In this document: one piece after another, positions 1 through 64,000 of the stretch | Layout of the letters: each line of letters opens with the position of its first letter | Numbering within the stretch: position 1 is the stretch's first letter | Notes under the pieces: generated by a model | Told to the model about the DNA's origin: nothing | The model's database searches: none | The model's input: the letters and a program-made list of their open reading frames with translations, nothing else | Assembly: GCF_900109925.1 (NCBI RefSeq) | Contig: NZ_FOBW01000008.1 | Span: forward strand, 62,001-126,000 | DNA from: Mesobacillus persicus | GTDB taxonomy: Bacteria; Bacillota; Bacilli; Bacillales; Cytobacillaceae | Direction: 5' to 3' | DNA length: 64,000 nt | Made by a program: the position numbers and the translations under genes

Positions 1-59
1 AATAAAGAATTCCATCTCCCTTTTCCTTAAAAAATCCACCTTTATACCTATTTTAAATA

Positions 60-98
60 TTCACACTATTTTTACAGTCCCTTAACTCGTAATTAAAC
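60..98 (+). promoter_or_regulatory. PhoP-box array upstream of phoX-tatA-tatC
   Basis: Four hexamers, TTCACA (60), TTTACA (71), TTAACT (82) and TTAAAC (93), begin exactly 11 bp apart. Tandem TTAACA-like hexamers with 4-6 bp spacers are the known Bacillus PhoP recognition pattern. A weak -10 candidate (TAGTAA) lies at 114-119. I infer phosphate-starvation induction of the operon, which fits its phosphatase and parallels the B. subtilis phoD-tatAd-tatCd operon. Confidence 0.65.
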
Positions 99-180
99 TT
101 CATCCTTTAACTTAGTAAACAGATGAACCACATATGTTTTTAACATCCTAGTAAACAATTAAATTTTAGGAGGCAGACAA

Positions 181-1608
181 ATGGAAAAGAACGGTTTGAA
201 CAGAAGAGATTTTTTAAAGGTTGGTGGAATGAGTACCCTTGCATTGACTTTAGGCACGACAGGTCTTTTATCTGTAGATGGACAAACTACAGCTTCTGCA
301 GCTGGGAGAGCCAATAATCCAACGAGCGGCTTTGGTGGATATGGTCCTTTAGTTCCGGATCCGGATGGAATTCTTGATCTTCCAAGAGGCTTCCATTACA
401 AAATCATTTCTAGAGAAGGCGAACGGATGACAGACGGAAGCAAAATCCCTGGAATGTTTGATGGAATGGCGGCTTTTGAAGGACCGAACAATACAACGGT
501 TCTTGTGCGTAATCACGAGATATCTGGTGGTCCAGCCTTTGGAAAAAATCCTTTTGATGCAAATGCTGGTGGCGGTACATCTGCTCTAGTTGTAGGTTCA
601 AATCGAGAGGTAATGAAAGAATATGTCACCTCTTCAGGGACGATCCGGAATTGTGCTGGTGGAGCAACACCTTGGGGCACTTGGCTCACTTGTGAAGAAA
701 ACCGTTCTGAGGGACACGGATATGTATTTGAAGTCGATCCACAGCAACCAGAAAACGAATTGTCCAGAACACCGATTAAGGAAATGGGACGTTTCTCTCA
801 CGAAGCTTGTGCCATTGATCCTTCAACAGGATTTGTCTATTTAACTGAAGATTCGAACCCAAGCTACCTTTACCGTTTTATTCCAAATGATATCAGCCAA
901 AAACCAGGTTCGTTACAAAAAGGCGGTACCCTTTATGCGGCGGCGATTGAAGCGGCAACTGACCCAGCTGCAAGCAACTTTAAAACAGGACAAACATTTA
1001 AGATTGTTTGGAAGAAAGTCAATCCGCATTGGTGCCGTGAAGAAGCGAATGAACAAAACTGCATTAAGTTCTCAAGACTAGAAGGAGCGTTCTTCCAGGA
1101 GGGGGTTTTCTGGTTCGATGATACTTCTGCTGGGGAGAAAAAACTTGGACGCGTTTATCGCTATGTTCCTCACACCAATACACTGGAGCTATTCTATGAA
1201 GGAAATGATGCACAACAAATGGAATATCCGGATAATATTTGCTGTACTCCTTGGGGCGACCTTTGGTTTGTAGAAGATGGTGCTGGCCAGGATCGGATTA
1301 TGGGGATTACCCCTGAAGGAAAGGTCTATCCTTTTGCCGCCAACGCTTTAAATAATAATGAGTTTGCAGGCCCAACCTTCTCACCAGATGGAAAAACGCT
1401 TTTTGTCAATATCCAAACTCCAGGCATCACCTTTGCCATTTGGGGACCGTTCGAGCGTAGAAACGCCGCGCGCGCAAGAGAAATGTCTTTTGCTGCTCCT
1501 ACAAATCTTGTACCACAAGTTTCAGAAAAAGTGGCTAAGGTTGCCAAGGAGCAGGGTATGTCCATTCTCGAAGCGGCAGCCTTTGAGCGCCACGGAATTA
1601 ACTTATAA
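181..1608 (+). CDS. phoX: Tat-exported PhoX-type (DUF839) alkaline phosphatase
   Basis: 475 aa. The N-terminus carries a twin-arginine signal (NRRDFLKVGG, residues 7-16) followed by a hydrophobic stretch and an AxA-like cleavage region near residue 40. The rest resembles the PhoX/DUF839 beta-propeller family, secreted calcium- and iron-dependent phosphatases that release phosphate from organic esters. The start is supported by AGGAGG at 168-173. It is the first gene of an apparent operon with tatA and tatC, so the exporter and its likely cargo are co-transcribed. Assignment to DUF839/PhoX is by recognised sequence pattern; phosphatase activity is inferred. Confidence 0.88.
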   Translation: MEKNGLNRRDFLKVGGMSTLALTLGTTGLLSVDGQTTASAAGRANNPTSGFGGYGPLVPDPDGILDLPRGFHYKIISREGERMTDGSKIPGMFDGMAAFEGPNNTTVLVRNHEISGGPAFGKNPFDANAGGGTSALVVGSNREVMKEYVTSSGTIRNCAGGATPWGTWLTCEENRSEGHGYVFEVDPQQPENELSRTPIKEMGRFSHEACAIDPSTGFVYLTEDSNPSYLYRFIPNDISQKPGSLQKGGTLYAAAIEAATDPAASNFKTGQTFKIVWKKVNPHWCREEANEQNCIKFSRLEGAFFQEGVFWFDDTSAGEKKLGRVYRYVPHTNTLELFYEGNDAQQMEYPDNICCTPWGDLWFVEDGAGQDRIMGITPEGKVYPFAANALNNNEFAGPTFSPDGKTLFVNIQTPGITFAIWGPFERRNAARAREMSFAAPTNLVPQVSEKVAKVAKEQGMSILEAAAFERHGINL

Positions 1609-1635
1609 AACTCTCACCTATAAGGAGGTTTAAAC

Positions 1636-1863
1636 ATGCTACAAAACATCGGAATTCCTGGATTAATTCTCTTATTGGTCCTGGCTCTCATTATCTTCGG
1701 CCCTTCAAAACTGCCTGAAGTAGGTAGAGCCTTCGGAACAACCTTAAAGGAATTTAAAAAAGCAACCCGTGAATTAGTAAGTGGTGACGATACCCCAGCA
1801 AAACCGGAAGAAAAAACAACACTACATACAGTTGATCAACATAACAAAAAAACAGGAAGCTAA
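1636..1863 (+). CDS. tatA: Sec-independent translocase subunit TatA
   Basis: 75 aa. It has one N-terminal membrane helix (residues 6-22), the hinge [14 protein letters not shown] typical of TatA/E, an amphipathic helix, and a short charged tail. TatA oligomerises to form the pathway that moves folded proteins across the membrane. An ideal AAGGAGG at 1622-1628 precedes the ATG. It lies 27 bp after phoX and before tatC, the arrangement of the Bacillus TatAd-TatCd system dedicated to a Pho-regulated phosphatase. Confidence 0.95.
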
Positions 1864-1868
1864 TGGAG

Positions 1869-1910
1869 AGAGAGATGTAGGTAATCCTATTGCGCCTACA
1901 TCTCTCTTTT
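1869..1910 (+). terminator. Intercistronic hairpin with T-run between tatA and tatC
   Basis: A 13-bp perfect stem, AGAGAGATGTAGG (1869-1881) with its complement at 1895-1907, is followed by TTTTTT. It looks like a complete Rho-independent terminator inside the operon. Because tatC has its own good ribosome binding site just downstream, I infer partial termination that lowers tatC relative to tatA, matching the excess of TatA needed by the complex. Confidence 0.8.
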
Positions 1911-1931
1911 TTATGAAAGGAGGTTACCTAA

Positions 1932-2657
1932 ATGGAAAAAGATGCAATGCAACTCACGGATCATTTAGCGGAATTACGTAAACGGATAATGATTACACTA
2001 CTGATTTTTATCCTAGCTGTCATTGGATCTCTCGTGTTTGTCGAGGACCTTTATCATTATTTAGTTAGGGATTTAGATGGGAAATTAGCTTTGCTCGGTC
2101 CTGGGGATATTTTATGGGTTTATATGGTCATTGCCACTGTTTTTGCCGTTGCTTTTACAATTCCTGTAGCTGCCTATCAAGTCTGGAAGTTCATAAAACC
2201 AGCGCTATCTAAGGAAGAACAACGAGCCACCTTACTGTTTATTCCAGGTTTATCGATTCTATTTATTCTAGGGATATCGTTTGGGTATTTTGTTCTATTT
2301 CCATTAGTTCTCTCTTTTTTATTAGAGATCGCTGGAAACCAATTTGAAACATTCTTCACAGCAGAAAAGTATTTTCAATTCATGCTTCATCTAACTCTTC
2401 CTTTTGGTTTTTTATTTGAAATGCCTGCGGTCATCATGTTCCTTACCAGGCTAGGAATTGTCAGCCCAGAAAAGCTAGTAAAAGGAAGAAAGATTGCTTA
2501 TTTTTTGCTCGTTGCCATCTCTGTATTCATCACACCACCTGACCTGATCTCCGATGTTTTAGTTATTATTCCTTTATTTATTTTGTATGAAGTAAGTATT
2601 TCACTTAGCAAAATCGTCTATAAAAAACGAGTTTCTACCGAAGCTTCTGTAGCATAA
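1932..2657 (+). CDS. tatC: Sec-independent translocase subunit TatC
   Basis: 241 aa with six predicted membrane segments. The N-terminal motif DHLAELRKRIM is the TatC hallmark. TatC binds the twin-arginine signal peptide and recruits TatA. AAGGAGG lies about ten bases upstream of the ATG (around 1916-1923). It is the third gene of the phoX-tatA-tatC operon, downstream of a terminator-like hairpin. No other Tat gene is in the window. Confidence 0.95.
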   Translation: MEKDAMQLTDHLAELRKRIMITLLIFILAVIGSLVFVEDLYHYLVRDLDGKLALLGPGDILWVYMVIATVFAVAFTIPVAAYQVWKFIKPALSKEEQRATLLFIPGLSILFILGISFGYFVLFPLVLSFLLEIAGNQFETFFTAEKYFQFMLHLTLPFGFLFEMPAVIMFLTRLGIVSPEKLVKGRKIAYFLLVAISVFITPPDLISDVLVIIPLFILYEVSISLSKIVYKKRVSTEASVA

Positions 2658-2774
2658 GAAGGAGGAATTTGAATGGTGGCGTGATACATGAAGTTTTTGT
2701 TGCGTAGTTTTTGTAGAAAAGGCGGCTACTTTATAAGTAACGTTTTAATACAAAAATTGAATTAGCACACCATT

Positions 2775-2812
2775 AGCAGTCCTATTCGCAACTGAATTAG
2801 ACTGCTTCTTTT
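2775..2812 (+). terminator. Weak terminator after tatC
   Basis: AGCAGTC (2775-2781) pairs with GACTGCT (2800-2806), followed by a T-rich stretch. The stem is only 7 bp, so this is a modest call for the end of the phoX-tatAC transcript. Confidence 0.45.
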
Positions 2813-3466
2813 ATATATGAGGTTAATGAAATAAACGGGAAATGCGCCCTGAATTTTGAACCCCTTTTAACATGGGTGTCATAGGGTTTTGTTGGCATGA
2901 AAATTCGCATGCTATTGGTTAGACCAATTGGTGTGCTACAAATGATTTTAACTAGCAAGGGGTGCGTGTTATGTCTGAAAGGCAGATAACAAAGCAGACA
3001 TTCTTTCTTATCCTTAATTGAGTAACTTCTGATTGTTTAAATAAGGGGAGTTTTTCCCCCTAAGGCAAAGCAAAAAGGTCCATTTTCATGTTTTTCTAGT
3101 AAATAGCGGGAATCTTTCCCTCTATTTAATCTATTTTTCGTGCTATTTCCTTAATAAGAGGAATTTCTCCCCTTATTTTAGTGGCTAATTCACTTGAATT
3201 TATTGAAAATCCTAAATTCACTAACCGGCGCTTATCTGGGATAAAAAAAGCTTGGAACATAGATGTCTCCAAGCTTTTTTCTTTTCTGATTTACTTACCA
3301 ATTGCTTTTTATTTTGGTGCGAATTACTTTATAAATGCAAGGTTCATTCATATTTTGTACTTCAGAACAGAACCCGTTCCTTTATAAGTGATCGCCTTTA
3401 AAATTGCACAATAGGCTGGCAGAATTACAGATTCATGATTAAAGATTCTATGGGATCCCCCGGAGA
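2813..3466. other. Non-coding stretch with several hairpins
   Basis: I find no supported gene here. It holds an AGGGGAG/CCCCCT mini-hairpin near 3045, an AATAAG...CTTATT inverted repeat around 3152-3178, and the strong hairpin at 3244-3280 listed separately. A 16-codon open frame with a plausible ribosome binding site begins near 2971 but is too short to support. Confidence 0.5.
3244..3280. terminator. Bidirectional terminator downstream of the SMR genes
   Basis: AAAAAAGCTTGGA (3244-3256) and TCCAAGCTTTTTT (3268-3280) form a 13-bp perfect stem carrying a T-run in either direction. It lies about 190 bp beyond the end of the minus-strand SMR pair, which is the nearest transcript needing termination. 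Confidence 0.75.
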
Positions 3467-3823
3467 TTAGGAAACTTTTGCAGAAGGCACTCTTCCTGTT
3501 TCAACCTCTTTCGTAGAGTTCAAGATAATGACTCCACCGATAATCATTAGTAATCCAATGCTCTTCAAAGTGGTTACCGCTTCACCCCATAGGACCACAC
3601 CTAATAAAGCTGTCAAAACGGTGCCTCCCGCAGCCCAAATGGCATAAGCTAAACTCAATGGAAGCGTTCTTAAACATAAAGATAAAAAGTAAAAAGAAAT
3701 CGCATAACCAAACATTAAACCTAAAGTCGGATATAAATTTGTAAATCCTTCTGACAATTTAAGCATGGTTGTGGCGAAAACCTCTGTAATGATTGATATT
3801 GTCAAATAAATAACGCCCTTCAT
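3467..3823 (-). CDS. Small multidrug resistance (SMR) transporter, second subunit of a pair
   Basis: 118 aa with four predicted membrane helices and the essential SMR glutamate at position 14 (IITEVFATTMLKLSEGF). SMR proteins exchange protons for small cations or guanidinium-type compounds, as dual-topology dimers or as heterodimers. The 23-bp gap to the upstream SMR gene, the different charge patterns and the extended C-terminal tail recall the EbrA/EbrB type of obligate pair. Substrate unknown. Likely repressed by the divergent TetR protein. Confidence 0.88.
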   Translation of the reverse strand: MKGVIYLTISIITEVFATTMLKLSEGFTNLYPTLGLMFGYAISFYFLSLCLRTLPLSLAYAIWAAGGTVLTALLGVVLWGEAVTTLKSIGLLMIIGGVIILNSTKEVETGRVPSAKVS

Positions 3824-3845
3824 ACATCATCCTCTTTCTACAGGG

Positions 3846-4169
3846 TTAATGGCCTCCATTTACGTTCAATAGAATGACACCACTTAAAATAAAAATAAAC
3901 CCAGTTAACTTTTTTCTATTAAACTTCTCTTTGTACACAATCATACCGACCAATGCAGTTAGGGCTGTTGCTACTCCTGCCCAAATGGCATAAGCAATTC
4001 CAATTGGTATCGTTTTTAATGAAATAGATAAGAGATAAAAGGATACCCCGTATCCAACTATTACGGCTAGAGTGGGTAAAAGATTTTTAAAGCCATTAGC
4101 GACTTTAAGCATAGAAGTTGCAAACACTTCGCTTACAATGGATACAGCCAATAGTAAATAAGCACTCAA
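3846..4169 (-). CDS. Small multidrug resistance (SMR) transporter, first subunit of a pair
   Basis: 107 aa with four membrane helices and Glu14 in the first helix (VSIVSEVFATSMLK). The motif AYAIWAGVATALTALVG is the usual SMR helix-3 pattern. It is the promoter-proximal member of a two-gene SMR operon, similar in size to EbrA (about 105 aa). It is transcribed divergently from a TetR regulator across a 154-bp region holding a perfect palindrome. No guanidine riboswitch is visible upstream, which argues for ligand control through the TetR protein. Confidence 0.88.
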   Translation of the reverse strand: MSAYLLLAVSIVSEVFATSMLKVANGFKNLLPTLAVIVGYGVSFYLLSISLKTIPIGIAYAIWAGVATALTALVGMIVYKEKFNRKKLTGFIFILSGVILLNVNGGH

Positions 4170-4259
4170 AGGACATTCCTCACTTTTTATAGATTTGTGA
4201 TTAGTAAATTTTTAAACTATAATTCACTCATGATAAGAAGATTCTACTGTTATTTTTAA

Positions 4260-4277
4260 TTAAGTCAATTGACTTAA
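4260..4277. promoter_or_regulatory. Perfect 18-bp palindrome, probable TetR operator
   Basis: TTAAGTCAATTGACTTAA reads identically on both strands and lies between the divergent SMR operon and the tetR-type gene. A further half-site, TGACTTA, is at 4294-4300. TetR-family dimers typically bind 15-20 bp palindromes in such shared promoter regions. Autoregulation plus efflux control is inferred. Confidence 0.7.
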
Positions 4278-4323
4278 AAACATTGTAATACAACTGACTT
4301 ATTAAATCAAGGGAGTTTTAATA

Positions 4324-4923
4324 TTGCCAAAGAAAATAGATCATGCTCAAAGAAAAGATCATATTATAGAAGCAATGTTTCGGATCATTCATCATTCAGG
4401 TTTCGAAAAAGCTACGTTACGTGAGATTGCCAAAGAAGCAGATTTATCTTTAGGTTCTGTCCAATATTTTTTTCCAAAACAAAAAGACATCTATATGTTT
4501 GCAATGGATGTCATCTATCAAAGATTTGAGGAAAGAATGCAAAAGGTCATAGAGGTAAATCAGGAGGTATTTGAACACGCCGTACGGATGATCAAGCAGA
4601 TTGTTCAAGCCAATACAGAAGAAGAACGAATGGAAAATGATATCTGGATGAAGTTTTCCATCATGGCAACAATGAACCCAGAATACCATGCGACAAAAGA
4701 TCGATTTCGAGAAGTAAACCTTAATTTTGCCAAAGATGTCTTGATGTTACTACATAAAAATGAGTACATTCATGCTCCGATTGATATCGAGAAAAGCGCC
4801 AATACATTAACGATCTTCATCCACGGCTTAGTGTTTGAATCTGTCATTTATCCCAATTTATACAACGATACTGAGATAGAGAAAGAAATCAGAGAATATT
4901 TACGAATGGTCTGTGACAATTAA
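4324..4923 (+). CDS. TetR/AcrR-family transcriptional repressor
   Basis: 199 aa. An N-terminal HTH (residues 12-57, with ATLREIAKEADLSLGSVQYFFPKQKDIY) is followed by a helical ligand-binding domain. The start is TTG at 4324, chosen because AAGGGAG ends about 8 bases upstream. By position it should repress the divergent SMR pair and respond to a toxic cation or drug. The ligand is not predictable. Confidence 0.88.
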   Translation: MPKKIDHAQRKDHIIEAMFRIIHHSGFEKATLREIAKEADLSLGSVQYFFPKQKDIYMFAMDVIYQRFEERMQKVIEVNQEVFEHAVRMIKQIVQANTEEERMENDIWMKFSIMATMNPEYHATKDRFREVNLNFAKDVLMLLHKNEYIHAPIDIEKSANTLTIFIHGLVFESVIYPNLYNDTEIEKEIREYLRMVCDN

Positions 4924-4935
4924 TTAGGCATAGTT

Positions 4936-4962
4936 GGCATCAATTCAAATGGTAATGATGCC
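4936..4962 (+). terminator. Hairpin after the tetR-type gene
   Basis: GGCATCA (4936-4942) pairs with TGATGCC (4956-4962), followed by CCTATTGGTCTT. There is no good T-run, so termination is only likely. The stretch 4963-5074 holds nothing else I can support. Confidence 0.35.
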
Positions 4963-5074
4963 CCTATTGGTCTTAATAAGATAAGAGCAATAAGGGTTTA
5001 TTTGATTTGGTGTTTTACTGAAGCATCTAGTTACTAGTAGAAATTTACAACGTAAATACTTTTAAAATAAAAAA

Positions 5075-5112
5075 AGCCTAATCCCTGCTTATTTTTAACG
5101 AGGAATTAGACT
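5075..5112 (-). terminator. Terminator of the toxin-antitoxin locus
   Basis: On the minus strand AGTCTAATTCC (5112-5102) pairs with GGGATTAGGCT (5085-5075), an 11-bp stem with two G-U pairs. It is followed directly by a run of seven T. It is well placed to end the minus-strand transcript of the antitoxin and broken toxin. Confidence 0.65.
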
Positions 5113-5286
5113 AATGATTTTCAAAATAGTTCTAGTTTCTATTGCATAGTATGGTTGTACGGTGCAACAAAAGATCCTGTATTGATTGCAAGCTATTGTT
5201 AAACTAAAGCCACCGTTAATTTAAGTACACTATTTAAGAACCAAAAAGGACTGCTTATAGCAGCCCATCTAGTCTAGATTTATTTG

Positions 5287-5621
5287 CTATTTTATTAACT
5301 CTTGTACTTTAGTTCGAACACTATTCAATACTTCTGTGTTCACTTTTCCAAATCTTTTTCTGATGATTCTTTTTGAAAGTGTATAAACTTTGTCTGCTCT
5401 CACTGCTGATGTAACTTTAAGAGTACCTTCGTCTAAGTCTTTTTCTTTAATCATGACTGATTAATCAAGGTCTTTTAATTGTGATGTAATAGCGACAACC
5501 AGAATATCATCAGTCATTTGGTTATAATCATCATTTGAAATAATGAGAGCAGGACTTTGTTTTCTATTCGTTAAATCACTGAACGGAACTGGAATTAAAA
5601 TATATCACCTTGTTTATGCAT
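5287..5621 (-). pseudogene. Broken MazF/PemK-family toxin
   Basis: Read on the minus strand from an ATG at 5621 that overlaps the antitoxin stop, the product begins MHKQGDI. It then needs a one-base frame change near 5600 to continue as LIPVPFSDLTNRKQSPALI, the MazF-like N-terminal pattern. A second lesion is an in-frame TAA at 5461-5463 where the family has a residue between LKDLD and SVMIKE. The tail up to 5287 is otherwise well preserved. Total length 335 nt, one base short of 112 codons, agrees with a single-base deletion in the T tract. The toxin is therefore predicted inactive through two independent mutations. Confidence 0.78.
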
Positions 5622-5811
5622 CATTCCAAACCTCATCATCTATATCATTTTCCCAAAAATCTATGCTACTTTCACTCGCTTTTGTTAAATCTTGAGATAA
5701 ACTTTTTTCTTTTTTCGCTTTTAAATATTCAGCAAAGTCTAAGATTTTATCGACTTCTTGCTCTGGAATTTCATCAATAATTTTAAGTAATCGTTCCTTA
5801 GCAGTATTCAT
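5614..5811 (-). CDS. Antitoxin-like protein upstream of the dead MazF-type toxin
   Basis: 65 aa from the ATG at 5811, chosen because AGAGGTG lies about 9 bases upstream; in-frame ATGs at 5820 and 5832 are poorer. The product begins MNTAKERLLKIIDEIPEQEV and ends acidic (DFWENDIDDEVWNDA), similar to small DUF2281-type or MazE-like antitoxins. Its stop overlaps the start of the toxin frame, the usual coupling of antitoxin and toxin. The frame is intact although the toxin is not. Confidence 0.7.
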   Translation of the reverse strand: MNTAKERLLKIIDEIPEQEVDKILDFAEYLKAKKEKSLSQDLTKASESSIDFWENDIDDEVWNDA

Positions 5812-5945
5812 GATGTTCATCACCTCTTTCATGAATATTTTATCTAATTATACCATCTGGGATTACTTCATACTATTTGTGTTTAATAAAGCTGCTTCGT
5901 AAACACAATAAACAATAGAGACTGCCATCGTATACTCCTTTTACC

Positions 5946-5990
5946 GCTCTTGCACCCGTTACTTTAGTTGCAAATCTGCACAATCTTTTA
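5946..5990. repeat. Short dispersed repeat, copy A (others near 6455 and 6798)
   Basis: The segment TGCACCCGTTACTTTAGTTG...CACAATC near 5950-5985 resembles TGCTCCGTTAGTTTAAGTG...CACAATT near 6802-6837 and, more loosely, TGCTTCGTTACTTCACTAAG near 6470. All three lie between the small membrane-protein genes. They look like decayed copies of one intergenic repeat. No function is visible. Confidence 0.4.
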
Positions 5991-5993
5991 TAT

Positions 5994-6425
5994 TTAGGCA
6001 GTCTTAATCGTTTTACCGTCACTTGTCATACTGAAAAAATTGAGAATTAGTATATAAAACGGAAAGACTATCAATCCTCCAATCGCTAAAAGACCAGTAA
6101 CAGGATTAGGGCCGTCACCGCCATAAGTTATCGGAAATAAGGATGCGAATAAATAAATAAAAAGAACAAAATAGGGTGCCCACAAGATGCCTGTCCAAAA
6201 GTTTGCCTTTCGCTCACCCAACCATTTTTTTGTTAAGAAAACGAGTAATATTGTACCACCTATAATTTCAATGATTAACGTTACACCAGTCAAAATATTA
6301 ACTGTACCAATTTCCCAATTTGTTATTCTGCTAATTCTATACACATTTAACATAAGTTCAAGTGGAATAAATAACATAAGAGCGTATAGGATACTAACAA
6401 CATTTAATTTCAAGAAATATTTCAT
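5994..6425 (-). CDS. Hypothetical membrane protein, four predicted helices
   Basis: 143 aa, not recognised. Hydrophobic segments lie near residues 8-28, 42-64, 80-100 and 112-133, with a GGDGPNP loop before the last. A GGGGGC element sits 7 bases upstream of the ATG. It stands alone among small membrane-protein genes (6548-6721 and psiE) on the same strand, but the gaps and repeat copies between them make a single operon uncertain. Confidence 0.65.
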   Translation of the reverse strand: MKYFLKLNVVSILYALMLFIPLELMLNVYRISRITNWEIGTVNILTGVTLIIEIIGGTILLVFLTKKWLGERKANFWTGILWAPYFVLFIYLFASLFPITYGGDGPNPVTGLLAIGGLIVFPFYILILNFFSMTSDGKTIKTA

Positions 6426-6547
6426 TAAATAAGCCCCCAGTAAATAATTATCTCTTGCTCCACTCTTCTGCTTCGTTACTTCACTAAGGAAAAGTATTAA
6501 AACAATTTTCGGTATAAAAGCAGAGTATTAAATTTCTCCTAAGAATT

Positions 6548-6721
6548 TCATAGTTTTTTTCGCATTCCATTTTCTTTCAGATATATTTTCCAAAAACCCA
6601 CAAAACATATTGCCCCAATTATTTTTACTATAATATTACCTAATATAGAGTTATCAACGGTAATACCCATAAAAAGACCTCCCATAAGTAATAGAAAAAA
6701 GCTAAATAAAATTCTCATCAT
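6548..6721 (-). CDS. Small hypothetical membrane protein (57 aa)
   Basis: A short frame on the minus strand begins MMRILFSFFLLLMGGLFMG and ends NGMRKKL. Two hydrophobic helices (about residues 3-20 and 28-45) with a charged end suggest a small bitopic or hairpin membrane protein. GGAGAA immediately precedes the first of two consecutive ATGs, so initiation at the second (6718) is possible. Coding status is moderately supported. Confidence 0.5.
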   Translation of the reverse strand: MMRILFSFFLLLMGGLFMGITVDNSILGNIIVKIIGAICFVGFWKIYLKENGMRKKL

Positions 6722-6880
6722 TTCTCCAATCTTTATTTACATTATTAAACGATTTATATAAATGTTCTATAATAGAAAGAATTAATCCTTCTTGAACAAT
6801 CCTGCTCCGTTAGTTTAAGTGAAAAACTTCACAATTTTAAATTGTTGTTACTCAGTAATGGTCTATTAAGAAGGACCAAA

Positions 6881-6934
6881 TGGGGTCAAGATCCCGCTGA
6901 AGTAACGCTTTACTCCACCGGGGGACTGACCCCA
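6881..6934. repeat. Dispersed palindromic repeat, copy 1
   Basis: A 54-bp unit starts TGGGGTCA and ends TGACCCCA, containing CTGAAGTAACGCTTTACTCC. It matches the copy at 7955-8008 in the same orientation with only a few changes. The terminal arms are inverted complements, so RNA or single-stranded DNA would fold. Its nature resembles REP-like intergenic repeats of Bacillaceae. Confidence 0.65.
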
Positions 6935-6985
6935 AAATTCAAAATTCAAAATTGTATGCATTTTCTATTAGAGCTTGGGTGAGAA

Positions 6986-7432
6986 TTACTCTTCCTTCCC
7001 CCTATTCAACAAAGCATTTACCTCGGGTCTTTCGCGTGGTGTAATATTCATAATGAAATAGCCAATAATGAGCACCAATATCACAAGTGAATAGACTAGC
7101 GTGTCTATGGGTTGATCATAGTCAACAATGATTAATCTTACCATTGCCGTAATACCAATATACAAAAAGTATCTTAATGGAAAATGGTAATCCTCTTTGA
7201 AGTATTTTACGATCATTGCAATAAATTCAAAGTATAGGAAAAAGATAAGAATTCTTGCTAGAAATTCCTTATAATCATTAACACCAGCTGTCCATAATAT
7301 GTTAGAGAAAGCGAATAACTCTTGGACTAATAAAAATGAGAGAATTCCCGCTAAGAAGAGAAGAGACACATTCAAAATGATTTGAAAAAACTTGGGAGCC
7401 ACTTTTAATACGTATTCGAACTTTCTTCTCAT
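6986..7432 (-). CDS. psiE: PsiE-family phosphate-starvation-inducible membrane protein
   Basis: 148 aa with four membrane helices. The core LYFEFIAMIVKYFKEDYHFPLRYFLYIGITA, read in pieces (YFEFIA, KYF, HFPLRYF, YIGITA, VRLIIVD), is diagnostic of the PsiE family. E. coli psiE is phosphate-starvation induced, but its molecular role is unknown. No PhoP box was seen here. It is monocistronic by appearance. The nearby Pho-type operon at 0.1-2.6 kb is on the other strand and may be coincidental. Confidence 0.85.
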   Translation of the reverse strand: MRRKFEYVLKVAPKFFQIILNVSLLFLAGILSFLLVQELFAFSNILWTAGVNDYKEFLARILIFFLYFEFIAMIVKYFKEDYHFPLRYFLYIGITAMVRLIIVDYDQPIDTLVYSLVILVLIIGYFIMNITPRERPEVNALLNRGKEE

Positions 7433-7954
7433 TTTAAAACCCCTTTTCTTTCTTTTTAATCAAAAACACAGCCTTTAAACGAGATTCATTCTCCAAATAA
7501 TCCCATAAAATCCGTGGTTATTATCCAGCTTACTAAGGAACCAATCACAGGATTTAAAAGACAATATGTTCCATTTTAGACTTCATTTATATTATTAACC
7601 TTACTTTTATTATCTTTCAAAAATAAACATCATAAAAGTACGATCATTATTGATAAAAGAAAAAAATGGGTCGATACTCTTAGTAAATAATTCATTCCTT
7701 TCTGAAAGCTAGTTATATTATAAAACAGAAAGAAAAAATTCTCATAAATAGCTACTACGCAGGAGGACTTAGGGATCGTTCGCTGTCACAAATCACATAT
7801 ATATATAAATTCCTTACCATTCTCACTCTGTAACAGTTCGAAAACGACAACCGTAATAAAGGCGCTTACTAATTAGTTGGCGGCTTTTCTCTCATATAGC
7901 AACTTAGGGCTTCAATCTTTGACTCGTTTCAAGTGACGGAATTTGGAAGGAAAA

Positions 7955-8008
7955 TGGGGTCAGATTCCACTGAAGTAACCCTTTACTCCACCGGGGGACT
8001 GACCCCCA
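7955..8008. repeat. Dispersed palindromic repeat, copy 2
   Basis: Starts TGGGGTCAGATTCC and ends GGGGGACTGACCCCCA. It is nearly identical to 6881-6934 and in the same orientation, about 1.07 kb apart with psiE between them. Confidence 0.65.
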
Positions 8009-8022
8009 AAATTCCCGACTAA

Positions 8023-8055
8023 CCATCAGTGGGGGATAAGGGCCCCCACTGATGG
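8023..8055. repeat. Perfect 13-bp inverted repeat hairpin
   Basis: CCATCAGTGGGGG (8023-8035) and CCCCCACTGATGG (8043-8055) with a 7-base loop form a very stable stem without a T-run. It lies directly after the second TGGGGTCA repeat and downstream of the decayed RQC-type gene. It may belong to the repeat element or act as a transcript end. Confidence 0.6.
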
Positions 8056-8100
8056 AAGTCTTCTATATGGTTAAATGACAGGATGGCTACAATCAGACTT

Positions 8101-8284
8101 TCAAAAGCGATTGCCATCATTAGTAAAATAGCCATACACAGGACACTTATCTAATTCCAACTGTAACAGTTTTTTCTCTCGTGACCCTTGTGAGAAGGGT
8201 TCTCCCTCCTTGTCCAAGGATTTCATCTGCCGCTCTCAAGATTACTTTTATTTCTTCATCAGATAACCGATCCTGATTCTTCAA
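8101..8284 (-). pseudogene. Remnant of an RQC-minor-type DNA-binding protein
   Basis: From a TTG at 8284 that overlaps the stop of the upstream 99-aa gene, the minus strand reads LKNQDRLSDEEIKVILRAAD, then EILGQGGRTLLTRV, and stops. In the next frame it continues LELDKCPVYGYF. These two pieces match the N-terminal part of RQC-minor-1 family proteins (pattern EEI..ILRAADEII..GGR.LL..ILKGS...LELGLD..PVYGYF). A small deletion plus a frame change has occurred and the C-terminal domain is missing. Confidence 0.6.
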
Positions 8285-8580
8285 AATGGCAAACCCTCCA
8301 AATCCACTGAAATGATAGACTCTTTCTCTAACTTTTTCCTCTCAGCTTTCCATTTGTTTGGAGTGGCTTTTACAGATAAGACTTTCCCAAACTTTTCCTC
8401 ATACAAACCACGAACCCACCATTTTACTGGCGCTTTCCATTTTTGATCAGGTGTAGGGATGTTTTTCAATAGACTCCTAGGCGTCAATCCCAATTCCTTC
8501 GCCATTTGAAGATCAGCTTCGTTTAGCTGACATCGCTTTTTCGCATCTTTCCAAGCTTCCTGATTTTTCTTGTTCCCCAC
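8281..8580 (-). CDS. Conserved hypothetical protein (99 aa)
   Basis: 99 aa, basic, with no membrane segment. It contains AKELGLTPRSLLKNIPTPDQ and WKAPVKWWVRGLYEEKFGK, a pattern I associate with unnamed conserved Firmicute proteins. The stop codon overlaps the start of the decayed RQC-minor frame, so the two were probably translationally coupled, possibly in nucleic-acid metabolism. No function can be assigned. Confidence 0.65.
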   Translation of the reverse strand: MGNKKNQEAWKDAKKRCQLNEADLQMAKELGLTPRSLLKNIPTPDQKWKAPVKWWVRGLYEEKFGKVLSVKATPNKWKAERKKLEKESIISVDLEGLPF

Positions 8581-8654
8581 TAATACATCCTCCCGTTGTC
8601 CTGTCTTGCTATGATTTTAGATTCTAGCAAACTTCACACATGAATTCTACATAA

Positions 8655-8688
8655 AAAGGGACTGGGTTTATCGTACCCAAATCCCTTT
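8655..8688 (-). terminator. Terminator after the thermonuclease gene
   Basis: AAAGGGAcTGGGT (8655-8667) faces ACCCAaaTCCCTTT (8675-8688). On the minus strand the stem is followed by TTATG. It lies between the nuclease gene and the 99-aa gene, ending the helicase-nuclease transcript. The stretch 8689-8844 holds nothing else. Confidence 0.6.
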
Positions 8689-8844
8689 AAAACTTGTTTA
8701 ATACATAGAGATAGAATTAGTATTGATGGGTCCGTACCTTGTAACTCCCTAAACCTTAGAGTAATTTATGTCCAAATAGAATTGCCGAGCATGTTTAGCC
8801 AGTTCTCTACTAATCACTTTGTTACAACACGTATTTAGTCCGAC

Positions 8845-9435
8845 CTACGTAATAAAATCAAAATCCCCAGTCGTCGTCCCCTTGCCTCCAAACCTCCACA
8901 AGCCCACTTTTTGCCCCCGTGCCTCGCGGGCAAATTGCCGAAAATAAGGGCTGAATTTTACATCTGGCGGAAAAGTGGAGGGTTCGGCGTAGCCTTTCAA
9001 GATTAGTTCAGCGTTAAACATTTTCAAGCGAATTTCATTTTCAGAATAGTTATCTGGTTGTTCTACCCAGACAATCCGGAGCAATCTTCCATATCGGTCT
9101 CGTTCAGACAGGTCTTTTTGTAACCAGACGGTTCTTCCAGCTAGCTGTTCTTGGGTATAGTTTCGTGCTTCTTTTCCGTACACTTCGTTTTTATAAGTAG
9201 ACTCTGGGGTGTTAATTCCAATTAAGCGCACCCTTTGACGGTTGGTTAGTTCAATCGTGTCGCCATCGATTGCCCGCTGGACGATTGCAGCTTGAAAAGA
9301 AGAGAACTCCGTAGGACTTTGCACCACAGGCTGGTCTTTATCCTGATTCCTAGATTGAGCGGAATACTCTAAATGATCCGGCGTTATTTCTGGAGGATCA
9401 TTAGGATGTGTGAGAAGAGCACTTTTAGTTGACAT
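8845..9435 (-). CDS. Thermonuclease-family (SNase-like) nuclease
   Basis: 196 aa. Residues about 48-180 form a staphylococcal-nuclease fold: AIDGDTIEL, RLIGINTPES (R70, E78) and RDRYGR (R117) correspond to the catalytic Arg35, Glu43 and Arg87. The usual metal-ligand Asp40 is Asn75. SNases cleave DNA and RNA with calcium. Unusually for a Bacillus member there is no signal peptide; the first 45 residues are polar. AGAGGA lies about 15 bases before this ATG, and a closer ATG (at about 9449) is in another frame, so an ancestral signal peptide may have been lost by frameshift. It is last in the minus-strand helicase group. Confidence 0.82.
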   Translation of the reverse strand: MSTKSALLTHPNDPPEITPDHLEYSAQSRNQDKDQPVVQSPTEFSSFQAAIVQRAIDGDTIELTNRQRVRLIGINTPESTYKNEVYGKEARNYTQEQLAGRTVWLQKDLSERDRYGRLLRIVWVEQPDNYSENEIRLKMFNAELILKGYAEPSTFPPDVKFSPYFRQFAREARGQKVGLWRFGGKGTTTGDFDFIT

Positions 9436-9477
9436 AATAATATTATCATATCCTCTGAATGTCGTGTTTAGGTAAAG

Positions 9478-9900
9478 CTAGTACCTCTCAAAATGACCTG
9501 CTATTGCAGGGAACTTCTCAAATTCACTTTTTAGCGCCCGAAATGTGATGACTTCCTTGCCCCTGCTCATCTCGTAGTCTAGTGAAAGCTCGTGACAATT
9601 TAAAGGACGCTGACGAAACGTATAGGTGTAATAGTCAACCGCTGCTTGCCGGCTTGCCGCAAAGATGAAAATGAATGTTTTATCATTCTTTTTTAACGAG
9701 TACACATTGATTTTCTGAAATCCTAACGCATTCTGACGAATCATTTCTGTTACTTTCTGCATGTCCGCCCTTTCAAAGTCGAGGACCGATAGTGAATCCT
9801 CCAAACTAACCTTCCGTTCTGTGATTAAGTGATGGATCAAATGTGCCAACGCCGATTCCTCGTACATGACCGCGTCAAGGTATACATCCTTCACCAACAT
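9478..9900 (-). CDS. Hypothetical protein downstream of the DnaB-like helicase
   Basis: 140 aa from the ATG at 9900 (product MLVKDVYLDAVMYEESALAH...), chosen for AGGTGGAG 8 bases upstream. The same frame is open further, with an ATG at 9996 that would overlap the helicase end and give 172 aa. I do not recognise the family. It is soluble, begins with a helical segment and ends FPAIAGHFERY. Position between a helicase and a nuclease suggests DNA metabolism, by context only. Confidence 0.6.
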   Translation of the reverse strand: MLVKDVYLDAVMYEESALAHLIHHLITERKVSLEDSLSVLDFERADMQKVTEMIRQNALGFQKINVYSLKKNDKTFIFIFAASRQAAVDYYTYTFRQRPLNCHELSLDYEMSRGKEVITFRALKSEFEKFPAIAGHFERY

Positions 9901-9973
9901 GTGTCCGGCTCCACCTCTGCTAGCATGTTTGCTTGTACTCTCTGTACATAAGGGAATCATCATCATGATTCCG

Positions 9974-11242
9974 TTAAGATGAAACCTTCGTTTCATTACT
10001 TTCAGGCAAATCCTCAATCTTACCTGTACATTCGTTATATTTCGCCATAACTGTCCCGACTGGACCGTTGCGGTTTTTGCACACAATCAACTCTAGCATC
10101 GGGTTTCCTTCACTCTGGTCGTAATATTTTTCACGATAAAGGAAAACAATCAGATCGGCATCCTGCTCCACGCTTCCGGATTCACGAATATCGGACATCA
10201 TCGGTCGTTTATTCATTCGACTTTCAACATTACGGTTGAGCTGTGCTAAACACACGACTGGGCAAGAAAACTCTTTAGCCATTGCTTTTAGGCTTTTTGA
10301 AATTTCTGTCACCTGCATATGAGAGTTTCCAGCATCCTTGTGACTTGTCCCAATTAAGGTCAAATAGTCGATAAAAATAATCGGTTTCTTCATTGGAAAT
10401 TGGTGAATCATCTTACGGGTTTTCGCTCTCATTTCCGCAACGGTTTGGCTTGCGCCATCAAAAATTTGAATAGTGGTCTTATTCAGACTTCCTATAATAC
10501 TTGGCCATCGATCCTTCTGACTTTGACTTAATAGCAGCTTCGGGTTCCGCATTTTCACCCGATTGAAGCCTCCTGTAGAAGCAATTAGTCTCGAGGTGAT
10601 CGATTTCTCAGGCATTTCTAAGGAAAAGAGCAACGGAAGGTAGCCTGCCCATCCTGCAGCCTTTGCAAAATGAAGCATGACATCCGTTTTCCCCATCGAA
10701 GGCCGTGCCGCAAGAATGGTCACTTCACCATCCTGAAAGCCACTCGTCATGACATCAAGCTGTTTTATGCCTGTTGTCGCACTTATAGATAACTCAACCT
10801 CCTGCCACGGGGCCTCATACACGTCTGCTAAAGCCTGGGTGATGGACTTATGGTCCTCTAACCTGACTTCGTTAATTTTATCTAGCTTAGAAATTACTTG
10901 GCTAATTTCCCAATCATGGCTAGCTGCAAGAGTTAAGATATTTTTCTTTTCACGTTCCTTCCATGCTTCGAGGACCAATTTCTCGATTTCGTGAAATTTC
11001 TCAACATCCGCATGAGCTTGTAGTTCATTTAGATAGGACATTCCTCCAAAGGCATCAAGGTTGTTCTTAAACGACATCGTAATTAAAAAATCGTTCCCCT
11101 TGCCTGAAATATTAAACTCAATCATCTGTTGCATGATTTCTCGGTTACGTGTTTCCGCTAAATGCTGTGGTCGGATAACCGTATCTTGGATCAAATAACT
11201 TGCCTTCATCAAGCACCCTAAGAAGGCCTTTTCTCCCATCAT
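9974..11242 (-). CDS. DnaB-like replicative helicase
   Basis: 422 aa. The N-terminal DnaB domain is short and diverged (residues 1-100). A RecA-like helicase core follows with Walker A ARPSMGKT (179-187), Walker B PIIFIDYL (near 297), and the DnaB signature QLNRNVESR ... MSDIRESGSVEQDADLI. It overlaps the upstream DnaD-like gene by 4 bases (ATGA), so the two are coupled. Chromosomal DnaB is about 450 aa, so this is more likely a second, element-borne or specialised helicase. Phage or integrative-element origin is inferred. Confidence 0.88.
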   Translation of the reverse strand: MMGEKAFLGCLMKASYLIQDTVIRPQHLAETRNREIMQQMIEFNISGKGNDFLITMSFKNNLDAFGGMSYLNELQAHADVEKFHEIEKLVLEAWKEREKKNILTLAASHDWEISQVISKLDKINEVRLEDHKSITQALADVYEAPWQEVELSISATTGIKQLDVMTSGFQDGEVTILAARPSMGKTDVMLHFAKAAGWAGYLPLLFSLEMPEKSITSRLIASTGGFNRVKMRNPKLLLSQSQKDRWPSIIGSLNKTTIQIFDGASQTVAEMRAKTRKMIHQFPMKKPIIFIDYLTLIGTSHKDAGNSHMQVTEISKSLKAMAKEFSCPVVCLAQLNRNVESRMNKRPMMSDIRESGSVEQDADLIVFLYREKYYDQSEGNPMLELIVCKNRNGPVGTVMAKYNECTGKIEDLPESNETKVSS

Positions 11243-12078
11243 CCTTCCTCATCCTCCCCAGCACAGAGATCCAATTTAAATAGACTCGGGATCGATCTTC
11301 CTGTACTCTCACATGACTGTTTCCGTTTTTTCGGTAGTCGTTCTGTAAAAGCAAGCTGTGCTGCGTGAACTTCATTTACGGTCTGATATCCTTTACCGGC
11401 CCAATCACGAAGGATGGCTTCGATATACTTCCAGTTTCTTGATCCATTTTCCACCGCTTGTTTCATCGCCTCGATGACGAGTTCCTCCGACAAGTCCTCA
11501 CACCATCTCAGAATTTTTTCCGAGATATAAGCACCAATCGTGCCGAACCCATTTTGTTCGAAAAACCGGAATGGATTCTCTCCGTCAGTGCGCATTTCTT
11601 TTACTTCTTCTTTCTCTGAAGTAATCTCTGGTAATGGTGTGCTCAACATTGTTTCTTCAGCTGGGCAGTTCGAATCCTCGTAGGACTCATCTTGAACATT
11701 TCGAACGCTCACTTCCTCTTCATTTTGAACAACAGAGGATCGAAATCCTTCACCGTTGATGGCTTCTAATGCCTCATAATTAATGCGGTACCATTTTGTT
11801 TTATCTAATTTCAATCGATTAAAGTTTCCTGACAGAATTAATTTCTCTTGTTCAAGCTTTGAGATGATTCGGCGAATCGTGCTGATGGACCAGAATGGAA
11901 ACTGTACTTTCCAGCCTTCATAGGTGTTATACACCCAGTGATGTCCATCATGAGTATGTTTGCTTTCGTTCAGCCAATAAAAAAGCTGCTGAAGAAAAAT
12001 CGTTTCATTCAAGCCAATCCTCGTCGCTAACTTCGGTAATACCAACATCGGTGTTTCATTGCACAATAATCTACTCAT
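11239..12078 (-). CDS. DnaD-domain replication initiation/helicase-loading protein
   Basis: 279 aa from the ATG at 12078, chosen because a perfect AAGGAGGG lies 8 bases upstream (12087-12094). The N-terminal winged-helix part (LPKLATRIGLNETIFLQQLFYWL ... read as IGLNE, FLQQL, VYNTYEGW, FPFWS.STIRR) resembles phage replisome organisers. The C-terminal part (residues about 175-250, with FEQNGFGTIGAYISEKI and NWKYIEAIL..W) is a DnaD/DnaB_2 domain. Such proteins load DnaB helicase onto single-stranded DNA. It lies directly downstream of the comK-like gene. Confidence 0.85.
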   Translation of the reverse strand: MSRLLCNETPMLVLPKLATRIGLNETIFLQQLFYWLNESKHTHDGHHWVYNTYEGWKVQFPFWSISTIRRIISKLEQEKLILSGNFNRLKLDKTKWYRINYEALEAINGEGFRSSVVQNEEEVSVRNVQDESYEDSNCPAEETMLSTPLPEITSEKEEVKEMRTDGENPFRFFEQNGFGTIGAYISEKILRWCEDLSEELVIEAMKQAVENGSRNWKYIEAILRDWAGKGYQTVNEVHAAQLAFTERLPKKRKQSCESTGRSIPSLFKLDLCAGEDEEG

Positions 12079-12406
12079 TCTTATAGCCCTCCTTATGACC
12101 AAACCACGTTTCCGTTTGAAATGACCTTCCACCTTTTAAATATGCTTTTCGATTCATTTAGGACAGGCCATTTGTAAAAAAATAGACAAGTTGCTGTTCA
12201 AATCCTAAGAAGTCTTACAGATTTTCCGAACGGGAAAGCCCATGCAGGTCGCAGACCGTCTTTAGACAAGGGATGATAGTGAGGTCAAATGCGGAGTACC
12301 ACTTTTAACCGTAAGGTTTTGTGGTGCTTGAAGTATTTGAAAATTTCACTATCTTTATTTTTGCACACTAGTTGCAGTTATTATAATAAACTAATACAAT
12401 ATAGTC

Positions 12407-13183
12407 ATGGAAGAATATAGAAGAACAAAGACAACTGTATCATTGATTAACTATCATTTTGTATTTTGTCCTCGCTATCGGAGGAAGATATTTCTTGATT
12501 CTAAAGTCGAGCTTAAACATAAGTTAGGAACACTACGTATCACGAAAAAGTCAGATAAATGGATCGCACAAATTTCTGTCAGTATACCTACTACTCAAAA
12601 AACAGGATTGAAAGTCATGGGAGTAGATTTAGGGCTAAAAGTACCTGCTGTTGCAGTGACTGATGACGAAAAAGTGGGTTTCTTTGGTAATGGCAGACAG
12701 AATAAATACAAAAAGAGAAAGTTTCGTTCTGTTCGAAAAGCATTAGGCACAAAGAAAAAAATAAATGCTATCCGCAATTCAAAAGACAAGGAACAGCGTT
12801 GGATGGAAGATCAAGACCACAAAGTGAGTCGTGCGATTGTTAATTTTGCTAAAGAAAATAAAATCTCTGTCATTCGTTTAGAACGACTAGCGAATATAAG
12901 ACAGACGACAAGAACCAGTCGTAAAAACGAAAAGAATTTGCACACATGGTCATTCTATCGTCTATCTCAATTCATTGAGTACAAAGCCGAGTTAGAAGGC
13001 ATTAAAGTCGAATATGTTAATCCTGCATATACAAGTCAGACATGCCCTAAGTGTTCTGGTAAGAATAAAGCACAAGACAGAAAATACAAGTGCAAATGCG
13101 GATTAGAGAAACATAGAGACATAATTGGTGCTATGAATATTCGATATGCACCTGTGGTTGATGGTAATAGTCAATCAGCCTAA
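12407..13183 (+). CDS. TnpA-TnpB fusion protein made by internal deletion
   Basis: 258 aa. Residues 1-35 (EEYRRTKTTVSLINYHFVFC, then PRYRRKIFLDSKVE) are the start of an IS200/IS605 Y1 transposase TnpA. From about residue 36 the protein is the C-terminal half of TnpB: GVDLGLK (RuvC Asp), IRLERLANIR (Glu), zinc ribbon CPKCSG...CKCG, and HRDIIGAMNIR (Asp). The HUH and tyrosine residues of TnpA and the RNA-binding N-terminal lobe of TnpB are gone. The frame is open across the junction. It is most likely non-functional as transposase, but the RuvC triad remains. No good ribosome binding site is seen. Confidence 0.85.
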   Translation: MEEYRRTKTTVSLINYHFVFCPRYRRKIFLDSKVELKHKLGTLRITKKSDKWIAQISVSIPTTQKTGLKVMGVDLGLKVPAVAVTDDEKVGFFGNGRQNKYKKRKFRSVRKALGTKKKINAIRNSKDKEQRWMEDQDHKVSRAIVNFAKENKISVIRLERLANIRQTTRTSRKNEKNLHTWSFYRLSQFIEYKAELEGIKVEYVNPAYTSQTCPKCSGKNKAQDRKYKCKCGLEKHRDIIGAMNIRYAPVVDGNSQSA

Positions 13184-13338
13184 GATGCTATACGCACTGT
13201 CTTAGGAGGGGTAATGAGATGCCCTCACCTTGAGGATTGTTCAAAACAGAAATGGACTGCGAACGCTTAGTCACTCAAGAATCCCACCCGTTAAACCGTA
13301 AGGTTTAGGGCTTGCGTCTTTAGACGTGGGAGTCTCAA
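13160..13338 (+). ncRNA. Putative omega (reRNA) region at the IS right end
   Basis: TnpB elements encode a guide RNA from the 3' end of tnpB through the right end, with the guide read from the flank. Here CCTAAGA...TCTTAGG (near 13180-13207) and the right-end fold CCCAC...GTGGG with the inner TTAAACCgtaaGGTTTA and GTCTttAGAC stems are intact. The guide would begin at 13339 (TCGACCATTCTCTTTTGG), inside the comK-like gene. The start is an estimate. Confidence 0.45.
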
Positions 13339-13943
13339 TCGACCATTCTCTTTTGGGAGTCAGCTATTTTTCTTTCTAACGTTTGTTTGCATTCATGAGG
13401 ATGCTCGTCAAACTCTATGCTGCCGGTATCCTTGCATTGCTTATATTCCTTCTTCGGTTCCAGGTGTATAATCATCGAGTTGTTTGACCTCTCCGCGACG
13501 ATTCTCCGTAAGTCGCCAGCTTTCTGCTTCTTTGTGTTGAACGAGGTGAGTTTTGCTTTTATTTCTAAGGTACGGCTGTTACTAAGTTCAATGATTGTTT
13601 CCCGACCTTGGGCATGGGTATGGATGATGTGGCTATGGTTAAACCAGATACATTCTGGGTGTGTGGGCGAGATATGTGGGAAAAGACAAATATCCTGTGC
13701 TTGGCAAACGATAAATGGATACATTTTCGCTTTCCCAAGAATAGATTTCGCCCCTTCAACCGCTCCCTGGAGGTTTTGTCCGTAATAATGTAAGGATTCT
13801 CTGATGACTTGTATAGGAGACTGATCAACCAGGATGGGGGTTTCGCCCTCTAGTACGATGGTGCAAAGCTTTCCAAATGAATGATATTTTCCCGTTACTA
13901 AGATTGTTTTTTGATTAATGATGTAGCGGTTGATGAACTTCAA
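13335..13943 (-). CDS. comK: ComK-family competence transcription factor
   Basis: 202 aa. Similarity to ComK spans residues about 20-155, including LVDQSPIQVI..S..YYG, the LFPHISPTHPECIWFNHSHI block, and ELSNSRTLEIKAKLTSFNTK. The C-terminal tail is diverged. The start is TTG at 13943, since AAAAGGAG lies 8 bases upstream and overlaps an alternative GTG at 13952. ComK activates DNA-uptake genes and binds AT boxes. The last codon and stop (GAT TGA) come from the IS608-like element; the uninterrupted gene would end GAG TAA, so only the last residue changed. The gene precedes the DnaD-like/helicase genes on the same strand. It may be a paralogue rather than the main comK. Confidence 0.78.
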   Translation of the reverse strand: MKFINRYIINQKTILVTGKYHSFGKLCTIVLEGETPILVDQSPIQVIRESLHYYGQNLQGAVEGAKSILGKAKMYPFIVCQAQDICLFPHISPTHPECIWFNHSHIIHTHAQGRETIIELSNSRTLEIKAKLTSFNTKKQKAGDLRRIVAERSNNSMIIHLEPKKEYKQCKDTGSIEFDEHPHECKQTLERKIADSQKRMVD

Positions 13944-13974
13944 GTGTTCCACTCCTTTTCTTAATTACCTAAGA

Positions 13975-14004
13975 TTGCAATTTTTAAGAGAATAGGAGTA
14001 TACT
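13975..14004 (+). promoter_or_regulatory. Sigma-A-type promoter for a small RNA
   Basis: TTGCAA (13975-13980), an 18-base spacer and TATACT (13999-14004). The predicted start near 14011 coincides with the first hairpin of the structured segment that ends in a strong terminator. Divergent from the comK-like gene. Confidence 0.45.
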
Positions 14005-14010
14005 AACAAT

Positions 14011-14086
14011 AAGTTGGTATACCCCAACTTGCCTAAGCCCCCGGGTGCTGTCTGCCAGACTTCATACCCTGGGGTTTTTTGTTTTT
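14011..14086 (+). ncRNA. Candidate small structured RNA with terminator
   Basis: AAGTTGG tata CCCCAACTT (14011-14030) forms a first hairpin. A second, CCCC-c-GGGT (14038-14046) with ACCC-t-GGGG (14066-14074), is followed by TTTTTTGTTTTTT, a textbook terminator. There is no open frame. With the promoter at 13975-14004 this would be an RNA of about 70-75 nt beside comK. Not recognised as a known family. Confidence 0.5.
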
Positions 14087-14942
14087 TCTATTTATTATCC
14101 ACATCACCTCCTTTACTGAGAAAAAATTTGATTGGAATAGCAATTCTCGTGTATGGGCCTTGCTTGATGAATCATTACCATCTATAAAAGAAACATAGAC
14201 TTTTTGTATAAAAATAAGGGGTTTAACACGGATGATGTCGAACGCTATTAATTTGCTAGCATTTGCTATCTAATTGATAGTTAGAATCATCAATCGAATT
14301 TGGTAATAAAAGATTGCATGGGAATTCCAGATTTAAAGGAAAGAATAGTAACAATGTTGTAGTACACATGGTGGATTGCATCATAACAAAGACTCTCATT
14401 TTTATGGAGCCTTAGTACAAAAACATCGTTCTTTACTTGCCTTGATGCACAATCATTATGGTGGGTACATAGAGGTCGCCGTGCTTTTAGGAACACGGTT
14501 ACTTTCAAAACTTATTTTTATGTTCAAAGCGACTTGGTGAGGGTTTTGATTTGAATGGCTTTATATGTTAGATAATTGGTGAAAAGATAGGATTGTTAGC
14601 GTTTACATTTTACTTATGATGGTATACAAAGATAGTTTCTTTTACACCTTTTACCACTCCCTTTCACATTATATCTTCTTGTTCTCTAGCTGCCTATTCC
14701 CTCTGATATAAGAAAACTCAAAAAAATTCGTTTTTTTGCAAAGTTTTACAATATCGACACAATTCGACTAATACCTGTGGTTTTCTGTCGATAAAACGCG
14801 ATTTTAAACATAGCCCTCCCTCTTTTAATTTATATTTAGTAGGTTTGTTTTGGGATCATTTTCGCGTTTTTACCATTAATATTATTTTGGGCAGGCAGAT
14901 TGTGACAAGTCACAGTGACTTGTCACATGTCCCACACACGTT
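14087..14942. other. Long stretch without supported genes
   Basis: Short open frames (for example 14290-14508 minus) show no family resemblance or ribosome binding site. The only clear structure is the 27-bp palindrome at 14901-14927. The rest is AT-rich and may hold decayed sequence. Confidence 0.45.
14901..14927. repeat. 27-bp near-perfect palindrome
   Basis: TGTGACAAGTCAC (14901-14913), one central A, and GTGACTTGTCACA (14915-14927): 13-bp perfect arms. It lies 15 bp from the 3' end of the minus-strand membrane-protein gene. It has no T-run, so it may be a dispersed repeat or a protein-binding site rather than a terminator. Confidence 0.65.
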
Positions 14943-15311
14943 TCATCTTCTCCTCAAGTACTTTTCATTTATCAGTAACACCTTCCCGTTCTCTAAAACG
15001 GAGTATTTACGATTCATGAATCGGTACTTCTTATAAAGATTGTGTCCGATGATGTAAGTTGGTAAGATCATTAATAGTAGAATGAAGATCGGTAACAGAT
15101 AGTTAAATTCTTTCCCAAAGATATAAATCGTTGTTACTGCATGGACGATATAAGCTGTCATCAGGACAATCATGACATTGCAAATATGGAACGCAACAAC
15201 CTCTTTAGTTTCTCGGAACATTCGTTCTAATTCATATTTAAAGTGAATTGTAACAAGTACTGCTACCATTATGGCAATAAGGGAAAACAAATATGTTAAA
15301 ACTGTATCCAT
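14943..15311 (-). CDS. Hypothetical membrane protein, three predicted helices
   Basis: 122 aa, not recognised. Hydrophobic segments are near residues 5-24, 42-66 and 70-90, followed by a basic C-terminal tail (NLYKKYRFMNRKYSVLENGK). No clear ribosome binding site next to the ATG was seen. A perfect palindrome follows the stop. The stand-alone position gives no functional clue. Confidence 0.55.
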   Translation of the reverse strand: MDTVLTYLFSLIAIMVAVLVTIHFKYELERMFRETKEVVAFHICNVMIVLMTAYIVHAVTTIYIFGKEFNYLLPIFILLLMILPTYIIGHNLYKKYRFMNRKYSVLENGKVLLINEKYLRRR

Positions 15312-15700
15312 TTTTGATTACTTAGCCCCTTCCAACTAACTTCCAATTCAGTTCAATGGATATCATCTCCACAATCACCAACTATAAACATCCCACTCAG
15401 TCAAAATTTTAAATTCGTAGTGAATAAAATCTTAACTTGCATCTATATAAAGATATAAATAATTTGTATGTATGCTCATAGTAATTCATATTAATGGTGG
15501 GATAATGATGAAAGTTTCCTTTTTAATAAGAACATTACCAGTTTTTTTATTTGGTTGCGGCGTCGGGCATTTAAATGATTGTTTTAGAATAGCCGCCTTT
15601 TGTGCGAAGGCTGAAAAAGCAAAGGGAGGTCCCCCTTTGCTTCAACTCCCATAGCTTACTGTTAAACCAATGGGCTAAGGTAAGTTAAAAACAGTTACTA
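15312..15700. other. Intergenic stretch, one hairpin
   Basis: Contains GCAAAGGG agg tCCCCCTTTGC near 15618-15641, a stable hairpin without a T-run. A 60-codon open frame across it begins near 15472 but has an unconvincing start and composition, so I do not call it. Confidence 0.4.
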
Positions 15701-15740
15701 AAAAGGCGTGCAAACTGATTACAGTTTTGACACGCCTTTT
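15701..15740. terminator. Strong bidirectional terminator after the YqxD-family gene
   Basis: AAAAGGCGTGcAAACTG (15701-15717) pairs with CAGTTTTGaCACGCCTTTT (15722-15740), with T-runs in both directions. It sits 130 bp beyond the stop of the minus-strand UPF0178 gene. Confidence 0.75.
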
Positions 15741-15871
15741 TATTGGTGAACAGGAGTATGCCACCGAAAAGTTAAATTTCCTTTTGCGTACTAGTTGCAA
15801 ATAGGATAAAAATTCAGATTCCAAGTCGTTCTTTGTTCTGTTTCTCAACATGGAACTCATCAACGGTGCCG

Positions 15872-16324
15872 TTAGCTATTTTCCATTTGTGAAATAGCTA
15901 TTCTAAAGAGGTTCCTAAATTTTTCACGATCCTCTTCTGTAAAGGGTTTGGGTCCTTTTGTCCGTTTGCCGCTTTTTCGAGCCATGGCGCTTAAATAACG
16001 TGACTGTAACAGCTCGTCTATATTTCCATTTGTATAGCGATAGCCTTTATGGTGAAGAACGATGCACCCTTTCGCTAACCCTAGTGAAGCGAGTCCATAA
16101 TCTTGCGTCACAATCAGGTCCCCTGTTCTGGCTAAGCCCATAATCCGATAATCGGCGGCTTCTGCTCCAGAATCAACATAAATTGTTTCGACTCCTGATG
16201 GTTGTTCCGCATTGGAAAAATGAGAAAAACTGGTCACTAGAACGACTGGAATCCCTTCATTTCTAGCTTCAGAAATAATAATATCTTTTACCGGACAGGC
16301 ATCGGCATCCACATATATGTTCAT
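15872..16324 (-). CDS. UPF0178 (YaiI/YqxD) family protein
   Basis: 150 aa. Begins [20 protein letters not shown], the family signature, with conserved [12 protein letters not shown] and [10 protein letters not shown]. These suggest a PIN-like nuclease fold with clustered aspartates. Biochemical role unknown. AGGAGAGATC precedes the ATG. It is a single gene here, unlike its B. subtilis relative near dnaG. Confidence 0.9.
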
Positions 16325-16694
16325 GATTGATCTCTCCTAAAATATTCGTATGGGTCGTAGAAGGTATTCCAAGTAAGTGTTTGATCCCTCTTTTTGGGGT
16401 GAAGTTCGCTTAACATCTCTAACATGATATTTTATCGTACAATCATACCATAGTATTGCATGGTTAAAGTGGAGGGTTCAAGGGTAAGTATTGTCGAAGG
16501 TGCATGTTAGGATGCTGATACTTTGCGACGAGTGCCGGTAAAAGCAAAAGGTACCTCTAAATTTAGAAGTACCTGATTTCCGCCGGTATGGAAGAAAAAT
16601 TTTCAGATGAGCCTAGCTCTTGCCATTCGGTCAGAAGGGGCACCGTTTTAATAGGTGTGTCATATGGGGTTAAGGGGTTAGTGGTTCGAACAAC
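16325..16694. other. Intergenic stretch with a small hairpin
   Basis: No gene seen. AGGTACcTCTAAATTTAGAaGTACCT near 16549-16573 is a nearly perfect palindrome lacking a T-run. A second weak hairpin (GGTTAGTGGTT...AACC) lies immediately after the transporter stop. Confidence 0.4.
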
Positions 16695-17678
16695 CTAACC
16701 TACCAATAGGCTAGAAAACCAAAAGTAAATTGGAATGCCGAAGATTAGATTAAATGGCAGTGTTAGTCCTAATGAAGATCCGACATAAATCCCAGAGTTT
16801 GCTTCTGGTATGGAATGTTCGATCGCTGCAGGTGCTGCAATATAGGACGAACTAGCAGTTAGTACACCTAATATAAACGTTCCTCCAAGCGATAATCCAA
16901 TAAAGTTTCCGACAAGTATACCGATGAACCCACCAATGATGGGCAGTATGAATACATAGGCAAACGAATACCACTTTAACCCTTTTAAATCTCTAATTCG
17001 CTGTGTAGCAATCATTCCCATGTGAAGCAAGAAAATACTGAGGACTCCATAAAATAGATCACCAAAAAGCGGCTTAATCATCAGCAGTCCATCCTCATGT
17101 GCAACCAAACCGATGAAGATCCCCCCTATTAAGAGGAAAATGCTTTTTCCAAAAAAAGCTTCCTTCACAACTTCGACCATGCTTGCCGACGACTCCGCTC
17201 CAGTTTTTTGTGTAAAATATTTATACAGGATAATCGCTGTGATGATCGCTGGTCCTTCCATAATCACTAGGATAGCTGGCATAAAGTCTTCGTATGGGAT
17301 TTCCATTTTATCCAAAAAGGACAATCCTGCAACAAACGTTACAGCACTCACTGAGCCATAATGCGCAGCTAAAGCTAGTGAATTTGGAGTATCAAATTTG
17401 ACCACTTTTTTTATAAGAAGATAGGCAATCACTAACATAAGAAAACTTAAAAACAAGGCTGCTAATCCCACGGTAAACATGTTACCTAGCGAAGCATGTT
17501 TAAGTTTGGTTCCGCCTTGAATACCGATGGTAAACAGAATAATCATCGTGTAGCCCGTATAAAAAGCCTCTGGAACTTTAAGGTCCGAGTTCACCAATGT
17601 GGCAATGATCCCGATGATAAAAAATAAAATTAATGGAGACAATAGGTTTATGTATACTATTTCTAGAATGAGTTCCAT
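16695..17678 (-). CDS. SbtA-type sodium-dependent bicarbonate transporter family permease
   Basis: 327 aa with about ten membrane helices. The sequence LALAAHYGSVSAVTFVAG in the middle and TASSSYIAAPAAIEHSIPEA near the C-terminus are hallmarks of the SbtA (formerly DUF897) family. Cyanobacterial SbtA takes up bicarbonate with sodium; the substrate in Bacillaceae is not established. AAAGGAG precedes the ATG. No sbtB-like PII gene is adjacent. The upstream region (17716-17838) is highly structured. Confidence 0.87.
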   Translation of the reverse strand: MELILEIVYINLLSPLILFFIIGIIATLVNSDLKVPEAFYTGYTMIILFTIGIQGGTKLKHASLGNMFTVGLAALFLSFLMLVIAYLLIKKVVKFDTPNSLALAAHYGSVSAVTFVAGLSFLDKMEIPYEDFMPAILVIMEGPAIITAIILYKYFTQKTGAESSASMVEVVKEAFFGKSIFLLIGGIFIGLVAHEDGLLMIKPLFGDLFYGVLSIFLLHMGMIATQRIRDLKGLKWYSFAYVFILPIIGGFIGILVGNFIGLSLGGTFILGVLTASSSYIAAPAAIEHSIPEANSGIYVGSSLGLTLPFNLIFGIPIYFWFSSLLVG

Positions 17679-17715
17679 TTTCTTTTTCTCCTTTTTAGCT
17701 AATTTATATTATCAT

Positions 17716-17838
17716 ACCCACAGGGTTTTCATGTATTCTGCCCGCTGAAGGCAATCAAGCTCCGTGGGTGAGGTGATTATATTCCCTCAATGGGGAATAC
17801 TGACTGCATGATTGCCCTCGAGAAAAAACCAGTATTCC
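17716..17838 (-). promoter_or_regulatory. Structured upstream region of the SbtA-type gene, possible RNA switch
   Basis: Four complementary pairs interleave (plus coordinates): ACCCAC 17716-17721 with GTGGGT 17764-17769; GGCAATCA 17750-17757 with TGATTGCC 17809-17816; TTCCC 17782-17786 with GGGAA 17793-17797; and GGAATACTG 17794-17802 with CAGTATTCC 17830-17838. The last two exclude each other. This is more than expected by chance and could be an alternating leader for the transporter, or a dispersed structured repeat. It matches no riboswitch I know. Confidence 0.45.
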
Positions 17839-17894
17839 TCCCTTTTCCTATTCAAGACTTGTCTATATAATGGTAGGAGAAGGAGGTGACGCAC

Positions 17895-18230
17895 ATGGAG
17901 AAATCTGAATTAAATGAAATCCTTAACGCTCTTAAGCTACACTCGGAACATATAGATAAAAAAATGGACGTGATGAAAACAGATTTAGAAAAGCGAATAG
18001 GTTCCCTTGAAGGAAGAATGGGTTCCCTTGAAGGAAGAATGGGTTCCCTCGAGGGCAGAATGGATTCCCTGGATACCAAAATGGATGTCAGGTTTGACCG
18101 CCTTGAAAAAAAGGTAGATGGAATACGTGTAGATCTAACAGAAACACAAGAAACCGTAAATTTTTTATCAAGTAAATATGCTCAGCACGAAAAAAAGCTT
18201 CAAACCCTCATCAATCAGCAATCTCAATAA
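17895..18230 (+). CDS. Short coiled-coil protein with tandem heptad repeats
   Basis: 111 aa from the ATG at 17895; AAGGAGG at 17880-17886 sits 8 bases upstream, and an in-frame GTG at 17886 overlaps it. Nearly the whole chain is predicted alpha-helical coiled coil. The middle has a seven-residue repeat, GSLEGRM, three times plus the variant DSLDTKM. A candidate -10 TATAAT is at 17866-17871. Function unknown; similar proteins occur widely in Firmicutes, often near transport genes. It is divergent from the SbtA-type gene. Confidence 0.75.
   Translation: MEKSELNEILNALKLHSEHIDKKMDVMKTDLEKRIGSLEGRMGSLEGRMGSLEGRMDSLDTKMDVRFDRLEKKVDGIRVDLTETQETVNFLSSKYAQHEKKLQTLINQQSQ
18000..18074 (+). repeat. 21-bp in-frame tandem repeats
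   Basis: Units of 21 bp (GGTTCCCTTGAAGGAAGAAT plus G) start at 18000, 18021 and 18042, with a diverged fourth at 18063. They encode one coiled-coil heptad each. The first two are identical, suggesting recent copy-number change by slippage. Confidence 0.8.
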
Positions 18231-18260
18231 TAACCTCAACCTAGTAGCATTCCATTAATA

Positions 18261-18307
18261 AAAATCGCCTTCGCTGTCCCTCGAGTTTGTTCGAGGTAAA
18301 CGAAGGC
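18261..18307 (-). terminator. Terminator of the Zur-type ABC importer operon
   Basis: GCCTTCG (18267-18273) pairs with CGAAGGC (18301-18307), with an inner CCTCGA/TCGAGG pair. On the minus strand the stem is followed by GATTTTTATT. The operon ends at 18482, about 175 bp before it. Confidence 0.6.
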
Positions 18308-18481
18308 TTATATATCTTCGGGAAGATGCGCCTTCGAGGTCTCCCCTTCGGCAGAATCTCTAGAGATGGCTATCACCTTTATTCTTTCTTTGAACATTTA
18401 TTTTCGTTAACTACCAAGTTAGTTATGATTGGGATAATTAAGTATAACTTTAGTCCACGCTTGCCCCTTCCCTATGTGAAA

Positions 18482-19243
18482 TTAAAAAGTCGATACAAGC
18501 TCCTTCGTATAAGCATGTCGGTCCTCTGCTAATAAATGTTCTTGTTCAAACTGGTCGACGATCTGGCCATCTTTCATCACCATAATCCGCTGACTCACTT
18601 GATTCACAGCGGCTAAGTCATGGGAGATAAACAAATAAGATAAATTCAAGTTTTTACGAAGGTCCGTCAATAACCTCAGCACCGCATCCTGGGAAATTAC
18701 ATCTAAGCTTGCCGTAGGCTCATCTAGGATAATCAGTTCTGGTTCAATACTAATCGCACGAGCAATCGTCACTCTTTGACGCTGTCCCCCACTCAGTTCA
18801 TGTGGATATCGGTCGGCCAAAGAAGTTGGCAGTTCCACAGCTTCCAAGAGCTGATTCACAGAAGCCTCCTTAGAAGGATAAGAAAAATGAGCAAGATTTA
18901 ATTCGCTCTTGTATTGTTCATAAGGATCAAGAAGAGCGTCTTTAATTTTTAGTTTCGGGTTCAACGAGGCTGCTGGATTTTGAAAGACTGCTTGAATGTT
19001 TTTACGAAAAGGCTTTAATTGGCGTTCACTTAGTTGTTCAAGCGCGGAGCCATTTAAGGAGATTTTGCCACGATCAATTTGCTCAATTCGCAGCAAGCAA
19101 CGGGCTAATGTACTTTTACCCGAACCGCTTTCGCCGACTAGGGCCAGGCACTCCCCCTTATTTAAGTCAAAGGTGATGTTCGAAATGACGGGACTGCCTT
19201 GTCTATATGTTTTCGATAGCTCTTTTACAGCAAGTAATGTCAT
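18482..19243 (-). CDS. ABC importer ATPase (NikE/CntF type)
   Basis: 253 aa. Walker [10 protein letters not shown] (about residue 37), signature LSGGQRQR, Walker B LIILDEPT and the switch histidine (ISHD) are all present. Family: the second ATPase of nickel/opine/peptide importers, here shorter than OppF and without the C-terminal oligopeptide zinc motif. It is the last gene of a five-gene operon and overlaps the preceding ATPase by 4 bases. Confidence 0.88.
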   Translation of the reverse strand: MTLLAVKELSKTYRQGSPVISNITFDLNKGECLALVGESGSGKSTLARCLLRIEQIDRGKISLNGSALEQLSERQLKPFRKNIQAVFQNPAASLNPKLKIKDALLDPYEQYKSELNLAHFSYPSKEASVNQLLEAVELPTSLADRYPHELSGGQRQRVTIARAISIEPELIILDEPTASLDVISQDAVLRLLTDLRKNLNLSYLFISHDLAAVNQVSQRIMVMKDGQIVDQFEQEHLLAEDRHAYTKELVSTF

Positions 19244-20040
19244 GACTTCATCTCCCGATCCAAACCTGATGGAAGCCCTTTTTCTAAAATAGGGGCCGAT
19301 TTGATTAATTGTTTTGTATATTGATGTTGCGGGTGGTCAAGAATCCGGTGCTTTCCCCCTGATTCAACAATTTTGCCATCTTTCATGATGGCTAATTTAT
19401 TCGCATAACGTCTCACAACTCGCCAATCATGGGTGATGAATAAAATCGAACAACCCGTTTCTTTTTGCCGTTTAGCTAGCATTTCTAATACCCGATGTCC
19501 TGAGACGCTATCAAGTGCGGTCGTTATTTCATCCGCAATAACCAGGTCGGGTGATAGTAAGAGAGCAAGGGCAATCGCTGCTCTTTGGAGTTGGCCTCCA
19601 CTTAGCTGAAAAGGATAACGATGATAAAGCTCTTCGGCTAAACCAACCGATTCAAGGGCTTCTATCGCTTGCTTGTAACGTAGCTTTTTTGAAGAAAAGC
19701 CATGTACTTTTAAGTACTCATCAAAATGCTCACCAATTTTTCGAAAAGGGGTAAACGATCCTTGATAATCCTGAAAAATATAAGCCACGTTTTTCCCACG
19801 AAGTTTGCGAATCTCTTTAGCAGACAACTTCAGCAGGTCCTGTTCTTTGAAGAAAACACTCCCCTCCACTTGTAACTGAGCAGGCAGCAGCTGTCCAATA
19901 CTCTGGGATAGAAGGCTTTTTCCACTGCCACTTTCTCCAACCAACGCAAACCAATCTCCCTCACGAATCGTAAGTGATACTTGGTCTACGATGATTTTAT
20001 TCTGATTGCGAATGCTCACTTCATCAATTGATAGAATCAT
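19240..20040 (-). CDS. ABC importer ATPase (NikD/CntD type)
   Basis: 266 aa with Walker [10 protein letters not shown], signature LSGGQLQR, Walker B LVIADEIT and ITHD. Partner ATPase of the heterodimer that energises the importer. It overlaps both neighbours by 4 bases, so the whole set is translationally coupled. The ADEIT Walker B ending, in place of DEPT, is common in NikD-type proteins. Confidence 0.88.
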   Translation of the reverse strand: MILSIDEVSIRNQNKIIVDQVSLTIREGDWFALVGESGSGKSLLSQSIGQLLPAQLQVEGSVFFKEQDLLKLSAKEIRKLRGKNVAYIFQDYQGSFTPFRKIGEHFDEYLKVHGFSSKKLRYKQAIEALESVGLAEELYHRYPFQLSGGQLQRAAIALALLLSPDLVIADEITTALDSVSGHRVLEMLAKRQKETGCSILFITHDWRVVRRYANKLAIMKDGKIVESGGKHRILDHPQHQYTKQLIKSAPILEKGLPSGLDREMKS

Positions 20041-20885
20041 TGATTTACCTCTTTCTTCACATCAAAGCGATCTCTAAAATAATCTCCTAGCATATTTGTT
20101 ATCAGTACTACAGAAACAATGGCCAGTCCAGGGTAGAACATTAATTCCGGCATCGACTGAAAATACGCACGTGAATCATTTAACATCGCTCCCCATTCAG
20201 GCATCGGCGGTTGAGCCCCCAAGCCAATATACGAAAAAGCAGAAATCAGTAAAATGATTTTTCCTAAATCAAGGCTTGCTAGCACTAAAACATGACCAAC
20301 GATATGCGGAAATAAATGCTTTTTCATGATTTTACCTGCCGATAATCCATTAATACGCGCAATCAGGATGTACTCCTTTTGCGCCTCGGATAACACCGTG
20401 CTTCTGACTAACCTCGCATAATTCACCCATTTGACTAAGATGATCGCAAGAATCAAATTGCTAATACTAGGTCCAAGCAAGCCTACTAAAACGATGGCAA
20501 CGATTGTGTCTGGAAAAGCTAGAAAGCCGTCAGCAATTCTCATAAACAAGCGGTCTACGATGCCACCTTTATATCCGGCAATAATCCCAAGTGGTACTCC
20601 AATACTTACGGCAGTAACAAGCGCTAGTAAACTATAGCCAATTGTCTGTTGGCCCCCGAGCAAAAGGCGTGTGAACACATCCCTACCTAAATGGTCTGTA
20701 CCAAGCGGATGCTGCAGACTCATGCTTTGAAGCCTACCGCTTAAATTCGTTAAATACGGATCATGTTTTAAAATGAAAAATGCATAGAAAATCCCTATGA
20801 AGATCATGACAACAAAGATGAGCGCGATGCCAACTTGAATGGTTTGTTTTCTATTTTTAAGCAAACGTCCAGCAAATCGATTCAT
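20037..20885 (-). CDS. ABC importer permease (NikC/DppC type)
   Basis: 282 aa with about six membrane helices, an N-terminal cytoplasmic tail, and the EAA loop SEAQKEYILIARINGLSAGKIMKKH that contacts the ATPases. LGTDHLGRDVFTRLL is typical of DppC/NikC proteins. It forms the channel with the NikB-type permease. Coupled by 4-base overlaps on both sides. Confidence 0.9.
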   Translation of the reverse strand: MNRFAGRLLKNRKQTIQVGIALIFVVMIFIGIFYAFFILKHDPYLTNLSGRLQSMSLQHPLGTDHLGRDVFTRLLLGGQQTIGYSLLALVTAVSIGVPLGIIAGYKGGIVDRLFMRIADGFLAFPDTIVAIVLVGLLGPSISNLILAIILVKWVNYARLVRSTVLSEAQKEYILIARINGLSAGKIMKKHLFPHIVGHVLVLASLDLGKIILLISAFSYIGLGAQPPMPEWGAMLNDSRAYFQSMPELMFYPGLAIVSVVLITNMLGDYFRDRFDVKKEVNQ

Positions 20886-21829
20886 CTATTTGTCTCGCTT
20901 TCTTTTATTTTCAACTGTGGATTTAAATATCGATAGGACAAATCTACACAGGTATTTACGATAAAAACAATCACGGCCATCACTAAAATATATCCTTGAA
21001 TCAATGGGAAATCGCGTTGACGGATGGCATCAACGACCATTTTGCCAATCCCTGGATAAGCAAACAACACTTCGATGACAACCACTCCCCCAATCAAGCT
21101 TCCGAGGCTAACCCCAAACACCGTAATCACAGGAGGTAAGCTGTGACGAAAGGCATGCGCGAAAAAGATTCGAAACTCTGACAATCCTCTTGCTCTTCCC
21201 GCTCGGATGAACTCCTGGTTCAGTGAATCTAGCAAACTCGATCGCAGCAATCGAACATACACACTCGATATGGCTAGGCCGAGTGTAAGTGATGGTAAAA
21301 TGACAGTGGATACCCCATCTCTTCCCATACTCGGCAGCCAATTTAAACGAGCGCTAAATAAATCGATGAAAATAAGACCAAGCCAAAAACTTGGTACCGC
21401 TGCACCAATAATCGAAAGAATACGGCTGATTTGGTCAATCCAACGATTTCGATAAAGGGCTGCCAAGGAACCTAACGGAATGGCTACCAAAACCATGACC
21501 AACAAAGCTCCAAACGTTAGTTCAAGCGTAGCCGGAAGACCTAATAAAATCATTTCCATGACAGGTTGGCCAGTACTATAAGATGTGCCAAAATCAAGTT
21601 GAATAAAATCAATAAGCCAATACCCGTATTGAACGAGTAGCGGCTTATTGAATCCCATATCCTCTCTTAATGCTTCGACTTGTTCCTGACTAACGGATAA
21701 TTCATCGACATTTAAAATAGTTAAAACAGGATCACCCGGTGCCAAGCGCACAAACAAGAAACTAACGAAAGTAATGATTAAAATAAAAAGTAAGACTTCA
21801 AGAAATTTGCGAGTAACGATTTGAATCAA
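20882..21829 (-). CDS. ABC importer permease (NikB/DppB type)
   Basis: 315 aa with six membrane helices. It begins IVTRKFLEVLLFILIITFVS and carries RLAPGDPV and the EAA-type loop QEFIRAGRARGLSEFRIFFAH. First permease of the operon, directly after the binding protein. Nickel, opine-metal and peptide importers share this architecture, so substrate comes from context. Confidence 0.9.
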   Translation of the reverse strand: MIQIVTRKFLEVLLFILIITFVSFLFVRLAPGDPVLTILNVDELSVSQEQVEALREDMGFNKPLLVQYGYWLIDFIQLDFGTSYSTGQPVMEMILLGLPATLELTFGALLVMVLVAIPLGSLAALYRNRWIDQISRILSIIGAAVPSFWLGLIFIDLFSARLNWLPSMGRDGVSTVILPSLTLGLAISSVYVRLLRSSLLDSLNQEFIRAGRARGLSEFRIFFAHAFRHSLPPVITVFGVSLGSLIGGVVVIEVLFAYPGIGKMVVDAIRQRDFPLIQGYILVMAVIVFIVNTCVDLSYRYLNPQLKIKESETNR

Positions 21830-21830
21830 A

Positions 21831-23399
21831 TCAGTTCACATCCACATCCAATTGATTGGTGATCATATAATATTCACTTCGAGTCGTGACCCAATTTTTC
21901 ACCTTATTATCGTTGTAAGCAACAATGGTTGATGGATGCAACACGAATGAATTGATGACATTCTCGAATACATAATCTGCTGCTTGCTCGGCTAGCTCAG
22001 CTCTTTCTTGTTGGTCAACCGTTTGATTTAATTCGTCGATAATCGCCGTAAGAGTAGGCTCGTCGGCACCGCTAAAATTGAGCGATCCGGTCGGGTGATA
22101 GGTTGCATTTAAATAATATCCTGCATCCCCACGGGGAGCTGTTAAATTACTATAGGTCGCGATATCCCAATCACGATTCGACGCCATGTATTCTTCTGGG
22201 GTATCGATCTGCTTAATCTCCACATCGATTCCAATTTGTTTCGCGTCGGATTGAAATACCTGTGCGATTAAAGGTAGGTCAGCTCTTGCCGGGTACGTTA
22301 ATAATGTAAGTTTCAAGGCTTCTCCATCTTTTTGCATTGTACCGTTTGCAAGCGTATAGCCTGCTTTTTTTAGATGCTCGACAGCAAGCTCTGCACCCGA
22401 TTCACGCTGCTCGTAGGTAGGAGCAAATGGCAGACTCGGTAAAAATGGACCAACAGCCGCTTCCCCATGCCCTAGTAGAATGGAATCAACGATTTCCTGA
22501 CGGTCAATTAACGCATCGACGGCCCGACGTACATTCACATCTTTTAAACTTTCGCGTTGCATATTCATCGTCATCTGATGAACACGGAATGTAGCCGTTG
22601 ACTCTACATGAATGCCTTCGATTTGTTTTAATGATTCTAAGCTCTCTACCTCTGGTCGATAGACAATATCGACTTGGTCTGATTTTAATGCAAGTGAACG
22701 AGCATTTGCGTCTTCGTTAAAAGAAAAAGTGACGCGATCCAAATTAGAAGCTCCGTCCCAATATTGATCAAAGCGCTTAAGCTCAAGGCGACTTCCTGGC
22801 ATAAATGTCTCTAATACAAATGGTCCTGTACCAATTGGCTTGTTCAGAATATCCTCTTCTGTTACATCAATAATTGAAACATTCGGGTTTACAAGTTCGG
22901 AGATAAATTCTGGAAAGGGTTGAGTGGTTGTAATCCGCAACGTGTACCCTTCTGCTTTAATCTCTTTAATTTTCAAAGCATTTTTCATCGCCACGCTCTC
23001 GGTAATCGCTCTTTCTAAAGAAACCTTTACAGCATCCGCATCCATTTCTTTCCCGTTGTGAAAGGTGACCCCTTCACGAAGATGAATCGTCCAATGGATC
23101 CCATCGTCCCCTTCCCAGCTTTCTGCTAGCCATGGAACAACCGTTAGATTTTCTTCATCTAGCCGAACTAATGTTTCTGTAATTCCCGCTCTTAATGGTA
23201 CATAGCTGCTATCAATATGTGGGTCTAAGGAATTGGTTGAGAAGTTATAAAGAAAATGAATATGTTTATCTTCAGGACTTTCCTCCTTACTTGATGAAGT
23301 TGAGTCTGCGCAAGCTGTCAGTAGGCTAACGATATAGAACAAAACAAGAGTAGTTAAAACGCGATTTTTTATGTACGGCATAAATTTACTAGTTTTCAA
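21831..23399 (-). CDS. Lipoprotein substrate-binding protein (NikA/CntA-like, SBP family 5)
   Basis: 522 aa. A signal peptide with lipobox LLTAC (Cys30) anchors it to the membrane. The mature part is a family-5 solute-binding protein (NFSTNSLDPHIDSSYVPLRA, LREGVTFHNG, GTGPFVL). The start is TTG at 23399 with AGGGGG upstream. It resembles nickel and metallophore-binding members more than OppA. The Zur-type boxes just upstream suggest zinc, or a zinc-opine complex, as the cargo; this is inference. Confidence 0.85.
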   Translation of the reverse strand: MKTSKFMPYIKNRVLTTLVLFYIVSLLTACADSTSSSKEESPEDKHIHFLYNFSTNSLDPHIDSSYVPLRAGITETLVRLDEENLTVVPWLAESWEGDDGIHWTIHLREGVTFHNGKEMDADAVKVSLERAITESVAMKNALKIKEIKAEGYTLRITTTQPFPEFISELVNPNVSIIDVTEEDILNKPIGTGPFVLETFMPGSRLELKRFDQYWDGASNLDRVTFSFNEDANARSLALKSDQVDIVYRPEVESLESLKQIEGIHVESTATFRVHQMTMNMQRESLKDVNVRRAVDALIDRQEIVDSILLGHGEAAVGPFLPSLPFAPTYEQRESGAELAVEHLKKAGYTLANGTMQKDGEALKLTLLTYPARADLPLIAQVFQSDAKQIGIDVEIKQIDTPEEYMASNRDWDIATYSNLTAPRGDAGYYLNATYHPTGSLNFSGADEPTLTAIIDELNQTVDQQERAELAEQAADYVFENVINSFVLHPSTIVAYNDNKVKNWVTTRSEYYMITNQLDVDVN

Positions 23400-23414
23400 G
23401 ATAATCCCCCTAAT

Positions 23415-23500
23415 ATGTAATGATTCCGATTTACAGATTATATTTCTAGTTTAAATCGTAATGATTTCGATTTACATCATATCGTAATCATTCCGATTTA
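23415..23500 (-). promoter_or_regulatory. Three Zur-like boxes upstream of the NikA-type gene
   Basis: Three near-palindromes are centred at 23422 (TGTAATGATTCCGATTTA), 23463 (AAATCGTAATGATTTCGATT) and 23489 (ATCGTAATCATTCCGATTTA). Bacillus Zur recognises TCGTAAT-N-ATTACGA; the middle box differs at one base. They lie 16-100 bp upstream of the start codon, overlapping the likely promoter. I infer repression when zinc is plentiful. Fur or PerR sites share AATGATT but not the TCG/CGA ends. Confidence 0.7.
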
Positions 23501-23599
23501 GCAAGCGTTTATTTTGGGGACGGTTCTTCTGCTTCCTCTTTTAAGTAGGTCCAACCGTGAACAAAAACCACAAAAGAAGCAAAGGATACAGCCCTTCGC

Positions 23600-23764
23600 T
23601 TACATGATTTTTCTATCCTGGTACTCGCTTTCTTTCATCTGATACGGTAGGTTCTGGATCGATTGGACAATATTGTCGAGCTTGGCTGCGATCCTGTGAA
23701 GCAAGTATAAGGTGATAATGATTGGAAAACCTACTTCACTTATTAACGGGATGAACTCTTGTAT
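23600..23764 (-). pseudogene. YvrJ-family gene copy lacking a standard start codon
   Basis: 54 codons, homologous along the full length with the copy at 27673-27837, ending KESEYQDRKIM. The position of the start codon holds ATA instead of ATG, and no in-frame ATG, GTG or TTG precedes the conserved part (QEFIPLISEVGFPIIITLYL). The AGGAGA-like site upstream remains. Either ATA is used at low efficiency or the gene is silent. It is separated from any DUF1659/DUF2922 partner. Confidence 0.65.
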
Positions 23765-23813
23765 GTGCCCTTCTCCTATCTATTGATTTTCACCGGTTGA
23801 TGATAGGAAAAGG

Positions 23814-23845
23814 CCGGTTCCTAATGGAATCCGGCCTTTTTATAA
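23814..23845 (-). terminator. Hairpin between the DUF2922 tail and yvrJ copy
   Basis: AAGGCCGG (about 23814-23821) pairs with CCGGCCTT (near 23831-23838) with T-runs on both strands. The equivalent in the second copy is AAGCCGG...CCGGC near 27887-27909. Confidence 0.6.
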
Positions 23846-23868
23846 ATTAGATAATCTCGAAAAAGTCA

Positions 23869-23906
23869 GGGACGTACCCCTTGCTTAGAAAGCCTGGGTA
23901 CGTCCC
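23869..23906 (-). terminator. Terminator of the nasC transcript
   Basis: GGGACGTACCC (23869-23879) and GGGTACGTCCC (23896-23906) form an 11-bp perfect stem. On the minus strand it is followed by TGACTTTTTC. It begins 5 bases after the nasC stop. Confidence 0.7.
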
Positions 23907-23910
23907 TTTA

Positions 23911-26085
23911 CTATTTCGACATGTTTACTACCTCAGTCATCGAATCAACAGCTTCTGTCTCCAGTGCAGTCACTCTTACTGCACAGGCTTTAAATTCTGG
24001 CATTTTTGACTGGGGATCGAGTGCTGGCAATGTCAATTGGTTAATACTTTGCTTGCCTTCCCAATGGAAGGGGACAAAGACCGTATCTTCACGAATCCCG
24101 GATGAAAATTTAACTTTGAGAGTCATCTCTCCTCTCCGTGAGCATATCCGCGCTTTCTCTTTATCTACTAAACCAATCTGGCTTGCTGTCGTTGGATGTA
24201 TCTCTAAAAATGGTTCGGATATTTTGTTTAATTCCGAAGTTATTCTTGTTTGCACTCCGGTTTGATAGTGTTGAAGAATCCGTCCTGTCGTCAAAGTCAG
24301 CGGAAACTCTTCATCTATTCTCTCTTTTGGGTATTGGTGAGCAATCGGGGTCACCCGGGCCTTTCCGTTTTCATGATGGAACCTGCCATCCACAAACATC
24401 CTTGGTGTACCTGGATGGGACTCACTTGGACATGGCCAGAATACCCCTTTCTCCTCGTCAATCCGTTTATAGGTAATTCCTGCGTAATCCGCAATGCCTC
24501 CCTTTGTTGCTTGTCGAAGCTCCTCAAAAATTTCTTCACTGCTTGTGTAAGAGAAAAACCTTTCCTTGCCTAGCAACTCAGAAATCTCACATAGAATCTT
24601 CCAATCTAAACGAGCTTCTCCTGGAAGTTTCTTTGTTGCCTTGCGTAAGATGACTCTTCCTTCGAGGTTGGTCATTGTCCCTTCCTCTTCTAAATACGTG
24701 GAACCGGGAAGGATCAGATCAGCGAGCTCCGCTGTTTCAGACATAAGTGTATCAATCACTACGAGGAAATCTAGCTTTCCCAGGGCAGATTTTACAAGAT
24801 TCGTATTCGGGTTGGAAACGACTGGATTGGAGCCAAGAACAATCATCCCACGGATTTCTTGTTCGAGGATCTTCTCAAACATTTCATAAGCAGAGACACC
24901 TTTTCCAGGGATCGAAGACTCTTTCACTCCCCAAACCTTAGCGATATGGTTACGAGCCTCCATATCTTCAATAGACCGGTATCCCGCCAATTGATCCGTC
25001 TTTTGTCCGTGCTCACGACCTCCTTGGCCATTTCCCTGCCCCGTAATCGTTCCATAACCACTTCCTTGTTTCCCAATTTTTCCTGTCATCAAGACCAAAT
25101 TGATGAAATTTCGGACAGTGTTAACCCCTCCTGCATGCTGTTCGACGCCTCTTGCCGTAAACACCATTCCTGTTGTGGCCTTTCCATATAAACGCGCTGC
25201 CTCAATGATTTGATCTTTTGCCACTCCAGTGATCCTTTCCACTTCATTCAAATCAATGGTACGAGCAAAAGCAAGGAGATTCGCCCCTCCTTCGACATAC
25301 TTTTCAACAAACGAATGGTCGATGAAATCTTCATCAACAATGACTTTTAGCATGCCATTGACGAGCGCTGCATCCATTCCTGGCTTAACCTTTAGATGAA
25401 GATCTGCAAATTTGGAAGTAGGCGTTACTCGGGGATCAATGACAATGATTTTGCCCCCATTTGCTTTCACCCTTCGGAAATAAGGCATCATGGTAGGTTG
25501 ACATTCCGCCACATTCGTCCCAGCCAAGATGATGCATTCCGCATCCTCAATTTCACTTAAGGGGTTGGTCAATCCACGGTCCACACCAAAAGCTTGATTC
25601 GAAGCACCAGCAGCTGAGGACATGCAGAAACGGCCATTGTAATCAATATACTTGGTTTCCAACGCTACCCTTGAAAACTTTCCTAGCAAATAGGCCTTTT
25701 CATTTGTTAAAGCCCCACTTCCATATACGCTCGTCGCGTTCTTCCCATATTTCTCTTGGACTGAAGTGATTTTTTGAGAAAGCCAGTGATACGCCTTTTC
25801 CCAAGATACGGGTACAAATGAATCTTCAACTTTTAACATCGGTGTCCGTAAACGAGCGGAACTTAAAGCATGTTTAAAAGAAAAGATTCCCTTAGGACAA
25901 AGTCGGCCTTCTGAAACTGGATCACTTTTGAGTGGTGTCACTTTATATCGAGTCTTTTGCATAGACCGATCTTCGTGTAGATTCATTTTGCATTGCATGC
26001 TACAAAATGGGCATTGAGTCTCATGGAGATATTCACTATTTTGCTGATATTCCCGTTCTCGAAACCCTTTTAAAAAGTCAGACAT
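23911..26085 (-). CDS. nasC: Assimilatory nitrate reductase catalytic subunit
   Basis: 724 aa molybdopterin oxidoreductase. Cys25, Cys28, Cys32 and Cys63 (CPFCSMQC ... RLCPKG) bind an N-terminal 4Fe-4S cluster. Cys154 (GRFCMSSAA) is the likely Mo ligand. GQGNGQGGREHGQKTDQL is typical of nitrate reductases of the Nas type. A C-terminal molydop-binding domain follows (TTGRILQHYQTGVQTR). It reduces nitrate to nitrite in the cytoplasm. No NasB-type electron-transfer subunit or nitrite reductase is in the window, so these must be elsewhere. GGAGAGGG precedes the ATG. Confidence 0.9.
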   Translation of the reverse strand: MSDFLKGFREREYQQNSEYLHETQCPFCSMQCKMNLHEDRSMQKTRYKVTPLKSDPVSEGRLCPKGIFSFKHALSSARLRTPMLKVEDSFVPVSWEKAYHWLSQKITSVQEKYGKNATSVYGSGALTNEKAYLLGKFSRVALETKYIDYNGRFCMSSAAGASNQAFGVDRGLTNPLSEIEDAECIILAGTNVAECQPTMMPYFRRVKANGGKIIVIDPRVTPTSKFADLHLKVKPGMDAALVNGMLKVIVDEDFIDHSFVEKYVEGGANLLAFARTIDLNEVERITGVAKDQIIEAARLYGKATTGMVFTARGVEQHAGGVNTVRNFINLVLMTGKIGKQGSGYGTITGQGNGQGGREHGQKTDQLAGYRSIEDMEARNHIAKVWGVKESSIPGKGVSAYEMFEKILEQEIRGMIVLGSNPVVSNPNTNLVKSALGKLDFLVVIDTLMSETAELADLILPGSTYLEEEGTMTNLEGRVILRKATKKLPGEARLDWKILCEISELLGKERFFSYTSSEEIFEELRQATKGGIADYAGITYKRIDEEKGVFWPCPSESHPGTPRMFVDGRFHHENGKARVTPIAHQYPKERIDEEFPLTLTTGRILQHYQTGVQTRITSELNKISEPFLEIHPTTASQIGLVDKEKARICSRRGEMTLKVKFSSGIREDTVFVPFHWEGKQSINQLTLPALDPQSKMPEFKACAVRVTALETEAVDSMTEVVNMSK

Positions 26086-26266
26086 GATTCCCTCTCCTTT
26101 CCATCGCTCCCATACGTCCTGTTATCCGTTACGAACTACATAGATGATCATTTCTTTTTATCACAGACGTTTATTTTTCTATCAAACTCATGGATTGAGT
26201 TTTATGAAGTTATGAGGCTCTCCATTTAAGATTCAAGCCAAAATCGACGGATAAAAAAGCGTTCTT

Positions 26267-27460
26267 TTAAGAAAGGCTAGATACCCGACCTTGTTTCTTG
26301 GTTGTGAGTATGGCTCGAATTCTATCACTGTTATAAACTAAGCAAACAAGTGCGAACAGCGATAATAGGACAAAGCCGAGTGTATACTCACCGAGATAAT
26401 CCATAAAAATCCCTAATAGGATTGGAGGGAAAAAACCGCCTAAGCCACCTGCAGCACCGACCACTCCTGTAACGGCTCCAATATTCCCCCGAGACACTTC
26501 CGCCACTCGTTTAAATACCGCACCATTCCCTGTTCCAAGCATAATCGCCATCATCAGGCATGCCACCATAAACAGGAGAACGTTTCCTTGCCACAAAGCC
26601 ATCAAAACGGAAGTAAGCAAAATCGTTGAAAACACAATATTTAATACTTTGACCGCCCCAAACTTATCGGAAAGATATCCCCCTACAGGCCGAATGAGCG
26701 TGGCGCCAATGACAAAAATTCCTGTTAAGCTCCCAGCTTGGACCGCATCTAATTGATGAAGCTCCTGGAATAGAATTGGTAAATAAATGCCAAAGGTGAC
26801 AAACCCTCCAAATGTTAAAAAATAATAGCCGGATAACACCCAGGTTTCTTTGTTCTTCATGACATCCAACGAGTGTTTTAGCTTTTTCCGATTATTGGCT
26901 TTCCCATTTTCAACCGTTCCGAACCAGAAAATGAGCGACATGATAAGAATCGCTAGGGCAAAAATTCGAAACATCCAAGGGAGACCCCATAGGTTCACGA
27001 TTTGTGGGGCAAGGAAACTAGCTACGGCCGTCCCTAAATTCCCCATTCCAGCAATCCCAAGGATAAGTCCCTGTTTTTCAGGAGGATAAGACCCTGAAAC
27101 GTAAGCAATTGAGACGGCAAACGTTGTTCCAGCCATTCCAATGAAAAACGCACACAATAACAGACCTTCATAAGAAGAAGTGAAACTTGCCCCTATCAAA
27201 GGGAGGGTTAAAAAGAGCATGGTAAAAACATAAACCCGTCTTCCTCCTAATCGATCAGCAAGAATTCCTATAGGAATTCGCATCACGGAACCTAACAGAA
27301 CAGGGGTAGCAATAAGGATGCTTTTTTGCAAACCTGTTAACCCATACATTTCTTGAATCTTTCCAGCTACCGGCGAGAGAATCGACCATACCGAAAAAGC
27401 AATAATCATCGATAGCGTGGAAAGGACTAATATCGATTTTTCATCTTTCTTTTTCACCAT
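26267..27460 (-). CDS. nasA: MFS nitrate/nitrite transporter (NarK/NasA)
   Basis: 397 aa with twelve membrane helices. It has the nitrate signature-like glycine motifs GIAGMGNLGTA (helix 5) and GAAGGLGGFFPP (helix 11) and the MFS loop GILADRLGGRR. It imports nitrate for the reductase encoded 181 bp downstream. Its upstream region carries a perfect TnrA-type site (27549-27565), so the pair is probably induced by nitrogen limitation. AGGAGG precedes the start. The size fits B. subtilis NasA. Confidence 0.9.
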   Translation of the reverse strand: MVKKKDEKSILVLSTLSMIIAFSVWSILSPVAGKIQEMYGLTGLQKSILIATPVLLGSVMRIPIGILADRLGGRRVYVFTMLFLTLPLIGASFTSSYEGLLLCAFFIGMAGTTFAVSIAYVSGSYPPEKQGLILGIAGMGNLGTAVASFLAPQIVNLWGLPWMFRIFALAILIMSLIFWFGTVENGKANNRKKLKHSLDVMKNKETWVLSGYYFLTFGGFVTFGIYLPILFQELHQLDAVQAGSLTGIFVIGATLIRPVGGYLSDKFGAVKVLNIVFSTILLTSVLMALWQGNVLLFMVACLMMAIMLGTGNGAVFKRVAEVSRGNIGAVTGVVGAAGGLGGFFPPILLGIFMDYLGEYTLGFVLLSLFALVCLVYNSDRIRAILTTKKQGRVSSLS

Positions 27461-27548
27461 TCAAACCTCCTACAAAGATTGTGTGACAGGTTCTGTATAC
27501 AGTTAATAAGCCAAATCTATAACAAAGCCACGTCAGTGTCTTTAGAGT

Positions 27549-27565
27549 TGTCATGGTTTATGACA
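27549..27565. promoter_or_regulatory. TnrA/GlnR-type operator
   Basis: TGTCATGGTTTATGACA fits the consensus TGTNA-N7-TNACA exactly and is an inverted repeat. It lies 89 bp upstream of the nasA start. TnrA activates nitrate assimilation genes in B. subtilis under nitrogen limitation; the same role is inferred. Confidence 0.72.
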
Positions 27566-27580
27566 CAGGAATTTTTTTAA

Positions 27581-27930
27581 CTGCATGGGGACGGTTCTTC
27601 TGCTTCCTAATCTAAGTAGGCAAACCGTTAATCGAAAATCTATCAAAAAAAGCAAAGGGTTCGGCCCTTTGCTTACAAAATTTTTCTATCGTGATATTCG
27701 CTCTCCTTTATCTGATAGGGGAGGTTCTGGATCGATTGGACAACATTGTCGAGCTTGGCTTCGATTCGATGAAGCAAGTACAAGGTGACCACAATCGGGA
27801 AACCTACTTCACTTATTAATGGGATGAGCTCTTGCATGTTCCTTCCTCCTTTCTCTTAGTTTTCCACCACCGTTTTAGATAGGAAAAGCCGGTTCCCAAT
27901 GGAATCCGGCCCTTTTATGATTAGATAATC
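27581..27930. repeat. Direct repeat copy 2 flanking the nitrate genes
   Basis: Counterpart of 23514-23860. Shares the GGGGACGGTTCTTCTGCTTC start, the yvrJ gene and the GCCGG hairpin, and here runs on into an intact DUF2922 gene. It is therefore the parental copy. Confidence 0.75.
27673..27837 (-). CDS. YvrJ-family small protein
   Basis: 54 aa: a hydrophobic N-terminal helix (ELIPLISEVGFPIVVTLYLL), then HRIEAKLDNVVQSIQNLP and a charged tail. YvrJ proteins are short, membrane-associated and of unknown function. GGAAGGA lies upstream of the ATG at 27837. It follows DUF1659 and DUF2922 genes on the same strand, the usual Bacillaceae trio, with a hairpin before it. Confidence 0.75.
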   Translation of the reverse strand: MQELIPLISEVGFPIVVTLYLLHRIEAKLDNVVQSIQNLPYQIKESEYHDRKIL

Positions 27931-28139
27931 TCGTATTCTGTGACATTTCGTTCAACCACGCGCGCACCGCCAACAGAAACTAGATTTCCGTAAGCCGAGA
28001 AAAATGCGTTTGAAGCAATAACCGATTCCATTGCCAGCTTTAATGCGGCTACATCAACCGGCTCAACAGGATTGTCCACTGTCAATCGAGCAACTTTCCC
28101 AAGATCGGTACCAAATTGTAATTCCAGAGTCTTCGCCAT
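27921..28139 (-). CDS. DUF2922 family protein
   Basis: 72 aa from the ATG at 28139 (AAGGAGGTG upstream; a GTG at 28148 overlaps that site). Begins MAKTLELQFGTDLGKVARLTVDNP and ends VTEYEII. DUF2922 proteins are small, of unknown function, and almost always beside DUF1659 and YvrJ genes, as here. The last codons of a second copy survive at 23848-23860. Confidence 0.82.
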   Translation of the reverse strand: MAKTLELQFGTDLGKVARLTVDNPVEPVDVAALKLAMESVIASNAFFSAYGNLVSVGGARVVERNVTEYEII

Positions 28140-28174
28140 CCTATTCACCTCCTTCCTACCCTAATAAAAAGGGA

Positions 28175-28390
28175 TTAGATAATGTCGTGATTGTCGGTAC
28201 GCTCGACCGAGCTAAGTGGATACGCGCTAAGTCCTCCTAGTGCTGTTGCTGCTTGATGCAGCTGATCAGCTGTCGCCTCTTTTCTGACGTTCGCGTAAGA
28301 TTTCCCTTTGAAAATCGGCTCTCCTTTTTCGTTTAAGCCTGTTTCAAAAACTAACGTCATACGAGAATCTTTCAACATTGCTTGTGCCAT
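28175..28390 (-). CDS. DUF1659 family protein
   Basis: 71 aa from the ATG at 28390 (GGGAGGTG upstream; in-frame GTG at 28399 rejected for spacing). Sequence MAQAMLKDSRMTLVFETGLN, then FKGKSYANVRKEATADQLHQAATALGGL, is the DUF1659 pattern. Function unknown. First gene of the DUF1659-DUF2922-YvrJ set. Confidence 0.82.
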   Translation of the reverse strand: MAQAMLKDSRMTLVFETGLNEKGEPIFKGKSYANVRKEATADQLHQAATALGGLSAYPLSSVERTDNHDII

Positions 28391-28465
28391 TTTCCTCACC
28401 TCCCTTCACTTTTTATATAGGGATTTAGGAGAAGAAAGGACAGGGTAAAAGAACAAACAAAAAAA

Positions 28466-28487
28466 CTGCCCAGCAATAATTGGGCAG
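28466..28487 (-). terminator. Terminator of the BVMO-esterase fusion gene
   Basis: CTGCCCA (28466-28472) pairs with TGGGCAG (28481-28487). On the minus strand it is followed by a run of T. It is 58 bp after the fusion gene stop. A GGTGTCTGGCAC sequence beside it (28511-28522) resembles another Bacillus repeat. Confidence 0.65.
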
Positions 28488-28544
28488 CTTATCTACGATC
28501 ACCTATTGGATGGTGTCTGGCACTTAACTAGAATTCCAATTAAT

Positions 28545-31148
28545 CTATACCGTTTTGACGCTACTAAAAGCCTGCTTTAAAGCATTCGCCGCTTGGTTGA
28601 TGGCGTTGTTCCCTTCAGCCAGCACCCCTGGCATCCAGAAGAATCCATGAATCATTCCATCGTAGCGCGTTGCTTCCACTGGTACACCTGCTGCTTTTAG
28701 ACGTTCTGCGTACGCCTCTCCTTCATCACGGAGCGGGTCAAAGCCTGCCGTAATCACCAGTGCCGGCGGAAGTCCGCTTAAGTCCTCTGCCAATAAAGGC
28801 GAAGCATAGGGATTTTGTCCGTCCTGTTCATCACGCAGATAATGGTTCCAGAACCATTCCATTGTGTTCTTTGTTAAAAAGTAACCTTCTGCATTCTCCC
28901 GGTAGGAGTCTGTGTCATAAGAGTGGTTGGTTACCGGATAGAGCAGCATTTGATAAGCAAGCGCAGGCCCTCCCTCTTCACGCGCCATCAAGGCCACAAC
29001 CGTCGCCAGGTTTCCGCCCGCACTGTCACCGCCAACGGCAATTCGTTCAGGGTCGACTCCAATGTTAGCAGCATTTTCCACGACCCACTTGACAGCCGCA
29101 TAGGCATCCTCAGCAGCCGTCGGGAATTTGTGCTCCGGAGCTAATCGGTAATCGACAGATACAACGACACAACCGGCTCTGTTCGCTAACAGACGGCATG
29201 GGACGTCAACCGTATCCAAGTTCCCGATCACCCAACCTCCGCCATGGTAGTAAACTAAGGCTGGGAATGGCCCTTCACCTGCTGGAGTGTAAATCCGAAC
29301 AGCGATTTCCCCTCCCGGCACTGGAATACTCCGATTTTCTACTTTGGCTACTTCTTCTGGGATTCCTGCCAACTGGCTAAAATCACCCATTCTTGCTAGT
29401 TCAGGAGTCAGCTGCTCCATCGGCGGAGCACCTGCAGATTCCAATTGTTTTAAAATAAACCAAGCTTGCGGATCAATATTCCCCATAAAAAATCCCTCCT
29501 TAACCAATCCTTCATCCTTAGCACCAGCCGCTAACTCTGAGGTAAACCCTTCGTATCCCCTGGCAGACACGTCATCACAAATTAACCGGTACAGCCCAAC
29601 TCCTCCAGCAAAGGCGAGGAATCCCCGCGGCTTTCCTTCAATGTTGGCGCCCATATACCAAGAATCTGTTTTAGAGAGTAGCGACATGTCGGCAATGGCA
29701 GCACATTGCTGGCTCCAGAATTCCTCCGCCTCAGCCGTGGCCTCAAAGGCTTGCAAATGATGCTCGCGCAGATATCCAATACAATCCGCAACCCAATCCA
29801 CATGCTGCTCAATCGAAACCATCATGTTGCTGAGAACCGATGGGCTTTGTGGGCCGGTAAGCATAAACATGTTCGGGAATCCTGATGTGGCAAGTCCTAG
29901 ATAGGTCTTTAAATTCGCTCCATCTTCCCATTTCTGTTTCAGCGAGACATCATTCTTCCCGCGAATATCGATTTTAAACAAAGGACCGGTCATCGCGTCA
30001 AAGCCAGTTGCAAACACAAGGACATCCAGATCATACTCGGCATTTGTTGTTTTGAGTCCATTCGGGGTCATTTCGACAATAGGATCTGCTTTTATATCAA
30101 CAAGTGAGACATTGTCTCGGTTGTAAGTTTCAAAATAGTCGGTATCGATGATCGGGCGTTTGGTTGCGTAGTAGTAGCTCGGCATGAGCTTTTGTGCTGT
30201 ATCATGATCTTGAACCACTTGCTTGATCTTGGTGCGGATAAAAGATGCAGCCGTTTCAGTTGCTTCAGGCAGGATGCCAATGTCATTGTAGTTGTAGGTT
30301 AGTGTAAATAAACCACCTTCCTGCCAAGCCTTTTCATAAAGGCGCTCCCGTTCTTCAGGAGAATCCTCCAGGGCGGAACGCATCCGAGGTCCGGACGGTA
30401 CACCATGCATCGAATAACGCATAAGCTGTTTTAGCTCTCCGTAATTCTCCCTTGTCTGGCTGATCACTTCAGAGTCAAGCGGATGATTTTGCGCTGGGCA
30501 ACTATACTGTGGCGTCCGCTGAAAGACGGTAAGTTGACCGGCCTCTTTGGCAATCACCGGAATCGCTTGAATCCCGCTGGAGCCAGTTCCAATCACACCG
30601 ACACGCTTCCCGTTAAAATCTACTTCTTCATGCGGCCATCTGCCCGTGTGGTACATCTCGCCTTTGAAGGTATCCATGCCTTTTAAATCCGGGACATTGG
30701 AAGCAGAAAGACAACCTAATGCCGTGATGAAGTATTCCGCGATCACGAGAGAACCATCGTCCATTCGAATTTCCCAGTTGCAGTTTTGTTCATTGTAGCG
30801 GGCAGCTGTGATTCGTGTATTAAACTGGATGTCTCGCCTCAAGTCCAACTTATCTGCCACATAGTTTATGTAGCTTAAGATCTCCGGCTGTTCAGCGTAT
30901 CTGGCACTCCATGTCCACTCGTTCAAAATCTCTTCTGAAAAAGTGTAATTATAATAGATGCTTTCAATGTCACACCGCGCTCCAGGGTAGCGGTTCCAAT
31001 ACCAAGTTCCCCCTACATCCTCCCCCGCTTCATACACTCGAACCGAATAACCAGCTTCTCTCAGTCGCTGAAGCATGTACAATCCAGAAAACCCAGCACC
31101 AACGACCACAGCATCAAACACCGGAACATTTTGTTGCCTTTCTACCAT
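28545..31148 (-). CDS. Baeyer-Villiger monooxygenase fused to an HSL-family esterase
   Basis: 867 aa from the ATG at 31148 (GGGAGG 9 bases upstream; an in-frame TTG at 31154 is possible). Residues about 1-540 are a type I BVMO: FAD Rossmann GAGFSG (17-22), the BVMO fingerprint FKGEMYHTGRWP (161-172), NADPH Rossmann GTGSSG (187-192) and FATGFD. Residues about 590-867 are an alpha/beta hydrolase of the hormone-sensitive-lipase type: HGGGW (635), GDSAGG (Ser709), Asp804 in DPLRDEG, His834. The first half would insert oxygen beside a ketone carbonyl; the second would hydrolyse the ester or lactone. The enzymes occur unfused at 36.9-39.6 and 59.9-62.6 kb. A cre-like site lies upstream. Confidence 0.9.
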   Translation of the reverse strand: MVERQQNVPVFDAVVVGAGFSGLYMLQRLREAGYSVRVYEAGEDVGGTWYWNRYPGARCDIESIYYNYTFSEEILNEWTWSARYAEQPEILSYINYVADKLDLRRDIQFNTRITAARYNEQNCNWEIRMDDGSLVIAEYFITALGCLSASNVPDLKGMDTFKGEMYHTGRWPHEEVDFNGKRVGVIGTGSSGIQAIPVIAKEAGQLTVFQRTPQYSCPAQNHPLDSEVISQTRENYGELKQLMRYSMHGVPSGPRMRSALEDSPEERERLYEKAWQEGGLFTLTYNYNDIGILPEATETAASFIRTKIKQVVQDHDTAQKLMPSYYYATKRPIIDTDYFETYNRDNVSLVDIKADPIVEMTPNGLKTTNAEYDLDVLVFATGFDAMTGPLFKIDIRGKNDVSLKQKWEDGANLKTYLGLATSGFPNMFMLTGPQSPSVLSNMMVSIEQHVDWVADCIGYLREHHLQAFEATAEAEEFWSQQCAAIADMSLLSKTDSWYMGANIEGKPRGFLAFAGGVGLYRLICDDVSARGYEGFTSELAAGAKDEGLVKEGFFMGNIDPQAWFILKQLESAGAPPMEQLTPELARMGDFSQLAGIPEEVAKVENRSIPVPGGEIAVRIYTPAGEGPFPALVYYHGGGWVIGNLDTVDVPCRLLANRAGCVVVSVDYRLAPEHKFPTAAEDAYAAVKWVVENAANIGVDPERIAVGGDSAGGNLATVVALMAREEGGPALAYQMLLYPVTNHSYDTDSYRENAEGYFLTKNTMEWFWNHYLRDEQDGQNPYASPLLAEDLSGLPPALVITAGFDPLRDEGEAYAERLKAAGVPVEATRYDGMIHGFFWMPGVLAEGNNAINQAANALKQAFSSVKTV

Positions 31149-31198
31149 CCACAAATGCCTCCCTTATAATAAAATTTATTTCGATGGAGTCAATTTTT

Positions 31199-31212
31199 TG
31201 TAAGCGCTATCA
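31199..31212. promoter_or_regulatory. Perfect-consensus cre (CcpA) site
   Basis: TGTAAGCGCTATCA fits TGWAANCGNTNWCA at every position. It is about 50 bp upstream of the fusion gene start. A TTGACT (31193-31188) / TATTAT (31171-31166) promoter-like pair follows on the minus strand, but its start point would fall in the ribosome binding site, so the real promoter is unclear. Repression in the presence of good carbon sources is inferred. Confidence 0.65.
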
Positions 31213-31831
31213 ATTATATTCTGCTTCGGTTCTGAAAACTCCTTTTTATTGTCTGAATTTTATGAATTTTAATAATAAAGGACTTTCAAGATTAACAGTG
31301 TTTCTTTCTCTATACCTTTATAGTTTTATTTTTAAATGCCTTTTTAGGCATCTTGAAACACCAGCTCTTTTCGAAAACTGAGGTCTAAAATCCAGATGCT
31401 CTATTTACCAAAGCGCCTACCGATTATACTTAATGGAATTTTTTATTTCCTCGCTGACGGGGTACCTGCCAGTAATTGAAAAATACCAACCTTTTTCGTT
31501 TTTCTTGGTTTGCTTTATCCCGTGCATGCCCTATATGAGTTGGTAAATGGACTGATTATATTTAAAAAGGCAATCTGCAATTTAAAAAGCGCCAATAAAG
31601 AATGGTTTTTTATATGAGCTATTTGATTGAACTGTATCAAAAACTTTTGAATAGCACCAATTGAGGGTTTCCCGGAACTAGCATTATGCAATTCTCGGAA
31701 AGTCTCTTTTTTAAAATAAGCAGTAAATTTGTTGGAATAATGAAAATTCTATATGATTGAACTATTCGACGTTGTGCAGGCAACGACTTACCATTTACAA
31801 AAGTGCTGAACAATATTGGGAGGAATCAAAC
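31213..31831. other. AT-rich intergenic stretch
   Basis: Lies between the divergent fusion gene and the FMN reductase. Several frames are open only briefly. I see no repeat or strong hairpin; the promoter for the reductase gene is not obvious. Confidence 0.4.
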
Positions 31832-32380
31832 ATGAATATCGTTACACTCGTAGGGAGTCTAAGAAAAGACTCTTACAATCTGCAATTATTTAAAACTATG
31901 GAAGAACGATATCAAGGAAAATTAAACATGACACTGGCCGATATCCGTTCTTTACCTTACTTTGATCAAGATGAAGAAAACAATCCACCACAGGTAGTAA
32001 AGGATTTTAAAGAGGCTATCGCCAAGGCTGATGGAGTCATTATCATTACACCTGAATACAACTGGTCGGTTCCTGGTGTTTTAAAGAACGCTTTAGACTG
32101 GGCTTCTAGAGTCGATAAGGTCTTTATCGGCAAACCAGTAATGGCTATTGGCGCTACCCTCGGAATGCTCGGAACTGTACGTGCGCAAATGCATCTACGT
32201 GAAATTCTATCCTCTCCTGGTATTCAGGCTAAAATCCTTCCACCTGGAGGAAATGAAGTGCTGATTGGTAGTGCGAATCAGAAGTTTGATGATCAAACAG
32301 GGAAATTGGTCGACGAAGGGACACTTAGTTTCTTAGATAATAAAGTAGAGGCATTTATTGATTTGGTAAAATTGGGTTAA
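31832..32380 (+). CDS. NADPH-dependent FMN reductase family protein
   Basis: 182 aa from the ATG at 31832, chosen for GGGAGGA at 31818-31824; an in-frame upstream extension has no ribosome binding site. Flavodoxin-like fold: LVGSLRKDSYN for the phosphate of FMN, TPEYNWSVPGVLKNALDW as the family signature, and GATLGMLGTVRAQ. It reduces FMN, quinones or azo compounds with NAD(P)H. It is divergent from the BVMO fusion. It could serve flavin or redox supply, but BVMOs carry their own FAD and need no separate reductase. Confidence 0.88.
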   Translation: MNIVTLVGSLRKDSYNLQLFKTMEERYQGKLNMTLADIRSLPYFDQDEENNPPQVVKDFKEAIAKADGVIIITPEYNWSVPGVLKNALDWASRVDKVFIGKPVMAIGATLGMLGTVRAQMHLREILSSPGIQAKILPPGGNEVLIGSANQKFDDQTGKLVDEGTLSFLDNKVEAFIDLVKLG

Positions 32381-32395
32381 TCAGCTGGAATAATA

Positions 32396-32440
32396 AGGGA
32401 CGGTTCTAATGCTTCCTTAAGAAGCATTAGAACCGTCCCT
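32396..32440. terminator. Long inverted repeat terminator, GGGACGG-type repeat
   Basis: GGGACGGTTCTAATGCTTC (32397-32415) and its exact complement (32421-32439) form a 19-bp perfect stem with a 5-base loop between two convergent genes. The first half resembles the GGGACGGTTCTTCTGCTTCC at 23517 and 27585, so this is probably a palindromic form of the same dispersed repeat. Confidence 0.75.
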
Positions 32441-32443
32441 AGT

Positions 32444-33868
32444 TTACTTTTTTACTCTGGTGTGATGGTCGGCGGACTTTGGTGGTGTTACTTCATCCGG
32501 AATCCCTGGGATGTAAGGTTTTCCTTCTGTCGTCTCGGTGAATTCTTGTCGAGCCTTCGTTATGATGCTTGAATCTAATAATATATCATAGAGGGATAAT
32601 GCCATGCTTTTCGCAGCAAAGTGCATTCCTTTATATCCAATTGATGATCCATGTGAAGCGGTTGCTTGCCATGAATGGAGCTGAACTCCGACTGGCGCAC
32701 ACGTTGTCATGATTTGGCCTACTGGAGTAATCCAGCTAACATCACCGACATCTGTGGATCCCCCGATCGTAACTCCTTTTAAATGAGCGAAGTAATTATT
32801 AGAGGTTGGCAAAACCTCATGAACATTCCCACCTAGTAATTTTTTAGACGTGGCGACAATCTTCGGGTCAACTGTTTGCACTAACTCTTCAGCGAATTTC
32901 TTCTCATCGTCCGTAAAAACAGGTGCCCCTGCTAGTTTCATATTTTCATACAACACGGCGTTGATTGTATCATTCGGCAAGGTTTCGTAAGCGAACGCGA
33001 GAATTTCTGAGTCCACTTCTGTTTCGGTCATCAACGCCGCACCTTGGGCGATCTTTTTAATTCGTACTAGCATTTCATCTACCTGAACCTTCGTAGCGGC
33101 TCTTAAGTAATACCAGACACTCGCCTTGTCAGGAACAATATTGGGGGCCAGTCCACCGTTTGTAATGACATAATGGATTCGCGATCCATCTAAGACATGT
33201 TCTCTCATGTAGTTTGCGCCAATATTCATTAACTCTACTGCATCTAAGGCGCTTCTACCGGCATGGGGTGCCGCGGCAGCATGAGCTGTAATTCCCTTAA
33301 AGTGAAACTTAACAGAGACCATCGCTTGCATACTCATATTTGCAACAAGATTAGAGGTTCCAGGATGCCAAGTTAAGGCACAATCAAGGTCATTAAAAAC
33401 CCCCTCACGCGCCATAAAGGTTTTACCAGAAAGGACTTCTTCTGCTGGGCACCCATAATAACGAATCGTTCCCTCTAGTTGCTTTTCTGCTATCAGATTT
33501 TTCATCGCCATTACTGCTGCAACTCCTGCGGTCCCTAATAAGTTATGACCACATCCATGGCCGGGGCCGTTTGGAACGAGTTCGTCATACGTTGTACTTA
33601 CACTCTGTGAAAGACCTGGCAAAGCATCGTATTCTCCTAAAACTCCGATAATCGGCTTTCCCGAACCATACTCAGCAACAAATGCCGTTTCAATCCCACC
33701 AATTTTCTTTTTTATCCGAAAGCCGGCCTTTTCCAACGCTGTCATTTGTAAATCAGAAGCAAATGTTTCTTCATAGGCAAGCTGTGGATTTTCCCATATC
33801 TCCTGAGCCATGTTTGTAAACTCACTTTTGTTTTCTTCTAGCCATGCCAATAATCCTTCTTTACTCAA
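32444..33868 (-). CDS. M20-family amidohydrolase, AbgB-like
   Basis: 474 aa. Metal-binding residues appear in GPGHGCGHNLLG (His), GEYDALPG (Asp) and CPAEEVLSGK (Glu-Glu), with WHPG and a dimerisation insert around residues 190-310. AbgB hydrolyses p-aminobenzoyl-glutamate; related enzymes cut N-acyl amino acids. The start is TTG with AAGGAG upstream. It is last in a three-gene unit after two membrane proteins. No AbgA partner is present. Confidence 0.87.
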   Translation of the reverse strand: MSKEGLLAWLEENKSEFTNMAQEIWENPQLAYEETFASDLQMTALEKAGFRIKKKIGGIETAFVAEYGSGKPIIGVLGEYDALPGLSQSVSTTYDELVPNGPGHGCGHNLLGTAGVAAVMAMKNLIAEKQLEGTIRYYGCPAEEVLSGKTFMAREGVFNDLDCALTWHPGTSNLVANMSMQAMVSVKFHFKGITAHAAAAPHAGRSALDAVELMNIGANYMREHVLDGSRIHYVITNGGLAPNIVPDKASVWYYLRAATKVQVDEMLVRIKKIAQGAALMTETEVDSEILAFAYETLPNDTINAVLYENMKLAGAPVFTDDEKKFAEELVQTVDPKIVATSKKLLGGNVHEVLPTSNNYFAHLKGVTIGGSTDVGDVSWITPVGQIMTTCAPVGVQLHSWQATASHGSSIGYKGMHFAAKSMALSLYDILLDSSIITKARQEFTETTEGKPYIPGIPDEVTPPKSADHHTRVKK

Positions 33869-33948
33869 ATAATCAACTCCTTTTAAAGACTCTTATCTGG
33901 TTACCATATTTTTAGTTTAATCAAAAATAGGTGAGTAGTCATCCCTAT

Positions 33949-34662
33949 TTAAGAAGTTAACTCCTTTTTGCTTTTCATTTTTTCCATTTTATAACAAATA
34001 GCAATCGTAATGATCAGGCAAATGATTCCCTTAAAGAAGGCTGGCATCGGGAGGAAGTTCGTGAGAAAAGCAACTCCCAAAGCAATTCCTCCATATAATG
34101 GCTTTCTGATTGCGAACTGGGCAAATATCCCTCCGAAAATGGCAGGTAATATATAGACGAATACTTCCTGGACAGTAGCAGGAATAATGGTAAGTAGATA
34201 CGAACCAGTCATAATAATTAGAATAAGTATAGTGATATTGATTAGAGATGCAGCCGCGATTGCTAGCGCAGCCGTGATTTCACCTTTTTTCGTTCCTGGT
34301 TGTGCACCAATCGCATTTTGTGCGGCAGCAGCTGCAGGTAAACACATGTTTGAGATATTCCCAGTCAAAAACGCTTGGTAGGTGCCTGAAATACCGAGTG
34401 TAGGATAGTAGGATATGGGCTCAAACACCCACGCGACACCAACAATTGCAGCATAAGCAGCAAATCCTGCAAGAATCGGTTGCCAACCTGGATGTAATCC
34501 TAATCCAAATGAAAGATAGAAACACAAGCTTATTGTTAATACGAGAACCATCGATATCGTAAGGCGACCCCAAAAATGAGATTTTTCATGGAAATCATTC
34601 ATTTCAAGCGTTGCTTTTACTTCAAGTTCCTCAGACTTCAATACCTCTTCACTAATGGCCAA
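33949..34662 (-). CDS. Membrane protein paired with a DUF5058 protein and an M20 hydrolase
   Basis: 237 aa with about six membrane helices after a 30-residue charged N-terminus. Family not named with certainty; conserved-looking stretches are FEPISYYPTLGISGTYQAFL and GNISNMCLPAAAAAQNAIGA. Together with the DUF5058 gene 56 bp upstream and the hydrolase 80 bp downstream it may form a two-subunit importer for the hydrolase substrate. This is an inference from gene order. AAGGAG is near the ATG. Confidence 0.65.
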   Translation of the reverse strand: MAISEEVLKSEELEVKATLEMNDFHEKSHFWGRLTISMVLVLTISLCFYLSFGLGLHPGWQPILAGFAAYAAIVGVAWVFEPISYYPTLGISGTYQAFLTGNISNMCLPAAAAAQNAIGAQPGTKKGEITAALAIAAASLINITILILIIMTGSYLLTIIPATVQEVFVYILPAIFGGIFAQFAIRKPLYGGIALGVAFLTNFLPMPAFFKGIICLIITIAICYKMEKMKSKKELTS

Positions 34663-34718
34663 TCATACCAACTCCTTTATTCTCAAGTTAAATTTCTGTT
34701 ATTTAAATATTTGTATTT

Positions 34719-35438
34719 TTAAATAAGGGTGAAATAACCGACTGCTAAAGAAACAAGAATCGATATTCCTAAAGACCATTCATTCAACCAATTTAGTCCC
34801 TTCTTACTGTTTGCAATCAGAGTGACAACCACCATCGTGACAACAGAAACAGCAACAATCAGCGTGCTATCAAGCCCTTTTACCATTTCCCCGAATGATA
34901 AATTGGCAAAGATGCCGATCATTGCAGCCGTTGAAACAATTGCCATAACGGGAGTCCCTTTTCGTTTACTTGACCCCGCAACCTTTTTTTCTAATTTTCC
35001 AAACGATTTTGTAAAAAGTGCGGTGACCACAAGCCATCCTGCTCCACCTAAACACAATACCCAAACAACTGTAACGAAGGCTTTTTCACTAAAATTGCTT
35101 GCACCTAATTCTGTTCCAAACGCATTAGCACCTACAGCAGCACCCATGGATTCAATCGGAGCTGATCCGATAATCCCAATCCTCATTAACGTAAGAGGAT
35201 TACCTAGTAGTGTAATCAACGAAACAGCAATAATCATGATTCCTAGGGATGGCCCGATTGCATTAATTGCTCCCACTTTAAGCGCACTTTTCACTTCACT
35301 CTTCGTCATCCCTACACTTTTGCTTGTTTTTTTAGCGAGCCGAATAAAAGTCAACCCTTGGAAAATCACAACCATAACCACTAAGAACGCAAAAATATAA
35401 ACACCAGGACTATTTGCTAATTTCATTGCAGCTTCCAT
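34719..35438 (-). CDS. DUF5058 family membrane protein
   Basis: 239 aa with about six membrane helices. The start ANSPGVYIFAFLVVMVVIFQ, then GMTKSEVKSALKVGAINAIGPSLGI and GSAPIESMGAA, matches the DUF5058 pattern. The function is unknown. First gene of the unit with the 237-aa membrane protein and the M20 hydrolase, a combination I recall from other Firmicutes. Confidence 0.75.
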   Translation of the reverse strand: MEAAMKLANSPGVYIFAFLVVMVVIFQGLTFIRLAKKTSKSVGMTKSEVKSALKVGAINAIGPSLGIMIIAVSLITLLGNPLTLMRIGIIGSAPIESMGAAVGANAFGTELGASNFSEKAFVTVVWVLCLGGAGWLVVTALFTKSFGKLEKKVAGSSKRKGTPVMAIVSTAAMIGIFANLSFGEMVKGLDSTLIVAVSVVTMVVVTLIANSKKGLNWLNEWSLGISILVSLAVGYFTLI

Positions 35439-35954
35439 CTTATTCCCCCTATTCTCTTTCCCTATTAAATTTTAACTACTTAAAAAAAAATCTCCCTAAC
35501 TCTAGCAATGACGTTGAAACGTTTTATAACATCCTTTTTGAAATCCATGCTGCAACTTTTTGAAACTTTAATTACATTTACGCTAGATTATGACCTGCCT
35601 TTCTTGTTTATTTTTTTGAATATTTTATGTTTTTACTATATTTTTAATATTATCACATTTCACGAAATCTTTATAGAGGATTTTAATATTATTCCTCTGG
35701 CCGGGAGATGCTCATTGGTAGTCTATTGAGTTAGAAACAAACCGACTGTGTTAATTAAACAGTCGGTTTGTTCAATTGATTTGTTTAATTATCTTCTTTG
35801 GACAATGTTGCTTGATTCTTTTACCATATTTTTTGAAATGTATACTGTCACCCATTACTTTGATACTCATTTCATTGAATCCATGATCATCCTTTTAACT
35901 CGGTAACTTGGCTAGTAAATCGCCCCTAATTCCTGAAGAATACTAAAGATATTT
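35439..35954. other. Intergenic stretch between the M20 unit and the catabolic island
   Basis: Very AT-rich near 35580-35690. It contains the terminator hairpin at 35736-35772. I see no gene or recognisable operator, although the promoter for the DUF5058 unit should be near 35450-35520. Confidence 0.4.
35736..35772 (-). terminator. Terminator of the first BVMO-esterase-SDR cassette
   Basis: AACAAACCGACTGT (35736-35749) and ACAGTCGGTTTGTT (35759-35772) form a 14-bp perfect stem; the minus-strand exit reads TTTGTTTCT. It is 183 bp past the SDR stop. Confidence 0.65.
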
Positions 35955-36725
35955 TTACATCCCCCTCGCCTGCGCTCCACCATCTATTGAGATTGTTTCA
36001 CCTGTCATATAGGATGAAGCATCAGAGGCTAAAAATATTACCCCTGCTGCAATCTCTTCTGGTTTTCCCATACGTCTCATTGGAGACTTATTTAATACTT
36101 TTTCCATAAACTCTTTATCAATTTCTTTTATCGCTGCTAGTATAGGAGTATCAGTATAGTAAGGGGCTATTCCATTAACTCTTACCCCTTTTTCTGCCCA
36201 CTCAGAAGCAAATGACTTAGTCACCATGTTTACTCCACTTTTACTAACACTATAAGCAAGTGAACCAGTTACAGCTTGTTGGGAGGCAGCTGAAGAAAGG
36301 TTAATGATTGAACCTTTGCCTTGTTCTAACATGACTTTTCCCACCTCTTGCGTAAACATGAAGACACCCGTTAAGTTTACGTCCAAAATCTTTTGCCAGA
36401 CCTCTAACGGAAACTCTTCTGCCGGCATTCTTTTCGATGTGATTCCTGCATTATTAACTAGTACGTCAATAGTGGAAAACTTTTCAAGGGTCTTGTTTAT
36501 CACATTTTTAATATCATTAGGGTTTGTCACATCACATTGAACAACTAATACTTTCGCTCCCTTTTCTCTTAGTTCTTCGGCAAATCCTTCAATATCTGTC
36601 AATGCAAGGTCGCATAGCACAATATTGCATTCGTAATTAGCGAATCCCCTAGCAATGCTTTTTCCAATCCCTCCATTAGCTCCAGTGATAATTGCAGTTT
36701 TTCCGTCCAAGGTAAAAATATCCAT
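35955..36725 (-). CDS. Short-chain dehydrogenase/reductase (cassette 1)
   Basis: 256 aa from the ATG at 36725, chosen for GGAGGG upstream and the equal length of its paralogue; a farther in-frame ATG at 36740 precedes that site. Classical SDR: TGANGGIG cofactor motif, NNAG, catalytic Ser and YSVSK, and C-terminal GGAQARG. Asp after the second strand (CDLAL) suggests NAD. About 24 of 256 residues differ from the SDR at 59074-59844. By position it may oxidise the hydroxy acid or alcohol released by the esterase. Confidence 0.88.
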   Translation of the reverse strand: MDIFTLDGKTAIITGANGGIGKSIARGFANYECNIVLCDLALTDIEGFAEELREKGAKVLVVQCDVTNPNDIKNVINKTLEKFSTIDVLVNNAGITSKRMPAEEFPLEVWQKILDVNLTGVFMFTQEVGKVMLEQGKGSIINLSSAASQQAVTGSLAYSVSKSGVNMVTKSFASEWAEKGVRVNGIAPYYTDTPILAAIKEIDKEFMEKVLNKSPMRRMGKPEEIAAGVIFLASDASSYMTGETISIDGGAQARGM

Positions 36726-36861
36726 TGTTATTCCCTCCAATATTTGATTTTAACTTAAAATTAAATACATAGATTTAGATCTGAAAGCTCAATGACATAC
36801 AGTTAGAAATTCACTGAAGGTTGCCCCGCACTCGTTTTGTTAGATGCCAGGGCTGTTGCCG

Positions 36862-37824
36862 CTATTTTAAACTTTCTGAACTTAATAGCTTGCTTTGTTT
36901 TTGCTCATGAAGAAACCGAGCGATATTAGTAACGGTATTCTTTATTTGTTTAGGGAAGATTTCAACGTTCGCAAAATACCCATGAACTAAACCCTTTTCG
37001 CAGATCGTTTCAACTTGGACTTTCTCCTCTTTTAATCGTTTTGCGTAAGCTAATCCTTCGTCACGAAGTACATCAACTTCCGCGACGATCACGAGTGCTG
37101 GTGGTAAATCACTTAAATCGTCGGCTAGTAATGGGGCCGCATATTTTTCATTTTTATCTCTTTCATCTCTAATGTAATGATTCGCGAACCAAATCACCAA
37201 ATCTTTATTCAGACCGAATCCGTTTTCGAATTCTTCATAAGACTTCGTGTTAAAATCAAAACTAGTACCTGGATAAACTAGGACTTGTGCAGTAATATCC
37301 GGTCCATTTTGATCTCTAGCCATCATAGAAACAACTGCAGCCATGTTTCCTCCAGCACTTTCACCGCTAACGACAATGTTAGAGGCATCCCCATTGATTG
37401 TCTCAGCATTTTCACTTACCCATTCTAGTGCCGCATAGCAGTCATTTACTGGAATAGGAAACTTATACTCTGGGGAAAGTCTATATTCTACTGATACCAC
37501 AATACGTTCAGTTAGCTCGGAAATCATTCTGCAAGTTTTATCGCAAGTTTCAATATCCCCCAGGACCCAACCGCCCCCGTGGTAATAAATATAAATAGGT
37601 AAAGGGCCTTCTACATTGGGTGTATAAATTCTAATTTTTATATTCGCATCCTGATCGACAGGAATGAACCTATCTTCGATTTTTGCAAGCCTTCCAAAAT
37701 CTGCACGGTCACTTAAAGGTTTCTTAAACAGATCTCGGACTGCTTGATGTCCGAGCGACAGGTTCTTCAATACTAGGTTAAACCCTTCAATATATATTTT
37801 TGACTCTGGTAATAATTCAGGCAA
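36862..37824 (-). CDS. HSL-family esterase/lactonase (cassette 1)
   Basis: 320 aa from TTG at 37824, as in the paralogue; AAAGGAAG lies 8 bases upstream. An in-frame GTG at 37833 is too close to that site. Oxyanion motif HGGGWVLG, nucleophile GESAGG, Asp in DVLRDEG and His in GLVHGYF form the triad. The family-IV lipases include epsilon-caprolactone hydrolase. It follows the BVMO gene, so it probably opens the ester or lactone made by that enzyme. Homologous to the C-terminal part of the fusion at 28.5 kb. Confidence 0.88.
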   Translation of the reverse strand: MPELLPESKIYIEGFNLVLKNLSLGHQAVRDLFKKPLSDRADFGRLAKIEDRFIPVDQDANIKIRIYTPNVEGPLPIYIYYHGGGWVLGDIETCDKTCRMISELTERIVVSVEYRLSPEYKFPIPVNDCYAALEWVSENAETINGDASNIVVSGESAGGNMAAVVSMMARDQNGPDITAQVLVYPGTSFDFNTKSYEEFENGFGLNKDLVIWFANHYIRDERDKNEKYAAPLLADDLSDLPPALVIVAEVDVLRDEGLAYAKRLKEEKVQVETICEKGLVHGYFANVEIFPKQIKNTVTNIARFLHEQKQSKLLSSESLK

Positions 37825-37843
37825 ATGAAGCACTTCCTTTCAT

Positions 37844-37875
37844 AATTCCCTCTAAACGTACGTTCGGAGGGAATT
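37844..37875 (-). other. Intercistronic palindrome between BVMO and esterase (cassette 1)
   Basis: AATTCCCTC (37844-37852) and GAGGGAATT (37867-37875) enclose a second palindrome AACGTACGTT (37855-37864). There is no T-run. It could stabilise or process the mRNA, or bind a regulator. It is absent from the equivalent gap in cassette 2. Confidence 0.55.
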
Positions 37876-37961
37876 AGTTTAATTTTTGGTATACAATGAG
37901 ACCTACCTTACCTTCTACTAAAATATTCCTTTTTCAACCAATCAAACATTAATCTATCGAT

Positions 37962-39617
37962 TCATTTTGACGGATGTACCTTCTCTCTTTTATTAGCAAA
38001 TAAAGAAAACCCTTCATATTCCTTATCTTCAACTTCTTTACAAATCTCAAGGTATTTCTTAAACCCTCCTAAATAAAGAGGTAACCCTCTTGGTTTACCT
38101 GGGATATTCGCCCCTGTCCACCATGACTCTGTTTTAACAAAAAGTGTTTTATTAGCTAGATCTGCAACAGATTTACTCCACCCAGCTTCTGCTTCCTTTT
38201 CCGCCTCAATTGTATTTAGATCATGTTCACGGAGATATTTCACACACTCAATAATCCATTCAACATTTGACTCAATCACGGCGACGTTGTTGGTAAATCC
38301 CGCAGGACTTTCAGGTCCAGTAATCAGGAATAGGTTAGGAAAATTACTAGTTGCAAGTCCGAGATATGTGCTTATTTGGCCTCCATTTTTCCATTTTTCC
38401 TTTAATGAGATTCCGTTTCTACCCCTAATATCCATTTTAAACAAGGGGCCAGTAATCGCATCAAAACCTGTAGCAAATACAAGAATATCCAACTCATATT
38501 CCTTTTGGGTTGTTCGTACACCCGTGGTAGTAATCTCTTCAATAGGCGCCTTTTTTACATCAATCAAGGTGACGTTATCACGATTAAAGGTTTCTAAATA
38601 ATCGGTGTTTAAAACTTGACGTTTCGTCCCGTAATAATAAGTCGGCATTAATTTTTCCGCTGTCTCAGGATCATGGACAATATCAGAGATTTTAGAACGA
38701 AGAAATTCAGCAACCGTTTCATTCGCTTTTTCATCGGTAAACACATCGGTAAAACCTGGAATAAACCCGCCTTTTTCCCAAGCTTCTTCAAGTGCTTGCA
38801 ATCGCTCTTCTTTGGTTACGTCAAAAACCGAACAATTCATAGATTTCCTTAAATCACCTGTCGCGCTATTTCGAACTTGTTGCTTAATTTCTTTATAGTC
38901 TGCTTTTGTTTGTCGGATAAACTCAGGGTCAAGCTGATGATTCCTTGCTGGTAACATATATTGGGGCGTCCGTTGAAAAACGGTTAAATGCTCAGCCTCT
39001 TTTGCAACTATTGGTATTACTTGTACTCCACTTGATCCAGTGCCGATGACACCAACACGCTTACCATTGAAATCTACTTCATCTTTAGGCCAGTTCCCTG
39101 TATGATACCATTCACCTTTGAAATGATTTAATCCTTTAAAATTAGGAACATTGGTAGCTGAGAGTCCGCCTACCGCAGGGATGAAATACTTAGCTGTAAC
39201 ACTAGTGCCGTCATTTAAGTAAATCCGCCAATTCTCGTTTGCCTCATCATAATGAGCAGCGTGAATGCGTGTTTTGAATTGAATATCCTTCCGTAGATTA
39301 AGCTTATCCGCAACGTAGTTGAGATAACTAAGAATCTCCGGCTGATCTGGATACCTAGAAGTCCATGTCCAGTCCTGATAGAGTTTTTCAGAGAATAAGT
39401 AGGTATATACAATGCTTTCAATATCACAACGTGCTCCAGGATAGCGATTAAAATACCATACTCCTCCGACATCCTCCGCTGCCTCAAATGCTTTAGTAGA
39501 AAAACCAGCTTCACGTAAACTGTGAAGCATATACATTCCTGCAAAACCTGCGCCAATGATGACTGCGTCAAAGTCATTAACTAAACTTGTTTTAGACCCT
39601 TGTTGAGCAACATTCAT
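37962..39617 (-). CDS. Baeyer-Villiger monooxygenase (cassette 1)
   Basis: 551 aa. FAD motif GAGFAG (22-27), BVMO fingerprint FKGEWYHTGNWP, NADPH motif GTGSSG and FATGFD are all present. Type I BVMOs use NADPH and oxygen to turn ketones into esters or lactones. It is much closer to the 60.9-62.6 kb enzyme than to the BVMO half of the fusion. The upstream gap to the binding-protein gene is 124 bp with no obvious promoter, so co-transcription with upstream genes is possible. Confidence 0.9.
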   Translation of the reverse strand: MNVAQQGSKTSLVNDFDAVIIGAGFAGMYMLHSLREAGFSTKAFEAAEDVGGVWYFNRYPGARCDIESIVYTYLFSEKLYQDWTWTSRYPDQPEILSYLNYVADKLNLRKDIQFKTRIHAAHYDEANENWRIYLNDGTSVTAKYFIPAVGGLSATNVPNFKGLNHFKGEWYHTGNWPKDEVDFNGKRVGVIGTGSSGVQVIPIVAKEAEHLTVFQRTPQYMLPARNHQLDPEFIRQTKADYKEIKQQVRNSATGDLRKSMNCSVFDVTKEERLQALEEAWEKGGFIPGFTDVFTDEKANETVAEFLRSKISDIVHDPETAEKLMPTYYYGTKRQVLNTDYLETFNRDNVTLIDVKKAPIEEITTTGVRTTQKEYELDILVFATGFDAITGPLFKMDIRGRNGISLKEKWKNGGQISTYLGLATSNFPNLFLITGPESPAGFTNNVAVIESNVEWIIECVKYLREHDLNTIEAEKEAEAGWSKSVADLANKTLFVKTESWWTGANIPGKPRGLPLYLGGFKKYLEICKEVEDKEYEGFSLFANKREKVHPSK

Positions 39618-39741
39618 ATTGTTATCTTCCTTCCTTTAAAATGCATTTTTGAATCCTATAAACTCTTACAGAATATCCGTATTACCCCATCCTAACTACT
39701 CTAATATTCATAATATTATGACATTAAGGTTTATAAAAGTT

Positions 39742-41325
39742 TTATTGTTCTAACCAGATTGTTGAAAAAACTCCCTTAGCCATCATATTAGGTTCATAAC
39801 CTTTTAGTTTAGGATTCATCGCATCGATTGCCGAAGGAAAGAAAAGTGGAATGACTCTCGCTTCTTCCAACATGGCATGCCTTCCAACCTCATGGTAAAT
39901 CTCGGCACGTTCCTTTAGATCACTGGTTGAAACTGCTTTCGCAAGAAGTGAATCGATTTCTGAAGGACCTTCTCCAAGGTTATAAAAACTATTTTCAGAG
40001 TACTGAGAGTTGGTTAGCATTTGCGGGTCTGGTTTTCCGGTTGCAGATGCTAGTAATGCAGGTGTCCCTTTTTCAGCAAAAAACGTTGAAACAGCTGCTG
40101 TTAATTCCATTGGCTGGAGAGTTACCTCAATTCCAATTTCTTTCAACTGACTCTTTATTGTCTCGGCTAATCGACTCTCATAGGCTACTGAGAAATGTAG
40201 CAAGGTAAATGAAGCATCTTCAAGACCGGCTTCTTGCAAAAGTTTCTTTGCTTTTTCAGGATCATATTCGATTTTTGCATTTTCATCATGTGCCCAATGA
40301 CCACTTGGAAAATCTCCGTAAGCGGGCTCACCGTCGCCAAAGTTAAGGGCTGTAACAATCGCTTCACGATTAATGCCATGTTGAACGGCTAATCTAAATG
40401 CTTTGTTGTCAAATGGTGCCATGTTTCTATTAATATATAATTGAGGACGTTGCATTCCCAATGTCTTTTTTACTTCTATATTCGAATCGCTTTCCAAACT
40501 TTGTAGATTTGCAGCACTCATATAATAAGCTAAATCTATTTCACCTGATTTAAGAGCGTTAATTCTTGTATTTTCGTCTGACATGATCTTTATGGTTAGT
40601 TTATCGAGATAAGGTTTCCCTTCCCCCCAGTAATCCTCAAATGGTTCTAATACAATTTCGCCATTTGGAACCCGGCTAACAAACTTATATGGCCCCGCAC
40701 CAACTGGATGTTGGGAATAGTTTTCACCGTTTTCCTTAACGGCAGTCGGAGAAACCATCATGCCACCATAATCCGTTAAAACTAATATAAGAGAAGAATC
40801 TGGTTGTTTTAAATGAAATTTCACTGTCAACGGATCGATCACTTCCACACGATCTATATTTTTCAACTCTGATACACTTGAATCATCAGAATTCGCCCGC
40901 TCAATATTAAATTTGACCGCTTCTGCATCAAAAGTTGTTCCATCGTGGAATTTAACATCTTCTTGCAAATGAAAAACGATTGTTTTCTCATCTGGAAATT
41001 CCCATGATTTCGCAAGGCCAGGTTGTGGTTCAAGTTTCTGATTAAAGGTGACGAGCGTGTCGTATACTGGCCAAAGTAGCGCCTGATCACTTCCAGAGTT
41101 CGACAGAATCGGATCGTAATTCGTTATATCCGCGGGATATCCAATCACAGCTTCTCCACCCTTTTGTGGGGTTCCTTCAACAGAATTCGCCGTTTCTCCT
41201 TTTGTATTATCTTGTGAACCAGATTGATTTTCCGAGCCTGACTTAGAAGAACATCCAACCACAATCACTGTGAACGCTAATAAAAATAATAAGGTGAAAA
41301 AATACTTAAACTGCCCTTTATACAT
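39742..41325 (-). CDS. Lipoprotein substrate-binding protein, SBP family 5 (paralogue without own permeases)
   Basis: 527 aa from the ATG at 41325, seven bases after GAGGGGGAG; two ATGs further upstream overlap that site. Signal peptide with lipobox VVGC, then a Ser/Gly-rich linker and a family-5 binding domain (YDPILSNSGSDQALLWPVYD). It is closely related to the binding protein at 55953-57530, including the same region around YDPILS.SGSD. No permease or ATPase is adjacent, so it probably feeds the OppBCDF-type importer at 52.0-55.8 kb, widening its range. Confidence 0.88.
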   Translation of the reverse strand: MYKGQFKYFFTLLFLLAFTVIVVGCSSKSGSENQSGSQDNTKGETANSVEGTPQKGGEAVIGYPADITNYDPILSNSGSDQALLWPVYDTLVTFNQKLEPQPGLAKSWEFPDEKTIVFHLQEDVKFHDGTTFDAEAVKFNIERANSDDSSVSELKNIDRVEVIDPLTVKFHLKQPDSSLILVLTDYGGMMVSPTAVKENGENYSQHPVGAGPYKFVSRVPNGEIVLEPFEDYWGEGKPYLDKLTIKIMSDENTRINALKSGEIDLAYYMSAANLQSLESDSNIEVKKTLGMQRPQLYINRNMAPFDNKAFRLAVQHGINREAIVTALNFGDGEPAYGDFPSGHWAHDENAKIEYDPEKAKKLLQEAGLEDASFTLLHFSVAYESRLAETIKSQLKEIGIEVTLQPMELTAAVSTFFAEKGTPALLASATGKPDPQMLTNSQYSENSFYNLGEGPSEIDSLLAKAVSTSDLKERAEIYHEVGRHAMLEEARVIPLFFPSAIDAMNPKLKGYEPNMMAKGVFSTIWLEQ

Positions 41326-41494
41326 AACCATACTCCCCCTCATAAATTCTTAAAAACTCTATCCGGCTACTATTAAACTTAAGAATACACTTTCATTATT
41401 AGCAAGAAGATTTATATTCAGTAGATAAAAACCTGCCCAATTTTCTAACTCACGAACGATACCGGCAAAAAATTATATCTTTTCAGGTTTTAAA

Positions 41495-42265
41495 CTATCC
41501 CATAAACCTCCCTCCGTTTACATCCAAGACAGTCCCGGTTATATAACGTGATTCATCAGAAGCGAGAAAAACCGCTGCGTTCGCAATATCTTCTTTCTCT
41601 CCGAGGGACTGTAAAGGAATTTCTGAATAGACCTGCTGCCTTTGCTCCTCCGTGTTTTCTTCAAAAAACAGATGGTGCATACGTTCGCCGCTAATAATGA
41701 GTCCCGGAGCAATAACGTTAACATTTATTCCGAATCTTCCAACTTCTTTTGCCAGTCTTCTAGAGAAACTAATAACCCCTCCCTTAGCTGCCGCATAGGC
41801 AACCCCCGTAACTAAGCTCGCGGTTCTTCCACCAATTGACGACATATTAATTATCTTCCCGCCGGATTTTTCTTTCGTGTGCTTAACAAATGCCTGGGAA
41901 GTAAGGAAAGTTCCTTTTAAATTAACATTAAGAACCTTATCCCAATGCTCTTCTTCAATCTCTCCCAAAACGCGGGGAGTATGCAGACTTCCTCCCGCAT
42001 TATTTACTAAAATATGAATCTCGCCAAACCTTTCTATGATTTGATTGAACATCCTTGTGACATCATCTTTATTTGAAACATCGCCTATCACATAATCAGC
42101 TTCGTATTCTGTTTGCAGTTCCATTACTGCTTGCTTTACAAGGTCCTCATTGACATCGTTTAGGATTACTTTTGCTCCTTGCTTTGCCATATGAGTGGCA
42201 ATTTCTAGTCCAAGCCCACCTGCCGAGCCAGTAATCAGTGCAACTTTGTTCTCAAGTCTTCCCAT
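41495..42265 (-). CDS. Short-chain dehydrogenase/reductase
   Basis: 256 aa with TGSAGGLG, NNAG, YAAAK and a C-terminal GGRFMG. It differs clearly from the two cassette SDRs, so it has another substrate. It is last in the run Zn-ADH, TPP enzyme, FAH, Ldh2, amidohydrolase, Rieske, SDR, and lies 37 bp after the Rieske gene. Probably an alcohol or diol dehydrogenase using NAD(H); the asparate-ending second strand (NDVNED) favours NAD. Confidence 0.85.
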   Translation of the reverse strand: MGRLENKVALITGSAGGLGLEIATHMAKQGAKVILNDVNEDLVKQAVMELQTEYEADYVIGDVSNKDDVTRMFNQIIERFGEIHILVNNAGGSLHTPRVLGEIEEEHWDKVLNVNLKGTFLTSQAFVKHTKEKSGGKIINMSSIGGRTASLVTGVAYAAAKGGVISFSRRLAKEVGRFGINVNVIAPGLIISGERMHHLFFEENTEEQRQQVYSEIPLQSLGEKEDIANAAVFLASDESRYITGTVLDVNGGRFMG

Positions 42266-42302
42266 TTTTGTTCACCTCATCTTTCTCTTAAAAATTTAAC
42301 TG

Positions 42303-42659
42303 CTATTTTACCTGAACATAAACAGTTCCTTCCTCTTCCGTCACACTATAGGTTTTAACCCGAACATTTTCGGGGTCAAATAAGGAGCATCCTGTTTTAA
42401 TATCAAACTCCCAATTGTGCCAAGGACATTTTAATATTTCCCCCATTTTTTCGAGAGTGTATTCACCTGGTTCAGATCCAGTACATGTTCCCTCTAATGA
42501 ACCGTCCGAAAGTGCAGGACCCTTATGAGGACAAACATTTCGCAAAGCATATAATTTTCCATTTTGCGAACGAATAACAACGATTGATTTCCGTTCAATT
42601 GTAACTGCTTTCATTTTTCCTGTTTTCAATTCCTTGGTCTCACAAACTGAATATTTCAT
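42303..42659 (-). CDS. Rieske [2Fe-2S] ferredoxin-like protein
   Basis: 118 aa. Cluster ligands CPHKG and CPWHNWEFD (Cys-x-His and Cys-x2-His) are intact. It resembles the N-terminal Rieske domain of ring-hydroxylating dioxygenases and stand-alone ferredoxins. No oxygenase alpha subunit is in the window. It lies 27 bp after the amidohydrolase gene and before an SDR. Either it delivers electrons to an enzyme encoded elsewhere, or it works with one of its neighbours in a way not yet known. Confidence 0.87.
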   Translation of the reverse strand: MKYSVCETKELKTGKMKAVTIERKSIVVIRSQNGKLYALRNVCPHKGPALSDGSLEGTCTGSEPGEYTLEKMGEILKCPWHNWEFDIKTGCSLFDPENVRVKTYSVTEEEGTVYVQVK

Positions 42660-42686
42660 AAAGGATTCCTCCTTTCGAATAAGTGA

Positions 42687-43778
42687 TTATAGATTATAAA
42701 GTTCTCTAGCATTCTCAAATAATATCTTATTTTTCAAGTCATCAGATATCTTCGGAGGTAGCGTCCTCATTGGTGCATCAAAATCCCAATGCGGATAGTC
42801 AGTCGAAAACATTAGAGTTTTATCAGTTCCCATCATGTCAATGATATCTAAGAAGTGCTTAGCTGAAATATCATGCCATGGCTGGGTACTAAATCTCATA
42901 TTGTCATGAAAATAGTCCCTTGGCATCCTTTTGACCCAAGGGGTCTCCTGTCTTAAACCTTTATATGCAGCGTCCATTCGATTCATCATAAAAGGTACCC
43001 ATTCGAACCCGCCCTCGATTAACGCGACCTTTAAATTTGGATATTTATCAAAGACGCCGTTTGTGATTAAACTAATCACCTGTGTCATATATGCCTGTGG
43101 ATGTGCCGCGCGCCATGCAACATAATATCGAAGGAAATCCCCGCCTTGAACGGAAATGTCTGCAGATAAGTGCATTCCAATTACAAGGCCATGGCGATTG
43201 GCTGCTTCGAAAATCGGATGGTAATAAGGATCTCCCCAAGCAAAGTTTCCAATCGACATCATGATTTGAACCATTTGTGGATGTGGGCCTACCCGATCAA
43301 TTTCGCGCACGGCTGCGACAGGATCAGCTGGAATGGTAATTGACCCTAATAATCGCTTATCTTTGTTTAACCATTGTTCAATTGTATAGTCGTTATAGGC
43401 TGAGGCCCTTGCAGAGGCAAACTCATACCAACCAGTTGCAACAGTTGCTTCATGAAACCAGCCTCCTAAAACTGCATAAGTGATATTATGTTCGTCCAGC
43501 AATTGCCTTTTTAATAATTCAAAATCAGATCCTGGTGGCTTATTATTTTCTCCAAATGTATCTCCTCGATATTTAGTTCCACTACGAACTTGATGAAAAG
43601 GCAAACTCTTAGTAGGCTTCCATTTATAGTCCGTAATATAACGCTTCCAATGATCTGATAAATAGGGAACCAAATCATCTACTGACGCAATATCATGATG
43701 AACGTCCGTATCGATGATTTTAATATCGGTCGCTTTTTCCTTACTTTGTCGAGATACAATCTCTTCTTGAATACTCAT
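42687..43778 (-). CDS. Amidohydrolase-2 family (ACMSD-like) metal enzyme
   Basis: 363 aa TIM-barrel. N-terminal metal motif IIDTDVHHD (residues 21-29), central histidine in GLVIGMHLSAD and late aspartate in FSTDYPHWDF are the usual ligand set of this family. Members decarboxylate aromatic or enol acids (ACMS, gamma-resorcylate) or hydrolyse C-C and C-N bonds. AGGAGGAAAAG precedes the ATG. Its pairing with a Rieske protein is unusual. Substrate unknown. Confidence 0.82.
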   Translation of the reverse strand: MSIQEEIVSRQSKEKATDIKIIDTDVHHDIASVDDLVPYLSDHWKRYITDYKWKPTKSLPFHQVRSGTKYRGDTFGENNKPPGSDFELLKRQLLDEHNITYAVLGGWFHEATVATGWYEFASARASAYNDYTIEQWLNKDKRLLGSITIPADPVAAVREIDRVGPHPQMVQIMMSIGNFAWGDPYYHPIFEAANRHGLVIGMHLSADISVQGGDFLRYYVAWRAAHPQAYMTQVISLITNGVFDKYPNLKVALIEGGFEWVPFMMNRMDAAYKGLRQETPWVKRMPRDYFHDNMRFSTQPWHDISAKHFLDIIDMMGTDKTLMFSTDYPHWDFDAPMRTLPPKISDDLKNKILFENARELYNL

Positions 43779-43816
43779 CTTTTCCTCCTTCTTATGTGAT
43801 TTTTTTCAATATAGAG

Positions 43817-44860
43817 CTATAAGGTTAGAGCGTTTATATTTAACTCTCTAGCTATCTCATTCAATTTTTTAAAGGTTTCCCCTTGCATAGGAACCCCGAC
43901 TTCTCTATTTCGCGCTTCTTTTAAAAATTCAATTTCTCCTGGAAGATAAATATGTTCCGTACCTTCTGCCTTTTTTGAGTCTTTTATATAAGAAATAAGT
44001 TGTTTCATGCTGCTATAATAAACCTCTAAAGGAATCAGTTGTTTAATATCAATGGTCAGCAAAAAATGAGAGATTGATTGCTTTTGGTTCAGATCATACA
44101 TGGAAGGAATCATTTTAGAAAAATGTCCTCCGGTTAACACGCCCGTTAAAATTTCTCCCATTACAGCCAAACCAAAACCTTTTGGTCCACCTACCGGTGA
44201 AAGGAAACCTCCGTTTATAACATGATCCGGGTTTTTAGTTGGCAATCCTTTTGCATCAATTCCCCATCCTTCGGGGATTTGTTGATTTTTTTCCTTTGCA
44301 AACAAAATTTTGCCATATGCGGTATTACTGAGTGCCATATCCAAAACAATAGAATTACCCTCTGCTGCTGGTGCAGCAATTGAAATTGGGTTATTGCCAA
44401 TCACCTTTTCAGCTCCACCAATTGCCGGCATAAGCGGCGCAACATTGCTGATGACAATACCGATTTTATCTTGTTTTGCAGCCATTAAAGAATAGTAGGC
44501 AGTAATACCAAAATGGTTACTATTTTTAACGGCTACTAATCCAATTCCGTTTTCCACTGCCTTCTCTATTGACTTTTCCATTGCTTTATATGCAACAACT
44601 TGCCCAGCACCAAAATTACCGTCCATTACTACAGTTGCTGCATTTTCTTTTTCGATGTGTATATCAGCTTTATTCGTGATTAAGCCTTTTTGAATACGTT
44701 CAATATAAATGGGAAGCCTTAAAAATCCATGACTATGTATCTCTCTTAAATCGGCTTCTAATAAAACTTCCGTAATAATCTCGGCTTCTTCTTGTGGCAT
44801 ATCAAGTTTAGTAAAACATTGATTGGAGAATTGTCGGATTTGTTCAATACTTATATGCAT
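43817..44860 (-). CDS. Ldh2-family malate/L-lactate-type dehydrogenase
   Basis: 347 aa. The family (AllD, YlbC, ComC, Ldh_2 fold) oxidises 2-hydroxy acids with NAD(P), without a Rossmann fold. Seen here: REIHSHGFLRLPIY near residue 35-48, DGNFGAGQVV, KNSNHFGITAYY and GFGLAVMGEIL. The catalytic His (SHG) is present. Gene order next to FAH and TPP enzymes suggests it makes a 2-oxo acid for cleavage. Gap to the FAH gene is 23 bp. Confidence 0.87.
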   Translation of the reverse strand: MHISIEQIRQFSNQCFTKLDMPQEEAEIITEVLLEADLREIHSHGFLRLPIYIERIQKGLITNKADIHIEKENAATVVMDGNFGAGQVVAYKAMEKSIEKAVENGIGLVAVKNSNHFGITAYYSLMAAKQDKIGIVISNVAPLMPAIGGAEKVIGNNPISIAAPAAEGNSIVLDMALSNTAYGKILFAKEKNQQIPEGWGIDAKGLPTKNPDHVINGGFLSPVGGPKGFGLAVMGEILTGVLTGGHFSKMIPSMYDLNQKQSISHFLLTIDIKQLIPLEVYYSSMKQLISYIKDSKKAEGTEHIYLPGEIEFLKEARNREVGVPMQGETFKKLNEIARELNINALTL

Positions 44861-44883
44861 GATTACCCCCTTGTAAAAAAATG

Positions 44884-45690
44884 TTACTTTGCCAATTGAG
44901 ATTCATCAGTGGTTTGTAGAACCTTTTTAGTCCCATCTACCACGTTATTCATTAGCTTACCAATCCCTTCAATCTCTATTGCTACCTGATCTCCAGGTTT
45001 TAATGGACCTACTCCAGAAGGTGTGCCGGTAATAATAATGTCACCAGGATTCAATGTCATAACCTCGGTTACTTTTACAATTAAGGATTCTATATCGTGA
45101 ATTAAATCATTGGTATTTGATTGTTGTTTCACTATTCCATTTACTGAAAGTTTGATTTCAACATTATTGGGATTTAAATCTGTTTCAATAACAGGACCTA
45201 GTGGCTTAAAAGTTGCAAATGATTTTGCTCTTGTAAACTGGCCGTCGTTTTTTTGTAAATTACGATCTGATATATCATTACAGATTGTGTATCCAAATAC
45301 GTACTCTAAGGCGAGTTCTTTTCTCACATCTTTTGCCTGTTTACCGATGACCACTGCAAGTTCAGCCTCATAATCGATCCTATGCTCAAGGTTTGGTAAG
45401 GAAATTTCTTCTCCATCAGCTACTACTGCTGTTGGTGAGACCATAAACATCATCGGTTCCTCTGGAATCGATTTACCACTTTCCTTAGCATGAAGAGCAT
45501 AGTTTAAACCGATAGCAATTAGCTGACCTGGGTTTACTGGTGGCAGCAGCTTAACTTCTGAAAGCTTAAACACTTCACCGGTCAACTTAGGCGATTCCGA
45601 TAAAAAGTTTCCATCTAGTGCTGAAATGGTTTCTCCATTTAAAACCCCACAGCACTCCGAATTATTTTTCAAAAAGCGTATATACTTCAT
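44884..45690 (-). CDS. Fumarylacetoacetate hydrolase (FAH) family protein
   Basis: 268 aa. The metal site is seen as DYEAELAVVIGK (Glu, Glu) and an Asp near ICNDISDRN, with GTPSGVG at the C-terminal end, typical of FAHD1-like acylpyruvases and 2-hydroxyhepta-2,4-diene-dioate isomerases. Such enzymes cleave or decarboxylate 2,4-dioxo acids. AAAGGATTG lies upstream. It sits between the TPP enzyme and the Ldh2 dehydrogenase and is probably in the same transcript. Confidence 0.87.
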   Translation of the reverse strand: MKYIRFLKNNSECCGVLNGETISALDGNFLSESPKLTGEVFKLSEVKLLPPVNPGQLIAIGLNYALHAKESGKSIPEEPMMFMVSPTAVVADGEEISLPNLEHRIDYEAELAVVIGKQAKDVRKELALEYVFGYTICNDISDRNLQKNDGQFTRAKSFATFKPLGPVIETDLNPNNVEIKLSVNGIVKQQSNTNDLIHDIESLIVKVTEVMTLNPGDIIITGTPSGVGPLKPGDQVAIEIEGIGKLMNNVVDGTKKVLQTTDESQLAK

Positions 45691-45754
45691 TTAGAATCAA
45701 TCCTTTCAAGGTAAAAACTATTAATTATCATTTTCCTATTTAAATACAAATTAT

Positions 45755-47473
45755 TTAGTACGCTTGTTTAGACACAGCACCTTGTTTTTTCTTTTCCATT
45801 GCTTGACGATAAGGCATTGTTGGTGCTTGCCACTCATCTGTATAGACATTAATCACGCTTGGACGTCCTATAGCAAGTTCGCGTTTTAGAATAGGACCTA
45901 AATCTTCTATATTCCTTACATTTTCTCCAATCATTCCATAACTTTCTGCAATTGATCCAAACTCGTAACTTCCTAACTCTACTGATTGATTGTTGCCTTC
46001 GAAATTAAGTTGTTGTGTCCATTTTGACCACGCTAAAACGGCATTATTAAAGACAACATTAATAATTGGAAGGTTTAATTGTTTTAAAGTAGCTAGTTCA
46101 CCAATATTGTAACTAAATGCACCATCACCACTAATAGCTACCACGCGTGATCCTGGACGCGCCATAGCTACTCCCATAGCAAAAGGCAAAGAAGAACCTA
46201 ATCCCGCAGCCCCACGAGGAAGAAGGATTTGACGACCTTGTCTTTTTAATTCTAGGAAAGCACCAGCCCAGCCACTTGAAAAACCAGCATCACAAGTAAT
46301 AAAATCATTTTCTCCCAATTGGTCCACTATAGCCTGAACAGCAGCTTGGGGCCAAATAGGGTTATTTTTGCTGTAGCACTCTGCATTACGCTCTTGTAAC
46401 CACTTCTCTTTTTCGACTTTGATTACATTCAACCATTCCTTAGAAGATTCAAATTGATAGCTTCTTAACTCCATTAGAATTTGGCGTAAAACTTCGCGGG
46501 CATCTCCCCATAACGCAACATCTGCTTGAATCACCCTTCCGAATTCTGCAGGGTCAATATCAATATGAATGAATTTTTGATCGTCCCTTGGCCAAGTCCA
46601 ACGATACGAGCTATTCTGAGAATGCTTATAACCTATAGCAAGAATGACATCAGCTTGGTCAGCTGCAACTTTCGCACATGGGCTTCCTAACTCACCGAGT
46701 ACTCCAAGACATAAGTCATTATTTTCAGCGACGGATCCTTTACCAGTCAAGGTAGTAACAATTGGAATTTTATAGTTCTCAGATAACTGAGAGATTTCAT
46801 TGTATGCTTGAGAAAGCTGAATACCTCCACCTGCAAGAATAATCGGCCTCTTGGCTGACGTTAGCAGATTGATTGCTTTTGCTAGTTCAGATTCAGGTGC
46901 GGCACATCTGATTTTAGGGTGGTTGCTTATTCCTGATAACGGTTCCAACTCTGTTGTTGATAGGAATACGTCTTGTGGAATTTGCACAACAACTGGACCA
47001 GGACGCCCCGTAACCGCTGCATGTATCGCAGCAGATACAACTTTAGAAAGGATCTCAATACTTGGAACATGAAACGTTTCTTTTGCAAAAGGCTTTAACA
47101 TGTCTAGTTGATTTCCACCCTGGCTAATACGACCATATTGTTGTAAGAGAACAGAATTTTGTGGGTGATCACTAACAAGTACTAAAATAGGGACTGAACT
47201 GTTATAAGCCTCCATTAGTCCTGAAGGGAATTTTGTTGCACCTGGGCCTACAGTAGCATCACACACACCGATTCGACCTGTTACTCTTGAAAATGCATCA
47301 GCGGCAAAACCTGCAGTCGTTTCATCCCGAATTAAAATATGGGTGATTTGATCCTTACGTTGAGACAATGCATCATAAAATGCATTCGCTTGCCCACCTG
47401 GCATTCCAAATACATGGGTAACCCCATGTCTAATTAATGTATCTACTAGTACATAACCTCCGTGACGCTGCAT
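45755..47473 (-). CDS. Thiamine-diphosphate-dependent enzyme, acetolactate-synthase-like
   Basis: 572 aa with the three-domain plan: N-terminal PYR domain (GVTHVFGMPGG, activating Glu in RDETTAGFAADAF), central domain, and C-terminal PP domain with the ThDP motif GDGAFSYNIGEL...VFNN. It is not likely to be the biosynthetic acetolactate synthase, since it has no ilvN neighbour and lies in a catabolic set. Family members include benzoylformate decarboxylase, sulfoacetaldehyde acetyltransferase and cyclohexane-1,2-dione hydrolase. The last would suit a cyclic-ketone pathway, but this is speculative. Confidence 0.85.
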   Translation of the reverse strand: MQRHGGYVLVDTLIRHGVTHVFGMPGGQANAFYDALSQRKDQITHILIRDETTAGFAADAFSRVTGRIGVCDATVGPGATKFPSGLMEAYNSSVPILVLVSDHPQNSVLLQQYGRISQGGNQLDMLKPFAKETFHVPSIEILSKVVSAAIHAAVTGRPGPVVVQIPQDVFLSTTELEPLSGISNHPKIRCAAPESELAKAINLLTSAKRPIILAGGGIQLSQAYNEISQLSENYKIPIVTTLTGKGSVAENNDLCLGVLGELGSPCAKVAADQADVILAIGYKHSQNSSYRWTWPRDDQKFIHIDIDPAEFGRVIQADVALWGDAREVLRQILMELRSYQFESSKEWLNVIKVEKEKWLQERNAECYSKNNPIWPQAAVQAIVDQLGENDFITCDAGFSSGWAGAFLELKRQGRQILLPRGAAGLGSSLPFAMGVAMARPGSRVVAISGDGAFSYNIGELATLKQLNLPIINVVFNNAVLAWSKWTQQLNFEGNNQSVELGSYEFGSIAESYGMIGENVRNIEDLGPILKRELAIGRPSVINVYTDEWQAPTMPYRQAMEKKKQGAVSKQAY

Positions 47474-47563
47474 AATATCCCTCCTATCATTTCGAAAAAT
47501 TTTTTTCTATCAAAGATGAATCTTTTTATTTCTAAAGAGTATTCGACCTTTAACTCGAAATCT

Positions 47564-48589
47564 TTATAGCTTAAAGAGAACTTTGGCCTGTTCCTTGTTT
47601 TGAATCGCTTGGAAGGCCTCTTTCCAGTCTTCTAGTTTATAAAAGTTCTGAATGAGAGGGGAAAAGTCCACTTTTTTTTCCTGTACAATACGAATAGCGT
47701 TTTCCCAATCGATTTTTGTGTGCCCAATACCTCCTGTGACAATAATTTCCTTATAGGCAATTTTCATAAAATCGACGTTGATGGGTGTGCTTCGTGTGCC
47801 AATTTGCACATAGTGACCACCTCTCCTGCATAATTTCAACCCCTGATTTACGCCTTCACTAGTCCCAGAACACTCCAACACAACGTGAGGACCTTCACCG
47901 TCCGTGAGATTTAGTAAAGCAGAATCGCTATTTTCATAATCTGAAAATAGCACCATATCTGCACCCAATTTTAGCGCTAACTCCTGTCTCTGTTTATCTT
48001 GGATTAGTCCAGCAACGACCACTGTTGCACCGTAAGCCTTCGCAAGAAGTACAGACATCAGTCCAATTGGTCCAGGACCTATTACTAGGACAACATCCGA
48101 TGGCTTAATCGTAATTGGATTCAACGCATGAACCACTACTGTAAACGGTTCGATAAGGGAGGCTGAGATCAAATCTATTTCTTTTGGGAGAATATGTACT
48201 TGGTCTTTATGTACTCTTACATACTCGGCAAACACCCCATCATGATCAAAACCTATTCTCGTTTTCTCAGCACAGAGATTTTCTCTTCCTTTCATACATG
48301 ACTCACACTTCCCACAAGATGAGTAGATTGTACGGGCCACAACATTTGTGCCAATTTCTAAACCTTCTACATCAGCCCCTATCGCTACAACTTGACCACT
48401 AAACTCGTGCCCAAGGACCAATGGTGTTTTATAGGCATGATAATGTCCGTCATAGATTTTCATATCTGTTCCACAAATACCGGCAAAATGCACTTTCACG
48501 ACAACCTCATTAGGTCCTGGTTCTGGTTTTCCGATTTGTTGCAATGTCACATCTTCGGCGTCTAAACTCTGTTTCAATAATGCTTTCAC
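47564..48589 (-). CDS. Zinc-dependent alcohol dehydrogenase (MDR family)
   Basis: 341 aa from GTG at 48589, eight bases after GGAGG; an in-frame TTG at 48604 precedes it. Catalytic zinc ligands in GICGTD and GHEFSGQV; structural zinc site CGKCESCMKGRENLC. NAD-binding GPGPIGLMSVLLAKAYGA. Resembles sorbitol, threonine and 2,3-butanediol dehydrogenases. It may oxidise a secondary alcohol to the ketone that enters the pathway. First gene of the middle set; LysR-type gene lies upstream on the same strand. Confidence 0.88.
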   Translation of the reverse strand: MKALLKQSLDAEDVTLQQIGKPEPGPNEVVVKVHFAGICGTDMKIYDGHYHAYKTPLVLGHEFSGQVVAIGADVEGLEIGTNVVARTIYSSCGKCESCMKGRENLCAEKTRIGFDHDGVFAEYVRVHKDQVHILPKEIDLISASLIEPFTVVVHALNPITIKPSDVVLVIGPGPIGLMSVLLAKAYGATVVVAGLIQDKQRQELALKLGADMVLFSDYENSDSALLNLTDGEGPHVVLECSGTSEGVNQGLKLCRRGGHYVQIGTRSTPINVDFMKIAYKEIIVTGGIGHTKIDWENAIRIVQEKKVDFSPLIQNFYKLEDWKEAFQAIQNKEQAKVLFKL

Positions 48590-48741
48590 CAATAATACCT
48601 CCAATGATCTTTAATGATAGTTATCTAATATAATGATAGTTTGCTGACATTACCTCTCTTATAACTGTCTCTATATTTAAAAATACCGACTAATAATTTT
48701 AAATATTTTGAATATATCACTTTCTTACAGTTTAAAAAATG

Positions 48742-48784
48742 GTTATCGATATGTAAAATACTGAATTTATATGTTATCCATATG
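48742..48784. promoter_or_regulatory. Two 12-bp direct repeats, possible LysR-type binding sites
   Basis: GTTATCGATATG (48742-48753) and GTTATCCATATG (48773-48784) match at 11 of 12 positions and are 31 bp apart, about three helical turns. A further repeated TAATGATAGTT lies at 48612 and 48631. They lie upstream of the Zn-ADH gene and downstream of the LysR gene. Regulation by that LysR protein is inferred. Confidence 0.4.
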
Positions 48785-48979
48785 TTTGGTATATGTTTGA
48801 GTACAGCCTCACCATTAAGTAAACATGTTAAATTCTAGGAGCGTCCCTATCTGGTAAGATTAAAAAAGGCTTTTTTCGCATACTTTGTTGTTCTTTAATT
48901 GATTAATAGGTGATAATAGTTCGTTCCATTGCGCTCCAGTATAAATATTCAAAAGCAACATTCTTTACGAAAACAGCCT

Positions 48980-49012
48980 AAAAAAATCCATCTCCATAGA
49001 AAATGAAGATGG
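48980..49012 (-). terminator. Terminator of the LysR-type gene
   Basis: CCATCT (48988-48993) pairs with AGATGG (49007-49012); the minus-strand stem is followed by a run of seven T. It starts 40 bp after the lysR-type stop. Apart from the direct repeats above, 48590-48979 holds nothing else I can support. Confidence 0.65.
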
Positions 49013-49051
49013 AAAAAATACTTCTTAAATTTTTAAATTTGATCTATACAT

Positions 49052-49942
49052 TTATATAACGCAATATTTACTTATTATATTTTTTAGTTTCAATACGATA
49101 GAATTTGTCTCATTTTTTCGCCAGATGACAGCAGTAGGAATATAAATGTCTGTCTCTCCAAATGGTACTACTCGCAAGCCGTCACTTGATTGGTAGAAAC
49201 CAGACTGCGGGGCAAGTCCAATTCCCGGCCCATATTTCACTAATTGTAAAAGAGTAGAACTTGTTTCCGTATGTCCTATGATATTAGGTTTTATCTTAGC
49301 TTCTTCGAGCATCTGGACAATTTGTAAGAAAGCATTATGAATCGTACTTCCTCGAATTAATATTAATGGCCTTCCCTCAAGGTCTTTTGGTAATATTCTT
49401 TCTTTTAACGCTAATGGATCATCTTCACGAAGGACGACTCGAATGGGATCATTTCCAAGTATAGAATAATTAAGTTCAGAATTATGTATAGGTAGACGTG
49501 TAATCCCCAAGTGTGCTTCTCCATTTTGTACCATTGAAATGATTGCGTTTGAATGACCTTCTTTTATTGAAAAATGAATATTTGGATTTTCTTCCCATAT
49601 ATGCGCCAATGCTTCACTTAAGTTGGCGGAAAAAAACGGCAAAATAGCAACGGTAATATTTCCCATAATTAAGTTTTGAGGATCTGATAAATAGGTAAGT
49701 AGTTCGTTATATTGTCGAAGTATAGGGTTTACTTTTTGTAAAAGAAGTTTTCCTTCTTCAGTGAGAATAACGCCTTTTTTATGGCGTTCGAATAACTTTA
49801 TCCCCATTTCATTTTCCATATTTTGAATCTGCTGACTTAGAGGGGGCTGAGAAATATTTAATTCTGTAGCAGCTTTTGTGATGTTTCCAAGCCTAGCCAC
49901 AGCTTCAAAATATTTAAGATTTCTAAAGTCCACTTTTTTCAC
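49052..49942 (-). CDS. LysR-family transcriptional regulator
   Basis: 296 aa. N-terminal winged HTH (NLKYFEAVARLGNITKAATEL, then NISQPPLSQQIQNMENEMG) and a C-terminal effector-binding domain from about residue 90. The PP in SQPPLSQQ is typical of CbnR/CatM-type regulators of aromatic or organic-acid catabolism. It is terminated separately and lies between the long transporter operon and the Zn-ADH set, so it may control either. Ligand unknown. Confidence 0.9.
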   Translation of the reverse strand: MKKVDFRNLKYFEAVARLGNITKAATELNISQPPLSQQIQNMENEMGIKLFERHKKGVILTEEGKLLLQKVNPILRQYNELLTYLSDPQNLIMGNITVAILPFFSANLSEALAHIWEENPNIHFSIKEGHSNAIISMVQNGEAHLGITRLPIHNSELNYSILGNDPIRVVLREDDPLALKERILPKDLEGRPLILIRGSTIHNAFLQIVQMLEEAKIKPNIIGHTETSSTLLQLVKYGPGIGLAPQSGFYQSSDGLRVVPFGETDIYIPTAVIWRKNETNSIVLKLKNIISKYCVI

Positions 49943-50536
49943 CTCTCCTTTACTCTAATTCTTCCAAACTTTGAAATTATATATACTGTGTAAATATGTC
50001 ACTAATAGTAGAATTGTATTGTGCATTTGTAAAGAGTTGTTATTATTATAAAAATAAAGTATTTTAAGTTTTTTGTATTTTTAAAGATATTCAGGTGATT
50101 ATGCAACACAAAGAAATGTATTGACTAAAAGAGTTATGTAAAATTTATTTTAGATATAGCGTTTACTCTCATCAATTAAAATTGAAAGAAACTAAGTTAG
50201 CACGAAGGATAAAAATTAAGCACACCTTTCTGGAGGCATCAGAACAAAAGCGCAAGCGTCTTGATCAGCCCCATGGGGCTAGGCGCTGGACTGGATACTA
50301 AAACGATTAGAATTATCCACACCCATTACCTGTTAGAATTTCCTAACGACAAATAAGCCGTATATCATGATTTTTTAATCAAATATACGACTTAAAACAA
50401 TGAAGTTCTCCTAAGCGCCCGCTTCACTAACTCGAAAAGCCAGTATTTATTTAGTTAATAGTAACAATTTGGGGAAGCTGTGCTTGGTTGCGGGCTCCCC
50501 CCTCTTTTCGATCAATAAAATTTTTCAAAATATAAC
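49943..50536. other. Intergenic stretch between the LysR gene and the transporter operon
   Basis: Contains the structured repeat at 50248-50287, a GTTAG...CTAAC mini-hairpin near 50334-50349 and AAGcCGTATAT...ATATACGaCTT around 50354-50395, any of which could end the operon transcript. No gene seen. Confidence 0.45.
50248..50287. repeat. Structured intergenic repeat of Bacillaceae type
   Basis: AGCGC ... AGCCCCATGGGGCT (a perfect 14-bp palindrome at 50267-50280) ... GCGCT folds as one hairpin. The flanking words CGCAAGCGTCTTGATCAGCC resemble a dispersed element I know from Bacillus genomes. Single copy in this window. Confidence 0.5.
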
Positions 50537-51970
50537 TTACCTATAGTTGCTTCGTATAGCAACGGATACTAGTTTATTCTCAAGGTAGTCATCTAATCCA
50601 TATTTGCCGCCTTCTCTTCCTATCCCACTTTCTTTTATTCCACCAAATGGTGCTTGAACGGCAAAAGGAGATGGATCATTAACCCCCACCATTCCATATT
50701 CGAGTTTTTCAGAAACCCGATGTGCTCTGGAGAGATCATTCGTGTACACGTAAGAAGCTAAGCCATACTCAGTATTATTTGCCTTTTGTATCACATCATC
50801 TTCATCACTAAAACGGATTAACGGTGCAACTGGTCCAAATGTTTCTTCATGGGTAATATTCATTTCCTCGTTTACATCAGAAAGCACTGTTGGGGAATAA
50901 AAATAACCATTTTTATATTCATTATTACTTAATGTTTTACCACCACAAAGAATGGTAGCACCTTTGTTTACAGCATCCGTTACATGTTCGTGTGATTTAT
51001 CAACGGCATCTTGATTAACCAAAGGACCTATTTGAATATTTTCATCTAAGCCATCTCCGATAACCAATGAAGAAACTTTATCTGCAAAACGCCTTGCGAA
51101 CGTATCATAAATCGAATCATGAACATAGATACGGTTTGCACAAACGCATTGTTGACCATTAGATGAAAATTTACTTATAACCGTGCCTTCAATTGCAAGA
51201 TCAATATCTGCATCTTCAAAAACAATAAAAGGAGCATGTCCGCCTAGTTCCATTGATACACGCTTTACTGTGTCAGCAGATTGTCGAATTAATTTCTTTC
51301 CAACTTCTGTTGAACCTGTAAATGAAATTTTCCGAACATCCTTACTTGCCATCAATTCTCCAACAATTTCAGATGAATTTCCGATTACAAGATTTACCAC
51401 ACCTTTTGGCAATCCTACCTCGTCAAATATTTTAAAAAGCTCTAAAGTAGATAGAGGTGCCTCTCGCGAAGGTCGAATAACAACCGTACAACCAACAGCA
51501 AGTGCTGGCCCCATTTTTCTAGCACCCATTGACAATGGGAAATTCCACGGAGTAATAGCCCCTACAACACCTACTGGTTGCTTTAAAACTGAAATCCTTT
51601 TATTTGGTGCTGAGGCCGGAATAAGATCACCATAAACACGACGAGATTCTTCTGCATACCATTTAAAAAAGGCAATTGTACCCCCAACTTCGTTACGGGC
51701 ATTATGAATGGTTTTCCCCATTTCCTTCGTAATCGTTTGGGCGAGATGCTCTTTTTTTTCATTTAATTTTTCAACTACCTTATGCAAATAAGCTCCACGT
51801 TGTTCTCCGGTTAATGCAGACCATGCTGGAAATGCGTTTTTAGCAGCTTCTATCGCTGTTTGAGTTTCTTTTCTTCCTACTAAATAAACTTTATCAACCA
51901 GTTGACCGTTTGCAGGATTGTTGACTTCCAATACTTGATCAGTTATTACCCATTCTCCATTAATATACAT
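50537..51970 (-). CDS. Aldehyde dehydrogenase, succinate-semialdehyde-dehydrogenase-like (copy A)
   Basis: 477 aa. Catalytic Cys in SNGQQCVCANR (the Cys-x-Cys typical of SSADH/GabD), general base Glu in MELGGHAPF, and NAD motif TGSTEVG. It oxidises aldehydes or semialdehydes to acids with NAD(P). Last gene of the apparent ten-gene operon. Same length as the copy at 57612-59045. If substrates are cyclic ketones, it would oxidise an omega-oxo acid to a dicarboxylic acid. Confidence 0.9.
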   Translation of the reverse strand: MYINGEWVITDQVLEVNNPANGQLVDKVYLVGRKETQTAIEAAKNAFPAWSALTGEQRGAYLHKVVEKLNEKKEHLAQTITKEMGKTIHNARNEVGGTIAFFKWYAEESRRVYGDLIPASAPNKRISVLKQPVGVVGAITPWNFPLSMGARKMGPALAVGCTVVIRPSREAPLSTLELFKIFDEVGLPKGVVNLVIGNSSEIVGELMASKDVRKISFTGSTEVGKKLIRQSADTVKRVSMELGGHAPFIVFEDADIDLAIEGTVISKFSSNGQQCVCANRIYVHDSIYDTFARRFADKVSSLVIGDGLDENIQIGPLVNQDAVDKSHEHVTDAVNKGATILCGGKTLSNNEYKNGYFYSPTVLSDVNEEMNITHEETFGPVAPLIRFSDEDDVIQKANNTEYGLASYVYTNDLSRAHRVSEKLEYGMVGVNDPSPFAVQAPFGGIKESGIGREGGKYGLDDYLENKLVSVAIRSNYR

Positions 51971-52029
51971 TTCCCTCTACTCCCTCCATAATATCCCTTA
52001 TCCTCTATTACAAAAATGCATTTTTCATC

Positions 52030-53013
52030 CTAATTCGCTACTTTATCCTCAAATAATAAACAAGCTGTCAGGCTTTGTTTAGAAGTAGGCAGTAAATTCG
52101 GATCGATCCTCTTACATTGCTCCATCGCGACTGGACAGCGCGTATGAAAACTACAACCTGCAGGAGGATTCGCAGGGCTAGGCAAGTCACCTGTTAAAAT
52201 GATTCGTTCGCGGTTCCGCATTTTTGGATCTGGATGAGGAACAGCTGACAACAATGCTTTTGTATACGGATGACGGGGATTCTCGAACAATTCTTCTTTA
52301 TTTGCAAATTCAATAATTTTTCCAAGATACATAACCGCAATTTTATCGCTAATATGTTTAACGGCTTGAATACCATGGGCAATAAAGAGATAGGATAAGC
52401 CCATATCATTTTGAATTTCTTTTAATAGATTTAAGATTTGCGCTTGAATGGATACGTCAAGGGCCGAGACTGGCTCATCACATACAATGAGCTTAGGCTG
52501 TAGGGCTAGTGCTCTTGCAATGCCAAGCCTTTGTCTTTGCCCTCCAGAGAATTCAATTGGATAACGGTTGCCATGATAGGAGGCAAGGCCAACTCTCTCT
52601 AGTAGTTCGTCGACCCTTTTCCTTCGTTCGCTTGCTGTACCGACTTTATGTAGAACTAGTGGTTCAGCAATAATATCAGCAACCGTCATTCTTGGGTTGA
52701 GTGACGAATATGGATCTTGGAAGATCATTTGTAAGTTCTTTCCTAAAGATTTTTTTGCTTTGTACTCATTTAATTTTTTTCCTTCAAAATAAATCTCTCC
52801 GCCTGTCGGATCGGAAAGTCCGACGACCATCCTACCTGTTGTCGATTTCCCGCAGCCTGATTCACCAACTAAACCAACGGTCTCTCCAGGGTAAATGTCA
52901 AGACTCACTCCATCAACAGCTTTTACAAAATGATTCTTTTTCCCAAAAAGACCGCTCCCAACAGGAAAGTGCTTTTTAATGTCTTTAAGTGATACTAGAG
53001 GCTGCTGTTTCAT
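52030..53013 (-). CDS. Oligopeptide/dipeptide-type ABC importer ATPase (OppF/DppF)
   Basis: 327 aa from the ATG at 53013 (AAGGAGG 11 bases upstream). Walker A GESGCGKST, LSFSGGQRQR-like signature (FSGGQRQR), Walker B LIVCDEPV, and the C-terminal cysteine-containing OppF tail (GCSFHTRCP) that binds a metal or FeS cluster in this subfamily. It overlaps the OppD-type gene by 29 bases. HGIQ replaces the usual SHDL after the switch region (FIAHG), a common feature here. Confidence 0.9.
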   Translation of the reverse strand: MKQQPLVSLKDIKKHFPVGSGLFGKKNHFVKAVDGVSLDIYPGETVGLVGESGCGKSTTGRMVVGLSDPTGGEIYFEGKKLNEYKAKKSLGKNLQMIFQDPYSSLNPRMTVADIIAEPLVLHKVGTASERRKRVDELLERVGLASYHGNRYPIEFSGGQRQRLGIARALALQPKLIVCDEPVSALDVSIQAQILNLLKEIQNDMGLSYLFIAHGIQAVKHISDKIAVMYLGKIIEFANKEELFENPRHPYTKALLSAVPHPDPKMRNRERIILTGDLPSPANPPAGCSFHTRCPVAMEQCKRIDPNLLPTSKQSLTACLLFEDKVAN

Positions 53014-54016
53014 AATGTCCAATCCCTCCTTCCTCTTCAAGCGCATTCCAACAAGCAACCATGTTCCCTGCCGGATGCTCGAGCAATGTTGGTGCATTTT
53101 GGCTACACTTTTCAGTTGCGTAGCTGCAGCGTGTCACGAAATTACAACCTTTTGGCAACTCAAGTGGGTTTGGTACAACACCAGGTATGGTATCTAATTT
53201 TTCTTTCGATGGGCCGTACAATGCAGGAACGCTTGCCAGTAACCCTCTTGTATACGGGTGAAGAGGGTTTTCGAAGATATCCTCTACTGTGCCTTCTTCG
53301 ACAATCTTTCCGCAATACATGACTAAGACGCGATCAGCCGTTTCTGCTACAACACCGAGGTCATGGGTAATGAGGAGAATGGCAATGCCGCTTTCCTGTT
53401 GTAGTTTGCGCAACAGATTCAAAATTTGCGCTTGAATCGTCACATCAAGTGCCGTTGTCGGTTCATCGGCAATAATGAGCTGTGGATCACAAGCAAGTGC
53501 CATCGCAATCATCACTCTTTGCCTCATTCCACCAGACAATTGATGAGGATAGTCATTAAGGCGTCGCTTCGCATCGGGTATACCGACTTTATTTAATAAA
53601 TCAAGTGCCGTTACTAAGGCTTCTTTGTATTTTACTTTTTTATGCAAAACGATTGATTCAGCAATTTGCCTGCCAATGGGATGGACAGGGTTGAGTGAAA
53701 ACATCGGATCTTGGAAAATCATGGCGACCTCGTTGCCGCGAATTTTCCTCATTTCTTTTTCTTTTAATTTCAATAAATCTTTCCCTTTAAATGCAATGCT
53801 ACTATCTTTACTATATTGAATCGCACTTGCGTTAAGTCCCATAATTGAGAGGGAGGAAACGCTTTTCCCACTTCCTGACTCGCCCACTAATGCGACTATT
53901 TCACCTTTATTAATAGAGAATGAAACACCGTTAACAGGTTTAATTTCTCCTTTCGATGTCGGAATGAATGTTTCAAGATCCTTCACCTCAAGCAATGGTT
54001 CTTCTTTCTCACTCAT
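52985..54016 (-). CDS. Oligopeptide/dipeptide-type ABC importer ATPase (OppD/DppD)
   Basis: 343 aa with Walker [18 protein letters not shown] signature, Walker B LIIADEPT, switch ITHD and the C-terminal cysteine motif ([15 protein letters not shown]). First ATPase of the importer, 18 bp after the OppC-type gene. Confidence 0.92.
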
Positions 54017-54034
54017 GCTGTTGACCTCCTTTAT

Positions 54035-54874
54035 TTAGGTTTTTCTATACTTTGGATCAAGCGCTAGCCGTAAACCATCTCCAAGGAAGTTTCCAGCTAG
54101 TACGGTCAGGATAATGGCGAGACCAGGATAAACAATCATCCATGCATTCATATTAATCATGCTGTATGCTTGTTGAATCATATTTCCCCAACTAATTTGC
54201 GGAGACTGCGCTCCCATTCCAAGGAAACTAAGAGATGCTTCAACTAGAATCGCAAAGCTTAAATTAAATGAAGCTTGAACAACGATTGGTGGAGCTATGT
54301 TCGGGATAATATGCTTCAGCATGATCCAGCCCGCCCCCGCACCTGAGATTTTCGCAGCTTCAACATAAGGCTCTGAACGTATTTGCAAGGTTTGCCCCCT
54401 TGCGAGCCTTGCAAATTGAGGCGTGAAAACGATACCAATTGCAATCATCGCGTTCCATAAGCTGATGCCTAGTGCACCCGTAATTCCTAGCGCGAGCAAA
54501 ATTGCAGGAATCGCAATAATCCCGTCAACAATACGCATAAAGATATCATCAACAACCCCGCCTAAGTAACCTGACAAAATCCCCATCGGAACACCGATAC
54601 AAAGTGGAATTAAAATCGCAAACAAACCAGCTTGAATTGCCGACTTCGTTCCCATTAATAGCCGGCTGAAAATATCACGGCCAAGTTCATCCGTTCCTAA
54701 CCAGTGTTGGGCACTCGGGCTAGCCATGACTTTCATTAAGTCCTGTTCGATCGGATCGTAAGGAACAATGAAAGGGGCAATAATGGAAATAATGACGAGC
54801 ACCATTAAAAAGATAAAGCTAAAAAATGCGAGCCGTTCTGCCATTAAACGCTTGAAAACTGTTCCAATACTCAT
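54035..54874 (-). CDS. ABC importer permease (OppC/DppC type)
   Basis: 279 aa with six membrane helices. LGTDELGRDIFSRLL and the EAA-type loop RSEPYVEAAKISGAGAGWIM mark the DppC/OppC family. Pairs with the OppB-type permease encoded 14 bp upstream. Family members carry di- and oligopeptides and also nickel, opines and glutathione, so the substrate is open. Confidence 0.92.
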   Translation of the reverse strand: MSIGTVFKRLMAERLAFFSFIFLMVLVIISIIAPFIVPYDPIEQDLMKVMASPSAQHWLGTDELGRDIFSRLLMGTKSAIQAGLFAILIPLCIGVPMGILSGYLGGVVDDIFMRIVDGIIAIPAILLALGITGALGISLWNAMIAIGIVFTPQFARLARGQTLQIRSEPYVEAAKISGAGAGWIMLKHIIPNIAPPIVVQASFNLSFAILVEASLSFLGMGAQSPQISWGNMIQQAYSMINMNAWMIVYPGLAIILTVLAGNFLGDGLRLALDPKYRKT

Positions 54875-54888
54875 ATTCCTTCCCCTTT

Positions 54889-55833
54889 CTAATATTCAAT
54901 CCGCGGATCTAAGATGGCATACATGATATCGGTAATAAAGTTAATGATGATAACCATGACAATCATAACGAGAACAACACCTTGAAGCATCGTGAAGTCA
55001 CGTTGTAAAATCGAATTTACTGCAAGCTGTCCCATGCCTGGTATGGCAAAAACCGTTTCAATCACCACAGTAGCCCCTAATAAATTTCCGAACAAAATAC
55101 CGATAGTCGTCACAACTGGCAGCATCGCATTTTGTAATCCGTGATTAAAAATAGCTCTCCACCGTTTTACACCTTTAGAGTAGGCAGTTCGTACATAGTC
55201 CGCACTCATCACTTCCATTAACGAAGAGCGTAAGTGTCTTGTAATCTGTGCTGTCCCAACTGCACCAAGCGAAATAGCCGGTAGCAAAATCCCTTTAAAA
55301 AAATCAATTGGGTTATCATTAATACTCGTAAATCCAGTCGCTGGTACCCAGCCAAGCTTCAAGCTAAAGAATAAAACGAGCAGCATCGCGAGCCAAAAGT
55401 TCGGAATCGCTGAGCCCATCGTTCCAAAAAAGCGGGCAACATAGTCCATCCAACTATTCGGAAAATAGATAGACGTTATGGCAAAAAACATGCCACCTAC
55501 AACAGAAATGATCATTGCAACAAAAACAAGTTGAAATGTAACGGCTAAACGGCCGAACACCGCATCATGCACATATTGACCCGTAAAGATGGATCGACCT
55601 AAATCTCCTTGCAGGGCATTTTTCAGCCAATCGAAATACTGCGTAATAATCGGTTGATCAAGACCCAAATCCCGTCGCACTTGGGCTATTTTTTCAGGAG
55701 TCGCATTTTCACCAAGCAATGCTAAGACAGGGTCGCCTGGAATAAGTAAAATAAAAGAGAACACGATGAGGGTTGTAATGAATAGCATCGGGATCACATA
55801 CAGTAAGCGACGTGCTAAATATTTTAAAAACAT
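54889..55833 (-). CDS. ABC importer permease (OppB/DppB type)
   Basis: 314 aa from the ATG at 55833, nine bases after AAGGAG; an earlier ATG overlaps that site. Six helices, LIPGDPVLALLGENATPEKI and EAA loop SADYVRTAYSKGVKRWRAIF. First permease, after a hairpin that separates it from the binding-protein gene. Confidence 0.92.
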   Translation of the reverse strand: MFLKYLARRLLYVIPMLFITTLIVFSFILLIPGDPVLALLGENATPEKIAQVRRDLGLDQPIITQYFDWLKNALQGDLGRSIFTGQYVHDAVFGRLAVTFQLVFVAMIISVVGGMFFAITSIYFPNSWMDYVARFFGTMGSAIPNFWLAMLLVLFFSLKLGWVPATGFTSINDNPIDFFKGILLPAISLGAVGTAQITRHLRSSLMEVMSADYVRTAYSKGVKRWRAIFNHGLQNAMLPVVTTIGILFGNLLGATVVIETVFAIPGMGQLAVNSILQRDFTMLQGVVLVMIVMVIIINFITDIMYAILDPRIEY

Positions 55834-55886
55834 CCTTCCCATCTCCTTCCGTTTAAAAATTAAAAAGTACTAATATCCCATTAATA

Positions 55887-55925
55887 AATAGTGGAGTAGG
55901 CACAATGTGTTACTACTCCACTATT
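55887..55925 (-). other. Intercistronic hairpin between binding protein and permease
   Basis: AATAGTGGAGTAG (55887-55899) and its exact complement (55913-55925) form a 13-bp stem with a 13-base loop and no T-run. Hairpins here are commonly used to stabilise the binding-protein mRNA or reduce read-through, raising that protein over the permeases. Confidence 0.7.
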
Positions 55926-55952
55926 AACTAGTTATGGAACACGTACTTTACA

Positions 55953-57530
55953 TCACTCTTCGACCCAAATCGATGAGAAAATCGCTTTACCCATTAAATT
56001 TGGCTCAAATCCTTTTACCTTTTGAGTCATCGCTGATGTCATCGGCTCATAAACTAGCGGAATTCCGATTGCTTCTTCTAAAAGTGCTTTTCTACTAATT
56101 TCTTTGTATAATTCAGCACGTTCCTCATTATCATAGATTGAAGCGGCTTTTGAAATAAGTGACTCAATTTCAGGTGTAGAGTGCTTACCTGGATTGAGGT
56201 AACTATTTGAAGAAAATAATAGTTGTACGGCTATTTGCGGGTCTTGACGCCCTGTCCAAGTCGTACTAAATGCAGGTGCTGTCTGTTCAGAAAAGAAACT
56301 AGTAGTCGCCTTAGTTACTTCCATTGGTTCGAGATTTACGTCAATCCCTATTTCTTTTAGTTGATCCTTTATTATTTCAGCTCCTCTTGTATAGTTGGCA
56401 ATTGCTAAGTGAATCATTGAGAAGGAGATATTGTTAAGTCCTGAGTCTTTTACTAATTGTTTTGCTTTCTCAGGGTCATAGTCGATCTTCATGTCAGGAT
56501 CAGCTGCCCAATAATCTGCCGGAAAGGCGGAATTAGCCGGTGCACCCAGTCCAAAATTAAGTCCCTGAACAATCGCTTCACGGTTAATCCCATGCAGTAC
56601 CGCTAATCGTACATTTTTATTATCAAACGGCGGCATTGATTGATTTAAAAAGATCATGTTAAATCGAAGCGGCAAAATATCTTTTAAAACAATATTGGAG
56701 TCGTTTTTAAGACTCTGAACATTCGCTGGAGAAATGATGTCAGCAAAATCGATTTCACCCGATTTAAGTGCATTAATTCTTGTATTTTCATCCGCCATGA
56801 CTTTAACCGTCATTTTATCAAGGTAAGGCTTTCCTTCCTGCCAGTAATCTTTATAGGCTTCAAAGACAACTTCTCCATTAGGAATATGCTTTACTCGTTT
56901 AAAAGGCCCTGCCCCGACTGGATTTTGAGAAAAATCATCACCATGTTCTTGAACAGCTGCAGGTGAAACCATCATCCCACCCTTATCAGATAACGCTAAT
57001 AAAAGGGAAGAATCGGGTACTTTTAAATGGAGGTTAACAGTCTTCTTATCTATAACTTCTACACTCTCAATATTATTAAGATCGGGTACTTTCGAATCAG
57101 TTGAATTCGTTCGTTCGATATTAAATTTCACCGCTTCTCCATCAAATGGTGTTCCATCATGGAAAGTCACACCTTCCCTAAGATGAAGAGTCAATGTCTT
57201 AGCATCATCGCTAAATTCCCATGATTCAGCCAGTCCAGGCTGTGGCTCAAGATTAGGTGAAAAAGCGATAAGTGTATCATAGATGGGCCATAATAAGGAA
57301 TGGTCACTCCCACTAGCTGATAAAATGGGATCATAATTCGTTGAATCCGTAGCATACGCAATGGTAACTTCCCCACCTTTTTTAGGTGTACCTTCTTCTG
57401 AATTTGGCGTTTCATTAGAATTAGATGAGTCCTTCCCAGAGCTCGAATCTGAAGAACAACCAGCTATGATAAAAGCAAGAAGGAGCAATGGGAATAATTT
57501 GGAAACAAAAGTGGACTTTACTCTATTCAA
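55953..57530 (-). CDS. Lipoprotein substrate-binding protein of the OppBCDF-type importer
   Basis: 525 aa from TTG at 57530, nine bases after GGGGAG; an ATG at 57539 overlaps that site. Signal peptide and lipobox IIAGC, Ser-rich linker, SBP family-5 domain with YDPILSASGSDHSLLWPIYD. It captures the substrate of the importer encoded just downstream. Located between the aldehyde dehydrogenase and permease genes inside the catabolic operon, so the cargo is probably the pathway substrate or a related compound, not necessarily a peptide. Confidence 0.9.
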   Translation of the reverse strand: MNRVKSTFVSKLFPLLLLAFIIAGCSSDSSSGKDSSNSNETPNSEEGTPKKGGEVTIAYATDSTNYDPILSASGSDHSLLWPIYDTLIAFSPNLEPQPGLAESWEFSDDAKTLTLHLREGVTFHDGTPFDGEAVKFNIERTNSTDSKVPDLNNIESVEVIDKKTVNLHLKVPDSSLLLALSDKGGMMVSPAAVQEHGDDFSQNPVGAGPFKRVKHIPNGEVVFEAYKDYWQEGKPYLDKMTVKVMADENTRINALKSGEIDFADIISPANVQSLKNDSNIVLKDILPLRFNMIFLNQSMPPFDNKNVRLAVLHGINREAIVQGLNFGLGAPANSAFPADYWAADPDMKIDYDPEKAKQLVKDSGLNNISFSMIHLAIANYTRGAEIIKDQLKEIGIDVNLEPMEVTKATTSFFSEQTAPAFSTTWTGRQDPQIAVQLLFSSNSYLNPGKHSTPEIESLISKAASIYDNEERAELYKEISRKALLEEAIGIPLVYEPMTSAMTQKVKGFEPNLMGKAIFSSIWVEE

Positions 57531-57611
57531 AACAATCATCTCCCCTTAATATCAATTGGTAAACCGTTTTCATTATTCTGAACAAGTATTTTAATGGCAA
57601 CTTACTAGTTA

Positions 57612-59045
57612 TCAATTTTGCTTAATTTTCATTGATACATATTTCTCAACTAAATATTCTTGTAAACCATACTTTCCACCTTCTCGACCTACACCACTTG
57701 CTTTTACCCCACCGAAAGGAGCTTGTGCAGTTGTTGGCATTTCATCATTTATTCCAACAATTCCATATTCAAGGTTTTCCATCATACGGATCGCACGGCT
57801 AAAATCATTTGTAAAACAATAGGCTGCTAGACCATATTGAAAGTGATTTGCTCTTTCAACTACTTCCTCTTCAGATTTAAAGATAAAAATCGGCGCAACT
57901 GGTCCAAAGGTTTCCTCCTTTGCAATATCCATTTCATCTGTAGCATAATTGATCACTGTAGGTTCAAAAAAGCAACCATCCATATGATCAAGCTTTGCTT
58001 CTTTTCCTCCTGCGATAATTTTGCCACCATGATTTATTGCATCATCAATTTGTGATAAAACCTTAGATAAAGACTCTCGATTGATAAGTGGACCTATGTC
58101 TGTGTTTTCATTCAGTCCATTTCCGATGACCATTTTACTTACTTTTTCAGCAAATAAATCACCAAACTGATCCGCTAAGCTTTCGTGAACATAAATTCTA
58201 TTTGTACAAACACAGGTTTGACCAGCATTTCTGAATTTACTAGCTATGGCACCGTCTACAGCCGTTTCTAGGTCTGCATCTTCAAAAACAATATATGGTG
58301 CATGGCCACCTAGTTCCATTGAAACTTTTTTTACTGTATCTGCTGCACCGCGCATCAATTCAATTCCTACTTCTGTTGAACCAGTAAAAGTTAATTTACG
58401 GACCGCAAAACTCTCATTAAAAGTGGCCGCTATCTCCTGAGAGGGCCCTGTTACTAGATTTGCTACTCCGTTTGGTAGACTTGCAGCATCAAGGGCCTCA
58501 AAAATTAATTTTGCTGTAAGAGGTGTTGCTGATGCGGGTTTAACAATCACCGTACAACCTGCTGCAAGTGCTGGAGCGATTTTTCTAGTGATCATGGCTG
58601 CTGGGAAATTCCAAGGTGTAATTGCCGCAACGACCCCAACAGGTTCCTGTAATACAACGATTCTTTTATCAACACTTGAAGCTGGAATCGTATCGCCATA
58701 AATACGTTTTGCTTCCTCTGCATACCAATCAACATAAGATATTGCTAGATTTACCTCTCCAATAGACTCCCTTAATGGTTTGCCCATTTCAAGTGTGATT
58801 GTTTTTGCAATATCTTCTGCTCGATCCCTTAATTGGCTAGCAAATTTTTTTAAAAATTCACTCTTTTCTCCAGCTGTTTTCCTTTTCCATATCTTAAAGG
58901 CTTGTTCGGCAGCTGAAATAGCCCTTTCTGTATCTTCTCTATTTCCATAAGCCATCTCCCCAACCTTTTCTTTGGTTGCTGGATTATTAATCGTGAAACT
59001 TTTATTTGAAACAGATGGGGTCCATTCGCCGTTAATATAAAGCAT
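57612..59045 (-). CDS. Aldehyde dehydrogenase, succinate-semialdehyde-dehydrogenase-like (copy B)
   Basis: 477 aa from the ATG at 59045 (GAGGAGG seven bases upstream); the frame is open to 59102 without a better site. Catalytic Cys in GQTCVCTNRIY, Glu in MELGGHAPY, TGSTEVG. A paralogue of copy A at 50537. It follows the SDR gene at 28 bp. The order BVMO, esterase, SDR, aldehyde dehydrogenase equals the order of chemical steps in lactone-type ketone degradation. Confidence 0.9.
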   Translation of the reverse strand: MLYINGEWTPSVSNKSFTINNPATKEKVGEMAYGNREDTERAISAAEQAFKIWKRKTAGEKSEFLKKFASQLRDRAEDIAKTITLEMGKPLRESIGEVNLAISYVDWYAEEAKRIYGDTIPASSVDKRIVVLQEPVGVVAAITPWNFPAAMITRKIAPALAAGCTVIVKPASATPLTAKLIFEALDAASLPNGVANLVTGPSQEIAATFNESFAVRKLTFTGSTEVGIELMRGAADTVKKVSMELGGHAPYIVFEDADLETAVDGAIASKFRNAGQTCVCTNRIYVHESLADQFGDLFAEKVSKMVIGNGLNENTDIGPLINRESLSKVLSQIDDAINHGGKIIAGGKEAKLDHMDGCFFEPTVINYATDEMDIAKEETFGPVAPIFIFKSEEEVVERANHFQYGLAAYCFTNDFSRAIRMMENLEYGIVGINDEMPTTAQAPFGGVKASGVGREGGKYGLQEYLVEKYVSMKIKQN

Positions 59046-59073
59046 TAAGCTGCCTCCTCGTTTACTATGATAT

Positions 59074-59844
59074 TTAAATCCCCCTTGCCTGCGCTCCACC
59101 ATCTATTGAAATTGTTTCCCCTGTCATATAGGAAGAAGCATCAGAAGCTAAAAATAAGACCCCTGCTGCAATTTCTTCTGGTTTTCCCATTCGTCTCATT
59201 GGAGACTTACTTATTACTTTTTCCATAAACTCTTTATCAATTTCTTTTATAGCTGCTAGAATAGGAGTATCCGTATAGTAAGGGGCTATACCATTTACCC
59301 TTACGCCCCTCTCGGCCCATTCAGAAGCAAATGCCTTTGTAACCATGTTTACTCCACTTTTACTAACACTATAAGCAAGGGAGCCAGTTACGGCTTGTTG
59401 GGAAGCAGCTGAAGAGAGATTAATGATTGAACCTTTGCCTTGCTCTAGCATGACTTTGCCCACTTCTTGGGTAAACATGAAGACACCCGTTAAGTTTACT
59501 TCCAAAATCTTTTGCCAAATCTCTAATGGAAACTCCTCTGCCGGTGTTCTTTTGGAAGTGATTCCTGCATTATTAACTAATATGTCAATTGTGGAAAACT
59601 TTTCAAGGGTCATGTTTACAACATTTTTAATATCATTAAGGTTTGTCACATCACATGGAATGACGAGAACTTTCGCTCCCTTGTCTCTCAGTTCTTCTGC
59701 AAATTCTTCAAGACCTGTTAATGTGAGGTCGCATAGAACTAAATTACTTTCGTAATTGGCGAATCCCCTTGCAATACTTTTTCCAATCCCTCCATTAGCC
59801 CCCGTAATTATGGCTGTTTTTCTGTCCAAATTAAAAATATCCAA
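59074..59844 (-). CDS. Short-chain dehydrogenase/reductase (cassette 2)
   Basis: 256 aa with TGANGGIG, NNAG, YSVSK and C-terminal GGAQARG. By my count only 24 positions differ from the cassette-1 SDR at 35955-36725, and even the 3' flanking bases (CGCAGGC...GGGGGAT on the minus strand) are alike, so the duplication is fairly recent. Likely oxidises the hydroxyl group formed by the esterase. Confidence 0.9.
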   Translation of the reverse strand: MDIFNLDRKTAIITGANGGIGKSIARGFANYESNLVLCDLTLTGLEEFAEELRDKGAKVLVIPCDVTNLNDIKNVVNMTLEKFSTIDILVNNAGITSKRTPAEEFPLEIWQKILEVNLTGVFMFTQEVGKVMLEQGKGSIINLSSAASQQAVTGSLAYSVSKSGVNMVTKAFASEWAERGVRVNGIAPYYTDTPILAAIKEIDKEFMEKVISKSPMRRMGKPEEIAAGVLFLASDASSYMTGETISIDGGAQARGI

Positions 59845-59921
59845 CTTAATCCCCCCAGGTACTAATTGGTAGTAATCAAAAATAAGATTAACCGGTTTTA
59901 CTATTCAAAACCTTCAGTCTT

Positions 59922-60857
59922 TTAATCTTGGTTTATTTCACAAAGAAAGCTGTCGATGGTAGAAATAGTTTTTTTAATTTGTTCAGGGAAAATTTCCATA
60001 TAAGTAAAATACCCGTGAACTAATCCTTTTTGGCAAAAGGATTGAACTGTTACCTCCGCTTCTTTTAAGCGTTTTACATAAGCTAATCCATCGTCGCGGA
60101 GGACATCATTTTCCGCAACGATTACAAGTGCCGGCGGTAAATTTCTTAAATCTGCGGCCATTAGGGGGGCCGCATATTTATCAATTTTATCCTTTTCATC
60201 TCTAATGTAATGGTTAGAAAACCATATCGATAGTTCCTTATTTAGACCGAAACCGTTTTCAAATTCTTTATAAGAGTCTGTGTCTACATTAAAACTCGTA
60301 CTAGGATAGATCAGTACTTGTGCAGAGATATGGGGTCCCTTGTTATCCCTGGCCATCATGGAGACAACCGCAGCCATGTTTCCTCCAGCACTATCACCAC
60401 CAACTATAATAGTAGAAGCATCTCCATTGATTAACGCTCCATTTTTGCTTACCCATTGCAGTGCCGCATAGCAGTCATTCACTGGAATTGGAAACTTAAA
60501 CTCTGGAGAAAGCCTATAATCTACTGAAACTACGATCCTTTCAGTTTGTTCGGCAATCATTCTGCACGTTGCATCGCAAGACTCTAAATCACCTAGAACC
60601 CATCCTCCACCGTGGAAATACATAAAAATAGGGCAAGGGCCGTCTACTTTGGGCGTATAAACTCTAATTTTCACCTTTGCATCCTGATTGACAGGAATAA
60701 AAAGGTCTTCAACTTTCGCAAGCAGTCCAAGACCTGCTTTTTCACCTGAAGGCTTCTTAAATAACTCTCTGATTGTTTCATGACCTAACGAAAGGTTTTC
60801 CAATACTAGGTCAAATCCTTTAATATATACTTTTGCCTCTGGTAAAAGTTCAGCCAA
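59922..60857 (-). CDS. HSL-family esterase/lactonase (cassette 2)
   Basis: 311 aa starting at TTG 60857 with AAAGGAAG upstream. HGGGWVLG, GDSAGG, DVLRDDG and GLVHGYF give the oxyanion hole and triad. Homologous to the cassette-1 esterase and to the C-terminal part of the BVMO fusion. It follows the BVMO gene by 59 bp and is likely co-translated with it. Confidence 0.9.
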   Translation of the reverse strand: MAELLPEAKVYIKGFDLVLENLSLGHETIRELFKKPSGEKAGLGLLAKVEDLFIPVNQDAKVKIRVYTPKVDGPCPIFMYFHGGGWVLGDLESCDATCRMIAEQTERIVVSVDYRLSPEFKFPIPVNDCYAALQWVSKNGALINGDASTIIVGGDSAGGNMAAVVSMMARDNKGPHISAQVLIYPSTSFNVDTDSYKEFENGFGLNKELSIWFSNHYIRDEKDKIDKYAAPLMAADLRNLPPALVIVAENDVLRDDGLAYVKRLKEAEVTVQSFCQKGLVHGYFTYMEIFPEQIKKTISTIDSFLCEINQD

Positions 60858-60916
60858 TTAATTTCTTCCTTTCTTTGTACATTTAACATATTGATAAGGA
60901 ATAAGTAGGTTTACAC

Positions 60917-62572
60917 TCAATTTGAGGAATTTACTTTATTGCGTTTATCAGCAAATAGAGAAAAACCTTCATACCCCTTATCTACAACTTCTTTACAAAT
61001 CTCAAGATATTTCTTAAAACCTCCTAAATATAGAGGTAGTCCTCTTGGTTTCCCTGGTATATTTGCCCCTGTCCACCAAGACTCCGTTTTAACAAAAAGT
61101 GTATTATTAGCTAACTCTACAACCGATTTACTCCATCCAGCTTCGGCTTCCTTTTCCGCCTCTATTATATTTAGGTCATGTTCACGGAGATACTTCAGAC
61201 ACTTAATAATCCATTCAACATTTGACTCAATCACTGCGACGTTGTTGGTAAATCCCGCAGGACTTTCAGGTCCAGTGATTAGGAATAGGTTAGGAAAACC
61301 AGTTGTTGCAAGTCCGAGATATGTGCTTATCTGTCCTCCATTTTTCCATTTTTCCTTTAATGAGATTCCATCTTTACCCCTAATATCTATTTTGAACAAG
61401 GGGCCGGTAATAGCATCATAACCTGTCGCAAATACAAGAATATCTAAGTCATATTCCTTTTCAATTGTTCGTAGTCCCTCCGGAGTAATTTCCTCAATAG
61501 GCGCCTTTTTTACATCAATCAAGCTGACATTATCACGATTATATGTTTCTAAATAATCGGTATTTAAAACTTGGCGTTTCGTTCCATAATAATAAGTTGG
61601 CATTAATTTTTCTGCTGTCTTGGGATCCCGAACAATTTCAGGGATCTTAGAGCGGAGGAATTCTGCAACTGTTTCATTCGCTTTTTCATTGGTAAATATA
61701 TCTGTATAACCTGGCATAAACCCGCCTTTTTCCCAAGCTTCTTCCAGTGCTTGCAACCTTTCTTCTTTGGTTACGTCAAAAATCGAACAATTCATTGGCT
61801 TCCTTAAATCACCAGTAGCGCTATTTCGAACTTGTTGCTTAATTTCTTCATAGTTTGCTTTTGTTTTTCGGATATACTCAGGATCAAGCTGATGATTCCT
61901 TGCTGGAATCATATATTGGGGAGTACGCTGAAACACTGTTAGGTGGTCAGCCTCTTTTGCTATTATAGGGATTATTTGTACACCACTTGATCCAGTCCCG
62001 ATGACACCAACACGTTTACCTTTAAAATCTACTTTCTCTTTCGGCCATTTTCCGGTATGATACCATTCACCTTTGAAGTTATTTAATCCTTTAAAGTTAG
62101 GAACGTTGGCAGCTGAGAGGCCACCTACGGCAGGGATGAAGTACTTAGCTGTTACACTAGTACCGTCATTTATGTAAATCCGCCAGTTCTCGTTGTCCTC
62201 GTCATAATGAGCGGCCGTGATGCGCGTATTGAGTTGAATATCTTTCCGTAAATTAAAATTATCTGCAACGTAGTTGAGATAACTTAGAATCTCCGGCTGA
62301 TCAGGATACCTAGAACTCCATGTCCATTCATTGTAGAGCTTTTCTGAGAACAAATAGGTATAGACTATGCTTTCCGTATCACAACGTGCTCCAGGATAGC
62401 GATTATGATACCATACTCCTCCTACATCCTCGGCTGCCTCAAATACTTTGGCGGAAAAACCAGCTTCACGTAAACTATGAAGCATGTACATTCCTGCAAA
62501 ACCTGCACCAATGATGACTGCATCGAAATCATTAACTTGACTTGGTTTAGAACCTTGTTGAGCAACATTCAT
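60917..62572 (-). CDS. Baeyer-Villiger monooxygenase (cassette 2), first gene of the long operon
   Basis: 551 aa with GAGFAG (22-27), fingerprint FKGEWYHTGKWP, GTGSSG and FATGYD. Same length and very similar to the cassette-1 enzyme. GGAGGGAG precedes the ATG. It opens a ten-gene minus-strand run: BVMO, esterase, SDR, aldehyde dehydrogenase, binding protein, two permeases, two ATPases, aldehyde dehydrogenase. A promoter with cre-like and FadR-like sites lies about 190-250 bp upstream. Confidence 0.92.
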   Translation of the reverse strand: MNVAQQGSKPSQVNDFDAVIIGAGFAGMYMLHSLREAGFSAKVFEAAEDVGGVWYHNRYPGARCDTESIVYTYLFSEKLYNEWTWSSRYPDQPEILSYLNYVADNFNLRKDIQLNTRITAAHYDEDNENWRIYINDGTSVTAKYFIPAVGGLSAANVPNFKGLNNFKGEWYHTGKWPKEKVDFKGKRVGVIGTGSSGVQIIPIIAKEADHLTVFQRTPQYMIPARNHQLDPEYIRKTKANYEEIKQQVRNSATGDLRKPMNCSIFDVTKEERLQALEEAWEKGGFMPGYTDIFTNEKANETVAEFLRSKIPEIVRDPKTAEKLMPTYYYGTKRQVLNTDYLETYNRDNVSLIDVKKAPIEEITPEGLRTIEKEYDLDILVFATGYDAITGPLFKIDIRGKDGISLKEKWKNGGQISTYLGLATTGFPNLFLITGPESPAGFTNNVAVIESNVEWIIKCLKYLREHDLNIIEAEKEAEAGWSKSVVELANNTLFVKTESWWTGANIPGKPRGLPLYLGGFKKYLEICKEVVDKGYEGFSLFADKRNKVNSSN

Positions 62573-62762
62573 ATTATTTTCTCCCTCCTGATAAAGTGTT
62601 TTAAAATCTCTCAGAATAATTTTAATGAATATTCAGACTAATAAACTGACAAATCTCCCTATTAGTTATTAAATCTTTATGTTGTGAAAAAATTGAGCTA
62701 TGGTTTGCAATTAATAACATATAAATCTTCTAATTAATTTAGTGAAGTCTCTTCATCAATAA

Positions 62763-62822
62763 ATAATAAAATATTCGCACCATTTGTAAACGCTTAATCA
62801 ACTTGTAATACAATCATACAAG
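62763..62822 (-). promoter_or_regulatory. Predicted promoter with cre-like and GntR-type operator elements
   Basis: On the minus strand TTTACA (62790-62785), 16 bases, TATTAT (62768-62763). A cre-like sequence, TGTAAACGCTTA (62785-62796), overlaps the -35 but diverges at the last two positions. Just upstream, CTTGTAATACAATCATACAAG (62802-62822) holds TTGTA-A-TACAA and outer arms CTTGT/ACAAG, resembling FadR-subfamily operators. It would be bound by the GntR protein encoded at 63310. Confidence 0.45.
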
Positions 62823-63309
62823 AATGTAAAATTATTTTCAATCTATTTTTTGAGTTTTCACAATATTCTTGTTGTTTTGAGTCACTCTAAACTTTTTTGT
62901 TTCTTGAAGAAGAATTTTATTGTTTATTCTAATTAGTTATCCTTTTCCAACACAAGCTTAACGTGCTATTTGTTAGTACCCATTTCAGACAATCAATTTT
63001 TGTAATTTGAGCTTTTAATCGATTTAGTTTTTATAGTGTTGAATTTTTCCGTTACGTCCTCTCTACCGCAGAAATGCATATTGGGGTGTAAAAAATTTTA
63101 GGAAGTATAAAAAAAATCCCCATTTCATTGAATAGTTGGGGATTTTTTACCTATACGTACTAAAAGCAATACGACTGGTAAAGTGCTAGTCATTTGTTTA
63201 GTTTTTTTAACTGAAAAATCAATATTGGGTATCTTTTAGAAAATAGGAGGATAATGCTACTATGGTTGTAATCATATGCTTTGGCTGTCAAAAAAAACAA
63301 AGGGTCTAT
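62823..63309. other. Intergenic stretch upstream of the catabolic operon
   Basis: Very AT-rich. Apart from the terminator at 63111-63148 no feature is supported. Confidence 0.4.
63111..63148. terminator. Terminator downstream of the GntR-type gene
   Basis: AAAAAATCCCCA (63111-63122) and TGGGGATTTTTT (63137-63148) form a 12-bp stem with T-runs in both directions, 160 bp past the regulator stop. Confidence 0.7.
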
Positions 63310-63996
63310 TTAATTCACGCGTGGATCCCCAAGTTTTCTCCTTGCATTTGTTAAATGTTCTTTCATATAAAATGCAGCTGCTGTTTTATCTCTTCTTTTA
63401 ATTGCTTCAAAAATATTTTGATGTTCCTGGTACACTTGTTCCCGCTTTTCTTTTCTACCCACGTTTTTCTGTAACGAATATGTAAGTGCTTTTTGGTAAA
63501 GGTCTCTTACATTTTCTACTGATTGTGTTAGAAAAGAATTTTTGGCAGCTTTTACGATAAGCATATGGAAAGCATAATCTGCTCTATCTCCAACAATGGA
63601 CTCATCATTAATTGTATCTGACACTTGCTGAAGTGCCACATATATCTCCTTAATATCTTCTTCTGTATGCCTTTCTGCTGCAAATGCTGCCGCTTCTGAC
63701 TCAATTACTGTTCGCAATTCAAGCAAGTTATAAATTTCTTCATCTGTAATCATTTCAAATGCAACCGTATCTAGTAGATCTTCTTTGCGCATTTTTTTTA
63801 CAAAGTTTCCGCCACCTTGAATCGATTCTATTAGCCCACTTGCAACGAGCACACTAATTGTTTCACGAATAGGTGCCCTACTAACACCAAACATTTCAGC
63901 AAGCTTATTTTCGGATGGAAGTTTTGAACCTTCTGGAAAATCCCCATTTCGTATTTTCTGTTTTAATTGTTCAAGTATTTGGTCTGCTATTTTCAT
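63310..63996 (-). CDS. GntR-family regulator, FadR subfamily
   Basis: 228 aa. N-terminal winged HTH (GDFPEGSKLPSENKLAEMFG, then VSRAPIRETISVL) and a C-terminal FCD domain with the Asp/His metal-ligand pattern (for example YAFHMLIVKAA). FadR-type regulators usually repress catabolic operons and release DNA on binding an organic acid. The start at 63996 is four bases from the window edge, so the true start may lie outside. The adjoining BVMO operon is the likely target. Confidence 0.85.
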   Translation of the reverse strand: MKIADQILEQLKQKIRNGDFPEGSKLPSENKLAEMFGVSRAPIRETISVLVASGLIESIQGGGNFVKKMRKEDLLDTVAFEMITDEEIYNLLELRTVIESEAAAFAAERHTEEDIKEIYVALQQVSDTINDESIVGDRADYAFHMLIVKAAKNSFLTQSVENVRDLYQKALTYSLQKNVGRKEKREQVYQEHQNIFEAIKRRDKTAAAFYMKEHLTNARRKLGDPRVN

Positions 63997-64000
63997 TCGC

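Follow-up and report, generated by a model that had tools for sequence, protein, structure and literature searches.

A Baeyer-Villiger monooxygenase operon with an Opp-type importer in Mesobacillus persicus, probably for degradation of an imported ketone

Baeyer-Villiger monooxygenases (BVMOs) are prized as biocatalysts and, to our knowledge, the natural substrates of PAMO-like BVMOs are mostly unknown. In Mesobacillus persicus the gene for such an enzyme is followed by genes for further catabolic enzymes and for an importer of the Opp type, which raises the question of what this operon would take up and degrade. The answer we favour, at a probability of about 70%, is that the operon, repressed by GntR, takes up a non-peptide ketone, probably a carboxylated one, by means of the Opp-type ABC importer and breaks it down by Baeyer-Villiger chemistry. 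The evidence comes from a stretch of 64,000 nucleotides (the window) and from comparison with related genomes.

Gene content and conservation of the operon

The first-pass annotation had described a ten-gene catabolic operon with its own importer, and all ten genes were recovered with the coordinates, order, strand and families given there; the unit is moreover conserved behind a single conserved promoter. Reading of the ORFs gives the minus-strand order BVMO, esterase, SDR, aldehyde dehydrogenase (ALDH), SBP5, OppBCDF and second ALDH, with successive intergenic gaps from BVMO to ALDH2 of 59, 77, -29, 72, 110, 14, 18, -113 and 59 bp. The families of all ten ORFs are backed by Pfam and/or NCBIfam profiles, the four Opp permease and ATPase genes being typed through NCBIfam alone. 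The operon and the region upstream of it comprise the following features:

63310..63996, minus strand: GntR1, GntR/FCD regulator of 228 aa (Pfam GntR and FCD)
63109..63144, minus strand: putative intrinsic terminator in the GntR1/BVMO gap (AATCCCC...GGGGATT and a T run, from reading of the sequence)
62813..62841, minus strand: sigma-A-like promoter TTGAAA-N17-TATGAT (promoter scan, 10/12 positions matching)
62802..62822, minus strand: putative GntR1 operator CTTGTATGATTGTATTACAAG, with the -10 box inside it (the same in 4/4 operon genomes)
60917..62572, minus strand: BVMO_A, type I BVMO by sequence, 551 aa (FMO-like/BVMO, fingerprint FKGEWYHTGKWP)
59922..60857, minus strand: EST_A, HSL-family esterase of 311 aa (Abhydrolase_3, HGGGW, GDSAG)
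59074..59844, minus strand: SDR_A, short-chain dehydrogenase of 256 aa (profile matches)
57612..59102, minus strand: ALDH1, SSADH-like, probable start at 59045 (MLYINGEW)
55953..57539, minus strand: SBP_A, family 5 solute-binding lipoprotein (SBP_bac_5, Pfam), Arg at the DppA Asp408 position
54889..55842, minus strand: OppB-type permease (NCBIfam)
54035..54874, minus strand: OppC-type permease (NCBIfam)
52985..54016, minus strand: OppD-type ATPase (NCBIfam)
52030..53097, minus strand: OppF-type ATPase (NCBIfam), probable start at 53013 (MKQQPLVS), overlapping OppD
50537..51970, minus strand: ALDH2, SSADH-like (profile matches)

BVMO_A is a type I Baeyer-Villiger monooxygenase as judged by its fingerprint and its active-site arginine. 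The pattern FxGxxxHxxxW(P/D), present in 101 of 110 examined BVMO ORFs with 500 aa or more, is found between the two Rossmann motifs of BVMO_A; its GTKR aligns with the GTKR of PAMO, the Arg corresponding in the printed numbering to residue 337, which we take to be the catalytic arginine of the PAMO active site. BVMO_A shares 53% identity with PAMO across 528 aa, and in a comparison with the PDB, which ranks nearest solved relatives and not positions in a tree, PAMO scored 622 bits, the best CHMO 533 and Rhodococcus CHMO at most 487. EST_A carries both the HSL-type HGGG oxyanion motif and the GDSAG nucleophile, HGGG and G(D/E/N)SAGG being found together in 90 of 106 esterase ORFs, and is closest to general HSL esterases.

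The block BVMO-EST-SDR-ALDH1-SBP-OppBCDF recurs in identical order in Mesobacillus campisalis, Neobacillus rhizophilus and N. niacini, so that with the window it is shared by four genomes of two genera, and this recurrence argues that it is more than a chance assembly. Its proteins in the other three genomes are 72-96% identical to those of the window (ALDH1 90-92%), and a GntR1 orthologue (87-89%) lies directly upstream of BVMO in each. ALDH2 falls outside the shared block, its best match in the stretches read from the other three genomes being ALDH1, at 51%; its relatives (68-84%) adjoin other BVMO genes at seven loci (L073, L080, L142-L145 and L007). On the 3' side of OppF there is an AMP-binding acyl-CoA ligase in M. 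campisalis, a 94% relative of it in N. niacini, and a 267-aa ORF in N. rhizophilus. In M. campisalis, genes for a CoA ligase and a CoA transferase are found within the operon or beside it, and in all four genomes GlcDF adjoins the operon.

Coupling of BVMO and esterase is general, since an esterase adjoins or is fused to the BVMO in 105 of 116 BVMO rows. These rows are the fetched loci and the window, including BVMO fragments (two in L134, three in L190, and L194) and a fusion cut by a contig end (L124); L007 and L008 stand outside the tally, and the rows with no esterase are L068, L116, L138, L187, L190 (three rows), L191, L192, L193 and L194. At two high-GC plasmid loci that have no row among the 116 (L196 and L197) the esterase also adjoins the BVMO. 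The importer, by comparison, is optional, because most BVMO loci are without it and its combination with a BVMO was seen in only four genomes. Rows having both SBP5 and a permease are L057, L059, WA and WC, the last (the fusion described below) solely through an unrelated OppBCDF at 18482-23399; L055, from M. campisalis, is left out because its Opp genes fall in the next stretch (L056), and L183 has permeases with no SBP5 match. Tallies from the genome searches are lower bounds, as these scored seven, three or two candidates per genome, depending on the search. The 20-kb stretches of BVMO matches leave out partial ones in G216, G213 and G178.

Elsewhere in the window, the BVMO, esterase, SDR and binding protein of the operon have second copies, and a BVMO is fused to an esterase:

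39742..41343, minus strand: SBP_B, second binding protein, 58% identical to SBP_A, adjoining permease genes absent
37962..39617, minus strand: BVMO_B, 88% identical to BVMO_A
36862..37833, minus strand: EST_B, 71% identical to EST_A
35955..36740, minus strand: SDR_B, 90% identical to SDR_A
28545..31154, minus strand: BVMO-esterase fusion of 869 aa (BVMO about residues 1-540, HSL esterase about 555-869)

The four operon BVMOs and BVMO_B form a single clade in the tree, with support of 100. The fusion, which has relatives in ten other genomes, would be a natural one-chain ketone-to-acid enzyme and a ready-made cascade. Its structure model was set aside (mean pLDDT 68.0, with residues 486-598, covering the BVMO end, linker and esterase start, below 50), as was an apparent Nocardia farcinica fusion, a one-piece tblastn match which proved to be two adjacent frames with the esterase ORF starting after the BVMO. 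A search of the open-licence PMC literature found neither a natural BVMO-esterase fusion nor an importer-linked BVMO operon, which is weak evidence of absence. A TPP enzyme at 45755 was considered as a cyclohexane-1,2-dione hydrolase and rejected, its best solved relatives being acetolactate synthases and BbmA, all at about 230 bits. Only one other of the 193 genomes has a relative of this gene at E < 1e-180 (88%), there behind LysR, SDR and ADH, and within the 9.4 kb fetched from that genome no match to the other query proteins lay downstream; this part of the window is taken to be a separate module.

Promoter, candidate operator and probable regulon

The promoter hexamers and their spacing are common to all four operon genomes; taken over the whole region, promoter-like sites show no excess (44 against 46.6 in shuffles). 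The 21-mer CTTGTATGATTGTATTACAAG, which includes the -10 box, has exact matches in four of 193 family genomes, and these are the four operon genomes; a reversed-pattern control gave none in 193. As an inverted repeat placed at a promoter, it fits as a predicted operator of the GntR/FCD type, which we take to consist of short inverted repeats of the TNGTNNNACNA type. What makes the candidate convincing is this conservation alone: matches to the 11-mer core allowing one mismatch at most number six in the window against 2.5 expected, barely beyond chance, and copies of the 21-mer with two mismatches occur in two operon-less genomes, the control likewise giving three such matches. Further TTGTAWTACAA sites lie upstream of GntR1 and of the GntR2-GlcD-GlcF unit in all four operon genomes, and with these related sites the operon, GntR1 and GntR2-GlcDF are likely to form one regulon; GlcDF may serve some other substrate. 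The hairpin at 63109..63144 was not called by a terminator scan with a loop limit of 8; comparable hairpins were found by eye in the GntR1-BVMO gap of the other three genomes.

Nature of the substrate and proposed pathway

The composition of the importer is complete, with SBP_bac_5, two permeases and two ATPases, and SBP_A and OppBCDF score well against Opp/Dpp/Gsi models, yet under the curated cut-offs. These scores would suit an ordinary peptide or glutathione-conjugate importer, lying downstream of the BVMO by chance or serving peptide-like substrates. In DppA, Asp408 (confirmed in 1dpp) presumably anchors the amino end of the bound peptide, whereas in 16 SBP relatives the aligned residue is Arg in 14, Lys in two and Asp in none. 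This argument is made on the alignment because the structure model of SBP_A, built from a six-row alignment (mean pLDDT 60.7), was too poor for comparison of pocket or fold. YliB/GsiB (1uqw), which is among the nearest solved relatives and gives the best NCBIfam model, has Ser at this position, and its ligand we take to be glutathione, so a protein that has lost the Asp may still bind a peptide conjugate. Of the eight importer relatives fetched, six adjoin other catabolic genes, whether for a CoA ligase, a carboxyltransferase, an acyl-CoA dehydrogenase, a carboxylesterase, a CoA transferase, an HsaA-like enzyme or an extradiol dioxygenase; at the other two loci (L211 and L215) there was no catabolic neighbour. 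The suggestion of a peptide-like substrate is thus not supported: a peptide is unlikely by these sequence criteria, and with the gene order retained in four genomes of two genera we hold the peptide-importer explanation as a whole to be very improbable. A conjugated or acidic ketone may still be the substrate, and Arg or Lys in place of the peptide-anchoring Asp suggests that the substrate is probably acidic.

The claimed chemical order is borne out by the gene families, from ketone to ester, to alcohol and acid, to aldehyde and to acid, and of the likeness to cyclic-ketone degradation this order is the part that stands; beyond it the BVMO is nearest to PAMO, and the cyclohexanone analogy is weak. 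A pathway of the chn/cpn type would pass from a cycloalkanone by way of lactone, hydroxy acid and oxo acid to a diacid, the importer then serving a cyclic ketone that is substituted or conjugated; the ordered gene set fits it, and so would the two SSADH-like ALDHs, a kind suited to omega-oxo acids. The hydrolase, SDR and ALDH are of the right broad families for chn, with no assignment among them to lactone or hexanoate substrates. Against this pathway, PAMO leads the best CHMO in the PDB by about 89 bits, the esterase is nearest to general HSL esterases, and an assignment to adipate or diacid-CoA chemistry is lacking for all ten genes; we regard it as unlikely. Degradation of methyl ketones or, subterminally, of alkanes, in which a long methyl ketone gives an alkyl acetate, then alcohol and acetate, followed by oxidation and CoA activation, is likewise an unlikely account. 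The same logic of BVMO and esterase appears in the parts used here of the accounts of acmA/acmB (PMC6215540) and of T. oleivorans on n-C28 (PMC6304351), and the CoA ligase that M. campisalis and N. niacini have 3' of OppF would be in keeping, but hydrophobic methyl ketones should make an ABC importer superfluous, the binding protein, with its Arg or Lys, points to an anionic ligand, and no alkane hydroxylase was found among the scanned genes of the operon and its flanks. That the genes are apparently regulated, patchy in taxonomy and duplicated in the window might instead mean that a toxic natural product, itself a ketone, is inactivated or tailored by them and not used for growth; an importer would then be counterproductive, and such detoxification seems highly improbable given the GlcDF beside the operon in 4/4 genomes and the CoA ligase and CoA transferase that M. 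campisalis encodes in or beside it.

The favoured pathway of import and Baeyer-Villiger degradation starts from the gene families, catalytic motifs, gene order, block conservation and the promoter with its overlapping palindrome, all read at the level of sequence. The Opp-type importer would bring in the ketone, BVMO_A would convert it into an ester, and the HSL esterase would cleave this to acid and alcohol; the SDR and the two ALDHs would then take the alcohol through the aldehyde to an acid, and the acids would exit through CoA activation. If one of them is a 2-hydroxy acid, the GlcDF-type oxidase that probably shares the regulon would take it. GntR1 would repress the operon and its ligand would relieve repression; this regulation, the direction of flux and the class of substrate, an acyclic or aryl ketone in preference to a cycloalkanone, are what we infer. 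It is a speculative possibility that the importer belongs to an unrecognised Opp-type branch in Bacillales, a carrier of organic acids or conjugates, as opposed to peptides, with invariant Arg/Lys in place of the DppA Asp, that serves as a module in BVMO, aromatic and acyl-CoA operons, and here feeds conversion of a ketone into a 2-hydroxy acid such as glycolate; Baeyer-Villiger cleavage giving a 2-hydroxy acid would explain the probably co-regulated GlcDF. If the binding-protein signature is true, some automatic 'peptide importer' annotations need correction. With its binding protein, its regulator with a candidate operator and its downstream enzymes, the operon offers three independent routes to a natural BVMO substrate, namely a ligand screen, a reporter screen and growth.

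Comparison with known systems

The chnB/C/D/E and cpn pathways follow the order BVMO, hydrolase, alcohol oxidation and aldehyde oxidation, and the operon is like them in this chemical order; it differs in its PAMO-nearest BVMO and its importer, in having an SDR where chn has the Zn-ADH ChnD, and in having GntR where chn has the AraC-type ChnR. BmoF1/EstF1/AdhF1 of Pseudomonas fluorescens DSM 50106 and mekA/mekB of P. veronii are clusters of BVMO and esterase (with or without alcohol dehydrogenase) and, so far as we know, are without an importer. In Gordonia sp. TY-5, acmA/acmB form a bicistron for acetone monooxygenase and an esterase, which resembles the window operon in coupling the BVMO gene to that of an esterase hydrolysing the ester product; the ketone is a different one, and SDR, ALDH and ABC importer are not named in the part of that account used here (PMC6215540). 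In the bisphenol F degrader Sphingobium yanoikuyae DN12, according to the part of that paper used here, the BVMO BpfC converts a diaryl ketone into an ester and the alpha/beta hydrolase BpfD carries out the following step, a sequence like that proposed for the window operon; the upstream two-component oxidoreductase and the proteobacterial host set it apart, and 'ABC transporter' has no occurrence in its main text (PMC12724174). The importer itself shares the SBP_bac_5 and OppBCDF architecture of the Dpp, Opp and Gsi peptide importers, and departs from Dpp/Opp in its Arg/Lys at the DppA Asp408 position and its catabolic genomic context. Overall, the Baeyer-Villiger chemistry is of a known kind, and its pairing with an Opp-type importer looks new.

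The BVMO operon and its relatives

The window (C19:62001-126000, from a genome of 4.64 Mb in 40 contigs) carries ten genes on its minus strand, which an ORF reading placed at the positions reported in the first-pass annotation, and whose families, as named there, were borne out for all ten by Pfam, NCBIfam or both (OppB, OppC, OppD and OppF by NCBIfam alone). Neighbouring genes overlap or are separated by no more than 110 bp. The features concerned are:

50537-62572, minus strand: operon of BVMO_A, esterase EST_A, SDR_A, aldehyde dehydrogenase ALDH1, family 5 solute-binding protein SBP_A, OppB, OppC, OppD, OppF and a second aldehyde dehydrogenase, ALDH2
62802-62822: 21-mer, putative GntR1 operator
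63310-63996, minus strand: GntR1, a GntR/FCD regulator gene 5' of BVMO_A

The run from GntR1 through BVMO, EST, SDR, ALDH1 and SBP to OppBCDF is found also in Mesobacillus campisalis, Neobacillus rhizophilus and N. niacini, and the identities gene by gene place the BVMO among the faster-changing parts of the operon.

Protein identity (%) to the window's operon genes (M. campisalis / N. rhizophilus / N. niacini)
GntR1: 89 / 87 / 89
BVMO: 85 / 72 / 72
EST: 76 / 81 / 78
SDR: 85 / 87 / 85
ALDH1: 90 / 92 / 91
SBP: 84 / 75 / 76
OppB: 93 / 88 / 87
OppC: 96 / 91 / 93
OppD: 89 / 88 / 88
OppF: 93 / 90 / 91

In M. campisalis the gap between SDR and ALDH1 holds a CoA transferase III, an AMP-binding ligase, a metallo-beta-lactamase-fold gene and an SDR, and an additional SDR lies between SBP and OppBCDF; N. 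niacini has a single additional SDR between SDR and ALDH1. Among the four operon genomes, ALDH2 follows OppF in the window only; the place 3' of OppF is taken in M. campisalis and N. niacini by an acyl-CoA ligase (mutual identity 94%), and in N. rhizophilus by a 267-aa ORF with no class assigned. Upstream of the operon all four carry GntR2 together with GlcD-like and GlcF-like genes, which in the other three genomes are respectively 92-94% and 88-91% identical to the window copies. When the latter were classified with Pfam and NCBIfam, GlcD scored 516 bits, under the NCBIfam cut-off of 568, so glycolate is at most a possible substrate.

Predicted chemistry of the BVMO-esterase pair

The closest PDB relative of BVMO_A is phenylacetone monooxygenase (PAMO; 622 bits, 53% identity over 528 aa); the best CHMO scores 533 bits, steroid monooxygenase 521 and Rhodococcus CHMO no more than 488. 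EST_A has two motifs of HSL esterases, HGGGW and GDSAG, and among solved proteins it is closest to HSL-family carboxylesterases. Given a PAMO-like BVMO_A and an HSL-type EST_A, the predicted chemistry of the operon is conversion of a ketone into an ester, cleavage to acid and alcohol, and oxidation of the alcohol through the aldehyde to a further acid. The resemblance to cyclohexanone degradation suggested by the first-pass annotation holds as regards the order of reactions; beyond that order it is not supported, PAMO being nearer than the best CHMO, and comparison of BVMO_A and EST_A with solved relatives gave no specific sign of lactone chemistry.

In a survey of 116 BVMO rows, drawn from the family and an order-wide sample, 105 had an HSL-type esterase, fused to the BVMO in 11 and otherwise no further than 2.5 kb away on its strand; an SDR was nearby in 23 rows, an ALDH in 18 rows, and SDR and ALDH together in 11. 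Relatives of ALDH2 (68-84%) occur in seven other BVMO loci (L073, L080, L142-L145 and L007), which ties ALDH2 independently to BVMO chemistry. At L134 (G109:C11:27256-28884), the BVMO relative is broken by three internal stops and was read as two ORFs, apparently a decaying copy.

The window houses further genes related to those of the operon or adjoining such genes:

35955-41343, minus strand: second set, SBP_B-BVMO_B-EST_B-SDR_B
41495-48604, minus strand: module 5' of SBP_B, with ADH, TPP enzyme, FAH hydrolase, Ldh2, amidohydrolase_2, Rieske ferredoxin and SDR
28545-31154, minus strand: BVMO-esterase fusion of 869 aa, a single ORF with PAMO-like BVMO and HSL esterase
18482-23399, minus strand: OppBCDF-SBP set distantly related to the operon's (permeases 33-41%, SBP about 25% identical)

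Products of the second set are 58% (SBP), 88% (BVMO), 71% (EST) and 90% (SDR) identical to their operon counterparts, divergence being greater between the two esterases than between the BVMOs or between the SDRs. In a quick maximum-likelihood tree with 112 rows, PAMO and 111 BVMOs, BVMO_B and the four operon BVMOs form one clade with support of 100. For the TPP enzyme of the adjoining module, 193 genomes gave a single close relative, located there behind LysR-SDR-ADH.

Eleven BVMO rows are fused, including the window's own and one truncated by the end of its contig, and in an alignment of ten the invariant columns include the catalytic motifs of the BVMO half and of the esterase half. The fusions fall on one side of a tree branch from the operon group, with unfused rows of neighbouring loci intermingled, so that a single origin is possible. 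Among 398 genomes of the class, with two candidates scored in each, the window's own was the only frame of fusion length, and searches of open-licence PMC papers brought up no description of a natural BVMO-esterase fusion. Elsewhere in the window, two 350-bp stretches (23515-23859 and 27586-27933; mutual identity 83%) flank two ORFs resembling, by eye, an oxidoreductase and an MFS transporter; and an ORF at 12407-13183 (plus strand), whose start by eye is like that of an IS200-type transposase, is one sign of mobility.

The importer and its binding proteins

SBP_A and SBP_B are both family 5 binding proteins. In Escherichia coli DppA the amino end of the peptide is held by Asp408, a residue verified as Asp in 1dpp. 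The equivalent position in the SBP_A subfamily, read from a 16-sequence alignment and also from an alignment of SBP_A with DppA, is Arg in 14 of 16 sequences and Lys in the other two; in other solved relatives of SBP_A it is Asp (AapF, 7kz8) or Asn (5u4o). GsiB (1uqw), a glutathione binder, has Ser there, so loss of the Asp alone is compatible with a peptide-like ligand. The presence of a basic residue at this position argues for an acidic ligand for SBP_A.

Relatives of the SBP at E < 1e-120 are present in at least 23 of 193 family genomes, at 49-62% identity apart from the four operon genes. In eight further loci picked from the list of 23 SBP-positive genomes, SBP and OppBCDF were invariably present together, and six of the eight had catabolic neighbours: acyl-CoA ligases, carboxyltransferases, acyl-CoA dehydrogenase, carboxylesterases and CoA transferase III, with an HsaA-like flavin monooxygenase and a catechol-2,3-dioxygenase-like gene at L216. 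Such neighbours were absent from L211 and L215. At L217 two SBP genes precede a single permease set, which by analogy makes it plausible that SBP_B uses the operon's OppBCDF permease. Near SBP-OppBCDF, L215:925-1794 and L216:9666-10505 have similar gene starts resembling, by eye, FAD synthetase/riboflavin kinase; these genes perhaps supply flavin.

Proposed control and working, with precedents

The GntR1-BVMO intergenic region is poorly conserved in the four operon genomes, except for the stretch that runs from the -35 box to the end of the 21-mer CTTGTATGATTGTATTACAAG. The predicted BVMO promoter, TTGAAA and TATGAT separated by 17 bp with TATGAT inside the 21-mer, has these hexamers and this spacing in all four, and the 21-mer itself is identical in them; a promoter scan calls the promoter at 62841-62813, promoter-like sites region-wide showing no excess (44 vs 46.6 in shuffles). 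FadR-type operators have the pattern TNGTNNNACNA, which the 21-mer core TTGTATTACAA fits. The exact 21-mer is found at five places in four of the 193 family genomes, precisely those with the operon, and a reversed 21-mer control had no exact match in the same 193; when up to two mismatches were allowed, two additional genomes matched (G151 and G209), against three hits for the control. The fifth exact copy belongs to N. rhizophilus and precedes, by 148 bp, an MFS-like gene that shares 90% identity with the MFS gene found towards the 3' end of the operon in M. campisalis. In each of the four operon genomes, further TTGTAWTACAA sites precede GntR1 and GntR2-GlcDF; no exact copy of the 11-mer operator core was found 5' of the second BVMO-EST-SDR set. 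From this arrangement we infer that GntR1 would repress the BVMO promoter by occluding its -10 box at the putative operator. A T-run hairpin at 63144-63109, in the GntR1-BVMO intergenic region, suggests that GntR1 and the operon are transcribed separately.

In the working proposed here, the ligand would bind SBP_A, and perhaps SBP_B as well, and be taken into the cell by OppBCDF, and GntR1 would leave the promoter on binding either the ligand or an intermediate. The BVMO would then form an ester for cleavage by EST, the alcohol part being oxidised by SDR with ALDH1/ALDH2; the acids would pass to CoA activation, or to GlcDF if they are 2-hydroxy acids.

Pairing of a BVMO with a hydrolase is already known, the mek, bmoF1, chn and cpn systems among the examples. 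Published papers describe such pairs also in acmA/acmB (PMC6215540) and bpfC/bpfD (PMC12724174), and give proteome evidence for the partnership in Thalassolituus oleivorans (PMC6304351). Searches of open-licence PMC papers brought up no BVMO operon with an Opp-type importer, and by that measure the coupling of the known BVMO-hydrolase pair to an importer of this type is apparently new.
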